DNA of 42,488 bases. Source: Hansschlegelia zhihuaiae (GTDB lineage Bacteria > Pseudomonadota > Alphaproteobacteria > Rhizobiales > Methylopilaceae). Under the pieces are notes generated by a model. It worked only from the letters and a program-made list of their open reading frames with translations. It searched no databases and was not told where the DNA came from. The stretch covers positions 114,987 to 157,474 of the forward strand of contig NZ_RYFI01000007.1 in NCBI RefSeq assembly GCF_004103825.1. The letters run 5' to 3'. Position 1 is the first letter of the stretch; each line of letters opens with the position of its first letter. Positions 1 to 42,488 of the stretch are shown here, piece by piece. The translations under genes and the position numbers were made by a program.

Positions 1-1
1 G

Positions 2-613
2 ATCGACGACCACCCGATCGTGCTCGAAGGCTGCCGCCGGGTTCTCCTCGACGCCGGTTTCGACGAGGTGCTCGAGGCCGCCGCGCCGCTCGAGGGATTC
101 CGGCTCTACCGGAGGGCGAGGCCCAGCCTCGTGATCGTCGATCTCGCGATCCGCGGGTCGGGGCTCGCCGGTCTGTCGCTCATCCGGCGCCTACGCCTCA
201 ACGACGAGCGGACGCCGATCCTCGTCTTCTCGATGCACAGCGACCCGGTGATCGCCCGGCGCGCGCTGAAGGCCGGCGCCACCGGTTTTCTCGCCAAGGA
301 CACCGGGCCGAAGACGCTGCTTGAAGCTGTCGAGAAGGTCCGGCGGAACCAGCCCTACATCGCGCACGACATGGCGGTGCAGGTCGCGCTTCTCGGCTCG
401 CGCGGCCGCGCCGAGCAGGCGGACCTGACCTCCCGCGAGCTGCAGACCCTCTCCCTGCTCGGCGAGGGCCGCTCCTATTCGCAGATCGCCGACGCGCTTG
501 GCGTCAGTTACAAGACCGTCGCCAACACCTGCTCGAACCTCAAGGAGAAGCTGAACGCCGGCAGCCTACAGGATCTGGTGCGGCTCGCAGTGATCCATCA
601 GGTCTCGCAGTGA
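2..613 (+). CDS. LuxR/NarL-type response regulator, 5' end outside the window
   Basis: The reading frame is open from base 2 with Ile-Asp-Asp-His-Pro-Ile-Val, the acidic start of a receiver domain, so the true start lies a few codons upstream and the GTG at 20 is internal. The receiver domain has the likely phospho-acceptor Asp in VIVDLAI and the conserved Lys in FLAKDTG. The C-terminal 60 residues form a LuxR-type helix-turn-helix beginning LTSRELQTL and containing YSQIADALGVSYKTVANT. This is the NarL/FixJ family: phosphorylation by a sensor kinase controls DNA binding. No partner kinase is in view on this side and its targets are unknown. Confidence 0.9.
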   Translation: MDDHPIVLEGCRRVLLDAGFDEVLEAAAPLEGFRLYRRARPSLVIVDLAIRGSGLAGLSLIRRLRLNDERTPILVFSMHSDPVIARRALKAGATGFLAKDTGPKTLLEAVEKVRRNQPYIAHDMAVQVALLGSRGRAEQADLTSRELQTLSLLGEGRSYSQIADALGVSYKTVANTCSNLKEKLNAGSLQDLVRLAVIHQVSQ

Positions 614-769
614 CGCAGATCTATACGGGATCGGAGCCGCATTGAATCTTATTATTAGATTTTTGCTGGGAATTGGATCTTCATTATTATTCTCTAACAT
701 TAGTATTGCATAAGAACGGGCCGTCGCGCAGGATCGCCCTAGTCTCCTCTTCGAAAGGAGCGTGAGGGC
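614..769 (+). promoter_or_regulatory. AT-rich intergenic segment, probable terminator/promoter zone
   Basis: About 80 bases (roughly 640-715) are strikingly AT-rich in an otherwise GC-rich window. AATCT at 645-649 can pair with AGATT at 657-661, followed by four further T's, which is a weak terminator-like hairpin for the regulator gene. The rest is a plausible promoter zone for the downstream subtilase-like gene, but no clear -35/-10 pair is assigned. An AAAGGAG ribosome-binding site at about 755-761 precedes the ATG at 770. Confidence 0.35.
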
Positions 770-2053
770 ATGAGGCTGCCGCCGCGCCGCACGGTCATCG
801 GTCTCGTCCTCGCGGCTGGTCTGGGATTGGTCGCCCTCGGCGGCCTTTTCGCGGGCCAGGCGCACGAGCCGGACCGATTCCGCGCGAGCCGCTTCTCGAC
901 CCCCGAGGCCGAACGCGCCGCGCAGTCGGCTTGCGCATCGACCGCGCCCTTCGTGGTGGTCGACACCTTCGCCTTGTTCAAGCCTGCGAATATCGACGAC
1001 GTCCCGCAGGCGCCATCCGACAATCGCGAGCAGCCGCTTCTCCACGGCGACGTGGTGGCGGCGATCGCCGAGGCCTCCCATCCCGGCACGATCGCCTACC
1101 AGACGGACCCGATCTTCAACGTGCGCAGCCTCGCGGCGGATTTCCGGCGGCTCGCGCGCGACATCGAGAGCGGGCGCATCGCGAGGCCCGCCGCGGTGGT
1201 GTCCTCGATCGTGCTGCCGGTCGATCTGCGACAGATCAACGCCCGCTTCGACCGGGCGGAGCCCTTCGAGCAGTCCGGCGTCGCGGCGCGCAAACGCGAG
1301 CTGCTCGACCTGCTGAGCGAGGGTCACGACCCCCGCAATCCCTATTCCGAGATCGACGCCCAGCTGGCGCGGCTCAGAAAGGCGGGCGTCCCGGTCTTCG
1401 TCGCGGCGGGCAACACAGGGCCGGACCAAATTGTCAACGCGCTCGCGCTCAGCGAAGGCGTCTACGCGGTCGGCGCCCTCGATCGCGACGGCGGCGCGAC
1501 GCCCTACACCAGCGCGCCCGGCCTCGTCTCGGTCTGGAGCCCGGGCTTCGTCGTGCTGACCGAGGCGCCGGGGGGCCTCAGCGTGAGCGGGGGAAGGGGC
1601 GTCGAGCTGAAGGGCGCCGACCTTCCCGAGCAGCGCGCCGTCATCGCCCGGTTCGGGGGCAAGCGCGCTGTCGACGTGGTGCTCGAGACGCCCGCTGAGC
1701 TGCGGTACCTCAACCTCCGCGGCCCCTCCCGCCAGCGCAACCGCTACCTCGCCAGGACCCTCGAGCACGGCCTCTACCGCACCGACGACCTGATGGCGGC
1801 CTATGGCTATTCCGAGAGCTCGGGCACGTTCGCGCGCGCCGTGGCCGACGGCCCCTATATGCATTTCCCGTCCGATACGATCTTTCGCGCGACGGTCGAC
1901 GGAACGCTCGTCTTCGACCCGATCGGCGACCGCTCGGAGGGGCAGCTGCAGGTCGCCGACGCGACCTCCTTCGCCGCGCCCAACATCTGCGCCTCGCAGC
2001 TTTTCGCGAGCCGCGTGACCTCGCCGATCGGTCAAGGGCTGCGGCCCGACTGA
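770..2053 (+). CDS. Membrane-anchored S8 (subtilisin-like) serine peptidase homologue
   Basis: 427 residues. Residues about 8-28 form an N-terminal hydrophobic segment (signal anchor or uncleaved signal peptide), so the protein should face the periplasm. The subtilase order Asp-His-Asn-Ser can be traced: D65 in FVVVDTF, H92 in LLHGDVVAAI, the oxyanion Asn N215 in VAAGNTGPD, and S400 in ATSFAAPNICAS. The catalytic Ser box resembles GTSFAAP with Gly replaced by Ala, and the region around the Asp is shorter than in classical subtilases, so it is a divergent member. The start is supported by AAGGAG. It stands alone and faces the DUF900 gene tail to tail. Substrate and activity are unknown. A degenerate, non-catalytic member is possible. 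Confidence 0.7.
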   Translation: MRLPPRRTVIGLVLAAGLGLVALGGLFAGQAHEPDRFRASRFSTPEAERAAQSACASTAPFVVVDTFALFKPANIDDVPQAPSDNREQPLLHGDVVAAIAEASHPGTIAYQTDPIFNVRSLAADFRRLARDIESGRIARPAAVVSSIVLPVDLRQINARFDRAEPFEQSGVAARKRELLDLLSEGHDPRNPYSEIDAQLARLRKAGVPVFVAAGNTGPDQIVNALALSEGVYAVGALDRDGGATPYTSAPGLVSVWSPGFVVLTEAPGGLSVSGGRGVELKGADLPEQRAVIARFGGKRAVDVVLETPAELRYLNLRGPSRQRNRYLARTLEHGLYRTDDLMAAYGYSESSGTFARAVADGPYMHFPSDTIFRATVDGTLVFDPIGDRSEGQLQVADATSFAAPNICASQLFASRVTSPIGQGLRPD

Positions 2054-2099
2054 GCCGGCGGGAGCTTGGCCGGCGGCCGAGGAGTCCGGCGCCTCCTCC

Positions 2100-2327
2100 A
2101 GCGGTCAAATCGTCCTCGAGCGGCCGGCCGGCGTCGATCTCGACGATCCGGATGTTGGCGCGCCGGGCATGGGGGTGGAGCGGGTCGTCGGGCCAGAACG
2201 AGCGCAAGCTCGCCACGGCGTCGGCGGACGCAGCCGCCTCGCGCATCGCCTCGGCGCCGCGGCCCGACAGGAAGGAGGCAAGTCGGGTCGCCGGCGGTTT
2301 CGCCGGTTGCACGGCCGCGACCTCGAC
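2100..2327 (-). pseudogene. Fragment resembling a metal ABC transporter substrate-binding protein
   Basis: On the minus strand the frame reads from about 2327 through AVQPAKPPATRLASFL, a stretch with SADAVASLRSFWPDDPL, then ARRANIRIVEIDAGRPL. The IRIVEIDA-RPL region is reminiscent of TroA/ZnuA-like periplasmic metal-binding proteins, as I recall them. Only about 75 codons remain out of roughly 300. There is no signal peptide, and the frame degenerates into low-complexity Arg/Pro/Ala sequence where it enters the 3' end of the convergent subtilase gene. I read it as debris of a decayed gene. The family assignment is from memory of the motif and is moderate at best. Confidence 0.4.
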
Positions 2328-2363
2328 CCCGGAGGCCGCAGCGCGGCTTCCCGGGGCGTGCGC

Positions 2364-3611
2364 TCACCTGCCGGTCGCGGAAGCGGCGGCTTCGCCGGCG
2401 TTCTGGCTGATCTGTCTGACCTGCCGGCCATAGCTGCGCCGGGTGGCTGGATCGACTATCGCGACGGGCGCCGTCGCCACGGCCGCCACCGTGGAGCCGA
2501 CGGCCGCAGCGGCCCCCACCGTCGCTCCGGCGATCCGCTCGCCGAGCGTGAGATCGGCGTCGGACACCTGCTGGCCGGCGATCAGGCGCGAGCCGATCAG
2601 CTTCACGACCTCGGGGCTTTCGGCGAACTTGCCGTGGTTCAGACTATCGCCCGCCTCCACCTTGCTGAGGTCGATCGCCACGATCTCGGCGGCCGCGAGC
2701 TTCGATTTGTAGGGTTCGGCGTCGGGGTCAATCGACCCGAGCCGGTCGATCCCGCCGGCCACACGGCGCGAAATCGCCAAAGCGCGGTCGTCGCGGGACA
2801 CCAGCACGGTGATCCGCGGCCGCGGCTCCGGAATCGCGAGGAAGTCGCTCCGGAACACGTCGACGTCGAGGTCGGGCGCCGCCATGATAACGTTTCGGAT
2901 CTTCGGATAGATCGAGCCGCGGCGGATCGCCATCTGCCGGAGCGCCTCGATCAGCACCCAATTGCCCATCGAATGCGCCATCACCGTCACCTCGCCGACG
3001 TTCGGGTTGGTCGCGGCGTTGGTCATCAGCGTCTCGAGCGCGTCGCGCGACATCGTCCCGCTCTCGCGGTCATAGAGGTAGTCGAACACGCTCCCGCCCG
3101 AGGGCCAGGTGAACAGGATCGGGGCGGCGTCGGTCCCGGAGTCGTGGGCGATCTGCGCGAAGCGATAAGCGGCCGCCTCGAAGGTGTTGTTGAAGCCGTG
3201 GACGAAGATCAGCACGTTCCGCTTCGGGCCGGCGACCGTGCGGAACCACGTCATGACGCCGGCCTTGTCCATGTCCTTGGCCTTCAGCGTCACGAAATCG
3301 GTCGCGGGATCCGCGGGCAGGCTTTTCGGCCATTGCACCGTCCCGACCTTGCGGGCCTGCGCGGGAGGGATCGAGACCACGAGGTTGAAGAGGGAGCGGT
3401 CCATGGCCCGCGCGCCGCTGTAGATCTCGCCCGTCGGCGTCTCGGTGCGCTCGCGGGTCGTCACCACGAGCATGTCGATCTTGCTCGCGCCGGGCGGCGG
3501 CGCGCTCGACGGAGTCGGCACGAGGACGTTCTCCGCTCGCCCGCCGCATCCGCACAAAGCGAGGGCGAGCGTGCCCGCAAGCGCGATGCGAGCCGGTCCG
3601 TGAACTGTCAT
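2364..3611 (-). CDS. DUF900-family alpha/beta hydrolase, predicted lipoprotein
   Basis: 415 residues. The N terminus has a short hydrophobic signal ending in LALCGCGG, a plausible lipobox, so the protein is probably a lipoprotein. The core carries the DUF900 alpha/beta-hydrolase pattern: VLIFVHGFNNTFEAAAYRFAQ (strand plus oxyanion region), ILFTWPSGG, the nucleophile elbow VMAHSMGNWVLIEAL (Ser in HSMGN), AAPDLDVDVF, and a late His in SLNHGKF. Members of this family resemble lipases or esterases but their substrate is generally undefined. The C-terminal 70 residues are Ala/Val-rich and may be a low-complexity or membrane-associating tail. Monocistronic and convergent with the upstream subtilase-like gene. 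Confidence 0.85.
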   Translation of the reverse strand: MTVHGPARIALAGTLALALCGCGGRAENVLVPTPSSAPPPGASKIDMLVVTTRERTETPTGEIYSGARAMDRSLFNLVVSIPPAQARKVGTVQWPKSLPADPATDFVTLKAKDMDKAGVMTWFRTVAGPKRNVLIFVHGFNNTFEAAAYRFAQIAHDSGTDAAPILFTWPSGGSVFDYLYDRESGTMSRDALETLMTNAATNPNVGEVTVMAHSMGNWVLIEALRQMAIRRGSIYPKIRNVIMAAPDLDVDVFRSDFLAIPEPRPRITVLVSRDDRALAISRRVAGGIDRLGSIDPDAEPYKSKLAAAEIVAIDLSKVEAGDSLNHGKFAESPEVVKLIGSRLIAGQQVSDADLTLGERIAGATVGAAAAVGSTVAAVATAPVAIVDPATRRSYGRQVRQISQNAGEAAASATGR

Positions 3612-3713
3612 GACGTCCCCCGACGCCGGCCACCGCCGCGGGCATCTTAGGATCGGAGAGCGGCGCTCAGGAAGTCATAACCGTAACCGCGCGGAGAACG
3701 CAGCCGACCGTGT

Positions 3714-4529
3714 TCACCGCGCCACGGTGAGCGACCTCTCGACGATTCGGCGAGCCAGGCCGTCGATCATCTCCGCCGAAGGGTGACCCTCGTCGGCGTG
3801 GTCCGAAGACTCGGACCAGCCGACGCGTCGGTTCCGAAGGTCCGAGAGACGCCAGTCATAGCGTTTCACGCCCTCGAGCGCGTGCACGGTCACTTCGACG
3901 GCGTAGACCGAACGGGACGCCGCCAGAAGCGGCTTGAGCGCCTTTTCCGGAGTCTTTCGGTCGACGGGCGACATCAAAAAGACTTCGCATCCCGCCGCCG
4001 ACAGACGCTGCAGGACCGCAGAAACCAGAAGCTCGCCTCGCGACGTCGCGCAGCGGTCCTTTCGATCGGAGTGATGGGTGATCACGAACGCAGGCAGGCT
4101 GGGACTGGCTCGCGCGTCGGAGGTCGACAGCGACGCGGCCTGTTCCGCGTCGGATAGGGGCGCGGCGCGCGCCCACTCGAATTTGGGGATGTAGCTGCCC
4201 GGCGGGATGGTGATCTGGACGACGTCTCCGACCCCCGAAGATCGGTAGTATGTCGCCAGAGCCATCCTTATCCGGGTCGCCTCGATGCGGACAATAGGAT
4301 CGAGCGCCGGATCGAAGTCGTCGCCGCGCCCGAAGACGTCGACGCCAATCGGATAAGCCTTGATACGATCTTGTCTGCCTTCGAGGGTCTCGGTGACGAC
4401 AAACGCAAGAAACCGGCGATTTCGCGCGGAGAGTTTAAATTCACTGTCTTGCAGCAATTTATCGAGCTCGCACCTGATCAAATCAGGCGGCGGTCCATTT
4501 GGCGCGAAGGTCGAGCCCCGCAGACCCAT
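3714..4529 (-). CDS. Unknown protein with a Rhizobiales-type N-terminal domain
   Basis: 271 residues, no signal peptide. Residues about 15-118 (LIRCELDKLLQDSEF ... FLAFVVTETLEGR ... IGVDVFGRGDDFDPALDP ... VRIEATRIRMALATYY ... ITIPPGSYIPKF) form a compact domain. I have seen it at the N terminus of many alphaproteobacterial proteins annotated as adenylate-cyclase-like or TPR proteins, where it probably acts as a DNA-binding or regulatory input. Here it stands without a cyclase or TPR part. Residues 119-271 instead form a short alpha/beta region (LPAFVITHHSD, CEVFLMSPVD, VYAVEVTVHAL) of no family I recognise. Monocistronic. Cytoplasmic location is inferred. Confidence 0.65.
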   Translation of the reverse strand: MGLRGSTFAPNGPPPDLIRCELDKLLQDSEFKLSARNRRFLAFVVTETLEGRQDRIKAYPIGVDVFGRGDDFDPALDPIVRIEATRIRMALATYYRSSGVGDVVQITIPPGSYIPKFEWARAAPLSDAEQAASLSTSDARASPSLPAFVITHHSDRKDRCATSRGELLVSAVLQRLSAAGCEVFLMSPVDRKTPEKALKPLLAASRSVYAVEVTVHALEGVKRYDWRLSDLRNRRVGWSESSDHADEGHPSAEMIDGLARRIVERSLTVAR

Positions 4530-4709
4530 GGTTCGACCCTATATCAAAACGACACAGTATCCACGTAACGCTTGACCAACAATGCCTGCCGAAGGTATCC
4601 GCAGACTCGGATGCTTCTAAAGATATACCTTTTCATGCAAAACGGAACTCATACTTGCGTCGGTGAAGGCCGGTTGGGCAAGATTGCTGACCCGATCATC
4701 TCAAGCATC

Positions 4710-4940
4710 TTAAATTCGGTCGCGACAATCAAAGTCTTGTACCTCTTCGACAATGCCTTCGGCCGCCGGGCTGCGGGTCTTGGCCAAGTGGTCGACTCCT
4801 CTGAACGCGAGCTCGTAGGCCTCGCACAATTCGCGAAACTGCAGATCGCGGCCAAAATAGACGGCCCGGTAGTTCTTGCGCCTTGTTTTTTTCGGCTCAG
4901 AGGTCGCCTTACGTCCGCTATCGCGGAGCGACGGGCCCAC
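4710..4940 (-). CDS. Small hypothetical protein, uncertain
   Basis: A 76-codon frame with non-random composition: a basic start (KKTRRKNYRAVYFG) followed by an amphipathic stretch, RELCEAYELAFRGVDHLAKT and AAEGIVEEVQDF. It looks more protein-like than overlapping frames but has no recognised family and no convincing ribosome-binding site. It lies in a 620-base stretch between 4530 and 5149 that has lower GC than its surroundings and contains gene debris, so it may be a remnant of a longer gene. Confidence 0.3.
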   Translation of the reverse strand: MGPSLRDSGRKATSEPKKTRRKNYRAVYFGRDLQFRELCEAYELAFRGVDHLAKTRSPAAEGIVEEVQDFDCRDRI

Positions 4941-5148
4941 GGCGGCTTCACGAGCCCGCGACGATCAGAACGCCGTCCCTGCCTTGGTCTTCGCAAAGAT
5001 GGTCGTCTCGCGGGCGCAGACGCGCCGCCGGCCTCGCTGAAGCAGCGTTGCCGTTACTGCTCAGCACCCCGGGAACCGCTCATGCCAGCTCATGCGGAGC
5101 GCGACTGAAAGGGCGCGCGGATCTCGAGCAACTCATGAAGACCGCTGA
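4941..5148 (+). other. Gene-poor stretch with a possible signal-peptide remnant
   Basis: No intact gene is seen. A plus-strand frame at about 5000-5100 reads RRRAAGLAEAALPLLL followed by STPGTAHAS, which looks like a Tat- or Sec-type signal peptide. It may be the severed 5' end of the HAD gene whose 3' end follows in another frame. This is suggestive only. Confidence 0.25.
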
Positions 5149-5448
5149 ACGCCAGCCAATAACGACAAGACGCTCAAGGCGCATCTCGACGGATTTGACC
5201 TGACGAGCTGCAATTCCGACGGCGACCAGCAGATGCTGGAATATGACGCCGGCGGCGACGGCCCGCGAATCGCGCTGATCGTCCATCACACGGATGCCGA
5301 GCCCGAATGGGCCTATGATCGCCAGTCCCATGTGGGCAAGCTCGACAAGGCGCTGGACGAGACGGCGAAGAGAGGCTGGATCGTGATCGACATGAAGGTG
5401 GACTGGAAGGCCGCCTTTCCGGACGGCAAATGGGAGTTTCGGGTATGA
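5149..5448 (+). pseudogene. 3' remnant of a HAD-family acid-phosphatase-like gene
   Basis: The open frame after a stop at 5146-5148 encodes about 99 residues. They match, from memory, the C-terminal third of a bacterial HAD-family hydrolase often found beside sulfatase/FGE genes: CNSDGDQQMLEYDA (the Asp-rich HAD motif near GNSDGD), ALIVHHTDAEPEWAYDR, and a closing RGWIVIDMKVDWKAAF. The N-terminal nucleophile motif DxDxT and about 200 residues are missing. An internal ATG at 5233 could start translation but would leave no catalytic centre. The stop codon overlaps the FGE start as ATGA at 5445-5448, so this was once the upstream, translationally coupled gene of an operon. Confidence 0.75.
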
Positions 5449-6398
5449 CGGCGCTCGACGCAGAGCTGCCGACGGATACGACCGGCATGGTCCGCATCCC
5501 CGGCGGCGCGTTCCGGATGGGGTCCGACCGGCACTACCCCGAGGAGGCGCCGGCCCGCCGCGTCAAGGTCGACGGCTTCTGGATCGACGAGGCGCCGGTC
5601 ACCAACCGCCAGTTCCGCGCCTTCGCGGAGGCGACCGGCCACGTCACCTTCGCCGAGATCCCTCCCGATCCGAAGGACTATCCCGGCGCGCTGCCGCATA
5701 TGCTGCAGCCGGGCTCGCTGGTGTTCAGCCCCCCGGCGCGCGTGGCGAGTCTGCGGGACTGGTCGCAGTGGTGGACGTTCAAGTTCAAGGCGAACTGGCG
5801 CAGGCCTTACGGCCCCGGCAGCTCGATCAAGGGGCTCGACGACCACCCCGTCGTGCATGTCGCCTATTCGGACGCCGAGGCCTACGCGGCCTGGGTCGGC
5901 AAGGCGTTGGCGACCGAAGCCGAGTGGGAGTTCGCGGCCCGCGGCGGCCTGGACGATGCCGAATTCGCCTGGGGCGACGAGTTCACGCCGGCCGGCCGGC
6001 ACATGGCGAACACCTGGCAGGGCGCGTTCCCGCAAGAGAACACCAAGGAGGACGGCTGGGCCCGCACCTCGCCGGTCGGCGCCTATCCGCCGAACGGCTA
6101 CGGCCTCTACGACATGATCGGCAATGTCTGGGAGTGGACGGCCGACTTCTGGTCGACGCGCCACCCCGCCGACGCCCCGAAGGCCTGCTGCGTGCCGCAG
6201 AACCCGAGGGGCGGCCCCGAGGCCGCGAGCTACGATCCCGCGCAGCCGGCGATCCGCATCCCCCGCAAAGTCCTGAAAGGCGGATCGCATCTCTGCGCGC
6301 CGAACTATTGCCGCCGCTACCGCCCGGCGGCGCGGCACGCCGAACCGATCGACACATCGACCAGCCATGTCGGCTTCCGCTGCGTGTCGAGGGGCTGA
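5445..6398 (+). CDS. Formylglycine-generating enzyme (sulfatase-modifying factor)
   Basis: 317 residues. This is an FGE/SUMF1 fold: MVRIPGGAFRMGSD at the start, WIDEAPVTNRQFRAF, EAEWEFAARGG, GLYDMIGNVWEWTADFW, and the C-terminal GGSHLCAPNYCRRYR and HVGFRC. C284 and C289 are spaced exactly like the copper-binding catalytic pair C336/C341 of human SUMF1, so this is a true FGE and not one of the many cysteine-less relatives. FGE oxidises a Cys in the CxPxR motif of type I sulfatases to formylglycine. I chose the ATG at 5445 because it overlaps the stop of the preceding HAD frame. ATG 5430 is in frame but lies inside that gene. No sulfatase gene is present in the window, so its substrate must be encoded elsewhere or be lost. 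Confidence 0.92.
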   Translation: MTALDAELPTDTTGMVRIPGGAFRMGSDRHYPEEAPARRVKVDGFWIDEAPVTNRQFRAFAEATGHVTFAEIPPDPKDYPGALPHMLQPGSLVFSPPARVASLRDWSQWWTFKFKANWRRPYGPGSSIKGLDDHPVVHVAYSDAEAYAAWVGKALATEAEWEFAARGGLDDAEFAWGDEFTPAGRHMANTWQGAFPQENTKEDGWARTSPVGAYPPNGYGLYDMIGNVWEWTADFWSTRHPADAPKACCVPQNPRGGPEAASYDPAQPAIRIPRKVLKGGSHLCAPNYCRRYRPAARHAEPIDTSTSHVGFRCVSRG

Positions 6399-6434
6399 CG
6401 GCGAACGCGACTGGCTTTCAGACCGGGACACGAT

Positions 6435-7433
6435 TTGGCGCGCTTTCTGAAGATCCTGCTCGGCGTCGGCGCGCTCTTCGCAATCATCGTCGCGACGGCG
6501 TGGGCGTCGTTGGCCCTCTGGCACAGGGCGCCGGAGACTTTCTGGCTCAATGGAGCGGCTTCCGCGGCGTTCGCGATCCTCGGCGTCGCCACCGCCGCGG
6601 CATGGTTCGGCGCCAAGCGCCGCGGCGCGCTACTCCTCTTCGGCCTGGGCTTCGCGGCCGTGTCGCTTTGGTGGGGCGCCATCCGCCCACCCGCCATCGC
6701 CGACTGGGCGCCGGACGTCGCGCGCCAGGTGACGGGATCGGTCGAGGGCGACATCCTCACGCTCGAGAGCGTGCGGAACTTCGACTGGCGGCGCGACGAC
6801 GATTTCACCGAACGGTGGGAGACACGGAGCTACGACCTCAGCAAGCTGCGAACGCTCGACCTCTTCATGTCCTACTGGGCGGGCCCCGAAATGGCCCACA
6901 CGATCGTCAGCTTCGGCTTCGAGGGCGGCGAGCGCCTCGCCTGGTCTGTCGAGGTGCGGCGCCGGCGGGGCGGCGCGTTCTCGCCCGTCGCCGATCTGTT
7001 CAAGAGCAACGCGCTCGTCATCGTCGCCGCGGACGAGCGGGATGTGGTGCGCGTGCGGTCGAACGTGCGGGGCGAGGATGTCCAGATTTACCGTCTCCGA
7101 ACGCCGCCGGACCAGACGCGCGCCATCCTGCTGGAATATGTGTCGGACGCCAATGCGCTTGCGGCGCGACCCAAATTCTACAACTCGCTGACCACGAACT
7201 GCACGACCACCGTCGTGAAGATGGCGCGCGCCGCCGGCGGCGCGCTGCCCTTCGACTGGCGCCTGATCGTGAACGGCTACCTGCCGGACTATCTCTATGA
7301 GCAAGGGGCGCTGGACGTCCGGCTGCCGCTCGCGCGGGTGCGGGAGCTCGCGCATATCGCAGACCGCGCGCGGTCTGCGAACGCCTCTCCCGAATTCTCA
7401 GAGCTGATCCGCGTCGGGGCGCCGTCGCCGTGA
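6435..7433 (+). CDS. DUF4105 (Lnb N-terminal periplasmic domain-like) membrane protein
   Basis: 332 residues from a TTG start 36 bases after the FGE stop. Three hydrophobic segments at about 5-27, 40-58 and 66-82 are followed by a large periplasmic domain. That domain contains DVARQVTGSVEGDILTLESVRNFDW, FGFEGGERLAWSVEVRR and, near the end, FYNSLTTNCTTTVVKMAR with a conserved Asn-Cys-Thr. This pattern belongs to DUF4105, related to the N-terminal part of the chlamydial/bifidobacterial Lnb protein and to cysteine-protease-like folds. The biochemical role in proteobacteria is unknown to me. It is probably co-transcribed with the FGE gene by proximity, but a functional link is not established. 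Confidence 0.8.
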   Translation: MARFLKILLGVGALFAIIVATAWASLALWHRAPETFWLNGAASAAFAILGVATAAAWFGAKRRGALLLFGLGFAAVSLWWGAIRPPAIADWAPDVARQVTGSVEGDILTLESVRNFDWRRDDDFTERWETRSYDLSKLRTLDLFMSYWAGPEMAHTIVSFGFEGGERLAWSVEVRRRRGGAFSPVADLFKSNALVIVAADERDVVRVRSNVRGEDVQIYRLRTPPDQTRAILLEYVSDANALAARPKFYNSLTTNCTTTVVKMARAAGGALPFDWRLIVNGYLPDYLYEQGALDVRLPLARVRELAHIADRARSANASPEFSELIRVGAPSP

Positions 7434-7569
7434 CATGATCGGCGATGTCCGGGAATGGATGGCCGACGTCTGGTCGACGCACTCCTACGACCCGAAGGCC
7501 TGCCGCGTACCGGGGACTGGGCGACCGCGACGCCTCGTCCGAGATCGGCAGGGGCGTCGAATTCTCTAA
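7432..7569 (+). pseudogene. Partial second copy of the FGE gene
   Basis: Immediately overlapping the stop of the DUF4105 gene, this frame reads DMIGDVREWMADVWST, then PKACRVPG, and ends at a TAA. It aligns with DMIGNVWEWTADFWST and PKACCVPQ of the FGE at about 6112-6205. DNA identity is also visible, for example tggtcgacgc and ccgaaggcctgc. Only about 30 of 317 codons are recognisable, with no start and no C-terminal Cys pair. It is a fragment of a duplicated, or formerly tandem, FGE-family gene. Confidence 0.8.
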
Positions 7570-7818
7570 GATCGCCTAGAAATGAGGCACGCTGCATAAA
7601 TCGGCGTTCTTGGCCGTTTGAAGGCGTCATTTGGCCGAAATAGTCGGAACAAGCCTGTTGCGCGTTGCCGCTTGTTGCAGTGCAATCATCTTGCTTTCGT
7701 CGAGGGGCACATAGTCCCGGCGAAGCAGAAGTGATCAGATAGCTAGATTATACGTCCATGCAGGCAAGTTGCCTCAACTCAGCCGGGCGGTCGCTTGGCG
7801 GAAGACGGAGACGCGCGC
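7570..7818 (+). promoter_or_regulatory. Upstream region of the nitrile hydratase operon with two small palindromes
   Basis: No gene is seen in these 249 bases. Two perfect inverted repeats stand out: TTGCA-G-TGCAA at 7675-7685 and AGGCAA-G-TTGCCT at 7762-7774. Both share the TTGC/GCAA half-site form and could be operators. A -10-like TAGATTATAC lies at about 7744-7753 without a good -35. No cobalamin riboswitch core is visible. A GGAG at about 7806-7809 supports the GTG start at 7819. Confidence 0.4.
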
Positions 7819-8790
7819 GTGTCGAAGAAGAACGTGACGATCATCACGGGATTTCTCGGAGCGGGCAAGACGACTTTGCTCAACAACATCCTCGAGCAGG
7901 GCGGGGACGAGAAGATCGCGGTCGTCATCAACGAGTATGGCGAAGTCGGGATCGACGGGCAGCTCGTCGTTGAGACAGCCGACACGATCGTCGAGCTCAA
8001 CAATGGCTGCATCTGCTGCACCGTCCGCGGAGACCTGGTCGCGGCGATTGGCGAACTCGTCTCGAGCGGCCGTCCGATCGACCGACTGATCGTCGAGACG
8101 TCCGGCCTGGCCGACCCGGCTCCGGTCATCCAGTCCTTCGTCCTGGACGACGTGCTCAAGTCGCATGTGCGGCTCGACGCGATCGTCACCGTCGTGGACG
8201 CCCGGCATTTCCGCGGCCAGGTCGCCAAGGACGAGGCGCGCGAACAGGTCGCCTTCGCCGACGTGCTTCTGATCAACAAGACCGATCTCGAGGACGCCGC
8301 CTCCCTCGACGCGACCGAGCGCGAGATCCGCCGGCTGAACCCGCTCGCCGCGATCCACCGCATCCGCGACGGCGCAGCGTCGCGCGCCGCGGTGCTCGAC
8401 ATCGGCGCCTTCGACCTCAAGAACCTGCTCGCGATCGAGCCCGACCTGCTCGGGGACCATGCGCATGAGCATGCGGACGACATCGCCTGCGTCGCTCTCA
8501 CGATCGCGGAGCCCCTGTCGCCCGACCTCTTCAACCGCTGGTTCGCGAGGTTCCAGCAGGCGCGCGGCCGCGACCTTCTGCGGATGAAGGGCGTCCTGAG
8601 CTTCGAGGGCGAGAACCGCCGATACGTCTTCCATGGCGTCCACATGACCGCCGACGGCCGACCGGGGCGCCCCTGGGGCGCGGGCGAAATCCGCGTGAGC
8701 CAGATCGTCTTCATCGGCCGACATCTCGACGCGGCGGAGATCGGGGACGGCGTCGCCGCCTGCCGGTCGCTCCCCGCCCAGGCGGCCTGA
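7819..8790 (+). CDS. G3E-family (CobW/P47K-like) GTPase metallochaperone
   Basis: 323 residues from GTG 7819; an in-frame TTG at 7795 is an alternative with a poorer ribosome-binding site. P-loop GFLGAGKTTLLNN, switch residues VINEYGEVGIDG, the metal-binding CxCC motif (NGCICCTVRGDL), ETSGLADPAP and the guanine-specificity motif INKTDLED are all present, plus a His-rich patch HAHEHADD about two-thirds along. The C-terminal CobW domain contains RKG-like RMKGVLSFEG. G3E GTPases deliver metal to target enzymes. The P47K activator of Fe-type nitrile hydratase belongs to this family. As the first gene of a Co-type nitrile hydratase operon it is most likely a cobalt insertase or chaperone for that enzyme. 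Confidence 0.92.
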   Translation: MSKKNVTIITGFLGAGKTTLLNNILEQGGDEKIAVVINEYGEVGIDGQLVVETADTIVELNNGCICCTVRGDLVAAIGELVSSGRPIDRLIVETSGLADPAPVIQSFVLDDVLKSHVRLDAIVTVVDARHFRGQVAKDEAREQVAFADVLLINKTDLEDAASLDATEREIRRLNPLAAIHRIRDGAASRAAVLDIGAFDLKNLLAIEPDLLGDHAHEHADDIACVALTIAEPLSPDLFNRWFARFQQARGRDLLRMKGVLSFEGENRRYVFHGVHMTADGRPGRPWGAGEIRVSQIVFIGRHLDAAEIGDGVAACRSLPAQAA

Positions 8791-8816
8791 CCCTCACCCC
8801 TTCCGGAGACCAGCCG

Positions 8817-9317
8817 ATGTCGCCTCTCGTCGCCGCAATGATCAGCCTCGGTGTTCTGGGCGCGATCGACACCTACATCACCGCGACCATCCTGCCCGTG
8901 CCGGTCTGGGTGACCTTCATCGCCTGGGCGTCGTTCTTCGCCTGCGGCGGCGGGTCCGACGGCTTCGTCAAGTCGGTCGCGCGGAACTGGACCGGCGTCG
9001 CGATCGCCTCGCTGACCCTGCTCGTCATCGCGATCGGCCCGAGCCATCCGATCTTCGCCGCCATCTGCGTCGGGCTCGGCACCTCGGCGATGGTCGCGGC
9101 CTCGGCGATCCCGCTGCTCGCCTTCCCGCCCGCGATCGTCTTCGGCTTCGCCTCGACGGTCGGAACCAGCGCGGCGACTGGCAAGACGATCCTGACCGGA
9201 GACATCAGCCACCCGACGATCGTCGCCGCGGTCGCGATGCTGGTCGGCGCGGGCTTCGGCTACCTCTCCGAGATCGGCACCAACATGCTGACCGCCAAGA
9301 AGCCGGCCGCGGCCTGA
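8817..9317 (+). CDS. DUF1097-family inner-membrane protein
   Basis: 166 residues, almost entirely hydrophobic, with about five transmembrane segments. It begins SPLVAAMISLGVLGAIDTYIT and contains ASFFACGGGSDGF and FGFASTVGTSAATGKT. This matches the DUF1097 pattern (about 160 residues, Gly-rich second loop). It sits 26 bases after the GTPase gene with GGAGA as ribosome-binding site and 28 bases before the beta subunit gene, so it belongs to the operon. Function of the family is unknown to me. Here it might move cobalt, a nitrile or the amide product, but the sequence shows no metal-binding His/Cys cluster. Confidence 0.8.
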   Translation: MSPLVAAMISLGVLGAIDTYITATILPVPVWVTFIAWASFFACGGGSDGFVKSVARNWTGVAIASLTLLVIAIGPSHPIFAAICVGLGTSAMVAASAIPLLAFPPAIVFGFASTVGTSAATGKTILTGDISHPTIVAAVAMLVGAGFGYLSEIGTNMLTAKKPAAA

Positions 9318-9345
9318 GCCCACCTTTCGAACGGAGCGACCAGAG

Positions 9346-10095
9346 ATGAAGCTTCAGCACACGCTCGGCGGGCTCGAGGGCCTCGGCCCCGTCTGGACCG
9401 AAACCCGCGTCTTCGTGGAGGAGTGGGAGAAGGGCATCTTCGGGATCCACACCGCCATGATGGCGCTGAGCCCGCAGCTGCCGCTGCCCGAGACCTCGAG
9501 CGTCTTCAAGACGGTCTGGACATGGGCGGACCTGCGCAAGGGCGCGGAGTCGATGAACCCCTTCGACTACTTCAAGTACCGCTACTACGAGAAATGGCTC
9601 GGCGGGATCTCAGGCTATTTCGTCGCCAACGGCTACATCACGGCGGACGAGCTCGAAGCCAAGACCGCCGAATACCTCACCGATCCGGATAAGCCGCTGC
9701 CGGAGGGCGGCGCGCCCGAGATCGACGCGCGAATCGTGCAGTATCTCGTCGACGGCGACTCGCCGAAGCGGGACGTCGATCCGAAGCCCGCATTCGCCGT
9801 CGGCGACACGGTGCTGATCAAGAACGTCCCGACCGTCGAGCACACCCGCCTGCCGGGCTTCCTGCGCAACAAGACGGGCGTCGTCACGGAAGTCTATCCT
9901 GGCGCCTATGTCTACCTCACGGACACCGGGGCGGACGGCATCGGCGACGCGATCGAGAAGGCGATGCCGGTCTATTGCGTGAAGTTCGACCCCGCCGACC
10001 TCTGGCCTGGCAACGCCGAGAGCAATTTTAGCCTCTACGCCGATCTCTACGCCGCTTATGTCGCCGAGCCGGTCCCGGCTGCGGCCGCCGCCTGA
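9346..10095 (+). CDS. nthB: Nitrile hydratase beta subunit
   Basis: 249 residues. The N terminus MKLQHTLGGLEGLGPV is the beta-subunit arm that wraps the alpha subunit. It is followed by FVEEWEKGIFGIHTAMMAL, DYFKYRYYEKWLGGI and the C-terminal SH3-like barrel AFAVGDTVLIKNVP ... HTRLPGFLRNKTGVVTEV, closing VKFDPADLW. The length is usual or slightly long, with an Ala/Pro-rich tail. Together with alpha it hydrates nitriles to amides in the cytoplasm. The order beta-alpha-activator is typical of cobalt-type operons, whereas iron-type operons usually run alpha-beta-P47K. No amidase gene is adjacent. Confidence 0.95.
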   Translation: MKLQHTLGGLEGLGPVWTETRVFVEEWEKGIFGIHTAMMALSPQLPLPETSSVFKTVWTWADLRKGAESMNPFDYFKYRYYEKWLGGISGYFVANGYITADELEAKTAEYLTDPDKPLPEGGAPEIDARIVQYLVDGDSPKRDVDPKPAFAVGDTVLIKNVPTVEHTRLPGFLRNKTGVVTEVYPGAYVYLTDTGADGIGDAIEKAMPVYCVKFDPADLWPGNAESNFSLYADLYAAYVAEPVPAAAAA

Positions 10096-10110
10096 CGGGG
10101 AGCGCAACCG

Positions 10111-10728
10111 ATGTCCGACCGCTTTTTCTACGACGCCGACCGCGAGAAGAAGAACGCGGCGCGCGCCAAGGCGCTGCAGGCTCTGCTCATCGAGAAGGGC
10201 GTCATCACCTCGAAGACCGTCGACACGGTGCTCGGCTATTTCGAGACCAAAATGGGTCCGTTCAACGGCGCGAAGGCGGTGGCGAAGGCCTGGGTCGACC
10301 CGGCCTACAGGGAGCGTCTGGTCGCCGACACGCCGGCCGCGATCGCGGAGCTCGACTTCCCTGAGGGCATGGCGGGCGCCGAGGGCGAGCACATGAAGGC
10401 CGTCGCCAATGGCGACGGCGTCCACAACCTCATCATCTGCACGCTCTGCTCCTGCTATCCGTGGCCGGTGCTGGGCCTGCCGCCCTACTGGTACAAGGAC
10501 CCGACCTTCCGGAGCCGCGCTGCGCGCGAGCCCCGCGCGGTGCTGAAGGAGTTCGGCCTCGACGTGCCCGCCGACGTCGAGATCAAGGTCTGGGACTCCT
10601 CCGCCCAGATCCGCTGGTTCGTCGTGCCCGAGCGCCCGGAGGGCACCGAGGGCATGAGCGAGGAGCAACTAGCCGCGCTCGTCACGCCCGAATCCATGAT
10701 GGGCGTCGCGGTCGCGAAAGCCGCCTGA
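10111..10728 (+). CDS. nthA: Nitrile hydratase alpha subunit, cobalt type
   Basis: 205 residues. The metal-binding claw is C110-T-L-C113-S114-C115, followed by [15 protein letters not shown]. Thr in the second position of CTLCSC marks cobalt-type enzymes (iron types have CSLCSC). C113 and C115 would be oxidised to sulfinic and sulfenic acid in the mature enzyme. It starts 15 bases after nthB with a GGGGAG ribosome-binding site. The rest of the fold is standard, including [16 protein letters not shown] and [14 protein letters not shown] near the C terminus. It forms the catalytic heterodimer with the upstream beta subunit. Confidence 0.96.
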
Positions 10729-10743
10729 GCCGGATGATCCAGC

Positions 10744-11124
10744 ATGCTCATCAATTACGAGCAGTTCGCCGTCACCTCGATGATGGGCGCGGGCGACTCT
10801 CCGCCCCGCGCCAATGGCGGGCTGTGCTTCTCCGAGGAGTGGGAGCGCACGGCGTTCGGGGTCGCGCTCGCCCTCGCCCGCGAGGGCCTCTTCGAGTGGG
10901 AGGATTTCCGCCAGCAGCTGATCGCCTCGATCGACGGCTGGGAGAAGTCTCACGCGCTCGATGACGCGAGCTGGTCCTATTACGAGCGCTGGCTCGCCGC
11001 GCTCGAGGAGGCCGTGATCGACAGCGGGCTTTCGACCCGCGAGGAAATCGAAGCCAGGGTCGCCGGAGAAGGTTCGGACACGAGCCCGGCGGCCACATCA
11101 ACCCAAACAGGAGCCCCGCAATGA
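10744..11124 (+). CDS. Nitrile hydratase activator/accessory protein (P14K-like)
   Basis: 126 residues. GGLCFSEEWERTAFGVALALAREGLFEWEDFRQ and WSYYERWLAALEEAVIDSG match the small nitrile hydratase accessory proteins (NhlE/P14K type), which are homologous to the beta-subunit N-terminal half. In cobalt enzymes such proteins act as self-subunit-swapping chaperones that bring cobalt-loaded alpha to beta. The C-terminal tail is short and lacks an obvious metal-binding cluster. Start is 15 bases after nthA. Its stop overlaps the cbtB start (ATGA at 11121-11124), showing translational coupling of enzyme maturation and cobalt transport genes. Confidence 0.9.
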   Translation: MLINYEQFAVTSMMGAGDSPPRANGGLCFSEEWERTAFGVALALAREGLFEWEDFRQQLIASIDGWEKSHALDDASWSYYERWLAALEEAVIDSGLSTREEIEARVAGEGSDTSPAATSTQTGAPQ

Positions 11125-11306
11125 CGGGAACCACCGGGACTTTCGGTCAGGCCGCGGGGCGCGTCGACCAGTCGGCCCTCCCCGCGGCCTTCGCGGCCTT
11201 CACGCTCGGCGCGCTGATCATCTTCGCGGTCGGCTTCGCCGGCCCGCAGATGATCCACAACGCCGCCCACGACACCCGTCACGCCACGGGCTTCCCCTGC
11301 CACTGA
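11121..11306 (+). CDS. cbtB: CbtB-type cobalt transporter small subunit
   Basis: 61 residues with one transmembrane helix (ALPAAFAAFTLGALIIFAVGF) and a C-terminal His-containing tail, MIHNAAHDTRHATGFPCH, the hallmark of CbtB. The family is normally found directly before CbtA, often under cobalamin riboswitch control. Here it has no riboswitch and is instead embedded in the nitrile hydratase operon by an ATGA overlap with the activator gene. It is expected to act with CbtA in cobalt uptake across the inner membrane. Confidence 0.93.
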   Translation: MTGTTGTFGQAAGRVDQSALPAAFAAFTLGALIIFAVGFAGPQMIHNAAHDTRHATGFPCH

Positions 11307-11319
11307 ACCCGAGATCGCC

Positions 11320-12063
11320 ATGTTGAACCGGATCCTCGCCTGCGGGCTCTCGGCCGGGCTGCTTGTCGGCCTCTTCGCGGCCGCGCTGCAGCTGACCTTC
11401 GTGAGCCCGCTGATCCTGAAGGCCGAGGTCTATGAGGAGGCGGCCTCCGCGGCCCACGCCTCGGCCCCGGCGCATGAGCACGCGGCCGGCGCCGTCGACC
11501 ATGACCACGGCGAGGGCTGGGCGCCCGAAAACGGAGCCGAGCGGGCGGCCTTTACGACGCTCGCCACAGTCGCCTCGACGATCGGCTTCGCGCTGATGCT
11601 CGTCGCGGCCGCCGCTCTCTCGCCCGCGGGCCTCACGGTCCGGACCGGCGTGGCGTTCGGGCTCGCAGGCTTCGCCGCGACGGGGCTCGCGCCGAGCCTC
11701 GGCCTTGCGCCGGAGCTGCCCGGCTCGGCGGCGGGCGACCTCCTGCTGCGACAAGGCTGGTGGATCGCGACGGCCATCGCCACCGCCGCGGGGATCGCGC
11801 TGCTGGCCTATGGCCGCCCTGCCCTGAAGGCGCTCGGCGTCGCGCTCATGGCCGCGCCTCATCTGATCGGCGCGCCTGTGGCCGGCGCCCCGTCCAGCAC
11901 CGCCCCGGCAGAGCTTTCGGCGGCTTTCGCCGCGCAGGCGATCGTCGTCCAGGCCATCGTCTGGACGACCCTTGGGGCGGCCTGCGGCTATGTCTGGTCA
12001 CGGCAGGAGCGCTCGCGGACGGCGGCGCGCTCCAAGGCGCCGAAATCGGCGCTCGCCGCCTGA
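11320..12063 (+). CDS. cbtA: CbtA-type cobalt transporter
   Basis: 247 residues, about five to six transmembrane segments. N terminus MLNRILACGLSAGLLVGLFAAAL is followed by a loop rich in His and acidic residues (APAHEHAAGAVDHDHGEGW), probably a cobalt-binding periplasmic loop, and by the AxxHLIGAP motif (MAAPHLIGAPVAGAP) typical of CbtA. It is 13 bases after cbtB. Predicted to import Co2+ for loading the co-encoded nitrile hydratase. It appears to be the last gene of the operon: an inverted repeat follows and the next gene has its own spacing. Confidence 0.93.
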   Translation: MLNRILACGLSAGLLVGLFAAALQLTFVSPLILKAEVYEEAASAAHASAPAHEHAAGAVDHDHGEGWAPENGAERAAFTTLATVASTIGFALMLVAAAALSPAGLTVRTGVAFGLAGFAATGLAPSLGLAPELPGSAAGDLLLRQGWWIATAIATAAGIALLAYGRPALKALGVALMAAPHLIGAPVAGAPSSTAPAELSAAFAAQAIVVQAIVWTTLGAACGYVWSRQERSRTAARSKAPKSALAA

Positions 12064-12068
12064 CCCTT

Positions 12069-12107
12069 GTTGGCCGGAGTCTTGCGTCTCCGGCTGCGTC
12101 GGCCAAC
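12069..12107 (+). terminator. Inverted repeat after cbtA, candidate terminator
   Basis: GCCGGAG (12073-12079) pairs perfectly with CTCCGGC (12088-12094) across an 8-base loop. Alternatively GTTGGCC (12069-12075) pairs with GGCCAAC (12101-12107). The two pairings are mutually exclusive at their left arm. No T-run follows, so termination may be partial or Rho-assisted, and the GlxA-type gene could still receive read-through. Confidence 0.45.
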
Positions 12108-12129
12108 GGCCACCCCTCGAGTGTGAACC

Positions 12130-13152
12130 ATGCGCATCGTGATTCTCGCGCCGCCCGGGGTTCAGTCGCTGGACGTCGTCGGTCCGGCGGAGGTCTTCTG
12201 GGAAGCCGCGCGCCGACTCGGACGGCCGGACGCCTATGAGGTGAAGGTCATGGGCGCGACCGATGCGCCGATCGCCGGCACCGGGAGCCTGCGTTTCCTT
12301 CCGGACTGCACGATCGACGACCCGGACGAGCCGATCGACACCCTGCTGGTCGGCGGCGATCCCTCCTTCCAGGACATCGACCCGAAGGTGGTCGCCTGGA
12401 TCCGCCGCCGCGCGCCCACGATCCGCCGCTACGGTTCGGTCTGCACCGGCGTGTTCCTGCTCGCCGCGGCCGACCTGCTCGACGGACGGCGCGTCACCAC
12501 CCATTGGGAATGCGCCGAGAAGCTGGCGCGCGACTACCCGAAGGTGATCGTCGACAGCGACCAGATCTTCATCCAGGACGGCGCGCTCTGCACCACGGCC
12601 GGCGTCACCGCCGGCATGGACCTCGCGCTTGCGCTCGTCGAGGAGGATTACGGCCGCGACCTCGCGCTGATCGTCGCGCGCTATATGGTGATGTTCCTGA
12701 AGCGTCCCGGCGGGCAGTCGCAGTTCTCGGCCCATCTCGCGGCCCAGATGTCGGGCAAGAGCCCGATCCAGCAGGCGCAGGAATATGCGCTCGCCCATCT
12801 CGGCTCGCCGCTTTCGGTGGAGGTTCTCGCGCATGAAGCCGGCATGAGCGTGCGCAACTTCGCGAGGGTGTTCCGCAAAGAGATGGAGATGACGCCGGCC
12901 GACTTCGTCGAGGCCGCTCGGCTCGACGAAGCGCGACGCATGCTTCAGGACACGCCGGCGCCGCTCCAGCGCATCGCCGACGCCTGCGGATTCGGCAATG
13001 TGGACGTCATGCGCCGCGCCTTCATCCGCAATATCGGCGTGAGCCCGCTCGATTATCGTCGACGGTTCCGGTCGGCCTGGCCAGACGGCCAAGGCGCGCG
13101 TAGGCCCGGCGCGAGAAAGCCCGCTGGCGAGGAGCTTCAAATTCCCGTCTGA
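12130..13152 (+). CDS. GlxA-type transcriptional regulator (DJ-1/PfpI + AraC HTH)
   Basis: 340 residues. Residues 1-170 form a DJ-1/PfpI-like domain starting MRIVILAPPGVQSLDVVGP, with the nucleophile-elbow-like SVCTGVFLLAAADLL and THWECAEKL. Residues about 215-315 form the AraC/XylS double helix-turn-helix (VEVLAHEAGMSVRNFARVF, LQRIADACGFGNVDVMRRAF, GVSPLDYRRRF). Regulators of this group often respond to nitrogen compounds or amino-acid derivatives. Downstream of the nitrile hydratase operon in the same direction, it is a natural candidate to control it. This is inference from position only. Confidence 0.9.
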   Translation: MRIVILAPPGVQSLDVVGPAEVFWEAARRLGRPDAYEVKVMGATDAPIAGTGSLRFLPDCTIDDPDEPIDTLLVGGDPSFQDIDPKVVAWIRRRAPTIRRYGSVCTGVFLLAAADLLDGRRVTTHWECAEKLARDYPKVIVDSDQIFIQDGALCTTAGVTAGMDLALALVEEDYGRDLALIVARYMVMFLKRPGGQSQFSAHLAAQMSGKSPIQQAQEYALAHLGSPLSVEVLAHEAGMSVRNFARVFRKEMEMTPADFVEAARLDEARRMLQDTPAPLQRIADACGFGNVDVMRRAFIRNIGVSPLDYRRRFRSAWPDGQGARRPGARKPAGEELQIPV

Positions 13153-13169
13153 TGGGCGGCGGATGGCGC

Positions 13170-13205
13170 GAAGACTTGCCGCAGATCGAAGACTTTCCGC
13201 AGATC
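13170..13205. repeat. Tandem 18-bp direct repeat
   Basis: Two adjacent 18-base units, GAAGACTTgCCGCAGATC (13170-13187) and GAAGACTTtCCGCAGATC (13188-13205), differ at one base. They fill the short gap between the convergent GlxA-type and ATP-grasp genes and run into the stop codon of the latter (13204-13206). Confidence 0.85.
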
Positions 13206-15033
13206 AATACGTCGTTCGGCGGCCGTCGAGCGTGAAGCGCTCGAGCTGCTCCGCCAGCAGGGCGTCGAGGCGGCGATCCATCGTCGGGCCAAGCGGCGAG
13301 CGGCCGAGCGGCGTGCCGTAGCATCGCTGCAGGAAGTCGAAATCGATCCTTAGATCGCCGTGAAGGATGACGGCGCCGCGAGGCGTCAGGACGATATCCC
13401 AGCAAATGATCGCCCAGCCGCCGAAGGCGGCATGGGCCCGCGCCGCGAGAGCGCAGATCTCCGGCCAGTGCTTCAGGCGCACCCCCCGGACCGCGACGCC
13501 GGTCACGGGGTGGTCGTCGCAGCGCTCCACGCTCGGCGCATCGCCGTAAAGGGCGCCCAGCGCGCCGGTCTCGAGATCGATCGCCGCGCCCCAGACCTGT
13601 TCGCGGGACCTGGCCCAATCAGCCGCCGCGCTCGACCGGACGCGCGCCAGCCCATGAGTCACGCGAGGCGCGCCCGTCGCGTCGTCGAGGCAGGTGACGG
13701 CGCGGAAGACGACCTGCGACTCGTCCGAGAGGAACGCGACGCTCTCGTGGTTCCTCAAACCGGGCTGGATCAACATGTCTCCGGGCGCCGAGGCGAGCCG
13801 CATGAGGATGTCATCGAAACCCAGCGTCTCGCCGAACGGGCCTCGATAGACGAAGGGTTCGATCCGCCTGAAGCGCCGGGCCGTCCGGGCGCCTCCGCGG
13901 CGATCCTGCACCACGAGGTCGCGGTCGAACGCCGCGTGATCGCGGGAAGAGGTCACGACGCCGCGCGCGACGGTCGCGTAGACCGGCGCTGCCGGCAACT
14001 CCGCGGCTTCGCAGAGCCGACCAAAGAGCAGCCTGTCGTTCAGCTCGTCGACGGGAAGAGGACATGAAGCCTGGCGACGGATTCCGGCCGCCAGGCCGCC
14101 ATTCGTCTCGGCGTTCGTCATGAACTCATCGACGGCGGCCCGCCTGCTCACATGGAACAGGCCAAGGGCGTAATAGCTCTGCGGGCTGACTCCCTTTGCG
14201 CCGAGGCGCACGAGATCCACGACCTGCCTCAGGACGTTGGGTCCCCCGGACATCTGGACACTGGGAGCGAGGCTCAGGACCCGCCAGAACAGCATCGCGC
14301 CTCGCGCGATCCCACGGGTCAAGGCGCCCCTAAGCGGGGTCTGGGTCGGTCGCCGACCGGCTTGCAGAAGACCGAAATCGCGGATGACCGCCCGCGCCTT
14401 CCTGCCGATCGAGGCGGCGGGGAACTGGTAATTCTTGAGCGGACCGAATTCGGCGAGCAGCAGGGCGCAGATATAGGCGAGGACCGCGCTCAGCTCGCCC
14501 ATGTCGTTCAGATATTCCAGCCATTCCGTGGATTGCGAGTAGTCCGGCCAGGCGACCGAAATCCAGCCGACCGTCTGGGCGGCCAGTTGGATTGCGAAGC
14601 CGATCCACAGGATCGCCACCACCGAGCGCCGCGGCGCGAAAACGCGCCCGCCGCGGAAGATCAAATAGGCCGCGAGCAGCCAGACGGCGATCGACAGGCC
14701 CATCTCGGCCGGGCCATGGGCCACATCGAGGAACGTCTCGCCGAGGCTCCCTTCGATCGCGAGCAGAGCCATTCCGACCGCACACGAGGCCCAGGCGCGC
14801 CGCAGCCGCGGAGTCGCCCGATAGGCCCGAAGCTGGATGATCGTCCAGGCCAGGCCCATCGTCGCCACAACGTTGCTGCTGAGCTCGATCGGCGCGAAGC
14901 TGCGATAGGCCGGGATGCCGCTTGACGTCTGGATCAGCCAGACGGCCATGAGGACGAACAGGCCGCCGATCATCAGCCGCTTCGGCGAGGAGAAGAGCGG
15001 GTGGAGCGCCTCTTGGGCCTTCGTCTGAGCCAT
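13204..15033 (-). CDS. Membrane protein fused to a sugar-transfer-associated ATP-grasp domain
   Basis: 609 residues from ATG 15033, chosen because GGAGG precedes it by nine bases; the open frame extends further upstream without a better site. Residues about 15-210 contain roughly six transmembrane helices (for example RLMIGGLFVLMAVWLI, VVATMGLAWTIIQL, VVAILWIGFAIQLAA). Residues about 230-600 form an ATP-grasp domain of the ATPgrasp_ST type: SPQSYYALGLF, DKxxF-like NDRLLFGRLCEAAELP, LIQPGLRNHESV, and the metal/ATP end motif WAIICWDIVLTPRGAVILHGD. ATP-grasp enzymes ligate a carboxylate to an amine or thiol nucleophile. This subgroup occurs in polysaccharide loci. The membrane fusion suggests modification of a membrane-linked or exported substrate. 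It follows a two-component pair on the same strand after 103 bases. Confidence 0.8.
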   Translation of the reverse strand: MAQTKAQEALHPLFSSPKRLMIGGLFVLMAVWLIQTSSGIPAYRSFAPIELSSNVVATMGLAWTIIQLRAYRATPRLRRAWASCAVGMALLAIEGSLGETFLDVAHGPAEMGLSIAVWLLAAYLIFRGGRVFAPRRSVVAILWIGFAIQLAAQTVGWISVAWPDYSQSTEWLEYLNDMGELSAVLAYICALLLAEFGPLKNYQFPAASIGRKARAVIRDFGLLQAGRRPTQTPLRGALTRGIARGAMLFWRVLSLAPSVQMSGGPNVLRQVVDLVRLGAKGVSPQSYYALGLFHVSRRAAVDEFMTNAETNGGLAAGIRRQASCPLPVDELNDRLLFGRLCEAAELPAAPVYATVARGVVTSSRDHAAFDRDLVVQDRRGGARTARRFRRIEPFVYRGPFGETLGFDDILMRLASAPGDMLIQPGLRNHESVAFLSDESQVVFRAVTCLDDATGAPRVTHGLARVRSSAAADWARSREQVWGAAIDLETGALGALYGDAPSVERCDDHPVTGVAVRGVRLKHWPEICALAARAHAAFGGWAIICWDIVLTPRGAVILHGDLRIDFDFLQRCYGTPLGRSPLGPTMDRRLDALLAEQLERFTLDGRRTTY

Positions 15034-15136
15034 CGCCGCCGGCCTCCATGTGCCGCGCCCCGCGGGGGAGCTTGGACAGGTCGTAGCGTTTTGTGGAGGC
15101 CGCAACAATGTGCGCGCGGTCGATCCCTGGGCCGGG

Positions 15137-15832
15137 TCAGTGGTCGTCCGCCGAGATCGTATAGCCGAAACCGCGCACGGTCCGGATCAGCGGGCGCTTC
15201 TCGCCGTCGTCGACCTTGCGGCGCAGGAAGCGGATATGGACCTCGAGCACCTTGGTGCCGGGGTCGAAGGACAGCTTCCAGACTTCCGAGAGCAGCTCTT
15301 CGCGGCCGACCACGGCGCCGGGCGATTTCATCAGATGCTCGAGCAGGGCGTATTCCCTGGGCGTGAGCGGAATGCGGCGCTTTCCCCTGATCGCCACCCT
15401 TGCGGACGGGTCGAGCCTGAGATCCCCGACCTGCAGCATGCCGTCCCCGCCGGGCCGCGGAACCGCGAGGGGGCGGCGCAGCAGCGCCTCGATCCGCGCC
15501 AGCGCCTCGCCCAGCGCGAAGGGCTTGGTGAGATAGTCATCGGCGCCGCCCTTCAGCCCGTCGATCTTGTCCTGGAGCGTGTCCCGCGCCGTCAGCATCA
15601 GCACGAGGCTCGCGCAGCCGCGGGCGCGCAGCTCCCTGCAGACCTCGACGCCGTCGAGGCCCGGCATCATGCGGTCGAGCACGATCAGCGCGAAGCTCCG
15701 CGCCCCTGCGATCTCGAGCGCCTGCGCGCCGTTGTTCGCGACCTCGACCTGATAGCCTTCAGCCTCGAGCCCTCTCTTCAGCACCGAGCGCAGCCGGTGG
15801 TCGTCCTCGACGACGAGCAGCCGCGCGCTCAT
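15137..15832 (-). CDS. OmpR/PhoB-type response regulator
   Basis: 231 residues. The receiver has acidic pocket VVEDDH (residues 7-12), phospho-acceptor D53 in LIVLDRMMPGLDG, and Lys in DDYLTKPF. The winged-helix effector (residues about 135-228) has LTPREYALLEHLM and ends VRGFGYTIS. It overlaps the upstream histidine kinase gene by four bases (ATGA), so the two are a cognate pair. The operon has a GGAATA-N16-CGTT promoter element (see 17433-17458), placing the pair in the same putative ECF regulon as the neighbouring secreted-protein and peptide-export genes. Confidence 0.95.
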   Translation of the reverse strand: MSARLLVVEDDHRLRSVLKRGLEAEGYQVEVANNGAQALEIAGARSFALIVLDRMMPGLDGVEVCRELRARGCASLVLMLTARDTLQDKIDGLKGGADDYLTKPFALGEALARIEALLRRPLAVPRPGGDGMLQVGDLRLDPSARVAIRGKRRIPLTPREYALLEHLMKSPGAVVGREELLSEVWKLSFDPGTKVLEVHIRFLRRKVDDGEKRPLIRTVRGFGYTISADDH

Positions 15833-17409
15833 GCGGCGAGGGGCAGCGACACCCGGACCTCGGTGCCCTGCCCCGGCGTGCTGGACAGCGTGATGTCGCC
15901 GTCATGCTTCTCGACGATCCAGCGCGCGATCGGCAGGCCGAGACCGTTGCCCACGACGCCCTCCATCGCGGTCGAGCCGCGATAGAAGCGGTCGAAGACA
16001 AAGGGGGCCTCGTCGACCGGTATGCCGGGCCCGCGGTCGCGGACCATGATCTCGACCCTGCCCGCCTCCACGGGCCGCACCTCGACCGTGATCTCGCTGC
16101 CCTCCTCGGCGTAGCGCGCCGAATTGTCGAGCATGACGAGCAAGGCCTGCTTCAGCCGGCGCGGGTCGGCGCGCACGACCGGAGCCGGCTTCGGACAGCG
16201 ATAGACGATGCGGATGCTGCGGCTCTGGGACAGCACGGACGCGTCCTGCACCGCCTGGTCGACCGCCCCGTCAAGGCTGACGCTGCGGAACTCGAAGCGG
16301 ATCTCGTCGGCGTCCGAACGGGCGAGGAACAGCAGGTCGTCGACGAGATCGCTCATCGACGCCGCATGCGCGACCACGCTCTCGAGCGCGGAGCGATAGA
16401 CGCCTTCGGGCCGCGAGGGTCCCCTGAGCGCGAGCTCCGCCTCGGCCCGCAGCACGGTGAGCGGCGTCTTCAGCTCATGGCTGATGTCGCCGAAGAAGCG
16501 CACCCGCTGCCGGTCGAGCTCGGTCAGCTGCCGGTTCGCGCTCGCGATCTCCTGGGTCCGTTCCGCGACCTGCCGCTCGAGCGTGTCGCGGGTGGCCGTC
16601 AGGTCTCGGCGGTGGGCCTCCAGCCGCGTGGACATGGCGTTGAAGCGCTGGGCCAGCACGCCGAACTCGTCGGGCCTGTCATAGACGACCCGGTGCGCGA
16701 GGTCGCCCTGCTCCACGGCGCGGGTGCCCTCGACGAGCGCGTCCATCGGCTTGCGCAGCGAACGGGCGAACAGCACGCCGGCCGCGACGATGACGGCGAG
16801 CAGCGCCGTGAGCGCCGCAAGGAAGCCGTAGAGCAGCGTCCGCGAGACGCCCTGCGCCAGTGTGTCGGCCTCGACCACGTCCTCGCGCTCGTCCGCCACG
16901 GCGGCGTCGATCAGCGATTCGAGCTCCTTGTCGTAGCGGTTCTCGATCTCGGTGCGGAACAGCGAGATCGCCTCCTCACGGCGGCCCTGCTGATCGAGCA
17001 GAAGGATGCGTTCGACCGTGCGGTCGATCGCGCGGACGAGCTGGCGCATACGGTCGAGCCGTCCCGCCTCCTCCCGCTCCTCGGCTTCGTTCGCCGGGTC
17101 CCGGAAGAAGTCGTCTTCCTGCTCGATCGAGCGGCGCAGCGCGTCGAACTGCGCGAGCATCTTGCGCCGCGAATCCTCGAATTCGAGCCTCTCCGGCTCG
17201 CCCACCAGCAGCAGCTCGGCGATTTGCTCGGAGAAGCGGTTCGCCCTCAGCGCAAGCTCGGTCATGGCGTCGACCTGCCGGCGCGAGATCTGGACCCGCT
17301 CGATGTAGTGGTTCGCGCCGCGCAGGCTGACGATGGCGGTCGCGGCGATCGCGACCACGGCGATCACCAGGACGATCTGGAAGACGCGGATGCGTCCCAT
17401 GATGCTCAT
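15829..17409 (-). CDS. Membrane sensor histidine kinase (HAMP, HisKA, HATPase_c)
   Basis: 526 residues (ATG 17400 is an alternative start). TM1 at about 8-28, a long helical periplasmic sensor of about 165 residues rich in Glu/Arg heptads (probably a four-helix-bundle fold), TM2 at about 195-215, HAMP, a coiled-coil stretch, then the H-box FFGDISHELKTPLTVL. The N-box is LLVMLDNSARYA, G1 VRDRGPGIP, F FVFDRFYRG and G2 VGNGLGLPIA, all intact. Phosphotransfer to the overlapping OmpR-type regulator is expected. The signal is unknown; the sensor form suggests an envelope or small-molecule cue. Confidence 0.95.
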   Translation of the reverse strand: MSIMGRIRVFQIVLVIAVVAIAATAIVSLRGANHYIERVQISRRQVDAMTELALRANRFSEQIAELLLVGEPERLEFEDSRRKMLAQFDALRRSIEQEDDFFRDPANEAEEREEAGRLDRMRQLVRAIDRTVERILLLDQQGRREEAISLFRTEIENRYDKELESLIDAAVADEREDVVEADTLAQGVSRTLLYGFLAALTALLAVIVAAGVLFARSLRKPMDALVEGTRAVEQGDLAHRVVYDRPDEFGVLAQRFNAMSTRLEAHRRDLTATRDTLERQVAERTQEIASANRQLTELDRQRVRFFGDISHELKTPLTVLRAEAELALRGPSRPEGVYRSALESVVAHAASMSDLVDDLLFLARSDADEIRFEFRSVSLDGAVDQAVQDASVLSQSRSIRIVYRCPKPAPVVRADPRRLKQALLVMLDNSARYAEEGSEITVEVRPVEAGRVEIMVRDRGPGIPVDEAPFVFDRFYRGSTAMEGVVGNGLGLPIARWIVEKHDGDITLSSTPGQGTEVRVSLPLAA

Positions 17410-17432
17410 CGTCGTTCGAAAGCCCCGTCGCC

Positions 17433-17458
17433 AACGGCCCTGCGGTCCGATCTATTCC
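17433..17458 (-). promoter_or_regulatory. ECF-type promoter of the histidine kinase operon
   Basis: On the minus strand GGAAT (17458-17454) and CGTT (17436-17433) are separated by 17 bases, and the base after GGAAT is A. The -10 end lies 24 bases before the kinase ATG at 17409. The form matches the alphaproteobacterial ECF/EcfG consensus (GGAAC-N16/17-CGTT) with C to T at the fifth base, and it is repeated at four other genes in this window. Confidence 0.7.
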
Positions 17459-17488
17459 ATCGACCCGTGAGACGCCAACAGCGCCGAA

Positions 17489-17510
17489 AGCCCCGTCGTG
17501 CGACGGGGCT
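17489..17510 (-). terminator. Strong hairpin after the beta-helix gene
   Basis: AGCCCCGTCG (17489-17498) and CGACGGGGCT (17501-17510) form a perfect 10-bp stem around a TG loop (effectively a tetraloop). Read on the minus strand it lies 43 bases past the stop of the 17553-18116 gene and is followed by TTTC, so it is a likely intrinsic terminator. It insulates the kinase operon promoter at 17433-17458. Confidence 0.75.
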
Positions 17511-17552
17511 CTCCTGCTCATTCCGGGTCTGGCGCGATACGGGCGCGGCAGG

Positions 17553-18116
17553 TCAGAGCCTGCGGCACTGATCCTCCTTGTTGCCGCCCACGACATTGTT
17601 GCCGCCGGTCGGCGCCGGGCTGTTCTCCTTGCACTGGAGGTTGCCGTCGATCGTGTTGCGGCGGATCGTGATCTCGCCCGAATTCTTCACGACCTGGACG
17701 CTGCCCCCGACCTTGTTGCGAGCGATGTTGAGGACGCCGTCATTGTCGTCGTACTGGATGTCGGCCTCGACCCGGCTGTCGGCGACCGTCGCGCCGCCGC
17801 CCTGCTTGATCTGCACAGACCCGCCGACGCGGGAGCCGTCCCGCACTTTGACGCTCTTGTGGTTCTCGGCCTGAACGTTGCCGATCACCACGACGTCCTC
17901 GGCGACCAGCGTGGCGTTGGCCTCGACCTTCACCGTGCCCTTCACGCGCGTGCCGGTCAGCGTGCATTTCGCGTTCTGGGGCACGCGCACATTGTCGAGC
18001 GTGACCGCGCCGATCTCGCCGCGGCAGACCCGCTCCTCGGCGAAGGCCGACACGGGCAGGAGACATGCGACGCCGGCGGCTGCGAGCGTGAGCCGCGTGA
18101 ATGACGACCGCTTCAT
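17553..18116 (-). CDS. Secreted beta-helix-like repeat protein
   Basis: 187 residues. A clear Sec signal peptide (FTRLTLAAAGVACLLPVSAFA, cleavage after AFA) is followed by about six short repeats of the form V-x-G-x-V-x-V-x-x-N/G: TRVKGTVKVEANATLV, VVVIGNVQAEN, SRVGGSVQIKQGGGATV, SRVEADIQYDDN, NKVGGSVQVVKNSG, NTIDGNLQCKEN. This is the look of a small right-handed parallel beta-helix. Four Cys (CRGEIG near the start, KCTL, QCKEN, QCRRL) could form disulfides. The protein should be periplasmic or exported. Function is unknown. It is divergent from the arginine-serine peptide gene and both have the same kind of ECF promoter. Confidence 0.75.
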   Translation of the reverse strand: MKRSSFTRLTLAAAGVACLLPVSAFAEERVCRGEIGAVTLDNVRVPQNAKCTLTGTRVKGTVKVEANATLVAEDVVVIGNVQAENHKSVKVRDGSRVGGSVQIKQGGGATVADSRVEADIQYDDNDGVLNIARNKVGGSVQVVKNSGEITIRRNTIDGNLQCKENSPAPTGGNNVVGGNKEDQCRRL

Positions 18117-18203
18117 CTGAGTAGTCCTTCCTGATGGCGGCCGGCTCGAAGCCCCAACGCCGACCGATGGCAGACGAATTATCTCGCCCGGGAGCCAATG
18201 ATC

Positions 18204-18228
18204 AACGAACGCCCATCAGCAATATTCC
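18204..18228 (-). promoter_or_regulatory. ECF-type promoter of the beta-helix protein gene
   Basis: On the minus strand GGAAT (18228-18224, next base A) and CGTT (18207-18204) are 16 bases apart, 87 bases before the ATG at 18116. Same form as the other four sites in the window. Confidence 0.65.
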
Positions 18229-18242
18229 CGATTTAACCTCTT

Positions 18243-18321
18243 TTTAAACTGCCAGTAAATTCCTGAACCGAGGCTGTTTTAAACTGAATTTAAACTTGGC
18301 TTTTGTTCACGTGACCGTGAA
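18243..18321. promoter_or_regulatory. AT-rich divergent control region with repeated TTTAAACT and an inverted repeat
   Basis: TTTAAACT occurs three times in the same orientation at 18243-18250, 18278-18285 and 18289-18296. TTCACG (18306-18311) and CGTGAA (18316-18321) form a perfect inverted repeat around TGAC, 22 bases before the promoter at 18343. The stretch is much more AT-rich than its surroundings and lies between two divergent promoters, so it is a good candidate binding region for a regulator or nucleoid protein. Confidence 0.5.
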
Positions 18322-18342
18322 TTTCTAGGGCTACATGTTCCC

Positions 18343-18367
18343 GGAATAGGTCCTGTTGCCTATCGTT
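18343..18367 (+). promoter_or_regulatory. ECF-type promoter of the arginine-serine peptide gene
   Basis: GGAAT (18343-18347, next base A) and CGTT (18364-18367) with a 16-base spacer, 80 bases before the peptide ATG. Same form as the sites at the sigma factor, subtilase, kinase and beta-helix genes. Confidence 0.65.
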
Positions 18368-18447
18368 TGTCGCACGGGGCTGATGGCGGCGAGACGATGC
18401 TTCGATCGGCTTCCCCGCCACGAACCACAAGCGAAAGGAACGCCAAG

Positions 18448-18603
18448 ATGCGCGATCTCACCACCGAAGAACTCGGCCACGTCTATGGCGCTGGCGGCGA
18501 CGGACGCCGTGGCGGCGGCAACAAGAAGCGCAACCGGAGCCGCTCGCGCTCCCGGCGCAGCCGTCGGTCCCGCCGCAGCCGGCGCAGCCGCACCCGCGAC
18601 TAA
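18448..18603 (+). CDS. Double-glycine-type leader peptide precursor with an arginine-serine repeat core
   Basis: 51 residues, ribosome-binding site AAAGGAA 8 bases upstream. Residues 4-15, LTTEELGHVYGA, are a canonical C39-peptidase leader: Glu8 (-8), Leu9 (-7), Val12 (-4), Gly14 (-2), Ala15 (-1). Cleavage after Ala15 would release 36 residues; a second GG at 16-17 is the alternative. The core starts GGDGRRGGGNKKRN and continues with RS units and four RRS units, ending RTRD: 16 Arg, 2 Lys, 7 Ser and 2 Asp, net charge about +16. The RRS units use different synonymous codons (cggcgcagc, cgtcggtcc, cgccgcagc, cggcgcagc), which argues for selection on the protein. It has no Cys. The dedicated C39 exporter and adaptor follow. 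It resembles no bacteriocin I know; eukaryotic SR domains and protamines are compositional analogues only. Confidence 0.8.
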   Translation: MRDLTTEELGHVYGAGGDGRRGGGNKKRNRSRSRSRRSRRSRRSRRSRTRD

Positions 18604-18619
18604 GCCCCGCGGAAGCGAA

Positions 18620-18652
18620 GGGACGGATTAGGGCCCGGGCCCTGTCCGTCCC
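18620..18652 (+). terminator. Long hairpin between the peptide gene and the export genes
   Basis: GGGACGGA (18620-18627) pairs perfectly with TCCGTCCC (18645-18652), and inside it the 14-base palindrome AGGGCCCGGGCCCT (18630-18643) extends the structure. It begins 16 bases after the peptide stop. No T-run follows, so it would be a partial terminator or an mRNA-stabilising stem. Either would give more precursor than transporter. Confidence 0.65.
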
Positions 18653-18729
18653 CTCGCGCGCCGTCGTCGCGCCGCGCCTCGCGCCCGGCGGGCGGCGGCG
18701 GTCTTTCCTCCGGCGATGCGAGACGCAGC

Positions 18730-19677
18730 ATGAACGACGCTCCCGATCCGACCCTTTTCGCGCCGGCCCTCGGCGGGCTGGAATTGCGGGCGCGCCTGCT
18801 CGGCCAGCCGCATCTCGAGGACTACATCACATTCGTCCAGACCAGGACGGTCGGCGGCGAACGCGCCGACGTCAGGGCGCTCGCCGACGAGTGGCGCGAG
18901 GCGAACGACCATTATTACGAGCTCGAGCGGACCGAAGCCGGGATCGCCGACGACATCGAGCGGCTCGACGTCGAGCCCGAGCTTGCGCCGCTCATCGCGG
19001 AGCTCCAGGCCCAGCCTCGCTTCTCCCCGGCCCACGACCCGCTGCCGAGCCGGTTCGAGCTGGTCGAGGCCCACCGCCCCGTGGTGTCCCAGCAATCGGT
19101 CTCGCTGAACTTCGTCGAGACGCTGAAGAGCGGGCTCGGCCTCGCCCCGAGCCCCGAGCGGCTGTTCCGTTTCTGCCAGCCGATCGAGCCGCCCCAGGCG
19201 CCGGTCCGGGCGCAGCGTCTCGACGACAATCATTTCCTGTTCTCGTCCGACTCCTCAGACTTCCGCGCCCATGACGCGACGCTGCTGAGGCCCGCGCAGA
19301 TTCTGGAGCTCGCGGCCGCCGATCCGATGAGCGCGATCGTCGCCGTGCCGGTCGGGTTCGGGTCGAACGTGCTGCACGCGATCGAGACCGACGACCGGCT
19401 GATCCTGCAGAACGGCTACCATCGCGCCTATGCGCTGCGCGACCTCGGGATCACCCACGCCTATTGCGCGGTCCAGACGGTGACGCGCCGCGACGAGCTA
19501 AAGCTGGTAGCGGGCGAGCCTGTCATCGAGGCGCCGGAGTTCTACTGCCGCGCCAAGCGCCCGCCGCTGCTCAAGGACTTCTTCGATCCGAAGATCCGCA
19601 AGGTGCTGAACGTCCGCCGCATGAGCCGGATGATCGAGGTCAAGCTCGAGGTCCGCGAATACCAGGTGGTGGAGTGA
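18730..19677 (+). CDS. Unknown protein of the peptide-export operon, possible ParB/sulfiredoxin-like fold
   Basis: 315 residues, no signal peptide and no membrane segment. Residues about 170-275 contain LRPAQILELAAADP, VPVGFGSNVLHAIETDDRLILQNGYHRAYALRDLGI and AYCAVQTV. The order 'readout of a value, xNGxHRxxAL, small hydrophobic strand' resembles the GxHR/GERR motif of ParB/Srx-fold proteins (nucleotide-binding ParB, sulfiredoxin, serine kinases SerK and SbnI). The N-terminal 160 residues are helical and Glu-rich with no match I recognise. It ends one base before the HlyD-type gene, so it is part of the export operon. It could be an immunity, modification or regulatory protein. A Ser-directed kinase acting on the SR-repeat peptide is an attractive but unproven idea. 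Confidence 0.6.
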   Translation: MNDAPDPTLFAPALGGLELRARLLGQPHLEDYITFVQTRTVGGERADVRALADEWREANDHYYELERTEAGIADDIERLDVEPELAPLIAELQAQPRFSPAHDPLPSRFELVEAHRPVVSQQSVSLNFVETLKSGLGLAPSPERLFRFCQPIEPPQAPVRAQRLDDNHFLFSSDSSDFRAHDATLLRPAQILELAAADPMSAIVAVPVGFGSNVLHAIETDDRLILQNGYHRAYALRDLGITHAYCAVQTVTRRDELKLVAGEPVIEAPEFYCRAKRPPLLKDFFDPKIRKVLNVRRMSRMIEVKLEVREYQVVE

Positions 19678-19678
19678 C

Positions 19679-21016
19679 ATGGACGCGGCCGTCGCCCGGC
19701 GGGCGGAGCGCGCGACGGACGAGCCTCCGGCTCCCGCACCCGCTCAGACGAGCCTGTTCCGCCACGAGGTGATGGAGGAGCAGCAGACCCAGTGGCTCGG
19801 CACGGTGCTGGTCGCGCCTAATCTCTCGGCGACGCTGTTCGCGCTGTTCGCCGCCGCCGCGGTCGCGAGCGTGCTCGCGCTCCTTGTCCTCGGCCAGTTC
19901 ACCCAGAAGGCGCGCATCTCGGGCTGGCTCGTCCCCGAACTCGGCGCCATGCGGATCTTCGCGCCGCAGCCCGGCCGGGTCGCCAAGCTCCACGTCCGCG
20001 AGGGCGACCGCGTCGCCAAGGGCGCGCCGCTCGTGCGGATCTCGAGCGAGCTCGAGACGGAGGCCCTCGGCCGGACGCGCCACGCCGCCGTCCAGCAGCT
20101 CGCGCTGAGGCGCGACAGCCTCGCGGCGGAGCGCGAACGTCAGGGCCGCCTGTCCGCGCTGCAGGAGCGGGAATCCGCCGAGCGGATCGCGGCGCTCAAG
20201 GCCGAGCGCGAGAATCTCGCGCGCGAGATCGAGCTCCAGACGCAGCGCCTGAGGCTCGCCGAGCAGGCGAGCGAGCGGCAGCTCGGTCTCCGCGCCAAGG
20301 GGATCACGACCGAACGCAACCTGGAGGACGCCGAGGTCGAGCGGCTGCGCCAGTCGGCCGAGTTGCACGAGCTCGAACGCGACGCCCTGATCAACGAACG
20401 CGACCGGCTCGCGCTCGAGGCGAGGCTTCGCGAACTGCCGCTCCAGCGCGACGCCAAGCTCGGCGAGATCGACCGCAGCGTGGCGACGCTTTCGCAGGAG
20501 ATCGCCGAGGCCGAGGCGCAGCGCGAGATCGTCGTCACCGCGCCGCAGGACGGCGTCGTGACGCATGTCCGCTCGTCGCTCGGCGGCGATGTCCGCGCCG
20601 ACGCGCCGCTGCTTTCGATCATGCCGGAGGGCTCGAAGCTCACCGCCGAGCTCTTCACCTCGAGCCGCGCCATCGGCTTCGTGCGGTCGGGCCAGGAGGT
20701 GCTGCTGCGCTACCAAGCCTACCCGTACCAGAAGTTCGGCTCATACCGCGGGACCGTCGCCCAGATCTCGCGCTCGGCCGTGAGTCCGTCGGAGCTGTCG
20801 CCCCAGCTCGCGGGCCTCACCAGCCTGTTCGCCGCCGACGAGCCCGTCTACCGCATCGAGGTGACGCCCGAGCGCCAGTCCGCGACGGCCTACGGCGTCC
20901 CCGCGCCGCTGCAGGCCGGTATGCAGCTCGAGGCCGACATCCTGATCGAGCGCCGGCGGCTCTACGAGTGGATGCTCGACCCGCTGTTCACGCTGACCGG
21001 ACGGCGGAGCGCGTGA
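19679..21016 (+). CDS. HlyD-family membrane fusion protein (peptide secretion adaptor)
   Basis: 445 residues. A cytoplasmic N-terminal arm (about 50 residues) precedes one transmembrane helix (ATLFALFAAAAVASVLALLVL). Then come a barrel/lipoyl half (FAPQPGRVAKLHVREGDRVAKGAPLVRI), a long coiled-coil of Glu/Arg heptads (residues about 125-280), the second lipoyl half (IVVTAPQDGVVTHVRSSLGG), and a beta-barrel domain with RSGQEVLLRYQAYPYQKFG, typical of CvaA/HlyD adaptors of peptide exporters. It links the inner-membrane ABC exporter to an outer-membrane channel. No TolC homologue is encoded here. Its stop overlaps the exporter start (GTGA). Confidence 0.93.
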   Translation: MDAAVARRAERATDEPPAPAPAQTSLFRHEVMEEQQTQWLGTVLVAPNLSATLFALFAAAAVASVLALLVLGQFTQKARISGWLVPELGAMRIFAPQPGRVAKLHVREGDRVAKGAPLVRISSELETEALGRTRHAAVQQLALRRDSLAAERERQGRLSALQERESAERIAALKAERENLAREIELQTQRLRLAEQASERQLGLRAKGITTERNLEDAEVERLRQSAELHELERDALINERDRLALEARLRELPLQRDAKLGEIDRSVATLSQEIAEAEAQREIVVTAPQDGVVTHVRSSLGGDVRADAPLLSIMPEGSKLTAELFTSSRAIGFVRSGQEVLLRYQAYPYQKFGSYRGTVAQISRSAVSPSELSPQLAGLTSLFAADEPVYRIEVTPERQSATAYGVPAPLQAGMQLEADILIERRRLYEWMLDPLFTLTGRRSA

Positions 21017-23175
21017 ACCCCGCCAAACGCCTCAATTTCGGTGTCCGCCGGCGGCTCCCGATGGAGCTGCAGACGGAAGCCGCGGAATGCGGCCTCGTCT
21101 CCATCGCCATGGTCGCGAGCTATTTCGGCCACCAGGTCGGCGCGACCGAGCTCCGGCGGCGCTTCGGCCTGTCGCTCACCGGCGCGAGCCTCAAGGAGCT
21201 GGTCCGCATCGCCGACGAGATCGGGCTCGCGTCGCGGCCGGTCCGGCTCGACATGCACGAGCTCGGCCTCCTCCGGACGCCCTGCATCCTGCATTGGGAC
21301 CTCAACCATTTCGTCGTGCTGAAGAGCGTCGGCCGCAACGATGTGACGCTGCACGACCCGGCGGTCGGGCTCCGCCGCATGTCCCTGGCCGAGGCCTCGC
21401 GCCACTTCACCGGCGTCGCGCTGGAGCTGACGCCGACCGGCGGCTTCGAGACGGCAGCGCCGCCGCCGCGGGTGAAGATCCGCGCGCTGCTCGGCCGGCT
21501 GCAGGGCGTCGGGCGGTCGCTGACGCAGCTTCTGGCGCTCGCGCTCGCGCTCGAGGCGTTCGCGCTTCTCGCTCCCCTGTTCATGGTCTGGGTGATCGAC
21601 GACGCGCTGGTGACGGCCGACCGCGACCTGCTCACCACCCTGGTGCTCGCCTTCGGGCTGCTGCTCGTCCTGCAGACCGCAGTCTCGGCGATGCGCGACT
21701 GGGTGATCCTGACGCTCGGCGCCTCGCTGAAGGTGCAGGCCAGGACCAACCTGTTCTCGCACCTCATCAATCTGCCGCCGAACTATTTCGAGACGCGCTA
21801 TGTTGCCGACGTCATGTCGCGCTTCGGCTCGCAGGAGACCATCCTGCAGGCGATCACCACCGACCTCGTGGTCGGAGTGCTCGACGGGCTGATGTGCGCG
21901 GTGACCCTCGCTTTGATGTTCGTGTTCGCCCCGACGCTGACCCTCGTCGTGGTGGCGGGCGCGGCGCTCTACGTCGCGCTACGCTGGGCGCTCTACGGGC
22001 CGCTTAGGCAGGCGCAGTCCGAGGCGATCATCTGGGCCGCGCGCCGCGACGGCCACTTCCTTGAGACCCTGCGCGGCATCGGGGCCATAAAACTGTTCAA
22101 CGGCTACGAGGACCGCCGCGCGCACTGGCTGAACCTTCTGGTCGAGACCATCAACCGGCAGCTCACCACCCAGAAGCTCGAACTGCTGTTCAAGACCGCG
22201 AACCTGTCCCTGCTCGGAGCGCTCGCGCTCGCCGTGGTCTGGCTCGGCGCGCTCAACGTGCTCGAAGGCGCTTTCACGGTCGGCATGCTGGTCGCGTTCA
22301 TCGCCTACAAGGACATCTTCGTCCGACGGATCTCGGACCTCACCGACACCGTGGTCGAACTGAAGATGCTGCGGCTTCACGCCGAGCGCCTCGCCGACAT
22401 CGCGCTCGCGAGGCCAGAAGCGCGCGACCGGCTGATCGGCGAGCCCGCGCCCGCCCGGCGCCCGCTCGTGATCGAGGCCAGGGGCGTCTCGTTCCGCTAC
22501 AGCGTCAACGACCGCTGGGTGCTGAAGGATATCGGCTTCCGCGTCGAGGCCGGCGACTGGGTCGCGATCGCGGGGCCGTCCGGCTGCGGCAAGACCACCC
22601 TGCTCAAGATCCTCGCCGGCCTGCTGGAGCCGACCGACGGGACCATCCTGGTCGACGGCGAGCCCCTCAAGAGCCTGGGCCCCGACCGCTATCGCACGAT
22701 GCTCGGCGTCGTCATGCAGGACGACCAGCTGTTCGCCGGCTCGATCGCCGACAACATCTCGTTCTTCGCGAGCCGGCCCGACTTCGGCCGCGTCCAGCGC
22801 TGCGCCAGGATGGCGGCGGTCCATGATGAGATCGCCGCGATGCCGATGGGCTACGGCACGCTGACCGGCGACATGGGCGCGGCGCTCTCGGGCGGCCAGA
22901 AGCAGCGCGTGCTGATCGCCCGCGCGCTCTATCGCGAGCCGAGCGTGCTGCTGATGGACGAGGCGACGAGCCATCTCGACGTCGAGCGGGAGCGGGCGGT
23001 CAACGCCGCCATGCGCGAGACCAAAGCGACCCGCATCGTGGTGGCGCACCGGCCCGAGACGATCGACGCCTCGGACCGCGTGATCACGCTGAGAGACGGC
23101 CGCGTCGTCTTGGATGAGCGCGAGCGGCGAGGCGGCAGACGGCCGGAGGGGATCAAGGCGCCCGCTTCCGCGTGA
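21013..23175 (+). CDS. C39-peptidase-containing ABC exporter (PCAT, CvaB-like)
   Basis: 720 residues from GTG 21013, which overlaps the HlyD stop; the frame is open further upstream but within the adaptor gene. The N-terminal peptidase C39 domain has the oxyanion Gln20, catalytic C26 in LQTEAAECGLVS, H99 in WDLNHFVVLK and D115 in LHDPAVG, so the leader protease is intact. Six transmembrane helices follow (about 165-430). The ATPase domain has Walker A GPSGCGKTTLL, signature LSGGQKQRVLIARAL, Walker B VLLMDEATSHLD and the switch His in VVAHRP. Such exporters cleave GG/GA leaders and secrete the core peptide with HlyD and TolC. The substrate should be the 51-residue precursor at 18448. Confidence 0.96.
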   Translation: MNPAKRLNFGVRRRLPMELQTEAAECGLVSIAMVASYFGHQVGATELRRRFGLSLTGASLKELVRIADEIGLASRPVRLDMHELGLLRTPCILHWDLNHFVVLKSVGRNDVTLHDPAVGLRRMSLAEASRHFTGVALELTPTGGFETAAPPPRVKIRALLGRLQGVGRSLTQLLALALALEAFALLAPLFMVWVIDDALVTADRDLLTTLVLAFGLLLVLQTAVSAMRDWVILTLGASLKVQARTNLFSHLINLPPNYFETRYVADVMSRFGSQETILQAITTDLVVGVLDGLMCAVTLALMFVFAPTLTLVVVAGAALYVALRWALYGPLRQAQSEAIIWAARRDGHFLETLRGIGAIKLFNGYEDRRAHWLNLLVETINRQLTTQKLELLFKTANLSLLGALALAVVWLGALNVLEGAFTVGMLVAFIAYKDIFVRRISDLTDTVVELKMLRLHAERLADIALARPEARDRLIGEPAPARRPLVIEARGVSFRYSVNDRWVLKDIGFRVEAGDWVAIAGPSGCGKTTLLKILAGLLEPTDGTILVDGEPLKSLGPDRYRTMLGVVMQDDQLFAGSIADNISFFASRPDFGRVQRCARMAAVHDEIAAMPMGYGTLTGDMGAALSGGQKQRVLIARALYREPSVLLMDEATSHLDVERERAVNAAMRETKATRIVVAHRPETIDASDRVITLRDGRVVLDERERRGGRRPEGIKAPASA

Positions 23176-23210
23176 TGTTCGAAGTGCAAGCCTTGAGGTG
23201 ATTGGAAGGA

Positions 23211-23226
23211 CGCTCGAAGCACGCAG
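23211..23226. repeat. Remnant half of a palindromic intergenic repeat
   Basis: CTCGAAGCACGCAG (23213-23226) is identical to the right-hand end of the repeat copy at 33581-33698. The left half is too degraded to trace. It lies in the short gap between the convergent exporter and anti-sigma genes. Confidence 0.4.
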
Positions 23227-23242
23227 TCACGTCGATGCAGCC

Positions 23243-24109
23243 TTACTTCCGGGCGCGCCAGCCGTCCTTGATCAGCGACGATTCTTCCTCGGGCGTCATG
23301 GCGCCGGAGCTGCCGAGGTCGGCGAGCGCGGCTTCGGCGATGCTCGCGCCCGAGGCCTTGGCGTAGCCGTCTCCCACGCCCGCGCGCGCCGCGAGCTCGG
23401 TCCGCCAGCCATCCGCCGTGCGGCAGCCGAGCGCGACCGCCTTGTCGTCCCGGCCCTCGATCGTGACCTCATATTCGCGGCAGACGCCGTCGTCGCCGAT
23501 CCGGTGGCTGGACAGCACGGTGACCGCGCCCTTCAGCCCGGCGCCGCCGTCCGTCCACGCGACCGCTTCGCCGCTCGGCGCGCCCTGCAGCGCCCGGGAC
23601 GTGGCCGCCATGGCGGCGGGCGCGTTCGCGATCGCGACCACGTTCCGGTCCTCTTCGCCTGGACCAATGGCCTGGCGTCCGAGTCCGTAGCCCAGCACGC
23701 CGCCGATCGCGAGCGCGAGACATGCGGCGAGCGCAGGCGTCGCCACGTGGAACCGGGCTCGGGGACGCGCGGGCTGCGCAGGCGCGGACGACCCGCCGCC
23801 CTCGACGACGCCGAAACGCCGCTTCGGCGTCGCGTCGTTCTCGGCGCCCAGCGCCCTGTCGGCCGCATGGATCGCGGCGGCGAGGCGCGCCAAGCCGGGA
23901 TCGGTCTGTTCTTCCGCTGCCCCGTCCTCCGCCGCGAGCAGGGCGCGGGTCTCGACGAACAGCGCAAAGCGTTCCGCGAGGCTCGGATCGGCGGCGATCC
24001 GGGCGCGCAGCGCGCGCGCATCCGCGGCGTCGATCTCGCCATCCGCGAGCGCCATCAGGCGCTCGTCCGAGACGTCGGGCGTCGTCCCGTTGCTGGCGGC
24101 TGTCGTCAT
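23243..24109 (-). CDS. Transmembrane anti-sigma factor
   Basis: 288 residues from ATG 24109, which overlaps the sigma factor stop (ATGA). Residues about 15-60 form the cytoplasmic sigma-binding part with DERLMALADGEID and DARALRARIAADPSLAERF, typical of ChrR-less alphaproteobacterial anti-sigma factors; no His-Cys-Cys zinc motif is seen. One transmembrane helix (ALAACLALAIGGVLGYGLG) at about 135-153 leads to a periplasmic domain with VAVALGC-type strands (EYEVTIEGRDDKAVALGCRT). It should hold the co-encoded ECF sigma inactive until a periplasmic signal, possibly proteolysis, releases it. Confidence 0.85.
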   Translation of the reverse strand: MTTAASNGTTPDVSDERLMALADGEIDAADARALRARIAADPSLAERFALFVETRALLAAEDGAAEEQTDPGLARLAAAIHAADRALGAENDATPKRRFGVVEGGGSSAPAQPARPRARFHVATPALAACLALAIGGVLGYGLGRQAIGPGEEDRNVVAIANAPAAMAATSRALQGAPSGEAVAWTDGGAGLKGAVTVLSSHRIGDDGVCREYEVTIEGRDDKAVALGCRTADGWRTELAARAGVGDGYAKASGASIAEAALADLGSSGAMTPEEESSLIKDGWRARK

Positions 24110-24642
24110 GGCGTGGTCACGTCCGAAGCTTCGAGTGGGCTTTCGCTCTCGGTCATTCCAAGGCCTTCGGCGAGCGCGCGGCGCGCGCGGCTCAGCCGGC
24201 TCATCACCGTGCCGATCGGCGTTCCGAGCACGTCGGCGGCCTCGCGGTAGCTCATGCCCTCGATGCAGACCATCGTCAGCACCCGCTTCTGGTCCTCGGG
24301 CAGCGCCGCGACGCCCTGCATCACCGCGGCCGCTGTGATCGAGGCGTGCGCCACCCTGCGGCCGTCCTCGCCCGCAAGGTCGAAGGTCTCGTCGACCGGC
24401 TGCGTCACGCCTTCGCTCCGCGTCTTGCGGATCCCATCGAGCCAGAGGTTCCGCAGGATGCGGAACGTCCAGCTGTCGAGCCGCGTCCCGGGCTCCCACC
24501 GGTCGCGCGCCTTCAGCGCGCGCTCGCAGGCACCCTGCACCAGATCGTCCGCAAGCGCCCGGTCGCCGCACAGCGACAGGGCGAAGCGTCTCAGTCGAGG
24601 CAGCAGAGCGACGAGCTCGTCGGCGAAGTGCGACGGCGACAT
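24106..24642 (-). CDS. ECF-family RNA polymerase sigma factor
   Basis: 178 residues. Region 2 includes LRRFALSLCGDRALADDLVQGACERAL and DSWTFRILRNLWLDGIRK. Region 4 includes LPEDQKRVLTMVCIEGMSYREAADVLGTPIGTVMSRLSRARRAL. This is a short RpoE-like sigma factor. Its own upstream region carries GGAATA-N16-CGTT on the minus strand, and the divergent subtilase gene has the same element, which indicates positive autoregulation. A further three copies lie upstream of the peptide, beta-helix and kinase genes. Confidence 0.95.
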   Translation of the reverse strand: MSPSHFADELVALLPRLRRFALSLCGDRALADDLVQGACERALKARDRWEPGTRLDSWTFRILRNLWLDGIRKTRSEGVTQPVDETFDLAGEDGRRVAHASITAAAVMQGVAALPEDQKRVLTMVCIEGMSYREAADVLGTPIGTVMSRLSRARRALAEGLGMTESESPLEASDVTTP

Positions 24643-24664
24643 TCAACGTTCTCGTTGCGCGAAA

Positions 24665-24690
24665 AACGAAGCGGTACGCCGATCTATTCC
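24665..24690 (-). promoter_or_regulatory. ECF-type promoter of the sigma/anti-sigma operon
   Basis: On the minus strand GGAAT (24690-24686, next base A) and CGTT (24668-24665) are separated by 17 bases. The -10 end lies 22 bases before the sigma ATG at 24642. It is arranged back to back with an identical element for the divergent gene at 24745-24770. Confidence 0.8.
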
Positions 24691-24744
24691 GAGTAAATCG
24701 CCGACGCGCTTCACGTCATTGCGATCCCGCCTTGATCGCCCGTC

Positions 24745-24770
24745 GGAATAGCCTCGCCCGAAGGGGCGTT
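24745..24770 (+). promoter_or_regulatory. ECF-type promoter of the subtilase gene
   Basis: GGAAT (24745-24749, next base A), 17-base spacer and CGTT (24767-24770), 30 bases before the ATG at 24801. Spacing and sequence match the divergent sigma operon promoter. Confidence 0.8.
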
Positions 24771-24800
24771 GTGGGCTGCGATCGGAGGGACCATCGAGCC

Positions 24801-26216
24801 ATGGCGACACGCAACCTTCTCGCTCTCGGGGGCCTCGCGGCGCTCGCGACGTTCGCGCTTGGCGGCCTCGACGCCGCCTTCGCGCCCGGCGGAACGCCGG
24901 GCATGCTGGCCGCGCCGGCGGCCGCCGACGACGATGACGACGGCGGCGGACGCGGCTGGCGTGGCGGCGGACGATTCTTCGACGACGATGACGACGACCG
25001 CCCGCGCCGCCGCGGGCCGCGCTTCTATGTCGAAGACGACGATGACGACGACGTCGAGGTCTATTACGAGCCTCGATGGCCCACGCCGCGCGCGCAACGG
25101 AGGCAGGCGCCGCCCCGCAGGGCGGCCGCCCCGCCGGAATTCGTGGCGGCCGGCGTCACGCAGGAGGCGCTCGGCCGGCTCCGCGCGGCGGGCTTCTCGA
25201 TCATCGCCGAACGGCGGCTCGGCCTGCTGCCCGAGGCGACCGTGCGGGTCGCGGCGCCCCGGAACCTGCGCGCCGCCCGCGCCCGGACGCGGCTCACGGA
25301 GCTCGCGCCTGGCGCGGTGATCGGCGCCAACGTCTTCTATCGGCCGAACGCGCGCCCCGCCTGTCCCGAGCGGGCCTGCTTCCCCTATGAGCCGGAACAC
25401 TGGAGCGTGCCGGTCTGCCCCGCGCGCGGGCCGGTCGGCATGATCGACACGCGCGTCGATCCTGGCCATCCGGCGCTCGCGAACCGCGCGATCGAAGCGG
25501 TTTCGACCCGCGGGGAGAAGCGCAAGCCCTCCGATCCCGCCCACGGCACCGAGGTCGCGATCCTGCTCGCGGGCGCGCGCGCCGAGCCCGACGACCTGAA
25601 GCTCGTCGCCGTCGACGCGTTCCACCGCGTGGGCTCGGACGATCGGGCGGACGTCTTCGACCTCGTGGCCGCGCTCGACCTTCTGTCGGAGCGCGGCGTC
25701 GGCGTCGTCAATCTGAGCCTGGCGGGTCCCGCCAACGAGGTGCTGGAGCGCGCCGGCCAGAAGGCTGCGGAGCGCGGCATGATCCTGGTCGCGGCCGTAG
25801 GCAATGAGGGCCCGAAGGCGAAGCCGCGTTATCCGGCCGCCTATCCTTGGGCGGTCGGGGTGACGGCCGTGGACGCCCGCGGCCTGCCCTACGCCAAGGC
25901 CGGGCGCGGCGAGCACGTCGCCTTCGCGGCGCCGGGCGTGCGGCTCGAACTGCCCGACGCCGCGCTGAAGCCCGGCCGCCAGCGCTCCGGCACGTCCTAC
26001 GCCTCGCCGCTGGTCGCGGCCGCCCTGTCCTCGCTGAAGGCGCAGTCGAATGGCCGTCCGGCGACCGAGATCGTCGCCGCGCTCGCCGCCGGGGTCGAGG
26101 ACAAGGGCGAGCCGGGTCGCGATCCGGTCTTCGGCTGGGGGACCCTGCCGCAGGACAAGGGCTGTCCGGCGGCCGTCAAGGGCGAGGCGCCGGCGCAGGC
26201 CTACTCGCGCGAATAA
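24801..26216 (+). CDS. Secreted S8 subtilisin-like serine peptidase with poly-Asp N-terminal region
   Basis: 471 residues from ATG 24801 (GGAGGG upstream). A signal-like hydrophobic segment (about 5-28) is followed by an unusual low-complexity region, residues 42-95. It has three runs of five to six Asp (43-47, 61-66, 79-84) separated by Gly/Arg-rich spacers, then Arg/Pro/Ala-rich sequence. Residues 115-175 resemble a subtilase propeptide (inhibitor I9-like: AGFSIIAERRLGLLPEATVRV). The catalytic domain is intact: D216 (GMIDTRVDPGHP), H248 (AHGTEVA), N335 (AAVGNEGP), S399 (SGTSYASP). Divergent from the sigma/anti-sigma operon with a matching promoter, it is likely a target of that sigma and may process envelope proteins, possibly the anti-sigma itself. 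Confidence 0.9.
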   Translation: MATRNLLALGGLAALATFALGGLDAAFAPGGTPGMLAAPAAADDDDDGGGRGWRGGGRFFDDDDDDRPRRRGPRFYVEDDDDDDVEVYYEPRWPTPRAQRRQAPPRRAAAPPEFVAAGVTQEALGRLRAAGFSIIAERRLGLLPEATVRVAAPRNLRAARARTRLTELAPGAVIGANVFYRPNARPACPERACFPYEPEHWSVPVCPARGPVGMIDTRVDPGHPALANRAIEAVSTRGEKRKPSDPAHGTEVAILLAGARAEPDDLKLVAVDAFHRVGSDDRADVFDLVAALDLLSERGVGVVNLSLAGPANEVLERAGQKAAERGMILVAAVGNEGPKAKPRYPAAYPWAVGVTAVDARGLPYAKAGRGEHVAFAAPGVRLELPDAALKPGRQRSGTSYASPLVAAALSSLKAQSNGRPATEIVAALAAGVEDKGEPGRDPVFGWGTLPQDKGCPAAVKGEAPAQAYSRE

Positions 26217-26266
26217 CCGCATCGGCCTTGCGTTCTTCCTCCCGTGCCAGGCGGGAGGACAAGGAT

Positions 26267-27025
26267 GTCGGCGGCCGCGGCGGCGCCGGCATGGCGCAGG
26301 CGCTCGGCGTCCGCCTGCTCGACGAGGCCGGCGACGAGATCGGCCGCGGCGGCGGCGCGCTCGGCCGGCTGGCCTGCATCGACATGACCCGCCGAGACCC
26401 GCGGTTCGCCCGCATCCGGATCGACGTCGCGGTCAATTGGCAGAACGCGCTGCTCGGGCCGCGCGGCGTCGCGCGGGTGTTCGGCCCGCAGAAGGGCGCG
26501 ACGCCCGCACAGGTCGCCGAGCTCGAGCGGGGTCTCGAGACCTTCGCCTCGACGGTCCGGCGCGACCTCGGCGTCGAACTCGACGGCATGAAGGGCGCGG
26601 GCGCGTCGGGCGGGCTCGGCGCGGGACTGCACGCCTTCGAGGGCGCGACGCTCCATCCCCGCTACGAGGTGGTCTCCCGCTATGTCGACCTCGACGGGCT
26701 GCTGGCGCGAGCGGATCTCGTGATCACGGCGGAAGGGAGCCTCGACGGCCAGTCGGCCCATGGAAAGGCGCCGGCCGAGATCGGACGCCGGGCGAGGCGG
26801 CTCGGCGTGCCGATCGTCGCGCTCGCCGGAACCATCGGCCAAGGAGCGGCGAGCACGCTCTCGACGGGCGTGGGCGCCCATTTCAGCATCCTGAACCAGC
26901 CGTGCTCGCTCGAGGCGGCGATCGCCGACACCGAGCGCCTGCTGCGAGGGTCGACCGAGCAGGTCGTCCGGCTGTTCGCGCTCGGCCGCGGGCGTCGCGC
27001 CTTTCGCGGCGCGGCCGCTGCGTAA
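26267..27025 (+). pseudogene. Glycerate kinase (GlxK/GarK type), N-terminally truncated
   Basis: About 250 codons of a type that normally has about 370-400. From VGGRGGAGMAQALGVRLLDEAG onward the frame is a good glycerate kinase: NWQNALLGPRGVARVFGPQKGA, GVELDGMKGAGASGGLGAGL, ADLVITAEGSLDGQSAHGKAP, VPIVALAGTIGQGA. Missing are the start (the MKIVIAPDSFKxSL ATP/substrate region) and the GGSATND stretch just before GGAGMAQALG. The frame begins in the 50 bases after the subtilase stop with no proper ribosome-binding site; the first Met is at 26291. An unlinked deletion appears to have removed the first third, so the product is probably inactive. Confidence 0.85.
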
Positions 27026-27028
27026 GGT

Positions 27029-27469
27029 TCAGCGCATGTCGGCGGCCGCAGCGCAGTCGCCGACTCGGCGGCCGCGCTGGACCTCCGACATAGTCATGTT
27101 CTTGCCGCCCATGGTCATGGCGATGACGCCCTGGAAGCTCTCCTCCGACGTCGAAAATTCGGCCGAGGCCCGCGCCGCCCCGCCGCCGGGACAGACGATG
27201 TCGAACGCGAAGCCGCCTTCGACCCGCCTGACGTTCCGGGCCGGGCATCCCGCGAGCGGGTTGTTGGGCGACAGCGCCGGCAGGGCCGCTGCGCCGCCCA
27301 CGTCCCTGAGGCAGAGCGTGCGGACCTCCTCGCCGCGGCTTTCGAGATGCGGCAGCTCCAGCCGGTACGCGACCTCATAGGCGCCGTCGCGCAGCGCGCC
27401 GTCCTCCGCCAGGGCGACGACAGGCGCGGCCGCGGCGAGCGCCGCGAGCGCGCAAAACCACAATCTCAT
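27029..27469 (-). CDS. DUF3617-family periplasmic protein
   Basis: 146 residues with a Sec signal peptide (LWFCALAALAAAAPVVALA). The mature part has LRDGAYEVAYRLELP, a Cys in VRTLCLRDV, PLAGCPARNVRR, FAFDIVCPGG and EESFQGVIAMTMGG, the DUF3617 pattern with conserved Cys pairs likely forming disulfides. Function of the family is unknown to me. It is convergent with the glycerate kinase remnant, with only three bases between their ends. Confidence 0.8.
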   Translation of the reverse strand: MRLWFCALAALAAAAPVVALAEDGALRDGAYEVAYRLELPHLESRGEEVRTLCLRDVGGAAALPALSPNNPLAGCPARNVRRVEGGFAFDIVCPGGGAARASAEFSTSEESFQGVIAMTMGGKNMTMSEVQRGRRVGDCAAAADMR

Positions 27470-27516
27470 CCTTGAGGCCTCCGATCCCGGCGTCCGCGAC
27501 GCGCGGGAAGGAGCAT

Positions 27517-27559
27517 GCGTCCTGCGCCTCGCAGGACGCGCTCCGAAACTTGCTTCGGA
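27517..27559 (-). terminator. Two tandem hairpins, candidate terminator
   Basis: GCGTCCTGCG (27517-27526) and CGCAGGACGC (27530-27539) form a perfect 10-bp stem with a 3-base loop. TCCGAA (27542-27547) and TTCGGA (27554-27559) form a second 6-bp stem. They lie just past the stop of the small gene at 27567-27785 and upstream of the DUF3617 gene on the same strand. No long T-run is present. Confidence 0.6.
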
Positions 27560-27566
27560 ACCCGCG

Positions 27567-27785
27567 TCAGCCGCCGCTACCGGAGTTCATGCGCGCGACG
27601 ATCAGCATCTGCCGCGCGCGCTCCTCATACTCGCTCTTGACGTCCGGCTCCCTGGCGGTGGCGGGCGGCTTGGTCGGCTCCGCGGCCCGCTCGTCCGCCT
27701 CCCAGTCGAGGACGTCCGGATGCTCCTTGCGGAACAGCCAGCGCGCCATGACCTCGACGACTTCCGGCTTTGGCTCCCAGCTCAT
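27567..27785 (-). CDS. Small hypothetical protein
   Basis: 72 residues, soluble and highly charged: MSWEPKPEVVEVMARWLFRKEHPDVLDWEADE, then a Pro/Ala/Thr-rich linker and a helical C terminus, SEYEERARQMLIVARMNSG. Composition is protein-like and the gene is followed by a hairpin pair. No family recognised. Confidence 0.55.
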   Translation of the reverse strand: MSWEPKPEVVEVMARWLFRKEHPDVLDWEADERAAEPTKPPATAREPDVKSEYEERARQMLIVARMNSGSGG

Positions 27786-27874
27786 CGTGCGCCCACCATC
27801 GTGATCGCGCCGCTTGAGCCGAGACTACGCCCTCAGAACCATTCCAAGAAGCGCGACCTTACGCCAAGCGTGGA

Positions 27875-28948
27875 TCAGAGCCGGGCGCCGGTCTCGGCGT
27901 CGAACATATGGAGGCTCTCGCGGCGCGCCCCGAGCCGGAGCGGCCCGTCGACGGGCGCCTCGACTACGCCAGTGATCCGCGCCGCTACGGGGAACGCGCC
28001 GACGCGGCCGTAGACGAGGGTCTCCGGTCCGGCGCGCTCGACCTCCTCGACCCGCACGGGCAGGATGGCGGCCGCTTGCGGCGCTCCTTCTCCGGCGACG
28101 AACAGGTCCTCGGGCCTGACGCCGAGCTGGGCGAACACCGCCGTGGTCATGACGCTCGTCCCCCCGAGATGCGTGCCGTCCTCGAGCGATAGCCCGGTCT
28201 GGTTGGCGCGCACCGGCAGGACGTTCATCGGCGGCGCGCCGAGGAGGCGCGCGACCTCGACGGTCGGCGGCCGGCCGTAGACCTCGTCCGGCGTCCCTGC
28301 CGCGACGAGGCGGCCCTGATCCATCACCGCCACGAGGTCGGCGAGCGCCAGCGCGTCGCCGAGATCGTGAGTCGCAATGACCGCCGTCGCGCCGCTGTCG
28401 CGCTGCAGGCGCTTCAAAGCGCGACGGAGCTCCAGCCGCCGGGCCGGGTCGAGGCCTGCGAAGGGCTCGTCGAACAGCAGCGCCCGCGGCTGGTGCGCGA
28501 AGGCGCGCCCGATCGCGGCCCGCGCGGCCTCGCCGGACGAGACCGAGCCGGGCTTGCGGGCGAGCAGCCCGCCGAGCGCCATGGCGTCGGCCGCCTTCAG
28601 CGTCGCGGCCTCGCGCTCCTTGCGCCCCAGGCCGCGGCTTTTCAGCCCCGCGACCATGTTGTCCCAGAGGTTGCGGTCCGGGTCGAGGGCGCGGGCGTCG
28701 ACCAGCTCCACGACCTCGGATCGCCCGATCCGCCAGGACTGGCTCGCCGCGTCGCCGACCTCGACCAGTCCGCCGGTCGGCGCCTCGCGGCTCGCGATCA
28801 GGCGGAGCAGGGTCGACTTGCCCGCGCCCGTCGGCCCGACCAGCGCGCAGAAGGCGCCGGCGGGGATCTCGATCGAGACGTCGCGCACCGCCTCGGCGCC
28901 GCCGCGATAGATCTTCGTGACGTTGGCGAGGACGATGGGCGAACTCAT
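27875..28948 (-). CDS. Orphan UgpC/MalK-type ABC ATPase with altered signature motif
   Basis: 357 residues from ATG 28948. ATPase domain: Walker A GPTGAGKSTLL, Walker B ALLFDEPFAGLD, switch His in ATHDLGDAL; C-terminal TOBE-like region with VRPEDLFVAGEGA. The signature motif is SVSSGEAARAAIGRAF instead of LSGGQxQRVAxARA, so its ATP-coupling motif is degenerate. Similar degenerate signatures occur, as I recall, in one ATPase of paired glycerol-type importers (GlpS/GlpT), where the partner supplies the canonical site. No permease or binding-protein gene is adjacent, so the transporter it serves is unknown. Confidence 0.85.
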   Translation of the reverse strand: MSSPIVLANVTKIYRGGAEAVRDVSIEIPAGAFCALVGPTGAGKSTLLRLIASREAPTGGLVEVGDAASQSWRIGRSEVVELVDARALDPDRNLWDNMVAGLKSRGLGRKEREAATLKAADAMALGGLLARKPGSVSSGEAARAAIGRAFAHQPRALLFDEPFAGLDPARRLELRRALKRLQRDSGATAVIATHDLGDALALADLVAVMDQGRLVAAGTPDEVYGRPPTVEVARLLGAPPMNVLPVRANQTGLSLEDGTHLGGTSVMTTAVFAQLGVRPEDLFVAGEGAPQAAAILPVRVEEVERAGPETLVYGRVGAFPVAARITGVVEAPVDGPLRLGARRESLHMFDAETGARL

Positions 28949-28992
28949 GGACGCTTTCCGCTGGCCGCCTGCTTCGGCGGTACGGGCCATCG

Positions 28993-29826
28993 TCACCCGT
29001 AGACCAGCACCCCGGCAAGGCCCGCGGCGCCGACCACGATCCGCCACCAGGCGAAGGGCGCGAAGCCGTGGCGCGAGATGAAGTCGAGCACGAAGCGCAC
29101 CACGATCAGCGCGGTCACGAAGGCGCATGCGAAGCCGACCGCGACCAGCGCCGCGTCGTCGAGGCTCAGGATCGAGCGGTTCTTGTAGAGGTCGTACGCG
29201 AAGGCTCCGGCCATGGTGGGCATTGCGAGGAAGAAGGAGAACTCCGCCGCGGCGCGCTTCGACGCGCCCATCAGCAGCGCGCCGACGATCGTCGAGCCCG
29301 AGCGCGAGACGCCGGGGATCAGCGCGAGGCACTGGCAGAAGCCGATCGCCAGGCACATGCCAAGCGGGAAGCGCATGGCGTCGTCGTGGCGGATGTCGCA
29401 TTGCGGCCCGCCATCCGCGGCCGGCCGATGCCGCTCGTCGACCCAGAGCAGCACAAGCCCGCCCAGGATCAGCGCGACGCACACCACCAGGGGCGTCTCG
29501 AACAGCACCTGCTTGATGAAGCCGTGCAGCGCCGCGCCGATCACCGCGGCCGGCAGGAACGCGACCAGCACGCCGGCCACGAAGCGGCGGGCGGCCGGGT
29601 CGGAGGGCAGCCGGACCGCGACGCTGGTCAGGCGCGCGGCGTAGACCGCGACAATCGCGAGAATCGCGCCGAGCTGGATCAGCACCTCGAAGGTCTTGCC
29701 GGTCGATTCGAAGCCGAGGAAATGGCCGAGCAGCAGCAGGTGGCCGGTCGACGACACCGGCAGGAACTCGGTCAGGCCCTCGACGACGCCGAGCAGCGCC
29801 GCCTCGAAGAGGCTCACAATGTCCAT
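28993..29826 (-). CDS. uppP: Undecaprenyl-diphosphatase
   Basis: 277 residues, about eight transmembrane segments. The two catalytic regions of the BacA/UppP family are intact: [21 protein letters not shown] (Glu-rich motif) and [21 protein letters not shown] (PGxSRSGxT). It removes one phosphate from undecaprenyl pyrophosphate for reuse as lipid carrier in peptidoglycan and polysaccharide synthesis and confers bacitracin tolerance. Its stop is 44 bases upstream of the ABC ATPase start, but no functional link is known. Confidence 0.97.
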
Positions 29827-29981
29827 CGCCGCGACTCCCCCGAGCGCCCGCAGCGATTCGGGAGTTGTCGCGCGGGCGAGGCGGTTCTATACGGGGCCTC
29901 CGCGCCGCGCCATCGACCGTCCGGCGTTCCGGCCCGGCCCGACGCGCGCCGGCCACACCGCACCCCGCCTTTCCGGTCTCA

Positions 29982-30674
29982 ATGGCGATCCTCTACCACC
30001 ACCCGCTCTGCCCGCATTCGCGCTTCGTGCGCCTCATGATGAGCGAGTACGGCCTCGACGCCGACCTCGTCGAGGAGCGCGTCTGGGAGCGCCGGGAGCC
30101 GTTCCTCTCGCTCAATCCGGCCGGCACGACCCCGGTGCTGGTCGAGGCCTCGATGCCGTCGGTGCCGGGCGCCGACGTGATCGCCGAATATCTCGACGAG
30201 ACCCGCGGCCTCGCGCTCGGCGACCGCCGCCTGCTGCCGGAGTCGCCGCGCGAGCGCGTCGAGACCAGGCGGCTGATGGACTGGTTCAATCGCAAATTCT
30301 TCGACGAGGTCTCGAGCCATCTCGTCACCGAGAAGATCTACAAGCGCTTCATGCCCGCCCATCTCGGCGGCGGCGCGCCCGAGATGGCGGCGATCCGGGC
30401 CGGGCGGACCAATGTCCGCTACCACCTCAAATATGTCGGCTGGCTGATCCGCCAGCGGAACTGGCTGGCGGGCGACCGGCTGACCTATGCGGACCTCGCC
30501 GCGGCGGCGCATTTCTCCGTCGTCGACTATCTCGGCGACGTGCCCTGGGACGAGGACGAGACCGCGCGCGGCTGGTACGCCCGGGTGAAGTCGCGCCCCT
30601 CCTTCCGGCCGCTGCTCGGCGAGACGATCGCGGGCGCGCAGCCCGCGCCGCATTACGCCGACCTCGATTTCTGA
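29982..30674 (+). CDS. Glutathione S-transferase family protein
   Basis: 230 residues from ATG 29982. Thioredoxin-like N-terminal domain: AILYHHPLCPHSRFVRLMMSEYGL (CPHS in the position of the active-site motif), LNPAGTTPVLVE with the conserved cis-Pro, and VIAEYLDE. Helical C-terminal domain with YVGWLIRQRNWLAGDRLTYADLAAAAHFSVVDYLG, the GST N-capping/hydrophobic staple region. Detoxification or reductase function is likely; the substrate is unknown. Divergent from uppP. Confidence 0.92.
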   Translation: MAILYHHPLCPHSRFVRLMMSEYGLDADLVEERVWERREPFLSLNPAGTTPVLVEASMPSVPGADVIAEYLDETRGLALGDRRLLPESPRERVETRRLMDWFNRKFFDEVSSHLVTEKIYKRFMPAHLGGGAPEMAAIRAGRTNVRYHLKYVGWLIRQRNWLAGDRLTYADLAAAAHFSVVDYLGDVPWDEDETARGWYARVKSRPSFRPLLGETIAGAQPAPHYADLDF

Positions 30675-30688
30675 CCTCCGCGCCTGAT

Positions 30689-30790
30689 GTCCCGGCCTTG
30701 AGCCGGGACCCATTTTGCGCCGCGCGACCCGGATGGACGTCGCCGGCGCCGGGCGTCCTGCGCCCGCCGAGCCCCGGCTCAAGGCCGGAA
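30689..30790. repeat. REP-doublet (REPIN-like) element, copy 1
   Basis: The left unit, GTCCCGGC-CTTGA-GCCGGGAC (30689-30709), is a perfect 8-bp stem with a 5-base loop followed by CCATT. The right unit at about 30771-30790 is an inverted, slightly degraded copy (CCCCGGCTCAAGGCCGG). They are separated by about 60 bases, the arrangement of inverted REP pairs. It lies between the GST and nucleotidyltransferase genes. Confidence 0.8.
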
Positions 30791-30894
30791 CGCGAGGGCG
30801 TCGTCACGTCAGCGCTTCGTCCCGTCGCCCAAGTTTGCCTCCCCGGATCGATCGCGCTATCCGGAGCGCCCCAACGTCCGAGGCCTCATTCGAC

Positions 30895-31641
30895 GTGAAA
30901 GCCATCATTCTGAGCGCCGGCCAGGGACGGCGGCTGCTGCCGCTGACCGCCGAGACGCCGAAATGCCTAATCCCCTTCTCGGGCCGCCCGCTGGTCGAAT
31001 GGCAGGTGCGCGCGCTCGCGTCGGCCGGCGTCGACGACATTGTCGTGGTCACGGGCTTCGAGGCCGGCAAGGTCGACCACGCGCTCGAGGCGATCTCGCT
31101 GCCGGGCGTCAGCCTGAGGACCACCCACAACCCGTTCTTCGAGCTCGCCGACAATCTCGCGAGCTGCTGGATCGCGCGCCACGAGATGCGCCAGCCCTTC
31201 CTGATCCTGAACGGCGACACGCTGATCGAGCCCCGGATCGCGGCGAAGGTGCTGGAATATCCCGCCGTCGCCCCGATCACGGTGACGATCGACCGCAAGG
31301 ACGAATACGACTCGGACGACATGAAGGTCCGCACGCAGGGCGACCGGCTGCTGGCGATCGGCAAGACCCTGCCCAACGACCTCGTCACCGGCGAGTCGAT
31401 CGGCTGCCTGCGCTTCACCGACGAGGGCGCCAAGGCCTTCGTCGGAGAGATCGAGCGCCTGCTGCGCTCCGAGGAGGGGCTGAAGCGCTGGTACCTGTCG
31501 GCGATCGACGGCATCGCGCGCTACCAGAACATCGTCGGCGTGCGCTCGATCGAGGGGCTCGAATGGAGCGAGCTCGATTTCCCCGCCGACCTCGACCGCG
31601 GCGTGGCGATGACCGACGGCTGGGCCAGGCGGGGGCTTTGA
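30895..31641 (+). CDS. Nucleotidyltransferase (sugar-phosphate or phosphocholine type)
   Basis: 248 residues from a GTG at 30895, where homology begins. N terminus KAIILSAGQGRRLLPLT is the nucleotide-binding loop, followed by PKCLIPFSGRPLVEWQV, IVVVTGFEAGKV, NPFFELADNLASCWIAR, and the metal-binding LILNGDTLIEP. The NxxYxxxNNxxS-like motif (NPFFELADNLAS) is characteristic of the LicC-like phosphocholine cytidylyltransferase subgroup, so transfer of a nucleotide to a small phosphorylated alcohol is likely. Flanked by REP elements on both sides. Confidence 0.85.
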   Translation: MKAIILSAGQGRRLLPLTAETPKCLIPFSGRPLVEWQVRALASAGVDDIVVVTGFEAGKVDHALEAISLPGVSLRTTHNPFFELADNLASCWIARHEMRQPFLILNGDTLIEPRIAAKVLEYPAVAPITVTIDRKDEYDSDDMKVRTQGDRLLAIGKTLPNDLVTGESIGCLRFTDEGAKAFVGEIERLLRSEEGLKRWYLSAIDGIARYQNIVGVRSIEGLEWSELDFPADLDRGVAMTDGWARRGL

Positions 31642-31654
31642 GCGCCGCGCCGAT

Positions 31655-31771
31655 GTCCCGGCCTTGAGCCGGGACCCATTCAGCGCAGGCGGAGTGAGCA
31701 AGACGCGGGCGGCGGCCCATTCTTCTTGACTATAGAACTGAGCCCAATGGGTCCCGGCTCAAGGCCGGGAC
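31655..31771. repeat. REP-doublet (REPIN-like) element, copy 2, overlapping bioD
   Basis: The left unit GTCCCGGC-CTTGA-GCCGGGAC (31655-31675) and the inverted right unit GTCCCGGC-TCAAG-GCCGGGAC (31751-31771) are both perfect hairpins, each flanked by CCATT/AATGG, about 75 bases apart. The right unit runs into the 3' end of bioD and supplies its last codons and stop. Confidence 0.9.
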
Positions 31772-32409
31772 ATGGCCGTTGCGCCGAAATCCTCGACCCG
31801 AAACGCCCTGCCGAACGCCGCCGCGAGCGTCTCGGGCGTCAGCGGGTCGATCGGCGGCAGGCGGCCGAGCACGTTCGCGCCTGAAAAGGTCGCGATGGCG
31901 CGGATCGAGTCCGCGTGCTCCTCGCCCACGAAGGCCACGCCGACGAGCGGAATGTCCCGAGCTCTTAACGCTGCGAGCGACAGCAGCGTGTGGTTGATGG
32001 TGCCGAGCGCGGTGCGGGCGACCAGCACGACCGGCAGGCGCCAGCGCGCGAAGACGTCGATGGTCAGAACCTCGCGGGTCAGCGGCACGAACAGGCCGCC
32101 CGCGCCCTCGATCACCAGCGGGCCGTCGACATGCGGCGGAACGAGCGCGTCGGGGTCGATCGCGACGCCGTCGATCTCGGCGGCGAGATGCGGCGAGGCA
32201 GGGGTCCGGAGCCGCCACGCCTCCGGCAGCACCCGGCCGGCCGGCAGCCGCGCGAGCCGCGCGACCGCCTCGCTGTCCGTCTCCTCGTCGAGCCCGGCCT
32301 GCACGGGCTTCCAATAGAAGGCGCCGAGCGCCGCCACGAGGCCCGCGCAGAACACCGTCTTGCCGACGCCGGTGTCGGTGCCTGTCACCACGATCCTCGG
32401 ATGGCTCAC
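31759..32409 (-). CDS. bioD: Dethiobiotin synthetase
   Basis: 216 residues. P-loop [15 protein letters not shown], substrate region [27 protein letters not shown] and [16 protein letters not shown] all match BioD. It closes the ureido ring of 7,8-diaminononanoate with CO2 and ATP to form dethiobiotin. The bioF stop overlaps the bioD start (ATGA). The last four residues (MSRP) and the TGA are encoded by the right unit of the REP element, so the 3' end was replaced or extended by insertion of the repeat. Confidence 0.96.
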
Positions 32410-33560
32410 GCGGCCGCCTCGATCAGGCCCTCGCCGATCGCGTCGAACAGCGCCGCGACCTGAGCCTCGTCGACATTGAGGGTGAGCGAGACACGGAGCC
32501 GCGCCGTGCCCTCGGGGACGGTCGGCGGCCGGATGGCGCGGCAGTCGAAGCCCGCCGCCTTCAGGCGGCGCGCAAGGCCGAGCGCGCGGGCGTTGCGGCC
32601 GAGGACCACGGGCTGGATCTGCGACCCGCTGGTCGGCAGCCCGAGCGCCGCGAGCTTGCGTTTGGCGATGTCGACCCGCGCTCTGAGCGCTGCGCGGCGC
32701 TCCGGCTCCTCGTCGACGATCCTGAGCGCCTCGCGCACCGCCGCGGCGACCAGCGGCGAGGGCGCCGTGGCGTAGATGAAGGGCCGCGCGCGGTTGACGA
32801 GGAAATCGACGACCGCGGCCGGCCCGGTCACCAGCGCGCCCGAGCAGCCGAGCGCCTTGCCGCAGGTGTGGGTGGAAATGAGCGCCTCATGGCTCTCGAA
32901 GCCCTCCGAAAGGCCCCGGCCCCGCGCGCCCAGCACGCCGGTGGCGTGGGCTTCGTCGAGCAGCAGGAAGCCGTCATGGCGACCGGCGATCGCAATCAGC
33001 TCCGCGACCGGCGCATGGTCGCCGTCCATCGAATAGAGGCTTTCGGCCGCGATCCAGGGCGTTCCCCCCCCCCCGCGCGCACGCCAAGCCTTGATCGCGT
33101 CCTCGACGGCCGTGGCGTCGTTGTGCGGCGCAGCTATGGCTTCGGCGCGGGCGGCCCGCAGCCCGTCATGGACGCTGGCGTGGATCAGCTCGTCATGGAC
33201 GATCAGGTCGCCGCGCTGCGGCAGCGTCCGGATCAGCGCGACATTGGCCGAAAAGCCCTGGCCGAAGAACAGCGCGCGCTCGGCGCCGAAGAATGACGCG
33301 GCCTCCGCCTCCAGCGCCTCGTGCTCCCGATGGTTGCCGCGCAGCAGGCGAGAGCCCGCCGCGCCTACGGGGACGCCATGCGCCGCCGCTTCCTGCACAG
33401 CCGCGGTGAGGCGCGGCGAGGCCGCCAGCCCGAGATAGTCGTTGGAGGCGAAGTCGAGCCCCTCGCGCGGCTCGAGCCGTCGGCGCCTGTCCTTGCGGGC
33501 GAGCCCCTCCAGCGCCGCCTCGAAGCGGGCCAGGCGGACGCTCACGGCAAGGCCCGCCAT
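32406..33560 (-). CDS. bioF: 8-amino-7-oxononanoate synthase
   Basis: 384 residues, PLP-dependent alpha-oxoamine synthase. Diagnostic parts: [64 protein letters not shown] and the PLP-lysine region [18 protein letters not shown]. It condenses pimeloyl thioester with alanine in biotin synthesis. A run of eleven G (minus strand; 33064-33074) encodes part of the ARGGGGTPW loop: the frame is intact at this length, but the tract is prone to slippage. It is separated from bioB by 170 bases holding a palindromic repeat. Confidence 0.97.
33064..33074. repeat. Homopolymer C11/G11 tract inside bioF
   Basis: Eleven consecutive C on the plus strand, giving four Gly codons in bioF. A one-base length change would shift the frame and truncate the enzyme. 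Confidence 0.9.
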
Positions 33561-33580
33561 TTCGTTGCGGAGATCGCATA

Positions 33581-33698
33581 CGTGCTTCGAGACGCCGTCC
33601 TTACGGACGGCTCCTCAGCATGAGGAACGTTTCTGCTTGGCATCCTCAACCGTCCTCATGCTGAGGAGCCCGCGGAACGCGGGCGTCTCGAAGCACGC
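33581..33698. repeat. Long palindromic intergenic repeat, copy A
   Basis: Left arm CGTGCTTCGAGACGC (33581-33595) pairs with right arm GCGTCTCGAAGCACG (33683-33697). Inner arms CTCCTCAGCATGAGGA (33611-33626) and TCCTCATGCTGAGGAG (33653-33668) also pair, and each is itself near-palindromic. The element of about 118 bp separates bioB from bioF. A second copy lies at 38446-38563. Confidence 0.88.
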
Positions 33699-33730
33699 AG
33701 GCCGCATCCCCAATCCGACGTCCGCGACCG

Positions 33731-34726
33731 TCACGCGCCGTCGCGCGGCTCCGGCTCGATCCCGAGGCGGCGGAACAGCGCGCCGTCATGGTCCTCGCCG
33801 GGATTGTCGGCGGTCAGCAGCGTCTCGCCGACGAAGATCGAGTTCGCGCCGGCGAGGAAGCACATCGCCTGCAGCTCGTCCGACATCTCGGTGCGGCCGG
33901 CGGAGAGCCGCACATGGCTCTCGGGCATCATGATCCGGGCGAGCGCGATCACGCGGACGAAATCCAGCGGGTCGATCGGCTCGGCGTTCTCGAGCTGCGT
34001 GCCCGGGATCGGGATCAGCATGTTGATCGGCACGCTCTCCGGCGCCTCGTCGAGATTGGCGAGCGTCACCAGCATGTCGACGCGGTCGTCCGCGGTCTCG
34101 CCCATCCCCAGAATGCCGCCGGCGCAGACCTTCATGCCGGCCGAGCGGACATTGTCGAGCGTCTCCAGCCGGTCCGCGAAGGTCCGCGTGGTGATGATCT
34201 CGGAATAGTAGCGTTCCGAGGTGTCGAGGTTGTGGTTGTAGTAGTCGAGCCCGGCGTCCTTGAGTCTGAGCGCCTGTTCGGGGCTCAGCATGCCGAGCGT
34301 CATGCAGGTCTCCATGCCGAGACCCTTCACGCCCTCGACCATCGCGACGACCATGTCCATGTCGCGGTCCTTCGGCGAACGCCAGGCCGCGCCCATGCAG
34401 TAGCGGGTGGCGCCGCCTTCCTTGGCCTTTCGGGCTTCCTCAATCACCCGCTCGACCTCCATCAGCTTGGAGGCCTTGAGCTTTTCGCCCGGCGTGCGGG
34501 CCGACTGGCTGCAATAGCCGCAGTCTTCCGGGCATCCGCCGGTCTTGATCGAGAGCAGACGGCTCATCTGCACCCGATTCGGGTCGAAATGCCGGCGGTG
34601 GACGGTCTGCGCCTCGAACATCAGGTCGGCGAAGGGCAGCTCGTAGAGCCGGCGCGCCATGGCGCGCGTCCAGTGCGTGCGCCTGCTCGCGCGCTCGACC
34701 ATGGACGCAAGTTCCGCAAAGGCCAT
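33731..34726 (-). CDS. bioB: Biotin synthase (radical SAM)
   Basis: 331 residues from ATG 34726; the frame is open upstream but homology starts here. The radical SAM [4Fe-4S] motif is CPEDCGYC in [15 protein letters not shown]. The [2Fe-2S] ligands and later motifs are present ([56 protein letters not shown]). It inserts sulfur into dethiobiotin. First gene of the biotin set on the minus strand. bioA and a bioC/H or bioZ gene are not in the window. Confidence 0.97.
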
Positions 34727-34811
34727 CTTTCGCCCGTTCCGTGGTGTCGGTCCGCCCCCGCATAGCGAAAAACGCCACGCGGGGAAACGGCGACCGAAGA
34801 CGTAACGCCCC

Positions 34812-35300
34812 TCAGCCGCGCTGCGGCCTGAGCTTGACGATCCTGTCCCGAAACCAGTCCCGCACCAACTCCCTCTCATAGGGAAAGCTCGAAAGCGAGC
34901 TCCGGGCGCTCAGATTCCAGAGATAGTTCATATCGCTCAGCGTCTCCTCGCCGCGCGCGATGGCGCGGCCGCGCTCGGTCAAGGCGTAGCGCAGCTTGAT
35001 CACGGGCGGCGTCACGTCGCGGAGGACCCTCACCTGGTCCGCGCCCGGCCGCCAGGGCTCGAACTGACCGGCCGGGCGGATGTCCAGAAGCTCGACCGAG
35101 AGCTTGCGGCTCGCCGGCAGGTCGCGCTCGCCGAGCCGCTTCAGCAGGCGGGCGACGTCGGCGAACAGCGCGTCGCGCTCGGAGACGCTGCGATAGACGA
35201 GGGGCGAGACCTCGCGGGCCGGCGCGTAGGACACGGCGACCTCGGCCGCGGCCGGCGACGCCAGAAGGACGAAGGTCAGGACGAAGACGAGACCGCGCAT
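34812..35300 (-). CDS. DUF3016-family periplasmic protein
   Basis: 162 residues with a signal peptide ([18 protein letters not shown]). The mature part has [62 protein letters not shown], the typical DUF3016 ending with conserved LSDMNYL. Location periplasmic; function unknown. It lies just downstream of the hybrid kinase gene (31 bases) and may be co-transcribed. Confidence 0.85.
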
Positions 35301-35331
35301 CGATCGGCTCCCGGAGCCAGATGAAGCGCGG

Positions 35332-36951
35332 TCAGCGGTTCGCGCCGCGCCCGGCCAGCACGTCGCCCACCTTGAGCGCGAGCTGCTCCACCGTAAATGG
35401 CTTCGGCAGGAAGGCGACGCCCTGGTCGAGCACGCCGTTGTGAACGACGGCGTTGCGCGTGTAGCCGGTGGTGAACAGCACCCTGAGGTCCGGCCGCATG
35501 ACGAGCGCCTTGTCGGCGAGTTCGCGGCCGGTCATGTCCGGCATCACGATGTCGGTGAACAGGAGGTCGATCTTCGGCTGCAGCGAGAGCTGCTCGAGCG
35601 CCTGGTTGCCGCCATTCGCCTGCACCACGGCGTAGCCGAGCGCCCTCAGGGCGTCGACCGACATGTGGCGGACCTGCTCCTCGTCCTCGACCACCAGCAC
35701 CGTCGCGCCGACCGGCGGCGCGAGGTCGGAGAGCGGCGTGGCGCCGGTCGGTTTCGACTGCGCGGTCTCGCCGTGATGCCGGGGCAGGTAGATCTTGACG
35801 GTCGAGCCGCGGGCGACCTCTGAATAGATCTTCACATGGCCGCCGGACTGCTTGACGAAGCCGTAGACCTGGCTGAGGCCAAGCCCGGTGCCATGGCCGA
35901 CGCCCTTGGTCGTGTAAAACGGCTCGAAGGCCCGCTCGGCGACCTCCGGCGACATGCCGATGCCCTCGTCGGTCACGCTCACCATGACGTACTGGCCCGC
36001 CGTCACCTCGGAATGCGCGCGGGCGTAGCGGTCGTCGAGATCGGTGTTGGCGGTCTCGACCGTGAGCCGGCCTCCCGTGGGCATGGCGTCGCGCGCGTTG
36101 ACCGCCAGGTTGACGATCGCGCTCTCGAGCTGAGCGGGATCCGCGAAGCACCGCCAGAGGCCGCCCGCGAGCACGGTCTCCACCCGGATGATCTCGCCGA
36201 GCGTCCGGCGCAGCATCTCGGACATGCCGCCCACCAGCTTGTTGGCGTCGACCGGCTGCGGCTCGAGCGCGAGCCGGCGAGAGAAGGCGAGCAGCCGCGC
36301 CGTCAGGCCGGCGGCCCGCTGGGCGCCCTCGAGCGCGTTGTCGATGCCGGCCGCGACCCGCGGGTTCTCGTCGCCGGTGAGCCTGCGCCGGGCGAGGTCG
36401 AGCGAGCCGATGACGATCGCCATCATGTTGTTGAAGTCGTGCGCGATGCCGCCGGTCAGCCGGCCGACCGTCTCCATCTTCTGCACCTGGCGGAGCTGCG
36501 CCTCGACCTCTTCTCTCTCGCGCATCTCGGTCTCGAGCGCCGCCGTGCGTTCGGCGACGCGCTGTTCGAGCACTTCGTTCAGCTCGCGCAGCTGCGCGCG
36601 GATGCGGAACATGCCCTCCATCGGGCCGATCACCAGCGAGGCGAGCAGCACGTAGAATCCCATCGCAATCCATCCGGCCGGCCAGGCCAGCGCGAAGGAG
36701 CCGATGGGTTCGATCAGGTAGTAATCCGCGAGCAGCCCGCCGAGCGCCGCAGCCAGCAAGCCGGGGCCAAGGCCGCCGACGAAGGCCGCGACCACGAAGG
36801 CCGGCACGAAAGTGAGGAACGGAAAGCCGACCAGCACGTCGCCGATCGCGAAGCGCAGGGCGAGAGCCGCGAGGGTGAGCAGGATGGCGACGGCGTAACC
36901 GACCAGCGGCCGAGAACGGACGGCGTCGGCGTAATCGACCAATCGCATCAA
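35332..36951 (-). CDS. Hybrid sensor histidine kinase with C-terminal receiver
   Basis: 539 residues. Residues about 15-115 form four to five transmembrane helices of the DUF4118/KdpD-like type (FLTFVPAFVVAAFVGGLGPGLLAAALGGLLADYY). A coiled coil follows, then the phospho-acceptor box LTGGIAHDFNNMMAIVIGSLDLARR (HDFNN type), N-box LESAIVNLAVNARDAM, G1 VTDEGIGMS, F EPFYTTKG, G2 GTGLGLSQVYGF. The C-terminal receiver (about 415-530) has VVEDEEQ and LFTDIVMPDMTG, and the Lys in FLPKPFT. This is a widespread soluble-signal or light/redox-type hybrid kinase design; no PAS domain is seen. Confidence 0.93.
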   Translation of the reverse strand: MMRLVDYADAVRSRPLVGYAVAILLTLAALALRFAIGDVLVGFPFLTFVPAFVVAAFVGGLGPGLLAAALGGLLADYYLIEPIGSFALAWPAGWIAMGFYVLLASLVIGPMEGMFRIRAQLRELNEVLEQRVAERTAALETEMREREEVEAQLRQVQKMETVGRLTGGIAHDFNNMMAIVIGSLDLARRRLTGDENPRVAAGIDNALEGAQRAAGLTARLLAFSRRLALEPQPVDANKLVGGMSEMLRRTLGEIIRVETVLAGGLWRCFADPAQLESAIVNLAVNARDAMPTGGRLTVETANTDLDDRYARAHSEVTAGQYVMVSVTDEGIGMSPEVAERAFEPFYTTKGVGHGTGLGLSQVYGFVKQSGGHVKIYSEVARGSTVKIYLPRHHGETAQSKPTGATPLSDLAPPVGATVLVVEDEEQVRHMSVDALRALGYAVVQANGGNQALEQLSLQPKIDLLFTDIVMPDMTGRELADKALVMRPDLRVLFTTGYTRNAVVHNGVLDQGVAFLPKPFTVEQLALKVGDVLAGRGANR

Positions 36952-37061
36952 GCTGACGTCCGTTCTAAGCGGGCGCTAGATGAGTCGTCTTACGACATCG
37001 CGCCATTTCGGGACAGCCGCAGCCGGATACCTTCCTGAGCGGCCGACAAGTCAACCGAGGG

Positions 37062-37148
37062 TGGTGCGGGCGGTCGGGCTCGAACCGACACTCTGTCGCC
37101 AGAACCGGATTTTGAGTCCGGCGCGTCTACCAGTTCCGCCACGCCCGC
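37062..37148 (-). tRNA. tRNA-Leu (anticodon CAA)
   Basis: Read on the minus strand: acceptor stem GCGGGCG (37148-37142) with CGCCCGC (37072-37066), discriminator A and an encoded CCA (37064-37062). The anticodon stem is CCGGA/TCCGG around the loop CTCAAAA, giving anticodon CAA. The D-arm (TGGTAGAC), a long variable arm typical of class II tRNAs, and the T-arm GGTTCGAGCC are present. Reads UUG codons. Confidence 0.95.
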
Positions 37149-37296
37149 GGCGGCTCCGCGGGCGCGAAGCGGCGGCACGATGTCTAGGCGGGGGCCGAGT
37201 GTCAATCGGCCCGATCCGGCAGACGGCTTGCGCTTTTCCGGCGCGGCGCTTATCGGCGGGCCTCCCGGCGCGCGGCCGCCGCCCTGAAAGTTCGCC

Positions 37297-37878
37297 ATGC
37301 TGAGACGCCTTTACGATTGGACGCTCTCGCTCGCCGCGGGCCCGAGAGCGAACGCGGCGCTGTTCGGCGTGTCGTTCGCCGAAAGCTCGTTCTTTCCGCT
37401 GCCGCCCGACATCCTGCTCGTGCCGATGATCCTGGCGCGGCCGGAGCGCGCCTACCGGCTCGCCTTGTGGTGCGGCGTCGCCTCGACGCTCGGCGGGCTG
37501 CTCGGCTACGCGATCGGCGCCCTGCTCTACGACACTCTCGGCCTGTGGATCATCAATCTCTACGGCTACGGCGAGAAGATGGACGCGTTCCGGGACGCCT
37601 ATGCGGCCTATGGCGCGTGGATCATCCTGCTGAAGGGCCTGACGCCCATCCCCTACAAGCTCGTCACCATCACGTCGGGCTTCGCAGGCTACGACTTCCT
37701 CCTGTTCTTCCTGCTGTCCCTGGTGTCCCGCACCCTGCGCTTTCTCGCGGTCGCCGCGCTTTTGAGGCGCTATGGCGAGCCGGTCCGAGAGTTCATCGAG
37801 AAACGCCTCGAGCTTTCCGCCCTGCTGCTGCTCGTTGTGGTGGTCGGCGGCTTCGTAATCGTCAAATATGTGATCTGA
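37297..37878 (+). CDS. YqaA/DedA-type small membrane protein
   Basis: 193 residues, about five hydrophobic segments. FAESSFFPLPPDILLVPMIL, GGLLGYAIGALLYDTLG, and the DedA core motif IILLKGLTPIPYKLVTITSGFAGYDFLLF (family G-[FY]xPxPYKxxTxxxG) are present. DedA relatives act in undecaprenyl phosphate or phospholipid recycling and membrane homeostasis. The YqaA subgroup itself is less well defined. Stop is six bases before dsbB. Confidence 0.88.
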   Translation: MLRRLYDWTLSLAAGPRANAALFGVSFAESSFFPLPPDILLVPMILARPERAYRLALWCGVASTLGGLLGYAIGALLYDTLGLWIINLYGYGEKMDAFRDAYAAYGAWIILLKGLTPIPYKLVTITSGFAGYDFLLFFLLSLVSRTLRFLAVAALLRRYGEPVREFIEKRLELSALLLLVVVVGGFVIVKYVI

Positions 37879-37884
37879 TTGGCC

Positions 37885-38379
37885 ATGAACGACGCGTCGG
37901 AGGCGCTGTTCCGCGCCGGATTTCTGATCTTCGCCGTCGCGGCGCTCGCCGTGGGCGGCGCGCTCGTGTTCGAGCACGGCTTCGGCTACCTGCCCTGCAT
38001 GCTCTGCCTGTGGCAGCGCTGGCCCTATTATCTCGGCGCGCCGCTCGCGCTCGTCGCGGCGCTGCTCGCCTGGAGCGGGCATGACGGCGCGGCGCGCCTT
38101 CTCCTCGTGATCGTCGGGCTGATGTTCCTGGGCGGCGCGGGGCTGGGCGCCTATCACGCCGGCGTCGAATGGGGGTTCTGGCCGGGCCCGACGAGCTGCG
38201 CGGGCGCGAACGCCGCGCCGACCTCTGCGGGCGGCCTGCTCGACCAGATGCGGACGACCCGGATCGTGCCCTGCGACGCGGCGGCGTGGCGGCTCTTCGG
38301 GATCTCGCTCGCGGGCTACAACGCGCTGATCGCCGCGGGCCTTACGGCGGTGGCGTTCGCGGCCGTCAGGCGGCGCTGA
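37885..38379 (+). CDS. dsbB: Disulfide bond formation protein B
   Basis: 164 residues from ATG 37885 (TTG 37879 is an alternative). Four transmembrane helices with the DsbB active pair in the first periplasmic loop, YLPCMLCLWQRWPYYLG, and a second Cys pair around SCAGANAAP and IVPCDAAAW, spaced by the long second loop as in DsbB. It passes electrons from DsbA to quinones. The gene follows YqaA closely and probably shares a transcript. Confidence 0.93.
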   Translation: MNDASEALFRAGFLIFAVAALAVGGALVFEHGFGYLPCMLCLWQRWPYYLGAPLALVAALLAWSGHDGAARLLLVIVGLMFLGGAGLGAYHAGVEWGFWPGPTSCAGANAAPTSAGGLLDQMRTTRIVPCDAAAWRLFGISLAGYNALIAAGLTAVAFAAVRRR

Positions 38380-38445
38380 GGACGAGGGTCGAGAACGGCT
38401 TTACGCCGCCGATCTTCGCCAAGAAAGTCCTGCGCAGACGTGCGG

Positions 38446-38563
38446 CGTGCTTCGAGACGCCGTCCTGACGGACGGCTCCTCGAGCCATGAGGGAGGTTGC
38501 GCTTTGGCGTCCTCCACGGTCCTCATGCTGAGGAGCATGCCGCAAGGCCTGCGTCTCGAAGCA
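38446..38563. repeat. Long palindromic intergenic repeat, copy B
   Basis: Starts CGTGCTTCGAGACGCCGTCC, like copy A at 33581, continues with GACGGACGGCTCCTC and contains TCCTCATGCTGAGGAGC (38520-38536), and ends GCGTCTCGAAGCA (38551-38563). The outer arms pair with each other. Interior bases differ from copy A. It lies between the convergent dsbB and HNH nuclease genes. Confidence 0.88.
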
Positions 38564-38589
38564 GGTAGAGCCGTCGGTCCGAAGGCGCC

Positions 38590-39177
38590 TTACGGCTCGA
38601 GCTCGCTGTCCCAGTAGAGATAGTCGAGCCAGCTGTCGTGCAGGTAGTTGGGCGGGAACGCGCGGCCGTTGCGGTGCAGGTCATGCACGCTCGGCTGGAA
38701 CGGCTCCTGGGCCGGGTGCATGCCGCAGTCCGCCGGCATCTGGCCGCCCTTCCTCAGATTGCAGGGCGAGCAGGCCGCGACGACGTTCTCCCACGTCGTC
38801 TGGCCGCCGCGCGAGCGCGGCACCACATGGTCGAAGGTCAGCTCCTCGCGGGTCCCGCAATACTGGCAGGAGAAGCGGTCGCGCAGGAACACGTTGAACC
38901 GCGTGAAGGCGGGATGCCGGGCCGGCTTCACATAGGCCTTGAGGCACACCACCGAAGGCAGCCTCATCTCGAAGCTCGGGGAATGCACCAGCCGGTCGTA
39001 ATGCGACAGCACGTTCACCCGGTCGAGGAAGATCGCCTTGATGGCGTCCTGCCAGGACCACAGCGACAACGGGTAGTAGCTGAGCGGACGGTAGTCCGCA
39101 TTAAGCACAAGGGCCGGGCACGCTTCGGGCGATACGGCGACCGTCACCACGCACTCCTCATCGGCGCGCAGGCGCAT
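38590..39177 (-). CDS. HNH endonuclease
   Basis: 195 residues. The N-terminal half ACPALVLNADYRPLSYYPLSLWSWQDAIKAIFLDRV and the HNH core with RFSCQYCGTREELTFDHVVPRSRGG (CxxC, DHxxPxSxGG) and NVVAACSPCNLRKGG (CxxCNxxKG) are intact. This subgroup is a conserved chromosomal gene of alphaproteobacteria and not obviously part of a mobile element; a role in DNA repair or processing is presumed. Translation may start at 39177 or at an inner GTG near 39147, as homology begins around VTVAVSPEA. Confidence 0.93.
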   Translation of the reverse strand: MRLRADEECVVTVAVSPEACPALVLNADYRPLSYYPLSLWSWQDAIKAIFLDRVNVLSHYDRLVHSPSFEMRLPSVVCLKAYVKPARHPAFTRFNVFLRDRFSCQYCGTREELTFDHVVPRSRGGQTTWENVVAACSPCNLRKGGQMPADCGMHPAQEPFQPSVHDLHRNGRAFPPNYLHDSWLDYLYWDSELEP

Positions 39178-39213
39178 CGGCCTGCGCTTGGCCGATAATC
39201 TATATGTTGTGCG

Positions 39214-39900
39214 TCAAGCTTGTGAAGACGATCGAAGACTTGTCCTCCGCGGTTTGAGCGCGCTCGTCAGGAAGTGCCCGCCCTGTCTCAGACCCTCGCC
39301 GTCGATGCCGTGGCCGAGCCCCGGCGACAGATGCCATTCCACCGGAATTTCGGCGGCGCCAAGGCCGTCCATCGCGGCGAACAGCGCGTCGACCGGGATG
39401 ACGTCGTCGCGCTCGCCATGGACGAGCAGGATGGGCGGCTTCGACTTCGCCTCGTCCTTCAGGGCCTCGGGGCTCACCAGCATGCCCGAGAAGCCGAGGA
39501 TTGCCGCCGGCGCGACCGGCCGGCGCAGACCGACATGGAGCGCCATCATGGCGCCCTGGCTGAACCCGACCAGGACGAGCCGGTCGGCCGGAAGCTGATG
39601 GCGCGCGAGTTCGGCGTCAAGGAAGGCGTCGAGCGCGGGCCGCGCGGAGATCACGCCGCGGCGGCGCTCGTCGGGGTCGCGGAAGGTCAGCGGAAACCAC
39701 TGCCGGCCCGAGGGCGAGGCGATGCAGCGTTCCGGCGCGTGCGGCGACACGAAGGCGACGTCGGGCATCGCCTTGCGCCATTCCGCGCCGATCGCGATCA
39801 GGTCGTTTCCGTCGGCCCCGTAGCCGTGCAGGAACACGCAGAGCGCCTTCGCCTGCCCGTTGAGGGCCGGGAGCCTCGGACCGTCGATCGCTGGCGTCAT
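39214..39900 (-). CDS. Phospholipase/carboxylesterase family hydrolase
   Basis: 228 residues from ATG 39900, overlapping the stop of the glycosylase gene (ATGA). Alpha/beta-hydrolase of the YpfH/acyl-protein-thioesterase type: LCVFLHGYGADGNDLI, VGFSQGAMMALHVGLR (nucleophile Ser), ILLVHGERDDVIPV (Asp) and SPGLGHGIDGEGL (His). It likely hydrolyses short-chain esters or acyl groups; the substrate is unknown. Confidence 0.92.
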   Translation of the reverse strand: MTPAIDGPRLPALNGQAKALCVFLHGYGADGNDLIAIGAEWRKAMPDVAFVSPHAPERCIASPSGRQWFPLTFRDPDERRRGVISARPALDAFLDAELARHQLPADRLVLVGFSQGAMMALHVGLRRPVAPAAILGFSGMLVSPEALKDEAKSKPPILLVHGERDDVIPVDALFAAMDGLGAAEIPVEWHLSPGLGHGIDGEGLRQGGHFLTSALKPRRTSLRSSSQA

Positions 39901-40577
39901 ATGATCTCCTCGACCGCCGCAGGCCTGCTCGGCGTCGGGGCGGCGTCGCGGCCGCCTCGCTTGCGCAGGTAATAGGCCCAGAGAAGCTGCGCCGCCACTC
40001 CCCTTAAGGGTCGCCAGCCCTCGGCGAGCCGCTCGGCTTCGACGCGGTCGGGCCTGACCGGCAGGTCGAACGCCTCCTTGAGCGCCGCCTGAACGGCGAC
40101 GTCGCCGCCCGGATAGGCGTCGGCGCGGCCATGCGCGAACAGCAGGAAGACGTCTGCGGTCCAAGGCCCGATGCCGGGGATCGCGACGAGCGTGGCGCGC
40201 GCCTCCGCCTCGTCGAGCCGTCCGAGCCCTTCGATGTCGAGCCCGTTCTCGACCGCGGCGCAGAGCGCCCGCACGGTCCTGAGCTTGCCGCGCGACATGC
40301 CGGCCGCCCGAAACACCTCGTCGGGCGCGGCCGACAGGCTCTCATGGTCGATGGCGCCGAGCGCCGCCTCGACCCTCGCGTGGATCGCGCGCGCGGCCGT
40401 GACGGAGATCAGCTGGGAGTTCACCAGCCAGACGAGCCCCGCGAGGTCGGGCGACAGGGTCCGCAGCGGCGGTTCGGCGGCCTCGCGGCGGAGCGCGGCC
40501 ATCCGCGGGTCGAGCGCGCAGAGCGCGTCGAGGGCGGCGTCGAGCTGGGCCTTGGTGAGGATCCGGTCGTGCGGCAC
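39897..40577 (-). CDS. alkA: DNA-3-methyladenine glycosylase II family
   Basis: 226 residues from GTG 40577 (AGGG upstream; the frame is open further). The helix-hairpin-helix DNA-binding motif is LVAIPGIGPWTADVFLLFA, followed by the catalytic Asp region AYPGGDVAVQAAL. LVWLVNSQLISVTAARAIHARVE matches the QQIS-type helix of AlkA-like glycosylases. The enzyme removes alkylated bases in base-excision repair. It lacks the N-terminal domain of E. coli AlkA, like many bacterial members. Coupled to the downstream hydrolase by an ATGA overlap. Confidence 0.93.
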   Translation of the reverse strand: MPHDRILTKAQLDAALDALCALDPRMAALRREAAEPPLRTLSPDLAGLVWLVNSQLISVTAARAIHARVEAALGAIDHESLSAAPDEVFRAAGMSRGKLRTVRALCAAVENGLDIEGLGRLDEAEARATLVAIPGIGPWTADVFLLFAHGRADAYPGGDVAVQAALKEAFDLPVRPDRVEAERLAEGWRPLRGVAAQLLWAYYLRKRGGRDAAPTPSRPAAVEEII

Positions 40578-40642
40578 GGGCCGGACCCTAAGGACCCGCG
40601 CGCGCTCCGGCAATGAGGAGGCAGAAACCACCCCGCCGTGCG

Positions 40643-41884
40643 TCAGGGCCTCAGCCAGTTGCGCGAGACGGCCAGCATCGAGAGCATGCGGATGCTGTCC
40701 GGGTAATAGCCCTCGGGAGCCGTCGTCACCATCGCGTCCCAGAGCGCGTCGAGCCATTTCTGCGCGTCCGGATCCACGGTCGCGGCGACCGCGAAGGGCG
40801 CCACGAACGCCATGCTCTGATATTGGACGGTCGGCGAGCCATCGAGCTCGTAGCCGTCGCGCAGCTTCGCGGGCTTGTTGGACGCGGCGCGGCGCGCCCA
40901 CCGGCTCATCTTGCGCGCGACCTTCGCCGAGGCCTCGTCGCCGTCGATCGCGGCGTCGACGCCGAACCGCCACGGGTCGCGGCAGGCGTTGTAGCCGTAG
41001 CGCCCGTCATTCGCGCCCTCGAGGAAGCCGCGAGGGGCGGGCTTGGCGGCCGTGTCGGTGTCGATCACGAAGTCCGGCAGCAGGCCGGTGGCCGGCGCAT
41101 AGCCGGACTGTAGCTGGGCGGCGGTCCTCTGGCTCGCCTTCAGCACGCCTTTCCAATCGTCGTCTCGCTCGGCGAAGGCGCGGAAATGGCCGGGCATCCA
41201 GTCGGAGCTGCGCGTGGCGAAGCGGTATTTCGGCCCGCTGACCTTCACCCAGTCGCCGAGATTGGGGAGCTTGGTCCTCTTCGTGACGTTGCTGCGCATG
41301 AGCGCCTTCAGCACGCGCTCGGCGCCGGCGAGATAGTCGATCGCGCCCTTCGAGCCCCATTGCCGGTGGGCGAGCAGGAGAGCGTAGGCGGCGTCGAGGT
41401 CGCCGTCCGTCGCGCTCGACGGGCCGAGGATGTTCTTGCAGTCGGCGTCCTGCGCCCAGGCCATCAGGTCCGGGTCGACCTCGCTCGGATGATCGAGATA
41501 GTAGCGGTAGAGCCCGTCGAAGATCGCCCGCGCGTCCGGCTCCTCGCCGGCCATCATGGCGACGATCAGCATGCCGTAGCCCTGGCCCTCGGACACGACG
41601 GCCGCGCCGGAATCGGTGTCCGCCTTGACGTAATGCCGCCCGGCCCTGCATCCGGCGCGCAGATAGGCGGCCTTCCATTTGGCGTAGAACGCGGCCGTCT
41701 GCCTGTCGAGCTCGCCCTGTCCGCCGCCCGGTTTCAACACGCCTTCCGCATAGCGCTGCTTATGGCCGCCGAACGGCGCGGATTGCGCGTCGGCCGGGGT
41801 CGACCAGGCGAGGACCGCGACCGCCGCGAGGACCGCTGCGGCGACGCGAAGGCTTTTCAATAAGGTCGGGATGCGCTCAGTCAT
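40643..41884 (-). CDS. Glycoside hydrolase family 8 (endoglucanase)
   Basis: 413 residues from ATG 41884 with a signal peptide (AAAVLAAVAVLAWSTPADA). The catalytic acid is probably E99 in VVSEGQGYGMLI, with a further acidic motif in SSATDGDLDAAYALLLA. LPDFVIDTDT and GYNACRDPWRFGVDAAI follow, the last being the typical GH8 (alpha/alpha)6-barrel strand, and PEGYYPDSIRMLSML lies near the end. It hydrolyses beta-1,4-glucans. In bacteria that make cellulose it is usually inside the bcs operon, but no bcs gene is in view. Confidence 0.94.
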   Translation of the reverse strand: MTERIPTLLKSLRVAAAVLAAVAVLAWSTPADAQSAPFGGHKQRYAEGVLKPGGGQGELDRQTAAFYAKWKAAYLRAGCRAGRHYVKADTDSGAAVVSEGQGYGMLIVAMMAGEEPDARAIFDGLYRYYLDHPSEVDPDLMAWAQDADCKNILGPSSATDGDLDAAYALLLAHRQWGSKGAIDYLAGAERVLKALMRSNVTKRTKLPNLGDWVKVSGPKYRFATRSSDWMPGHFRAFAERDDDWKGVLKASQRTAAQLQSGYAPATGLLPDFVIDTDTAAKPAPRGFLEGANDGRYGYNACRDPWRFGVDAAIDGDEASAKVARKMSRWARRAASNKPAKLRDGYELDGSPTVQYQSMAFVAPFAVAATVDPDAQKWLDALWDAMVTTAPEGYYPDSIRMLSMLAVSRNWLRP

Positions 41885-41989
41885 GGCGACGCCTTTCGTG
41901 CTCGGGCTGTCGGCGACCGGAAACGGGACCATCATGATCAAGACGACGCTCGATGCACCCGCTGCTTTTGGCCGATCGGCGAGGGGCCT

Positions 41990-42488
41990 GTGAGGCCGTT
42001 CCCGCCGGCGCGTTCCTATTACGCGGCGGTCAATCCCGAGGCGCCGCCGCGGCCACGGCTCGAAGGCGAGGCGCGCGCCGACGTCGCGATCGTCGGCGGC
42101 GGGCTGACGGGACTCTCCGCGGCGCTTCATCTCGCGGAAGCCGGCGCATCCGCCGTCGTGCTGGAGCAGGCGCGGATCGGCTGGGGCGCCTCGGGCCGCA
42201 ATGGCGGGCAGATCCACAGCGGCCAGCGGCGCGGCCAGGACGAGCTCGAGCAGGCGGTCGGCCGTGACGACGCGCGAAAGCTCTGGGACATGGCGGAGGA
42301 GGCCAAGGCGCTGCTGCGCGGCCTGATCTCGTGCCATGCCGTCGACTGCGCCTATGAGGAGGGCGTGATCCACGCCGACCACAAGCCGGGCTTCGTGGCC
42401 AAGACCCGCGACTACGCCGAAAAGCTCGCGCGCGACTACGGCTACCCGCGTCTCGAGCCGCTCTCGCGCGAGCGGCTGCGCGCGCTCG
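41990..42488 (+). CDS. FAD-dependent oxidoreductase (DAO/PuuB type), 3' end outside the window
   Basis: 166 residues visible from a GTG at 41990, ribosome-binding-like GAGGGG just upstream. The N-terminal part SYYAAVNPEAPPRPRLEGE is followed by the dinucleotide-binding motif VAIVGGGLTGLSAALHLAEAG and IGWGASGRNGGQIHSGQ. This matches the D-amino-acid-oxidase fold, closest in pattern to gamma-glutamylputrescine oxidase-like proteins. It is divergent from the GH8 gene and runs off the window end, so the substrate cannot be judged. Confidence 0.88.
   Translation, partial: MRPFPPARSYYAAVNPEAPPRPRLEGEARADVAIVGGGLTGLSAALHLAEAGASAVVLEQARIGWGASGRNGGQIHSGQRRGQDELEQAVGRDDARKLWDMAEEAKALLRGLISCHAVDCAYEEGVIHADHKPGFVAKTRDYAEKLARDYGYPRLEPLSRERLRAL

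Follow-up and report, generated by a model that had tools for sequence, protein, structure and literature searches.

Leader-bearing cationic peptides encoded together with a constant partner protein and a C39 peptidase exporter in Alphaproteobacteria

The window considered here, a stretch of 42,488 nucleotides from Hansschlegelia zhihuaiae, contains a short gene encoding an Arg/Ser-rich peptide with a cleavable-type leader (the SR peptide), followed on the same strand by genes encoding a 315-residue protein (P315), an HlyD-type adaptor and a C39 peptidase-bearing ABC exporter (PCAT). P315 adjoins the SR peptide in every locus that could be inspected, while P315 homologues recur beside lasso-peptide genes. 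The preferred reading, to which a probability of about 0.5 is assigned, is of a dedicated peptide-export system in which the exported peptide would be acted upon by P315. Should P315 indeed modify peptides, a new family of enzymes acting on ribosomal peptides would be at hand, and should the peptide be a secreted, phosphate-masked polycation, the system would bear on how protamine-like peptides can be made without self-poisoning.

The SR-peptide precursor and its relatives

The SR-peptide precursor gene (18448..18603, + strand) comprises 51 codons and a stop, lies behind a Shine-Dalgarno-like AAGGAA read directly in the sequence (18435..18440, + strand) and, when translated, yields MRDLTTEELGHVYGAGGDGRRGGGNKKRNRSRSRSRRSRRSRRSRRSRTRD followed by the stop. 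The leader, MRDLTTEELGHVYGA (18448-18492, + strand), ends in GA, and the 36-residue core that follows (18493-18600, + strand) contains 16 Arg, 2 Lys, 7 Ser, 2 Asp and no Cys, corresponding to a net charge of +16 when Asp and Glu are subtracted from Lys and Arg. To our knowledge, such a core is unlike those of known microcins. When all six frames of the window were scanned with the leader pattern, this gene was the single match. The first-pass annotation had proposed a 51-codon gene combining a double-glycine-type leader with an Arg/Ser core, a description borne out by translation and by homologues in 11 further genomes, and its figures for Arg, Ser, charge and core length were reproduced upon recounting.

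P315 was found in 12 alphaproteobacterial genomes, that of the window included. Short ORFs with such leaders had been predicted to precede P315 homologues, and a short ORF of the SR-peptide build was found directly upstream of P315 in 11/11 loci with readable upstream DNA (again counting the window), no such cluster lacking the ORF; in the twelfth genome, a MAG, the peptide gene sits at the end of a different contig from that of P315. As P315 was the bait by which most of the peptides were recovered, the 11/11 linkage is silent on peptides without P315. In the reverse direction, with the peptide as bait in 101 relatives, 70 genomes matched in some way with E of 1 or less, with three matches being convincing (3e-24, 8e-11 and 4e-10), and all three of these peptides accompany P315. 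The remaining matches, the best of which has E 0.004, come from different reading contexts, in several cases interrupted by stops, and were left out of the counts. Genomes G298 and G819 correspond to the L025 and L028 MAGs, respectively (first 5000 bases identical), and each was counted once. The scan of genome contigs relied on two short patterns, such that members were possibly missed.

Leader codons 1-17 were compared among the window and two close relatives, L024 and L023. Among differing codons, the window and L024 showed 6 synonymous and 1 nonsynonymous changes, the window and L023 showed 5 and 1, and L024 and L023 showed 4 and 0. Because the leader is conserved, with mostly synonymous changes among close relatives, and because homologues exist in distant genomes, the ORF is taken to be coding, and the 51-codon sequence is, as judged from these comparisons, a real gene. 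The earlier argument that the RRS units use varied synonymous codons carried less weight; variation is present, but only moderate (Arg: CGC 10, CGG 4, CGT 2; Ser: AGC 4, TCC 2, TCG 1), so the argument is weak taken alone. The window is rich in GC and has many Arg/Ser-rich frames, as would suit a chance frame, yet the conserved leader, the mostly synonymous changes, the same placement in 11/11 loci and the Shine-Dalgarno-like site make that explanation scarcely credible, and it was rejected on comparison across genomes, distant homologues included.

The family leader consensus is MR[DE]L-xxx-E-xxx-V[YS]GAG, with the leaders of 14/14 peptides beginning in MR[DE]L and finishing in GA, in the context VYGAG in 12 and VSGAG in 2. 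The cores span 32-52 residues and share a theme of repeats of Ser with Arg/Lys/His, with drifting letters; some also show repeats of Ser-Asn or carry Cys in their front part. Net charge lies between +10 and +16 in 13/14 cores, the exception being the second Blastomonas peptide, which is hardly cationic (+2). The absence of Cys noted at first pass holds for the window peptide but not for the family, as at least one Cys is found in 9/14 cores, the Cys-free ones being those of the window, two same-genus relatives and two Rhodobacterales. Similarly, of the RS/RRS-repeat class first put forward, what is supported by the sequences is a family of leader-bearing cationic Ser/basic peptides tied to a C39 exporter, with RS/RRS being a local version only. 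The leader pattern was found in none of the viral contigs searched, and tblastn of plasmids with a made-up 47-residue family-like peptide, with the BLAST low-complexity filter on, gave no match. In the open-licence literature, no description of the SR-peptide family or P315 was found.

Exporter and neighbouring genes

Between the peptide stop and P315 lies a strong stem-loop (18609..18664, + strand; -38.9 kcal/mol, z -4.1). A hairpin of differing letters occupies the same place in 6/6 loci folded (of 12), with z at or below -3.9 in five and of -2.0 in L031. P315 (18730..19677, + strand) is followed by the HlyD-type periplasmic adaptor gene (19679..21016, + strand), which starts one base past the P315 stop and the product of which matches PF13437 and PF16576 above cut-off, and then by the PCAT gene (21013..23175, + strand), encoding a C39 peptidase, an ABC membrane domain and an ABC ATPase. 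The coordinates and domains thus agree with the same-strand order originally described, as does the intact C26/H99/D115 triad, counting from the GTG start at 21013. The best NCBIfam match of the PCAT is TIGR03796, below the cut-off of that model. Among 17 PCATs checked (12 P315-linked and 5 not), the Cys and His patterns were present in 17/17 and the string DPA in 16/17, with L033 being the exception.

In the PCAT tree, P315-linked exporters require at least two changes and fell on one side in 0/200 bootstrap trees; on well-supported branches alone, only one change is forced. The P315-linked exporters look like two lineages, a single origin being still conceivable, and the tree suggests that the peptide and P315 stayed together while their exporters differed. 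No TolC gene was seen among the neighbouring window genes inspected; the Blastomonas locus includes a gene for an outer-membrane subunit.

Upstream, on the opposite strand, lies a gene for a 187-residue protein of no family (0 Pfam), with a signal-peptide-like N-terminus as judged by eye (17553..18116, - strand). Within the genus, this protein is found in 3/13 genomes, exactly those that also encode the peptide and P315 (the second contig of one of which is L049). The other 10 gave no match for P315 or the 187-residue protein and none for the peptide better than E 0.008. The 187-residue protein was likewise found in none of the 9 other cluster loci searched. Beyond it are genes for a sensor histidine kinase with HAMP, HisKA and HATPase domains (15829..17409, - strand), a possible regulator, and an OmpR-type response regulator (15137..15832, - strand). 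The kinase is 38-41% identical to one encoded directly downstream of the PCAT in Paracoccus and Rhodobacter loci, and the response regulator is 52% identical to that of the same loci. No histidine kinase homologue was detected at E 1e-8 in the other cluster loci searched; homologues of the pair adjoin 3/12 clusters only. The constancy of P315 and its possible nature as a ParB/Srx-type protein acting on peptides, the genus-linked 187-residue protein and the homology of this two-component system to that of Rhodobacterales had all been overlooked in the first-pass annotation.

Two further candidates were considered and rejected. TTTAAAC-like direct repeats, spaced by 11 bp and occurring as two pairs (18232..18296, + strand), are weak candidate regulator sites; the window has four TTTAAAC/GTTTAAA sites, of which three fall within this stretch. 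As a conserved box, TTTAAAC was dismissed, since 8 other upstream regions lack it and such repeat pairs are common by chance (6.4 short direct-repeat pairs of any letters per kb of window). A poly-Asp S8 protease was likewise discarded as a cluster partner, as a 65% homologue exists in the peptide-less genome G034 and weaker matches elsewhere render it non-specific.

The P315 protein

P315 matched no named family, and its profile gave nothing meaningful against the PDB. In 19 homologues, E113, Q121, N228, G229, H231 and R232 are invariant, the last four belonging to an N-G-x-H-R element. This short C-terminal element bears a weak resemblance to proteins of the ParB/Srx fold, among them SerK and SbnI, which are kinases of free serine. 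By hhalign, the 19 homologues scored 39.4 (probability 82) against ParB domains of the window's own genome (four of the five PF02195 places) and 30.3 (probability 49) against a SerK fragment, with 200 shuffled versions of the fragment reaching 19.1 at best and nine other window proteins scoring 20.8 or less. The short G-x-H-R region of SerK thus aligns to P315 above shuffled or unrelated sequences, yet the ParB/Srx alignment spans only some 40 residues, and two of the four ParB domains, taken singly, scored below their own shuffles. Single-protein E-values for the link ranged from 0.0047 to 1.1 and were not significant, and two PDB searches gave equally good scores to unrelated chains; weak matches to SerK came from 6/19 members and to SbnI from 1/19, and a few of the 19 weakly matched ParB-like partition PHROGs. 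Pfam ParB_N (PF02195) matched none of the 19 at E up to 10, nor was P315 among the five places listed when its own genome was searched with this model. At the motif itself, P315 reads N-G-x-H-R, the aligned SerK and SbnI stretches read D-G-x-H-R, with N replacing D in P315, and the own-genome ParB domains read G-x-R-R. P315 is, as such, a possible distant ParB/Srx relative.

P315 is rare, being detected in 1/297 genomes of the order and 1/385 of the class. In the order of G683, it was found in 3/296 genomes, one being the distant homologue L048, near which neither peptide nor PCAT was seen within the 12 kb read. Among phylum genomes, 4/349 gave matches, of which two marginal ones (5e-4 with two stops, and 8e-4) were dropped. 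Outside Alphaproteobacteria, in family f237, 6/198 genomes encode a P315 homologue, and in 6/6 it adjoins genes for a lasso-cluster precursor and B- and C-like proteins, although these constitute one descent group (2 genera). P315 was not matched in 16 other genomes of this family that hold distant B-like proteins only. The f237 lasso peptide bears no obvious likeness to the SR-peptide core, and no lasso B or C enzymes were found among the window cluster genes. In the Blastomonas locus, a 2OG-Fe(II) oxygenase gene follows P315. The ParB/Srx-like element and the homologues beside a lasso-peptide cluster make peptides the most likely targets of P315, which may be a kinase.

Possible modification of the peptide and alternative readings

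In the preferred reading, a precursor whose GA leader is of the microcin type and whose core is cationic and rich in Ser would be recognised by P315 and modified before export. The likeliest reaction would be phosphorylation, or some other nucleotide-driven change, of Ser hydroxyls, favoured because the sole recognisable P315 element resembles SerK and SbnI and because most cores keep Ser/Thr among Arg/Lys/His. Such a change would mask the positive charge as long as the peptide is intracellular. Cleavage after GA by the PCAT would follow, with the core leaving through HlyD and a TolC-type channel, and once outside, the peptide may bind polyanions (cell envelopes, polysaccharide or DNA), acting as an antimicrobial or as part of a matrix. 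The neighbouring two-component system may control the cluster. The kinase step by itself, namely that P315 phosphorylates the peptide, is a tentative and rather doubtful proposal; SerK acts on free serine and was reported to be inactive on serine within a peptide, which counts against it (PMC5120207). In phosphorylated lasso peptides, a dedicated kinase (BsfK and others) is described as phosphorylating the core Ser of a leader-bearing precursor (PMC10368454). The window peptide, however, is no lasso peptide, and whereas BsfK is weakly similar (<35%) to HPr kinases (PMC10368454), P315 gave no such Pfam match.

The leader ending in GA, the PCAT with intact Cys-His-Asp and the HlyD adaptor also recall class II microcins and other GG-leader peptides, microcin leaders being reported to carry GG or GA cleavage sites (PMC9746304). 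A microcin-like cationic antimicrobial might be exported unmodified, with P315 being an immunity protein or a cytoplasmic chaperone shielding nucleic acids until export. Leader and exporter fit the class II microcin set-up, described as including an immunity gene (PMC9746304), and the adjoining of P315 to the peptide gene and the high positive charge of nearly all cores also agree with this account. Yet no recognised immunity gene is seen here, P315, the one constant partner, has no known family match, its element weakly resembles a nucleotide-binding fold, and its homologues accompany a lasso peptide unlike the SR core; the length and Ser plus Arg/Lys/His composition of the cores likewise set the system apart. 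This account is possible but unlikely. Less probable again is a secreted structural or matrix peptide, a polycation cross-linking surface polysaccharide or DNA and, in the genus, possibly acting with the 187-residue protein. Here, the likeness is to EbfG1-4/PteB of Synechococcus elongatus, where small GG-motif proteins secreted with a C39-type peptidase transporter are reported to be needed for biofilm, a non-antibiotic role, the abstract naming no P315-like protein (PMC4997328). The freely drifting letters of the repeat core and the tracking of the peptide by the 187-residue protein within the genus are consistent with such a role, against which stands the absence of the 187-residue gene from the 9 cluster loci beyond the three same-genus ones. 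A matrix peptide is compatible with the main explanation, only the outside role differing.

It is quite improbable that P315 instead serves the operon as a ParB-like regulator or by binding DNA, with no enzymatic action on the peptide. The ParB-family protein EdeB is reported to activate an antibiotic cluster (PMC9641203), and the weak partition PHROG matches point the same way, but no HTH or ParB family match was found, a two-component system already lies beside 3 clusters, and P315 has G-x-H-R where own-genome ParB domains have G-x-R-R.

Eukaryotic SR proteins and protamines are polycationic, with Arg-Ser repeats in which Ser offers possible phosphate sites. The likeness of the SR peptide to these proteins, and to the logic of SR-protein kinases, is one of composition and logic only. 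Returning to modification by P315, a more speculative and unlikely extension is that P315 founds a ParB/Srx-fold peptide-kinase family at work on two classes of ribosomal peptide that are unrelated to each other. Its alphaproteobacterial members would phosphorylate a secreted Arg/Lys-Ser polycation, a bacterial and exported counterpart of the pairing of protamines or SR proteins with SR kinases, with phosphate keeping the nucleic-acid-binding polycation harmless until exit. By simple arithmetic, if each Ser/Thr brought two charges, the net charge of the core would be at least cancelled in 14/14 peptides.

The peptide gene and its relatives

Translation of the window yields a 51-residue SR-peptide precursor (18448-18603, + strand), followed on the same strand by genes encoding a 315-residue protein (P315; 18730-19677), an HlyD adaptor (19679-21016) starting one base beyond P315, and a C39-peptidase ABC exporter (PCAT; 21013-23175) that overlaps HlyD. 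The 36-residue core contains 16 Arg, 2 Lys, 7 Ser and 2 Asp, for a net charge of +16; the 51-codon gene and Arg-rich core described in the first-pass annotation were thus recovered with the same values upon re-translation. The downstream genes reported there were likewise borne out, with PCAT containing C39, ABC membrane and ABC ATPase Pfam domains and catalytic residues C26, H99 and D115 being in place. A search of the same genome with the peptide returned one match at E 0.001.

Peptide homologues sharing 69% identity were found in two genomes of the genus, namely, Chenggangzhangella methanolivorans CHL1 and a Methylopila MAG. In the same-genus comparison, differences in the first 17 codons were mostly synonymous and at third positions. 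With P315 as bait, seven relatives were identified among genome contigs and four on plasmids, giving, together with the window, 12 genomes: three Methylopilaceae, Methylobacterium nodulans, Rhodobacter, Paracoccus, three Novosphingobium, an Erythrobacteraceae MAG, Blastomonas and one further alphaproteobacterial MAG. The search proposed earlier, for short ORFs encoding a GG/GA leader and an Arg/Ser-rich core upstream of P315 homologues, revealed a short ORF of similar build in each of the 11 genomes in which that DNA is covered, a count biased to P315 carriers by the choice of bait and silent on peptides lacking P315. In the twelfth, the Methylopila MAG, the peptide lies at the end of one contig and P315 at the end of another. 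As two loci encode two peptides each, 14 peptides were obtained in total. When the peptide itself served as query against 101 relatives, three convincing matches were returned, all in P315-containing genomes. The MAG contig end right beside the peptide gene (L023, 33-60) reads GLGDVYKRQ, presumably an artefact of assembly or of an adapter. Two genes of the C. methanolivorans record (L024), those for HlyD (9044-10266) and an S8 protease (2247-3571), are each split over two frames, perhaps reflecting sequencing errors.

All 14 leaders start with MR[DE]L and end in GA, with VYGAG appearing in 12 and VSGAG in the Blastomonas pair. Cores span 32-52 residues and, in 13 of 14 cases, carry a net charge of +10 to +16 and 22-31% Ser/Thr, the exception being the second Blastomonas peptide (net +2, 11% Ser/Thr). 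The dominant pair is Arg-Ser in the window and Lys-Ser in Sphingomonadales and Methylobacterium; the L029 core combines Lys, His, Ser and Thr, and in the two Rhodobacterales an Arg-rich block is followed by Ser-Asn. The Cys-free RS/RRS core noted earlier hence describes the window peptide but not the family, in which only 5 of 14 cores lack Cys. Judged from these sequences, what the family keeps is composition and alternation, with the letters free to change. On the Blastomonas plasmid (L034), a 2OG-Fe(II) oxygenase gene lies directly 3' of P315 (2590-3351), near the second, weakly cationic VSGAG peptide (3516-3698), which suggests further tailoring.

Exporter phylogeny and association of the peptide with P315

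A tree was considered that includes 12 P315-linked PCATs and five P315-less PCATs, the latter chosen from 27 P315-less entries among the matches listed, beyond which lay 3002 further records; three were taken for their highest similarity and two for being alphaproteobacterial. No P315 match was found in these five records. P315-linked exporters formed two groups, each with 100/100 support, such that the linkage label required two changes, a number reduced to one in 0 of 200 bootstrap trees. Well-supported branches taken alone force only one change, so that a single origin of P315-linked exporters is possible. Pointing in the same direction as the two-group tree, the window PCAT shares 47-52% identity with the five P315-less plasmid PCATs and some 40-41% with the five P315-linked PCATs of L026-L030. 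The peptide and P315 genes of L026-L030 and L034 lie on one strand and the genes of the exporter on the other.

A plausible leader peptide was seen in three of the five P315-less records, each of different make-up (proline-rich, glycine-zipper-like or mixed), and none was found in the other two. These observations favour, in this small sample, the Ser/basic peptide going with P315. On Paracoccus versutus plasmid pTAV3 (L045, 2473-2667), a GG-type leader precedes a Pro/Arg-rich core (GLDGVPPPEQRPRRPIVPPQRPWPRFP...) adjoining a PCAT gene, which looks like a proline-rich antimicrobial peptide.

Resemblance and possible action of P315

Searches of Pfam, NCBIfam and the PDB assigned P315 to no family at ordinary thresholds. 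Residues conserved in 19 homologues include E113, Q121, N228-G229 and H231-R232, and the stretches VELDKLVVSQ and LxNGYHRAYALRxxG are, in our estimation, reminiscent of ParB/Srx proteins. With hhalign, P315 scored 39.4 against four ParB_N domains from its own genome and 30.3 against a SerK fragment, whereas the best of 200 shuffles of the SerK fragment reached 19.1 and nine other window proteins scored no higher than 20.8; taken individually, two ParB domains scored above their own shuffles and two did not. Weak NCBIfam matches were to SerK (6 of 19 members) and SbnI (1 of 19), and two members searched singly against the PDB returned SbnI and SerK at E near 1, with unrelated chains scoring alike. 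These similarities are suggestive, rather than proof, of a ParB/Srx fold, which a 2025 survey (PMC12704722) describes as the module that binds ATP in SerK, SbnI and Srx.

In the simplest reading, P315 would work on the precursor, which the exporter would then trim. Given the weak SerK/SbnI likeness and, by arithmetic from composition, enough Ser/Thr to offset the charge of all 14 cores, phosphorylation would be a first guess at the chemistry; SerK itself, as far as the cited account goes, does not act on serine within peptides (PMC5120207). Alternatively, P315 may be an immunity protein or chaperone, or may be a regulator. Outside the cell, the peptide may serve as an antimicrobial or in the matrix. 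Transport of this kind is already known from class II microcins (PMC9746304) and EbfG proteins (PMC4997328). In agreement with the first-pass annotation, no described system with this core was found in open-licence literature, nor any description of P315.

P315 homologues also occur in 6 of 198 genomes of f237, a family outside Alphaproteobacteria. In all six (L057, L064-L068), they adjoin, divergently, genes for a lasso-type precursor, a B protein and a C-like cyclase. The precursor core ends in GTLWDG[VI]FPTTSP and its leader is weakly benenodin/subterisin-like; in each of the two genomes checked, the B protein exceeded the lasso_biosyn_B2 cut-off, with precursor and cyclase matches falling under curated cut-offs. 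B-like proteins were detected in 22 of 198 genomes, draws apparently identical by handles to those used for P315. The six close ones fall in exactly the six P315 genomes, and the 16 genomes with distant B-like proteins gave no P315 match. Since the six genomes represent two genera, the association counts as one origin. The product may be a lasso peptide that carries a modification; a dedicated kinase, BsfK, is known to phosphorylate Ser in a lasso precursor (PMC10368454). At L048, containing one more P315 homologue, no peptide neighbour was seen.

Neighbouring genes and possible control

Within the genus, 3 of 13 genomes encode P315, a 187-residue secreted-looking protein and the peptide together; in the other ten, neither protein was matched and the best peptide match was at E 0.008. 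The 187-residue gene shares the strand of the peptide in two relatives, is opposite in the window, and was not found at cluster loci of the other genera. A histidine kinase and response regulator (15137-17409) are 38-41% and 52% identical, respectively, to a Rhodobacter/Paracoccus pair situated directly behind PCAT, and we infer that the window pair could control the peptide gene; a search of the other cluster loci at E 1e-8 returned no homologues. TTTAAAC repeats with 11-bp spacing precede the window peptide, although repeat pairs of this size are common (6.4 per kb). A strong hairpin of differing sequence follows the peptide stop in all six loci folded, of 12, and would probably allow more peptide than exporter to be made.

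Beyond PCAT, an S8-type protease with poly-Asp stretches (24732-26216) lies beside a sigma/anti-sigma pair; each of the three same-genus carriers has such a protease no more than a few kb from the peptide, and one is also present in G034, a genome that lacks the peptide. In Methylobacterium nodulans (L033, 12763-13794), a FemA/FemB-type glycyltransferase gene lies 3' of PCAT. In Novosphingobium MW5 (L030, ~7240-7315), a tRNA-like sequence recognized by eye just upstream of the cluster hints at location on an island.
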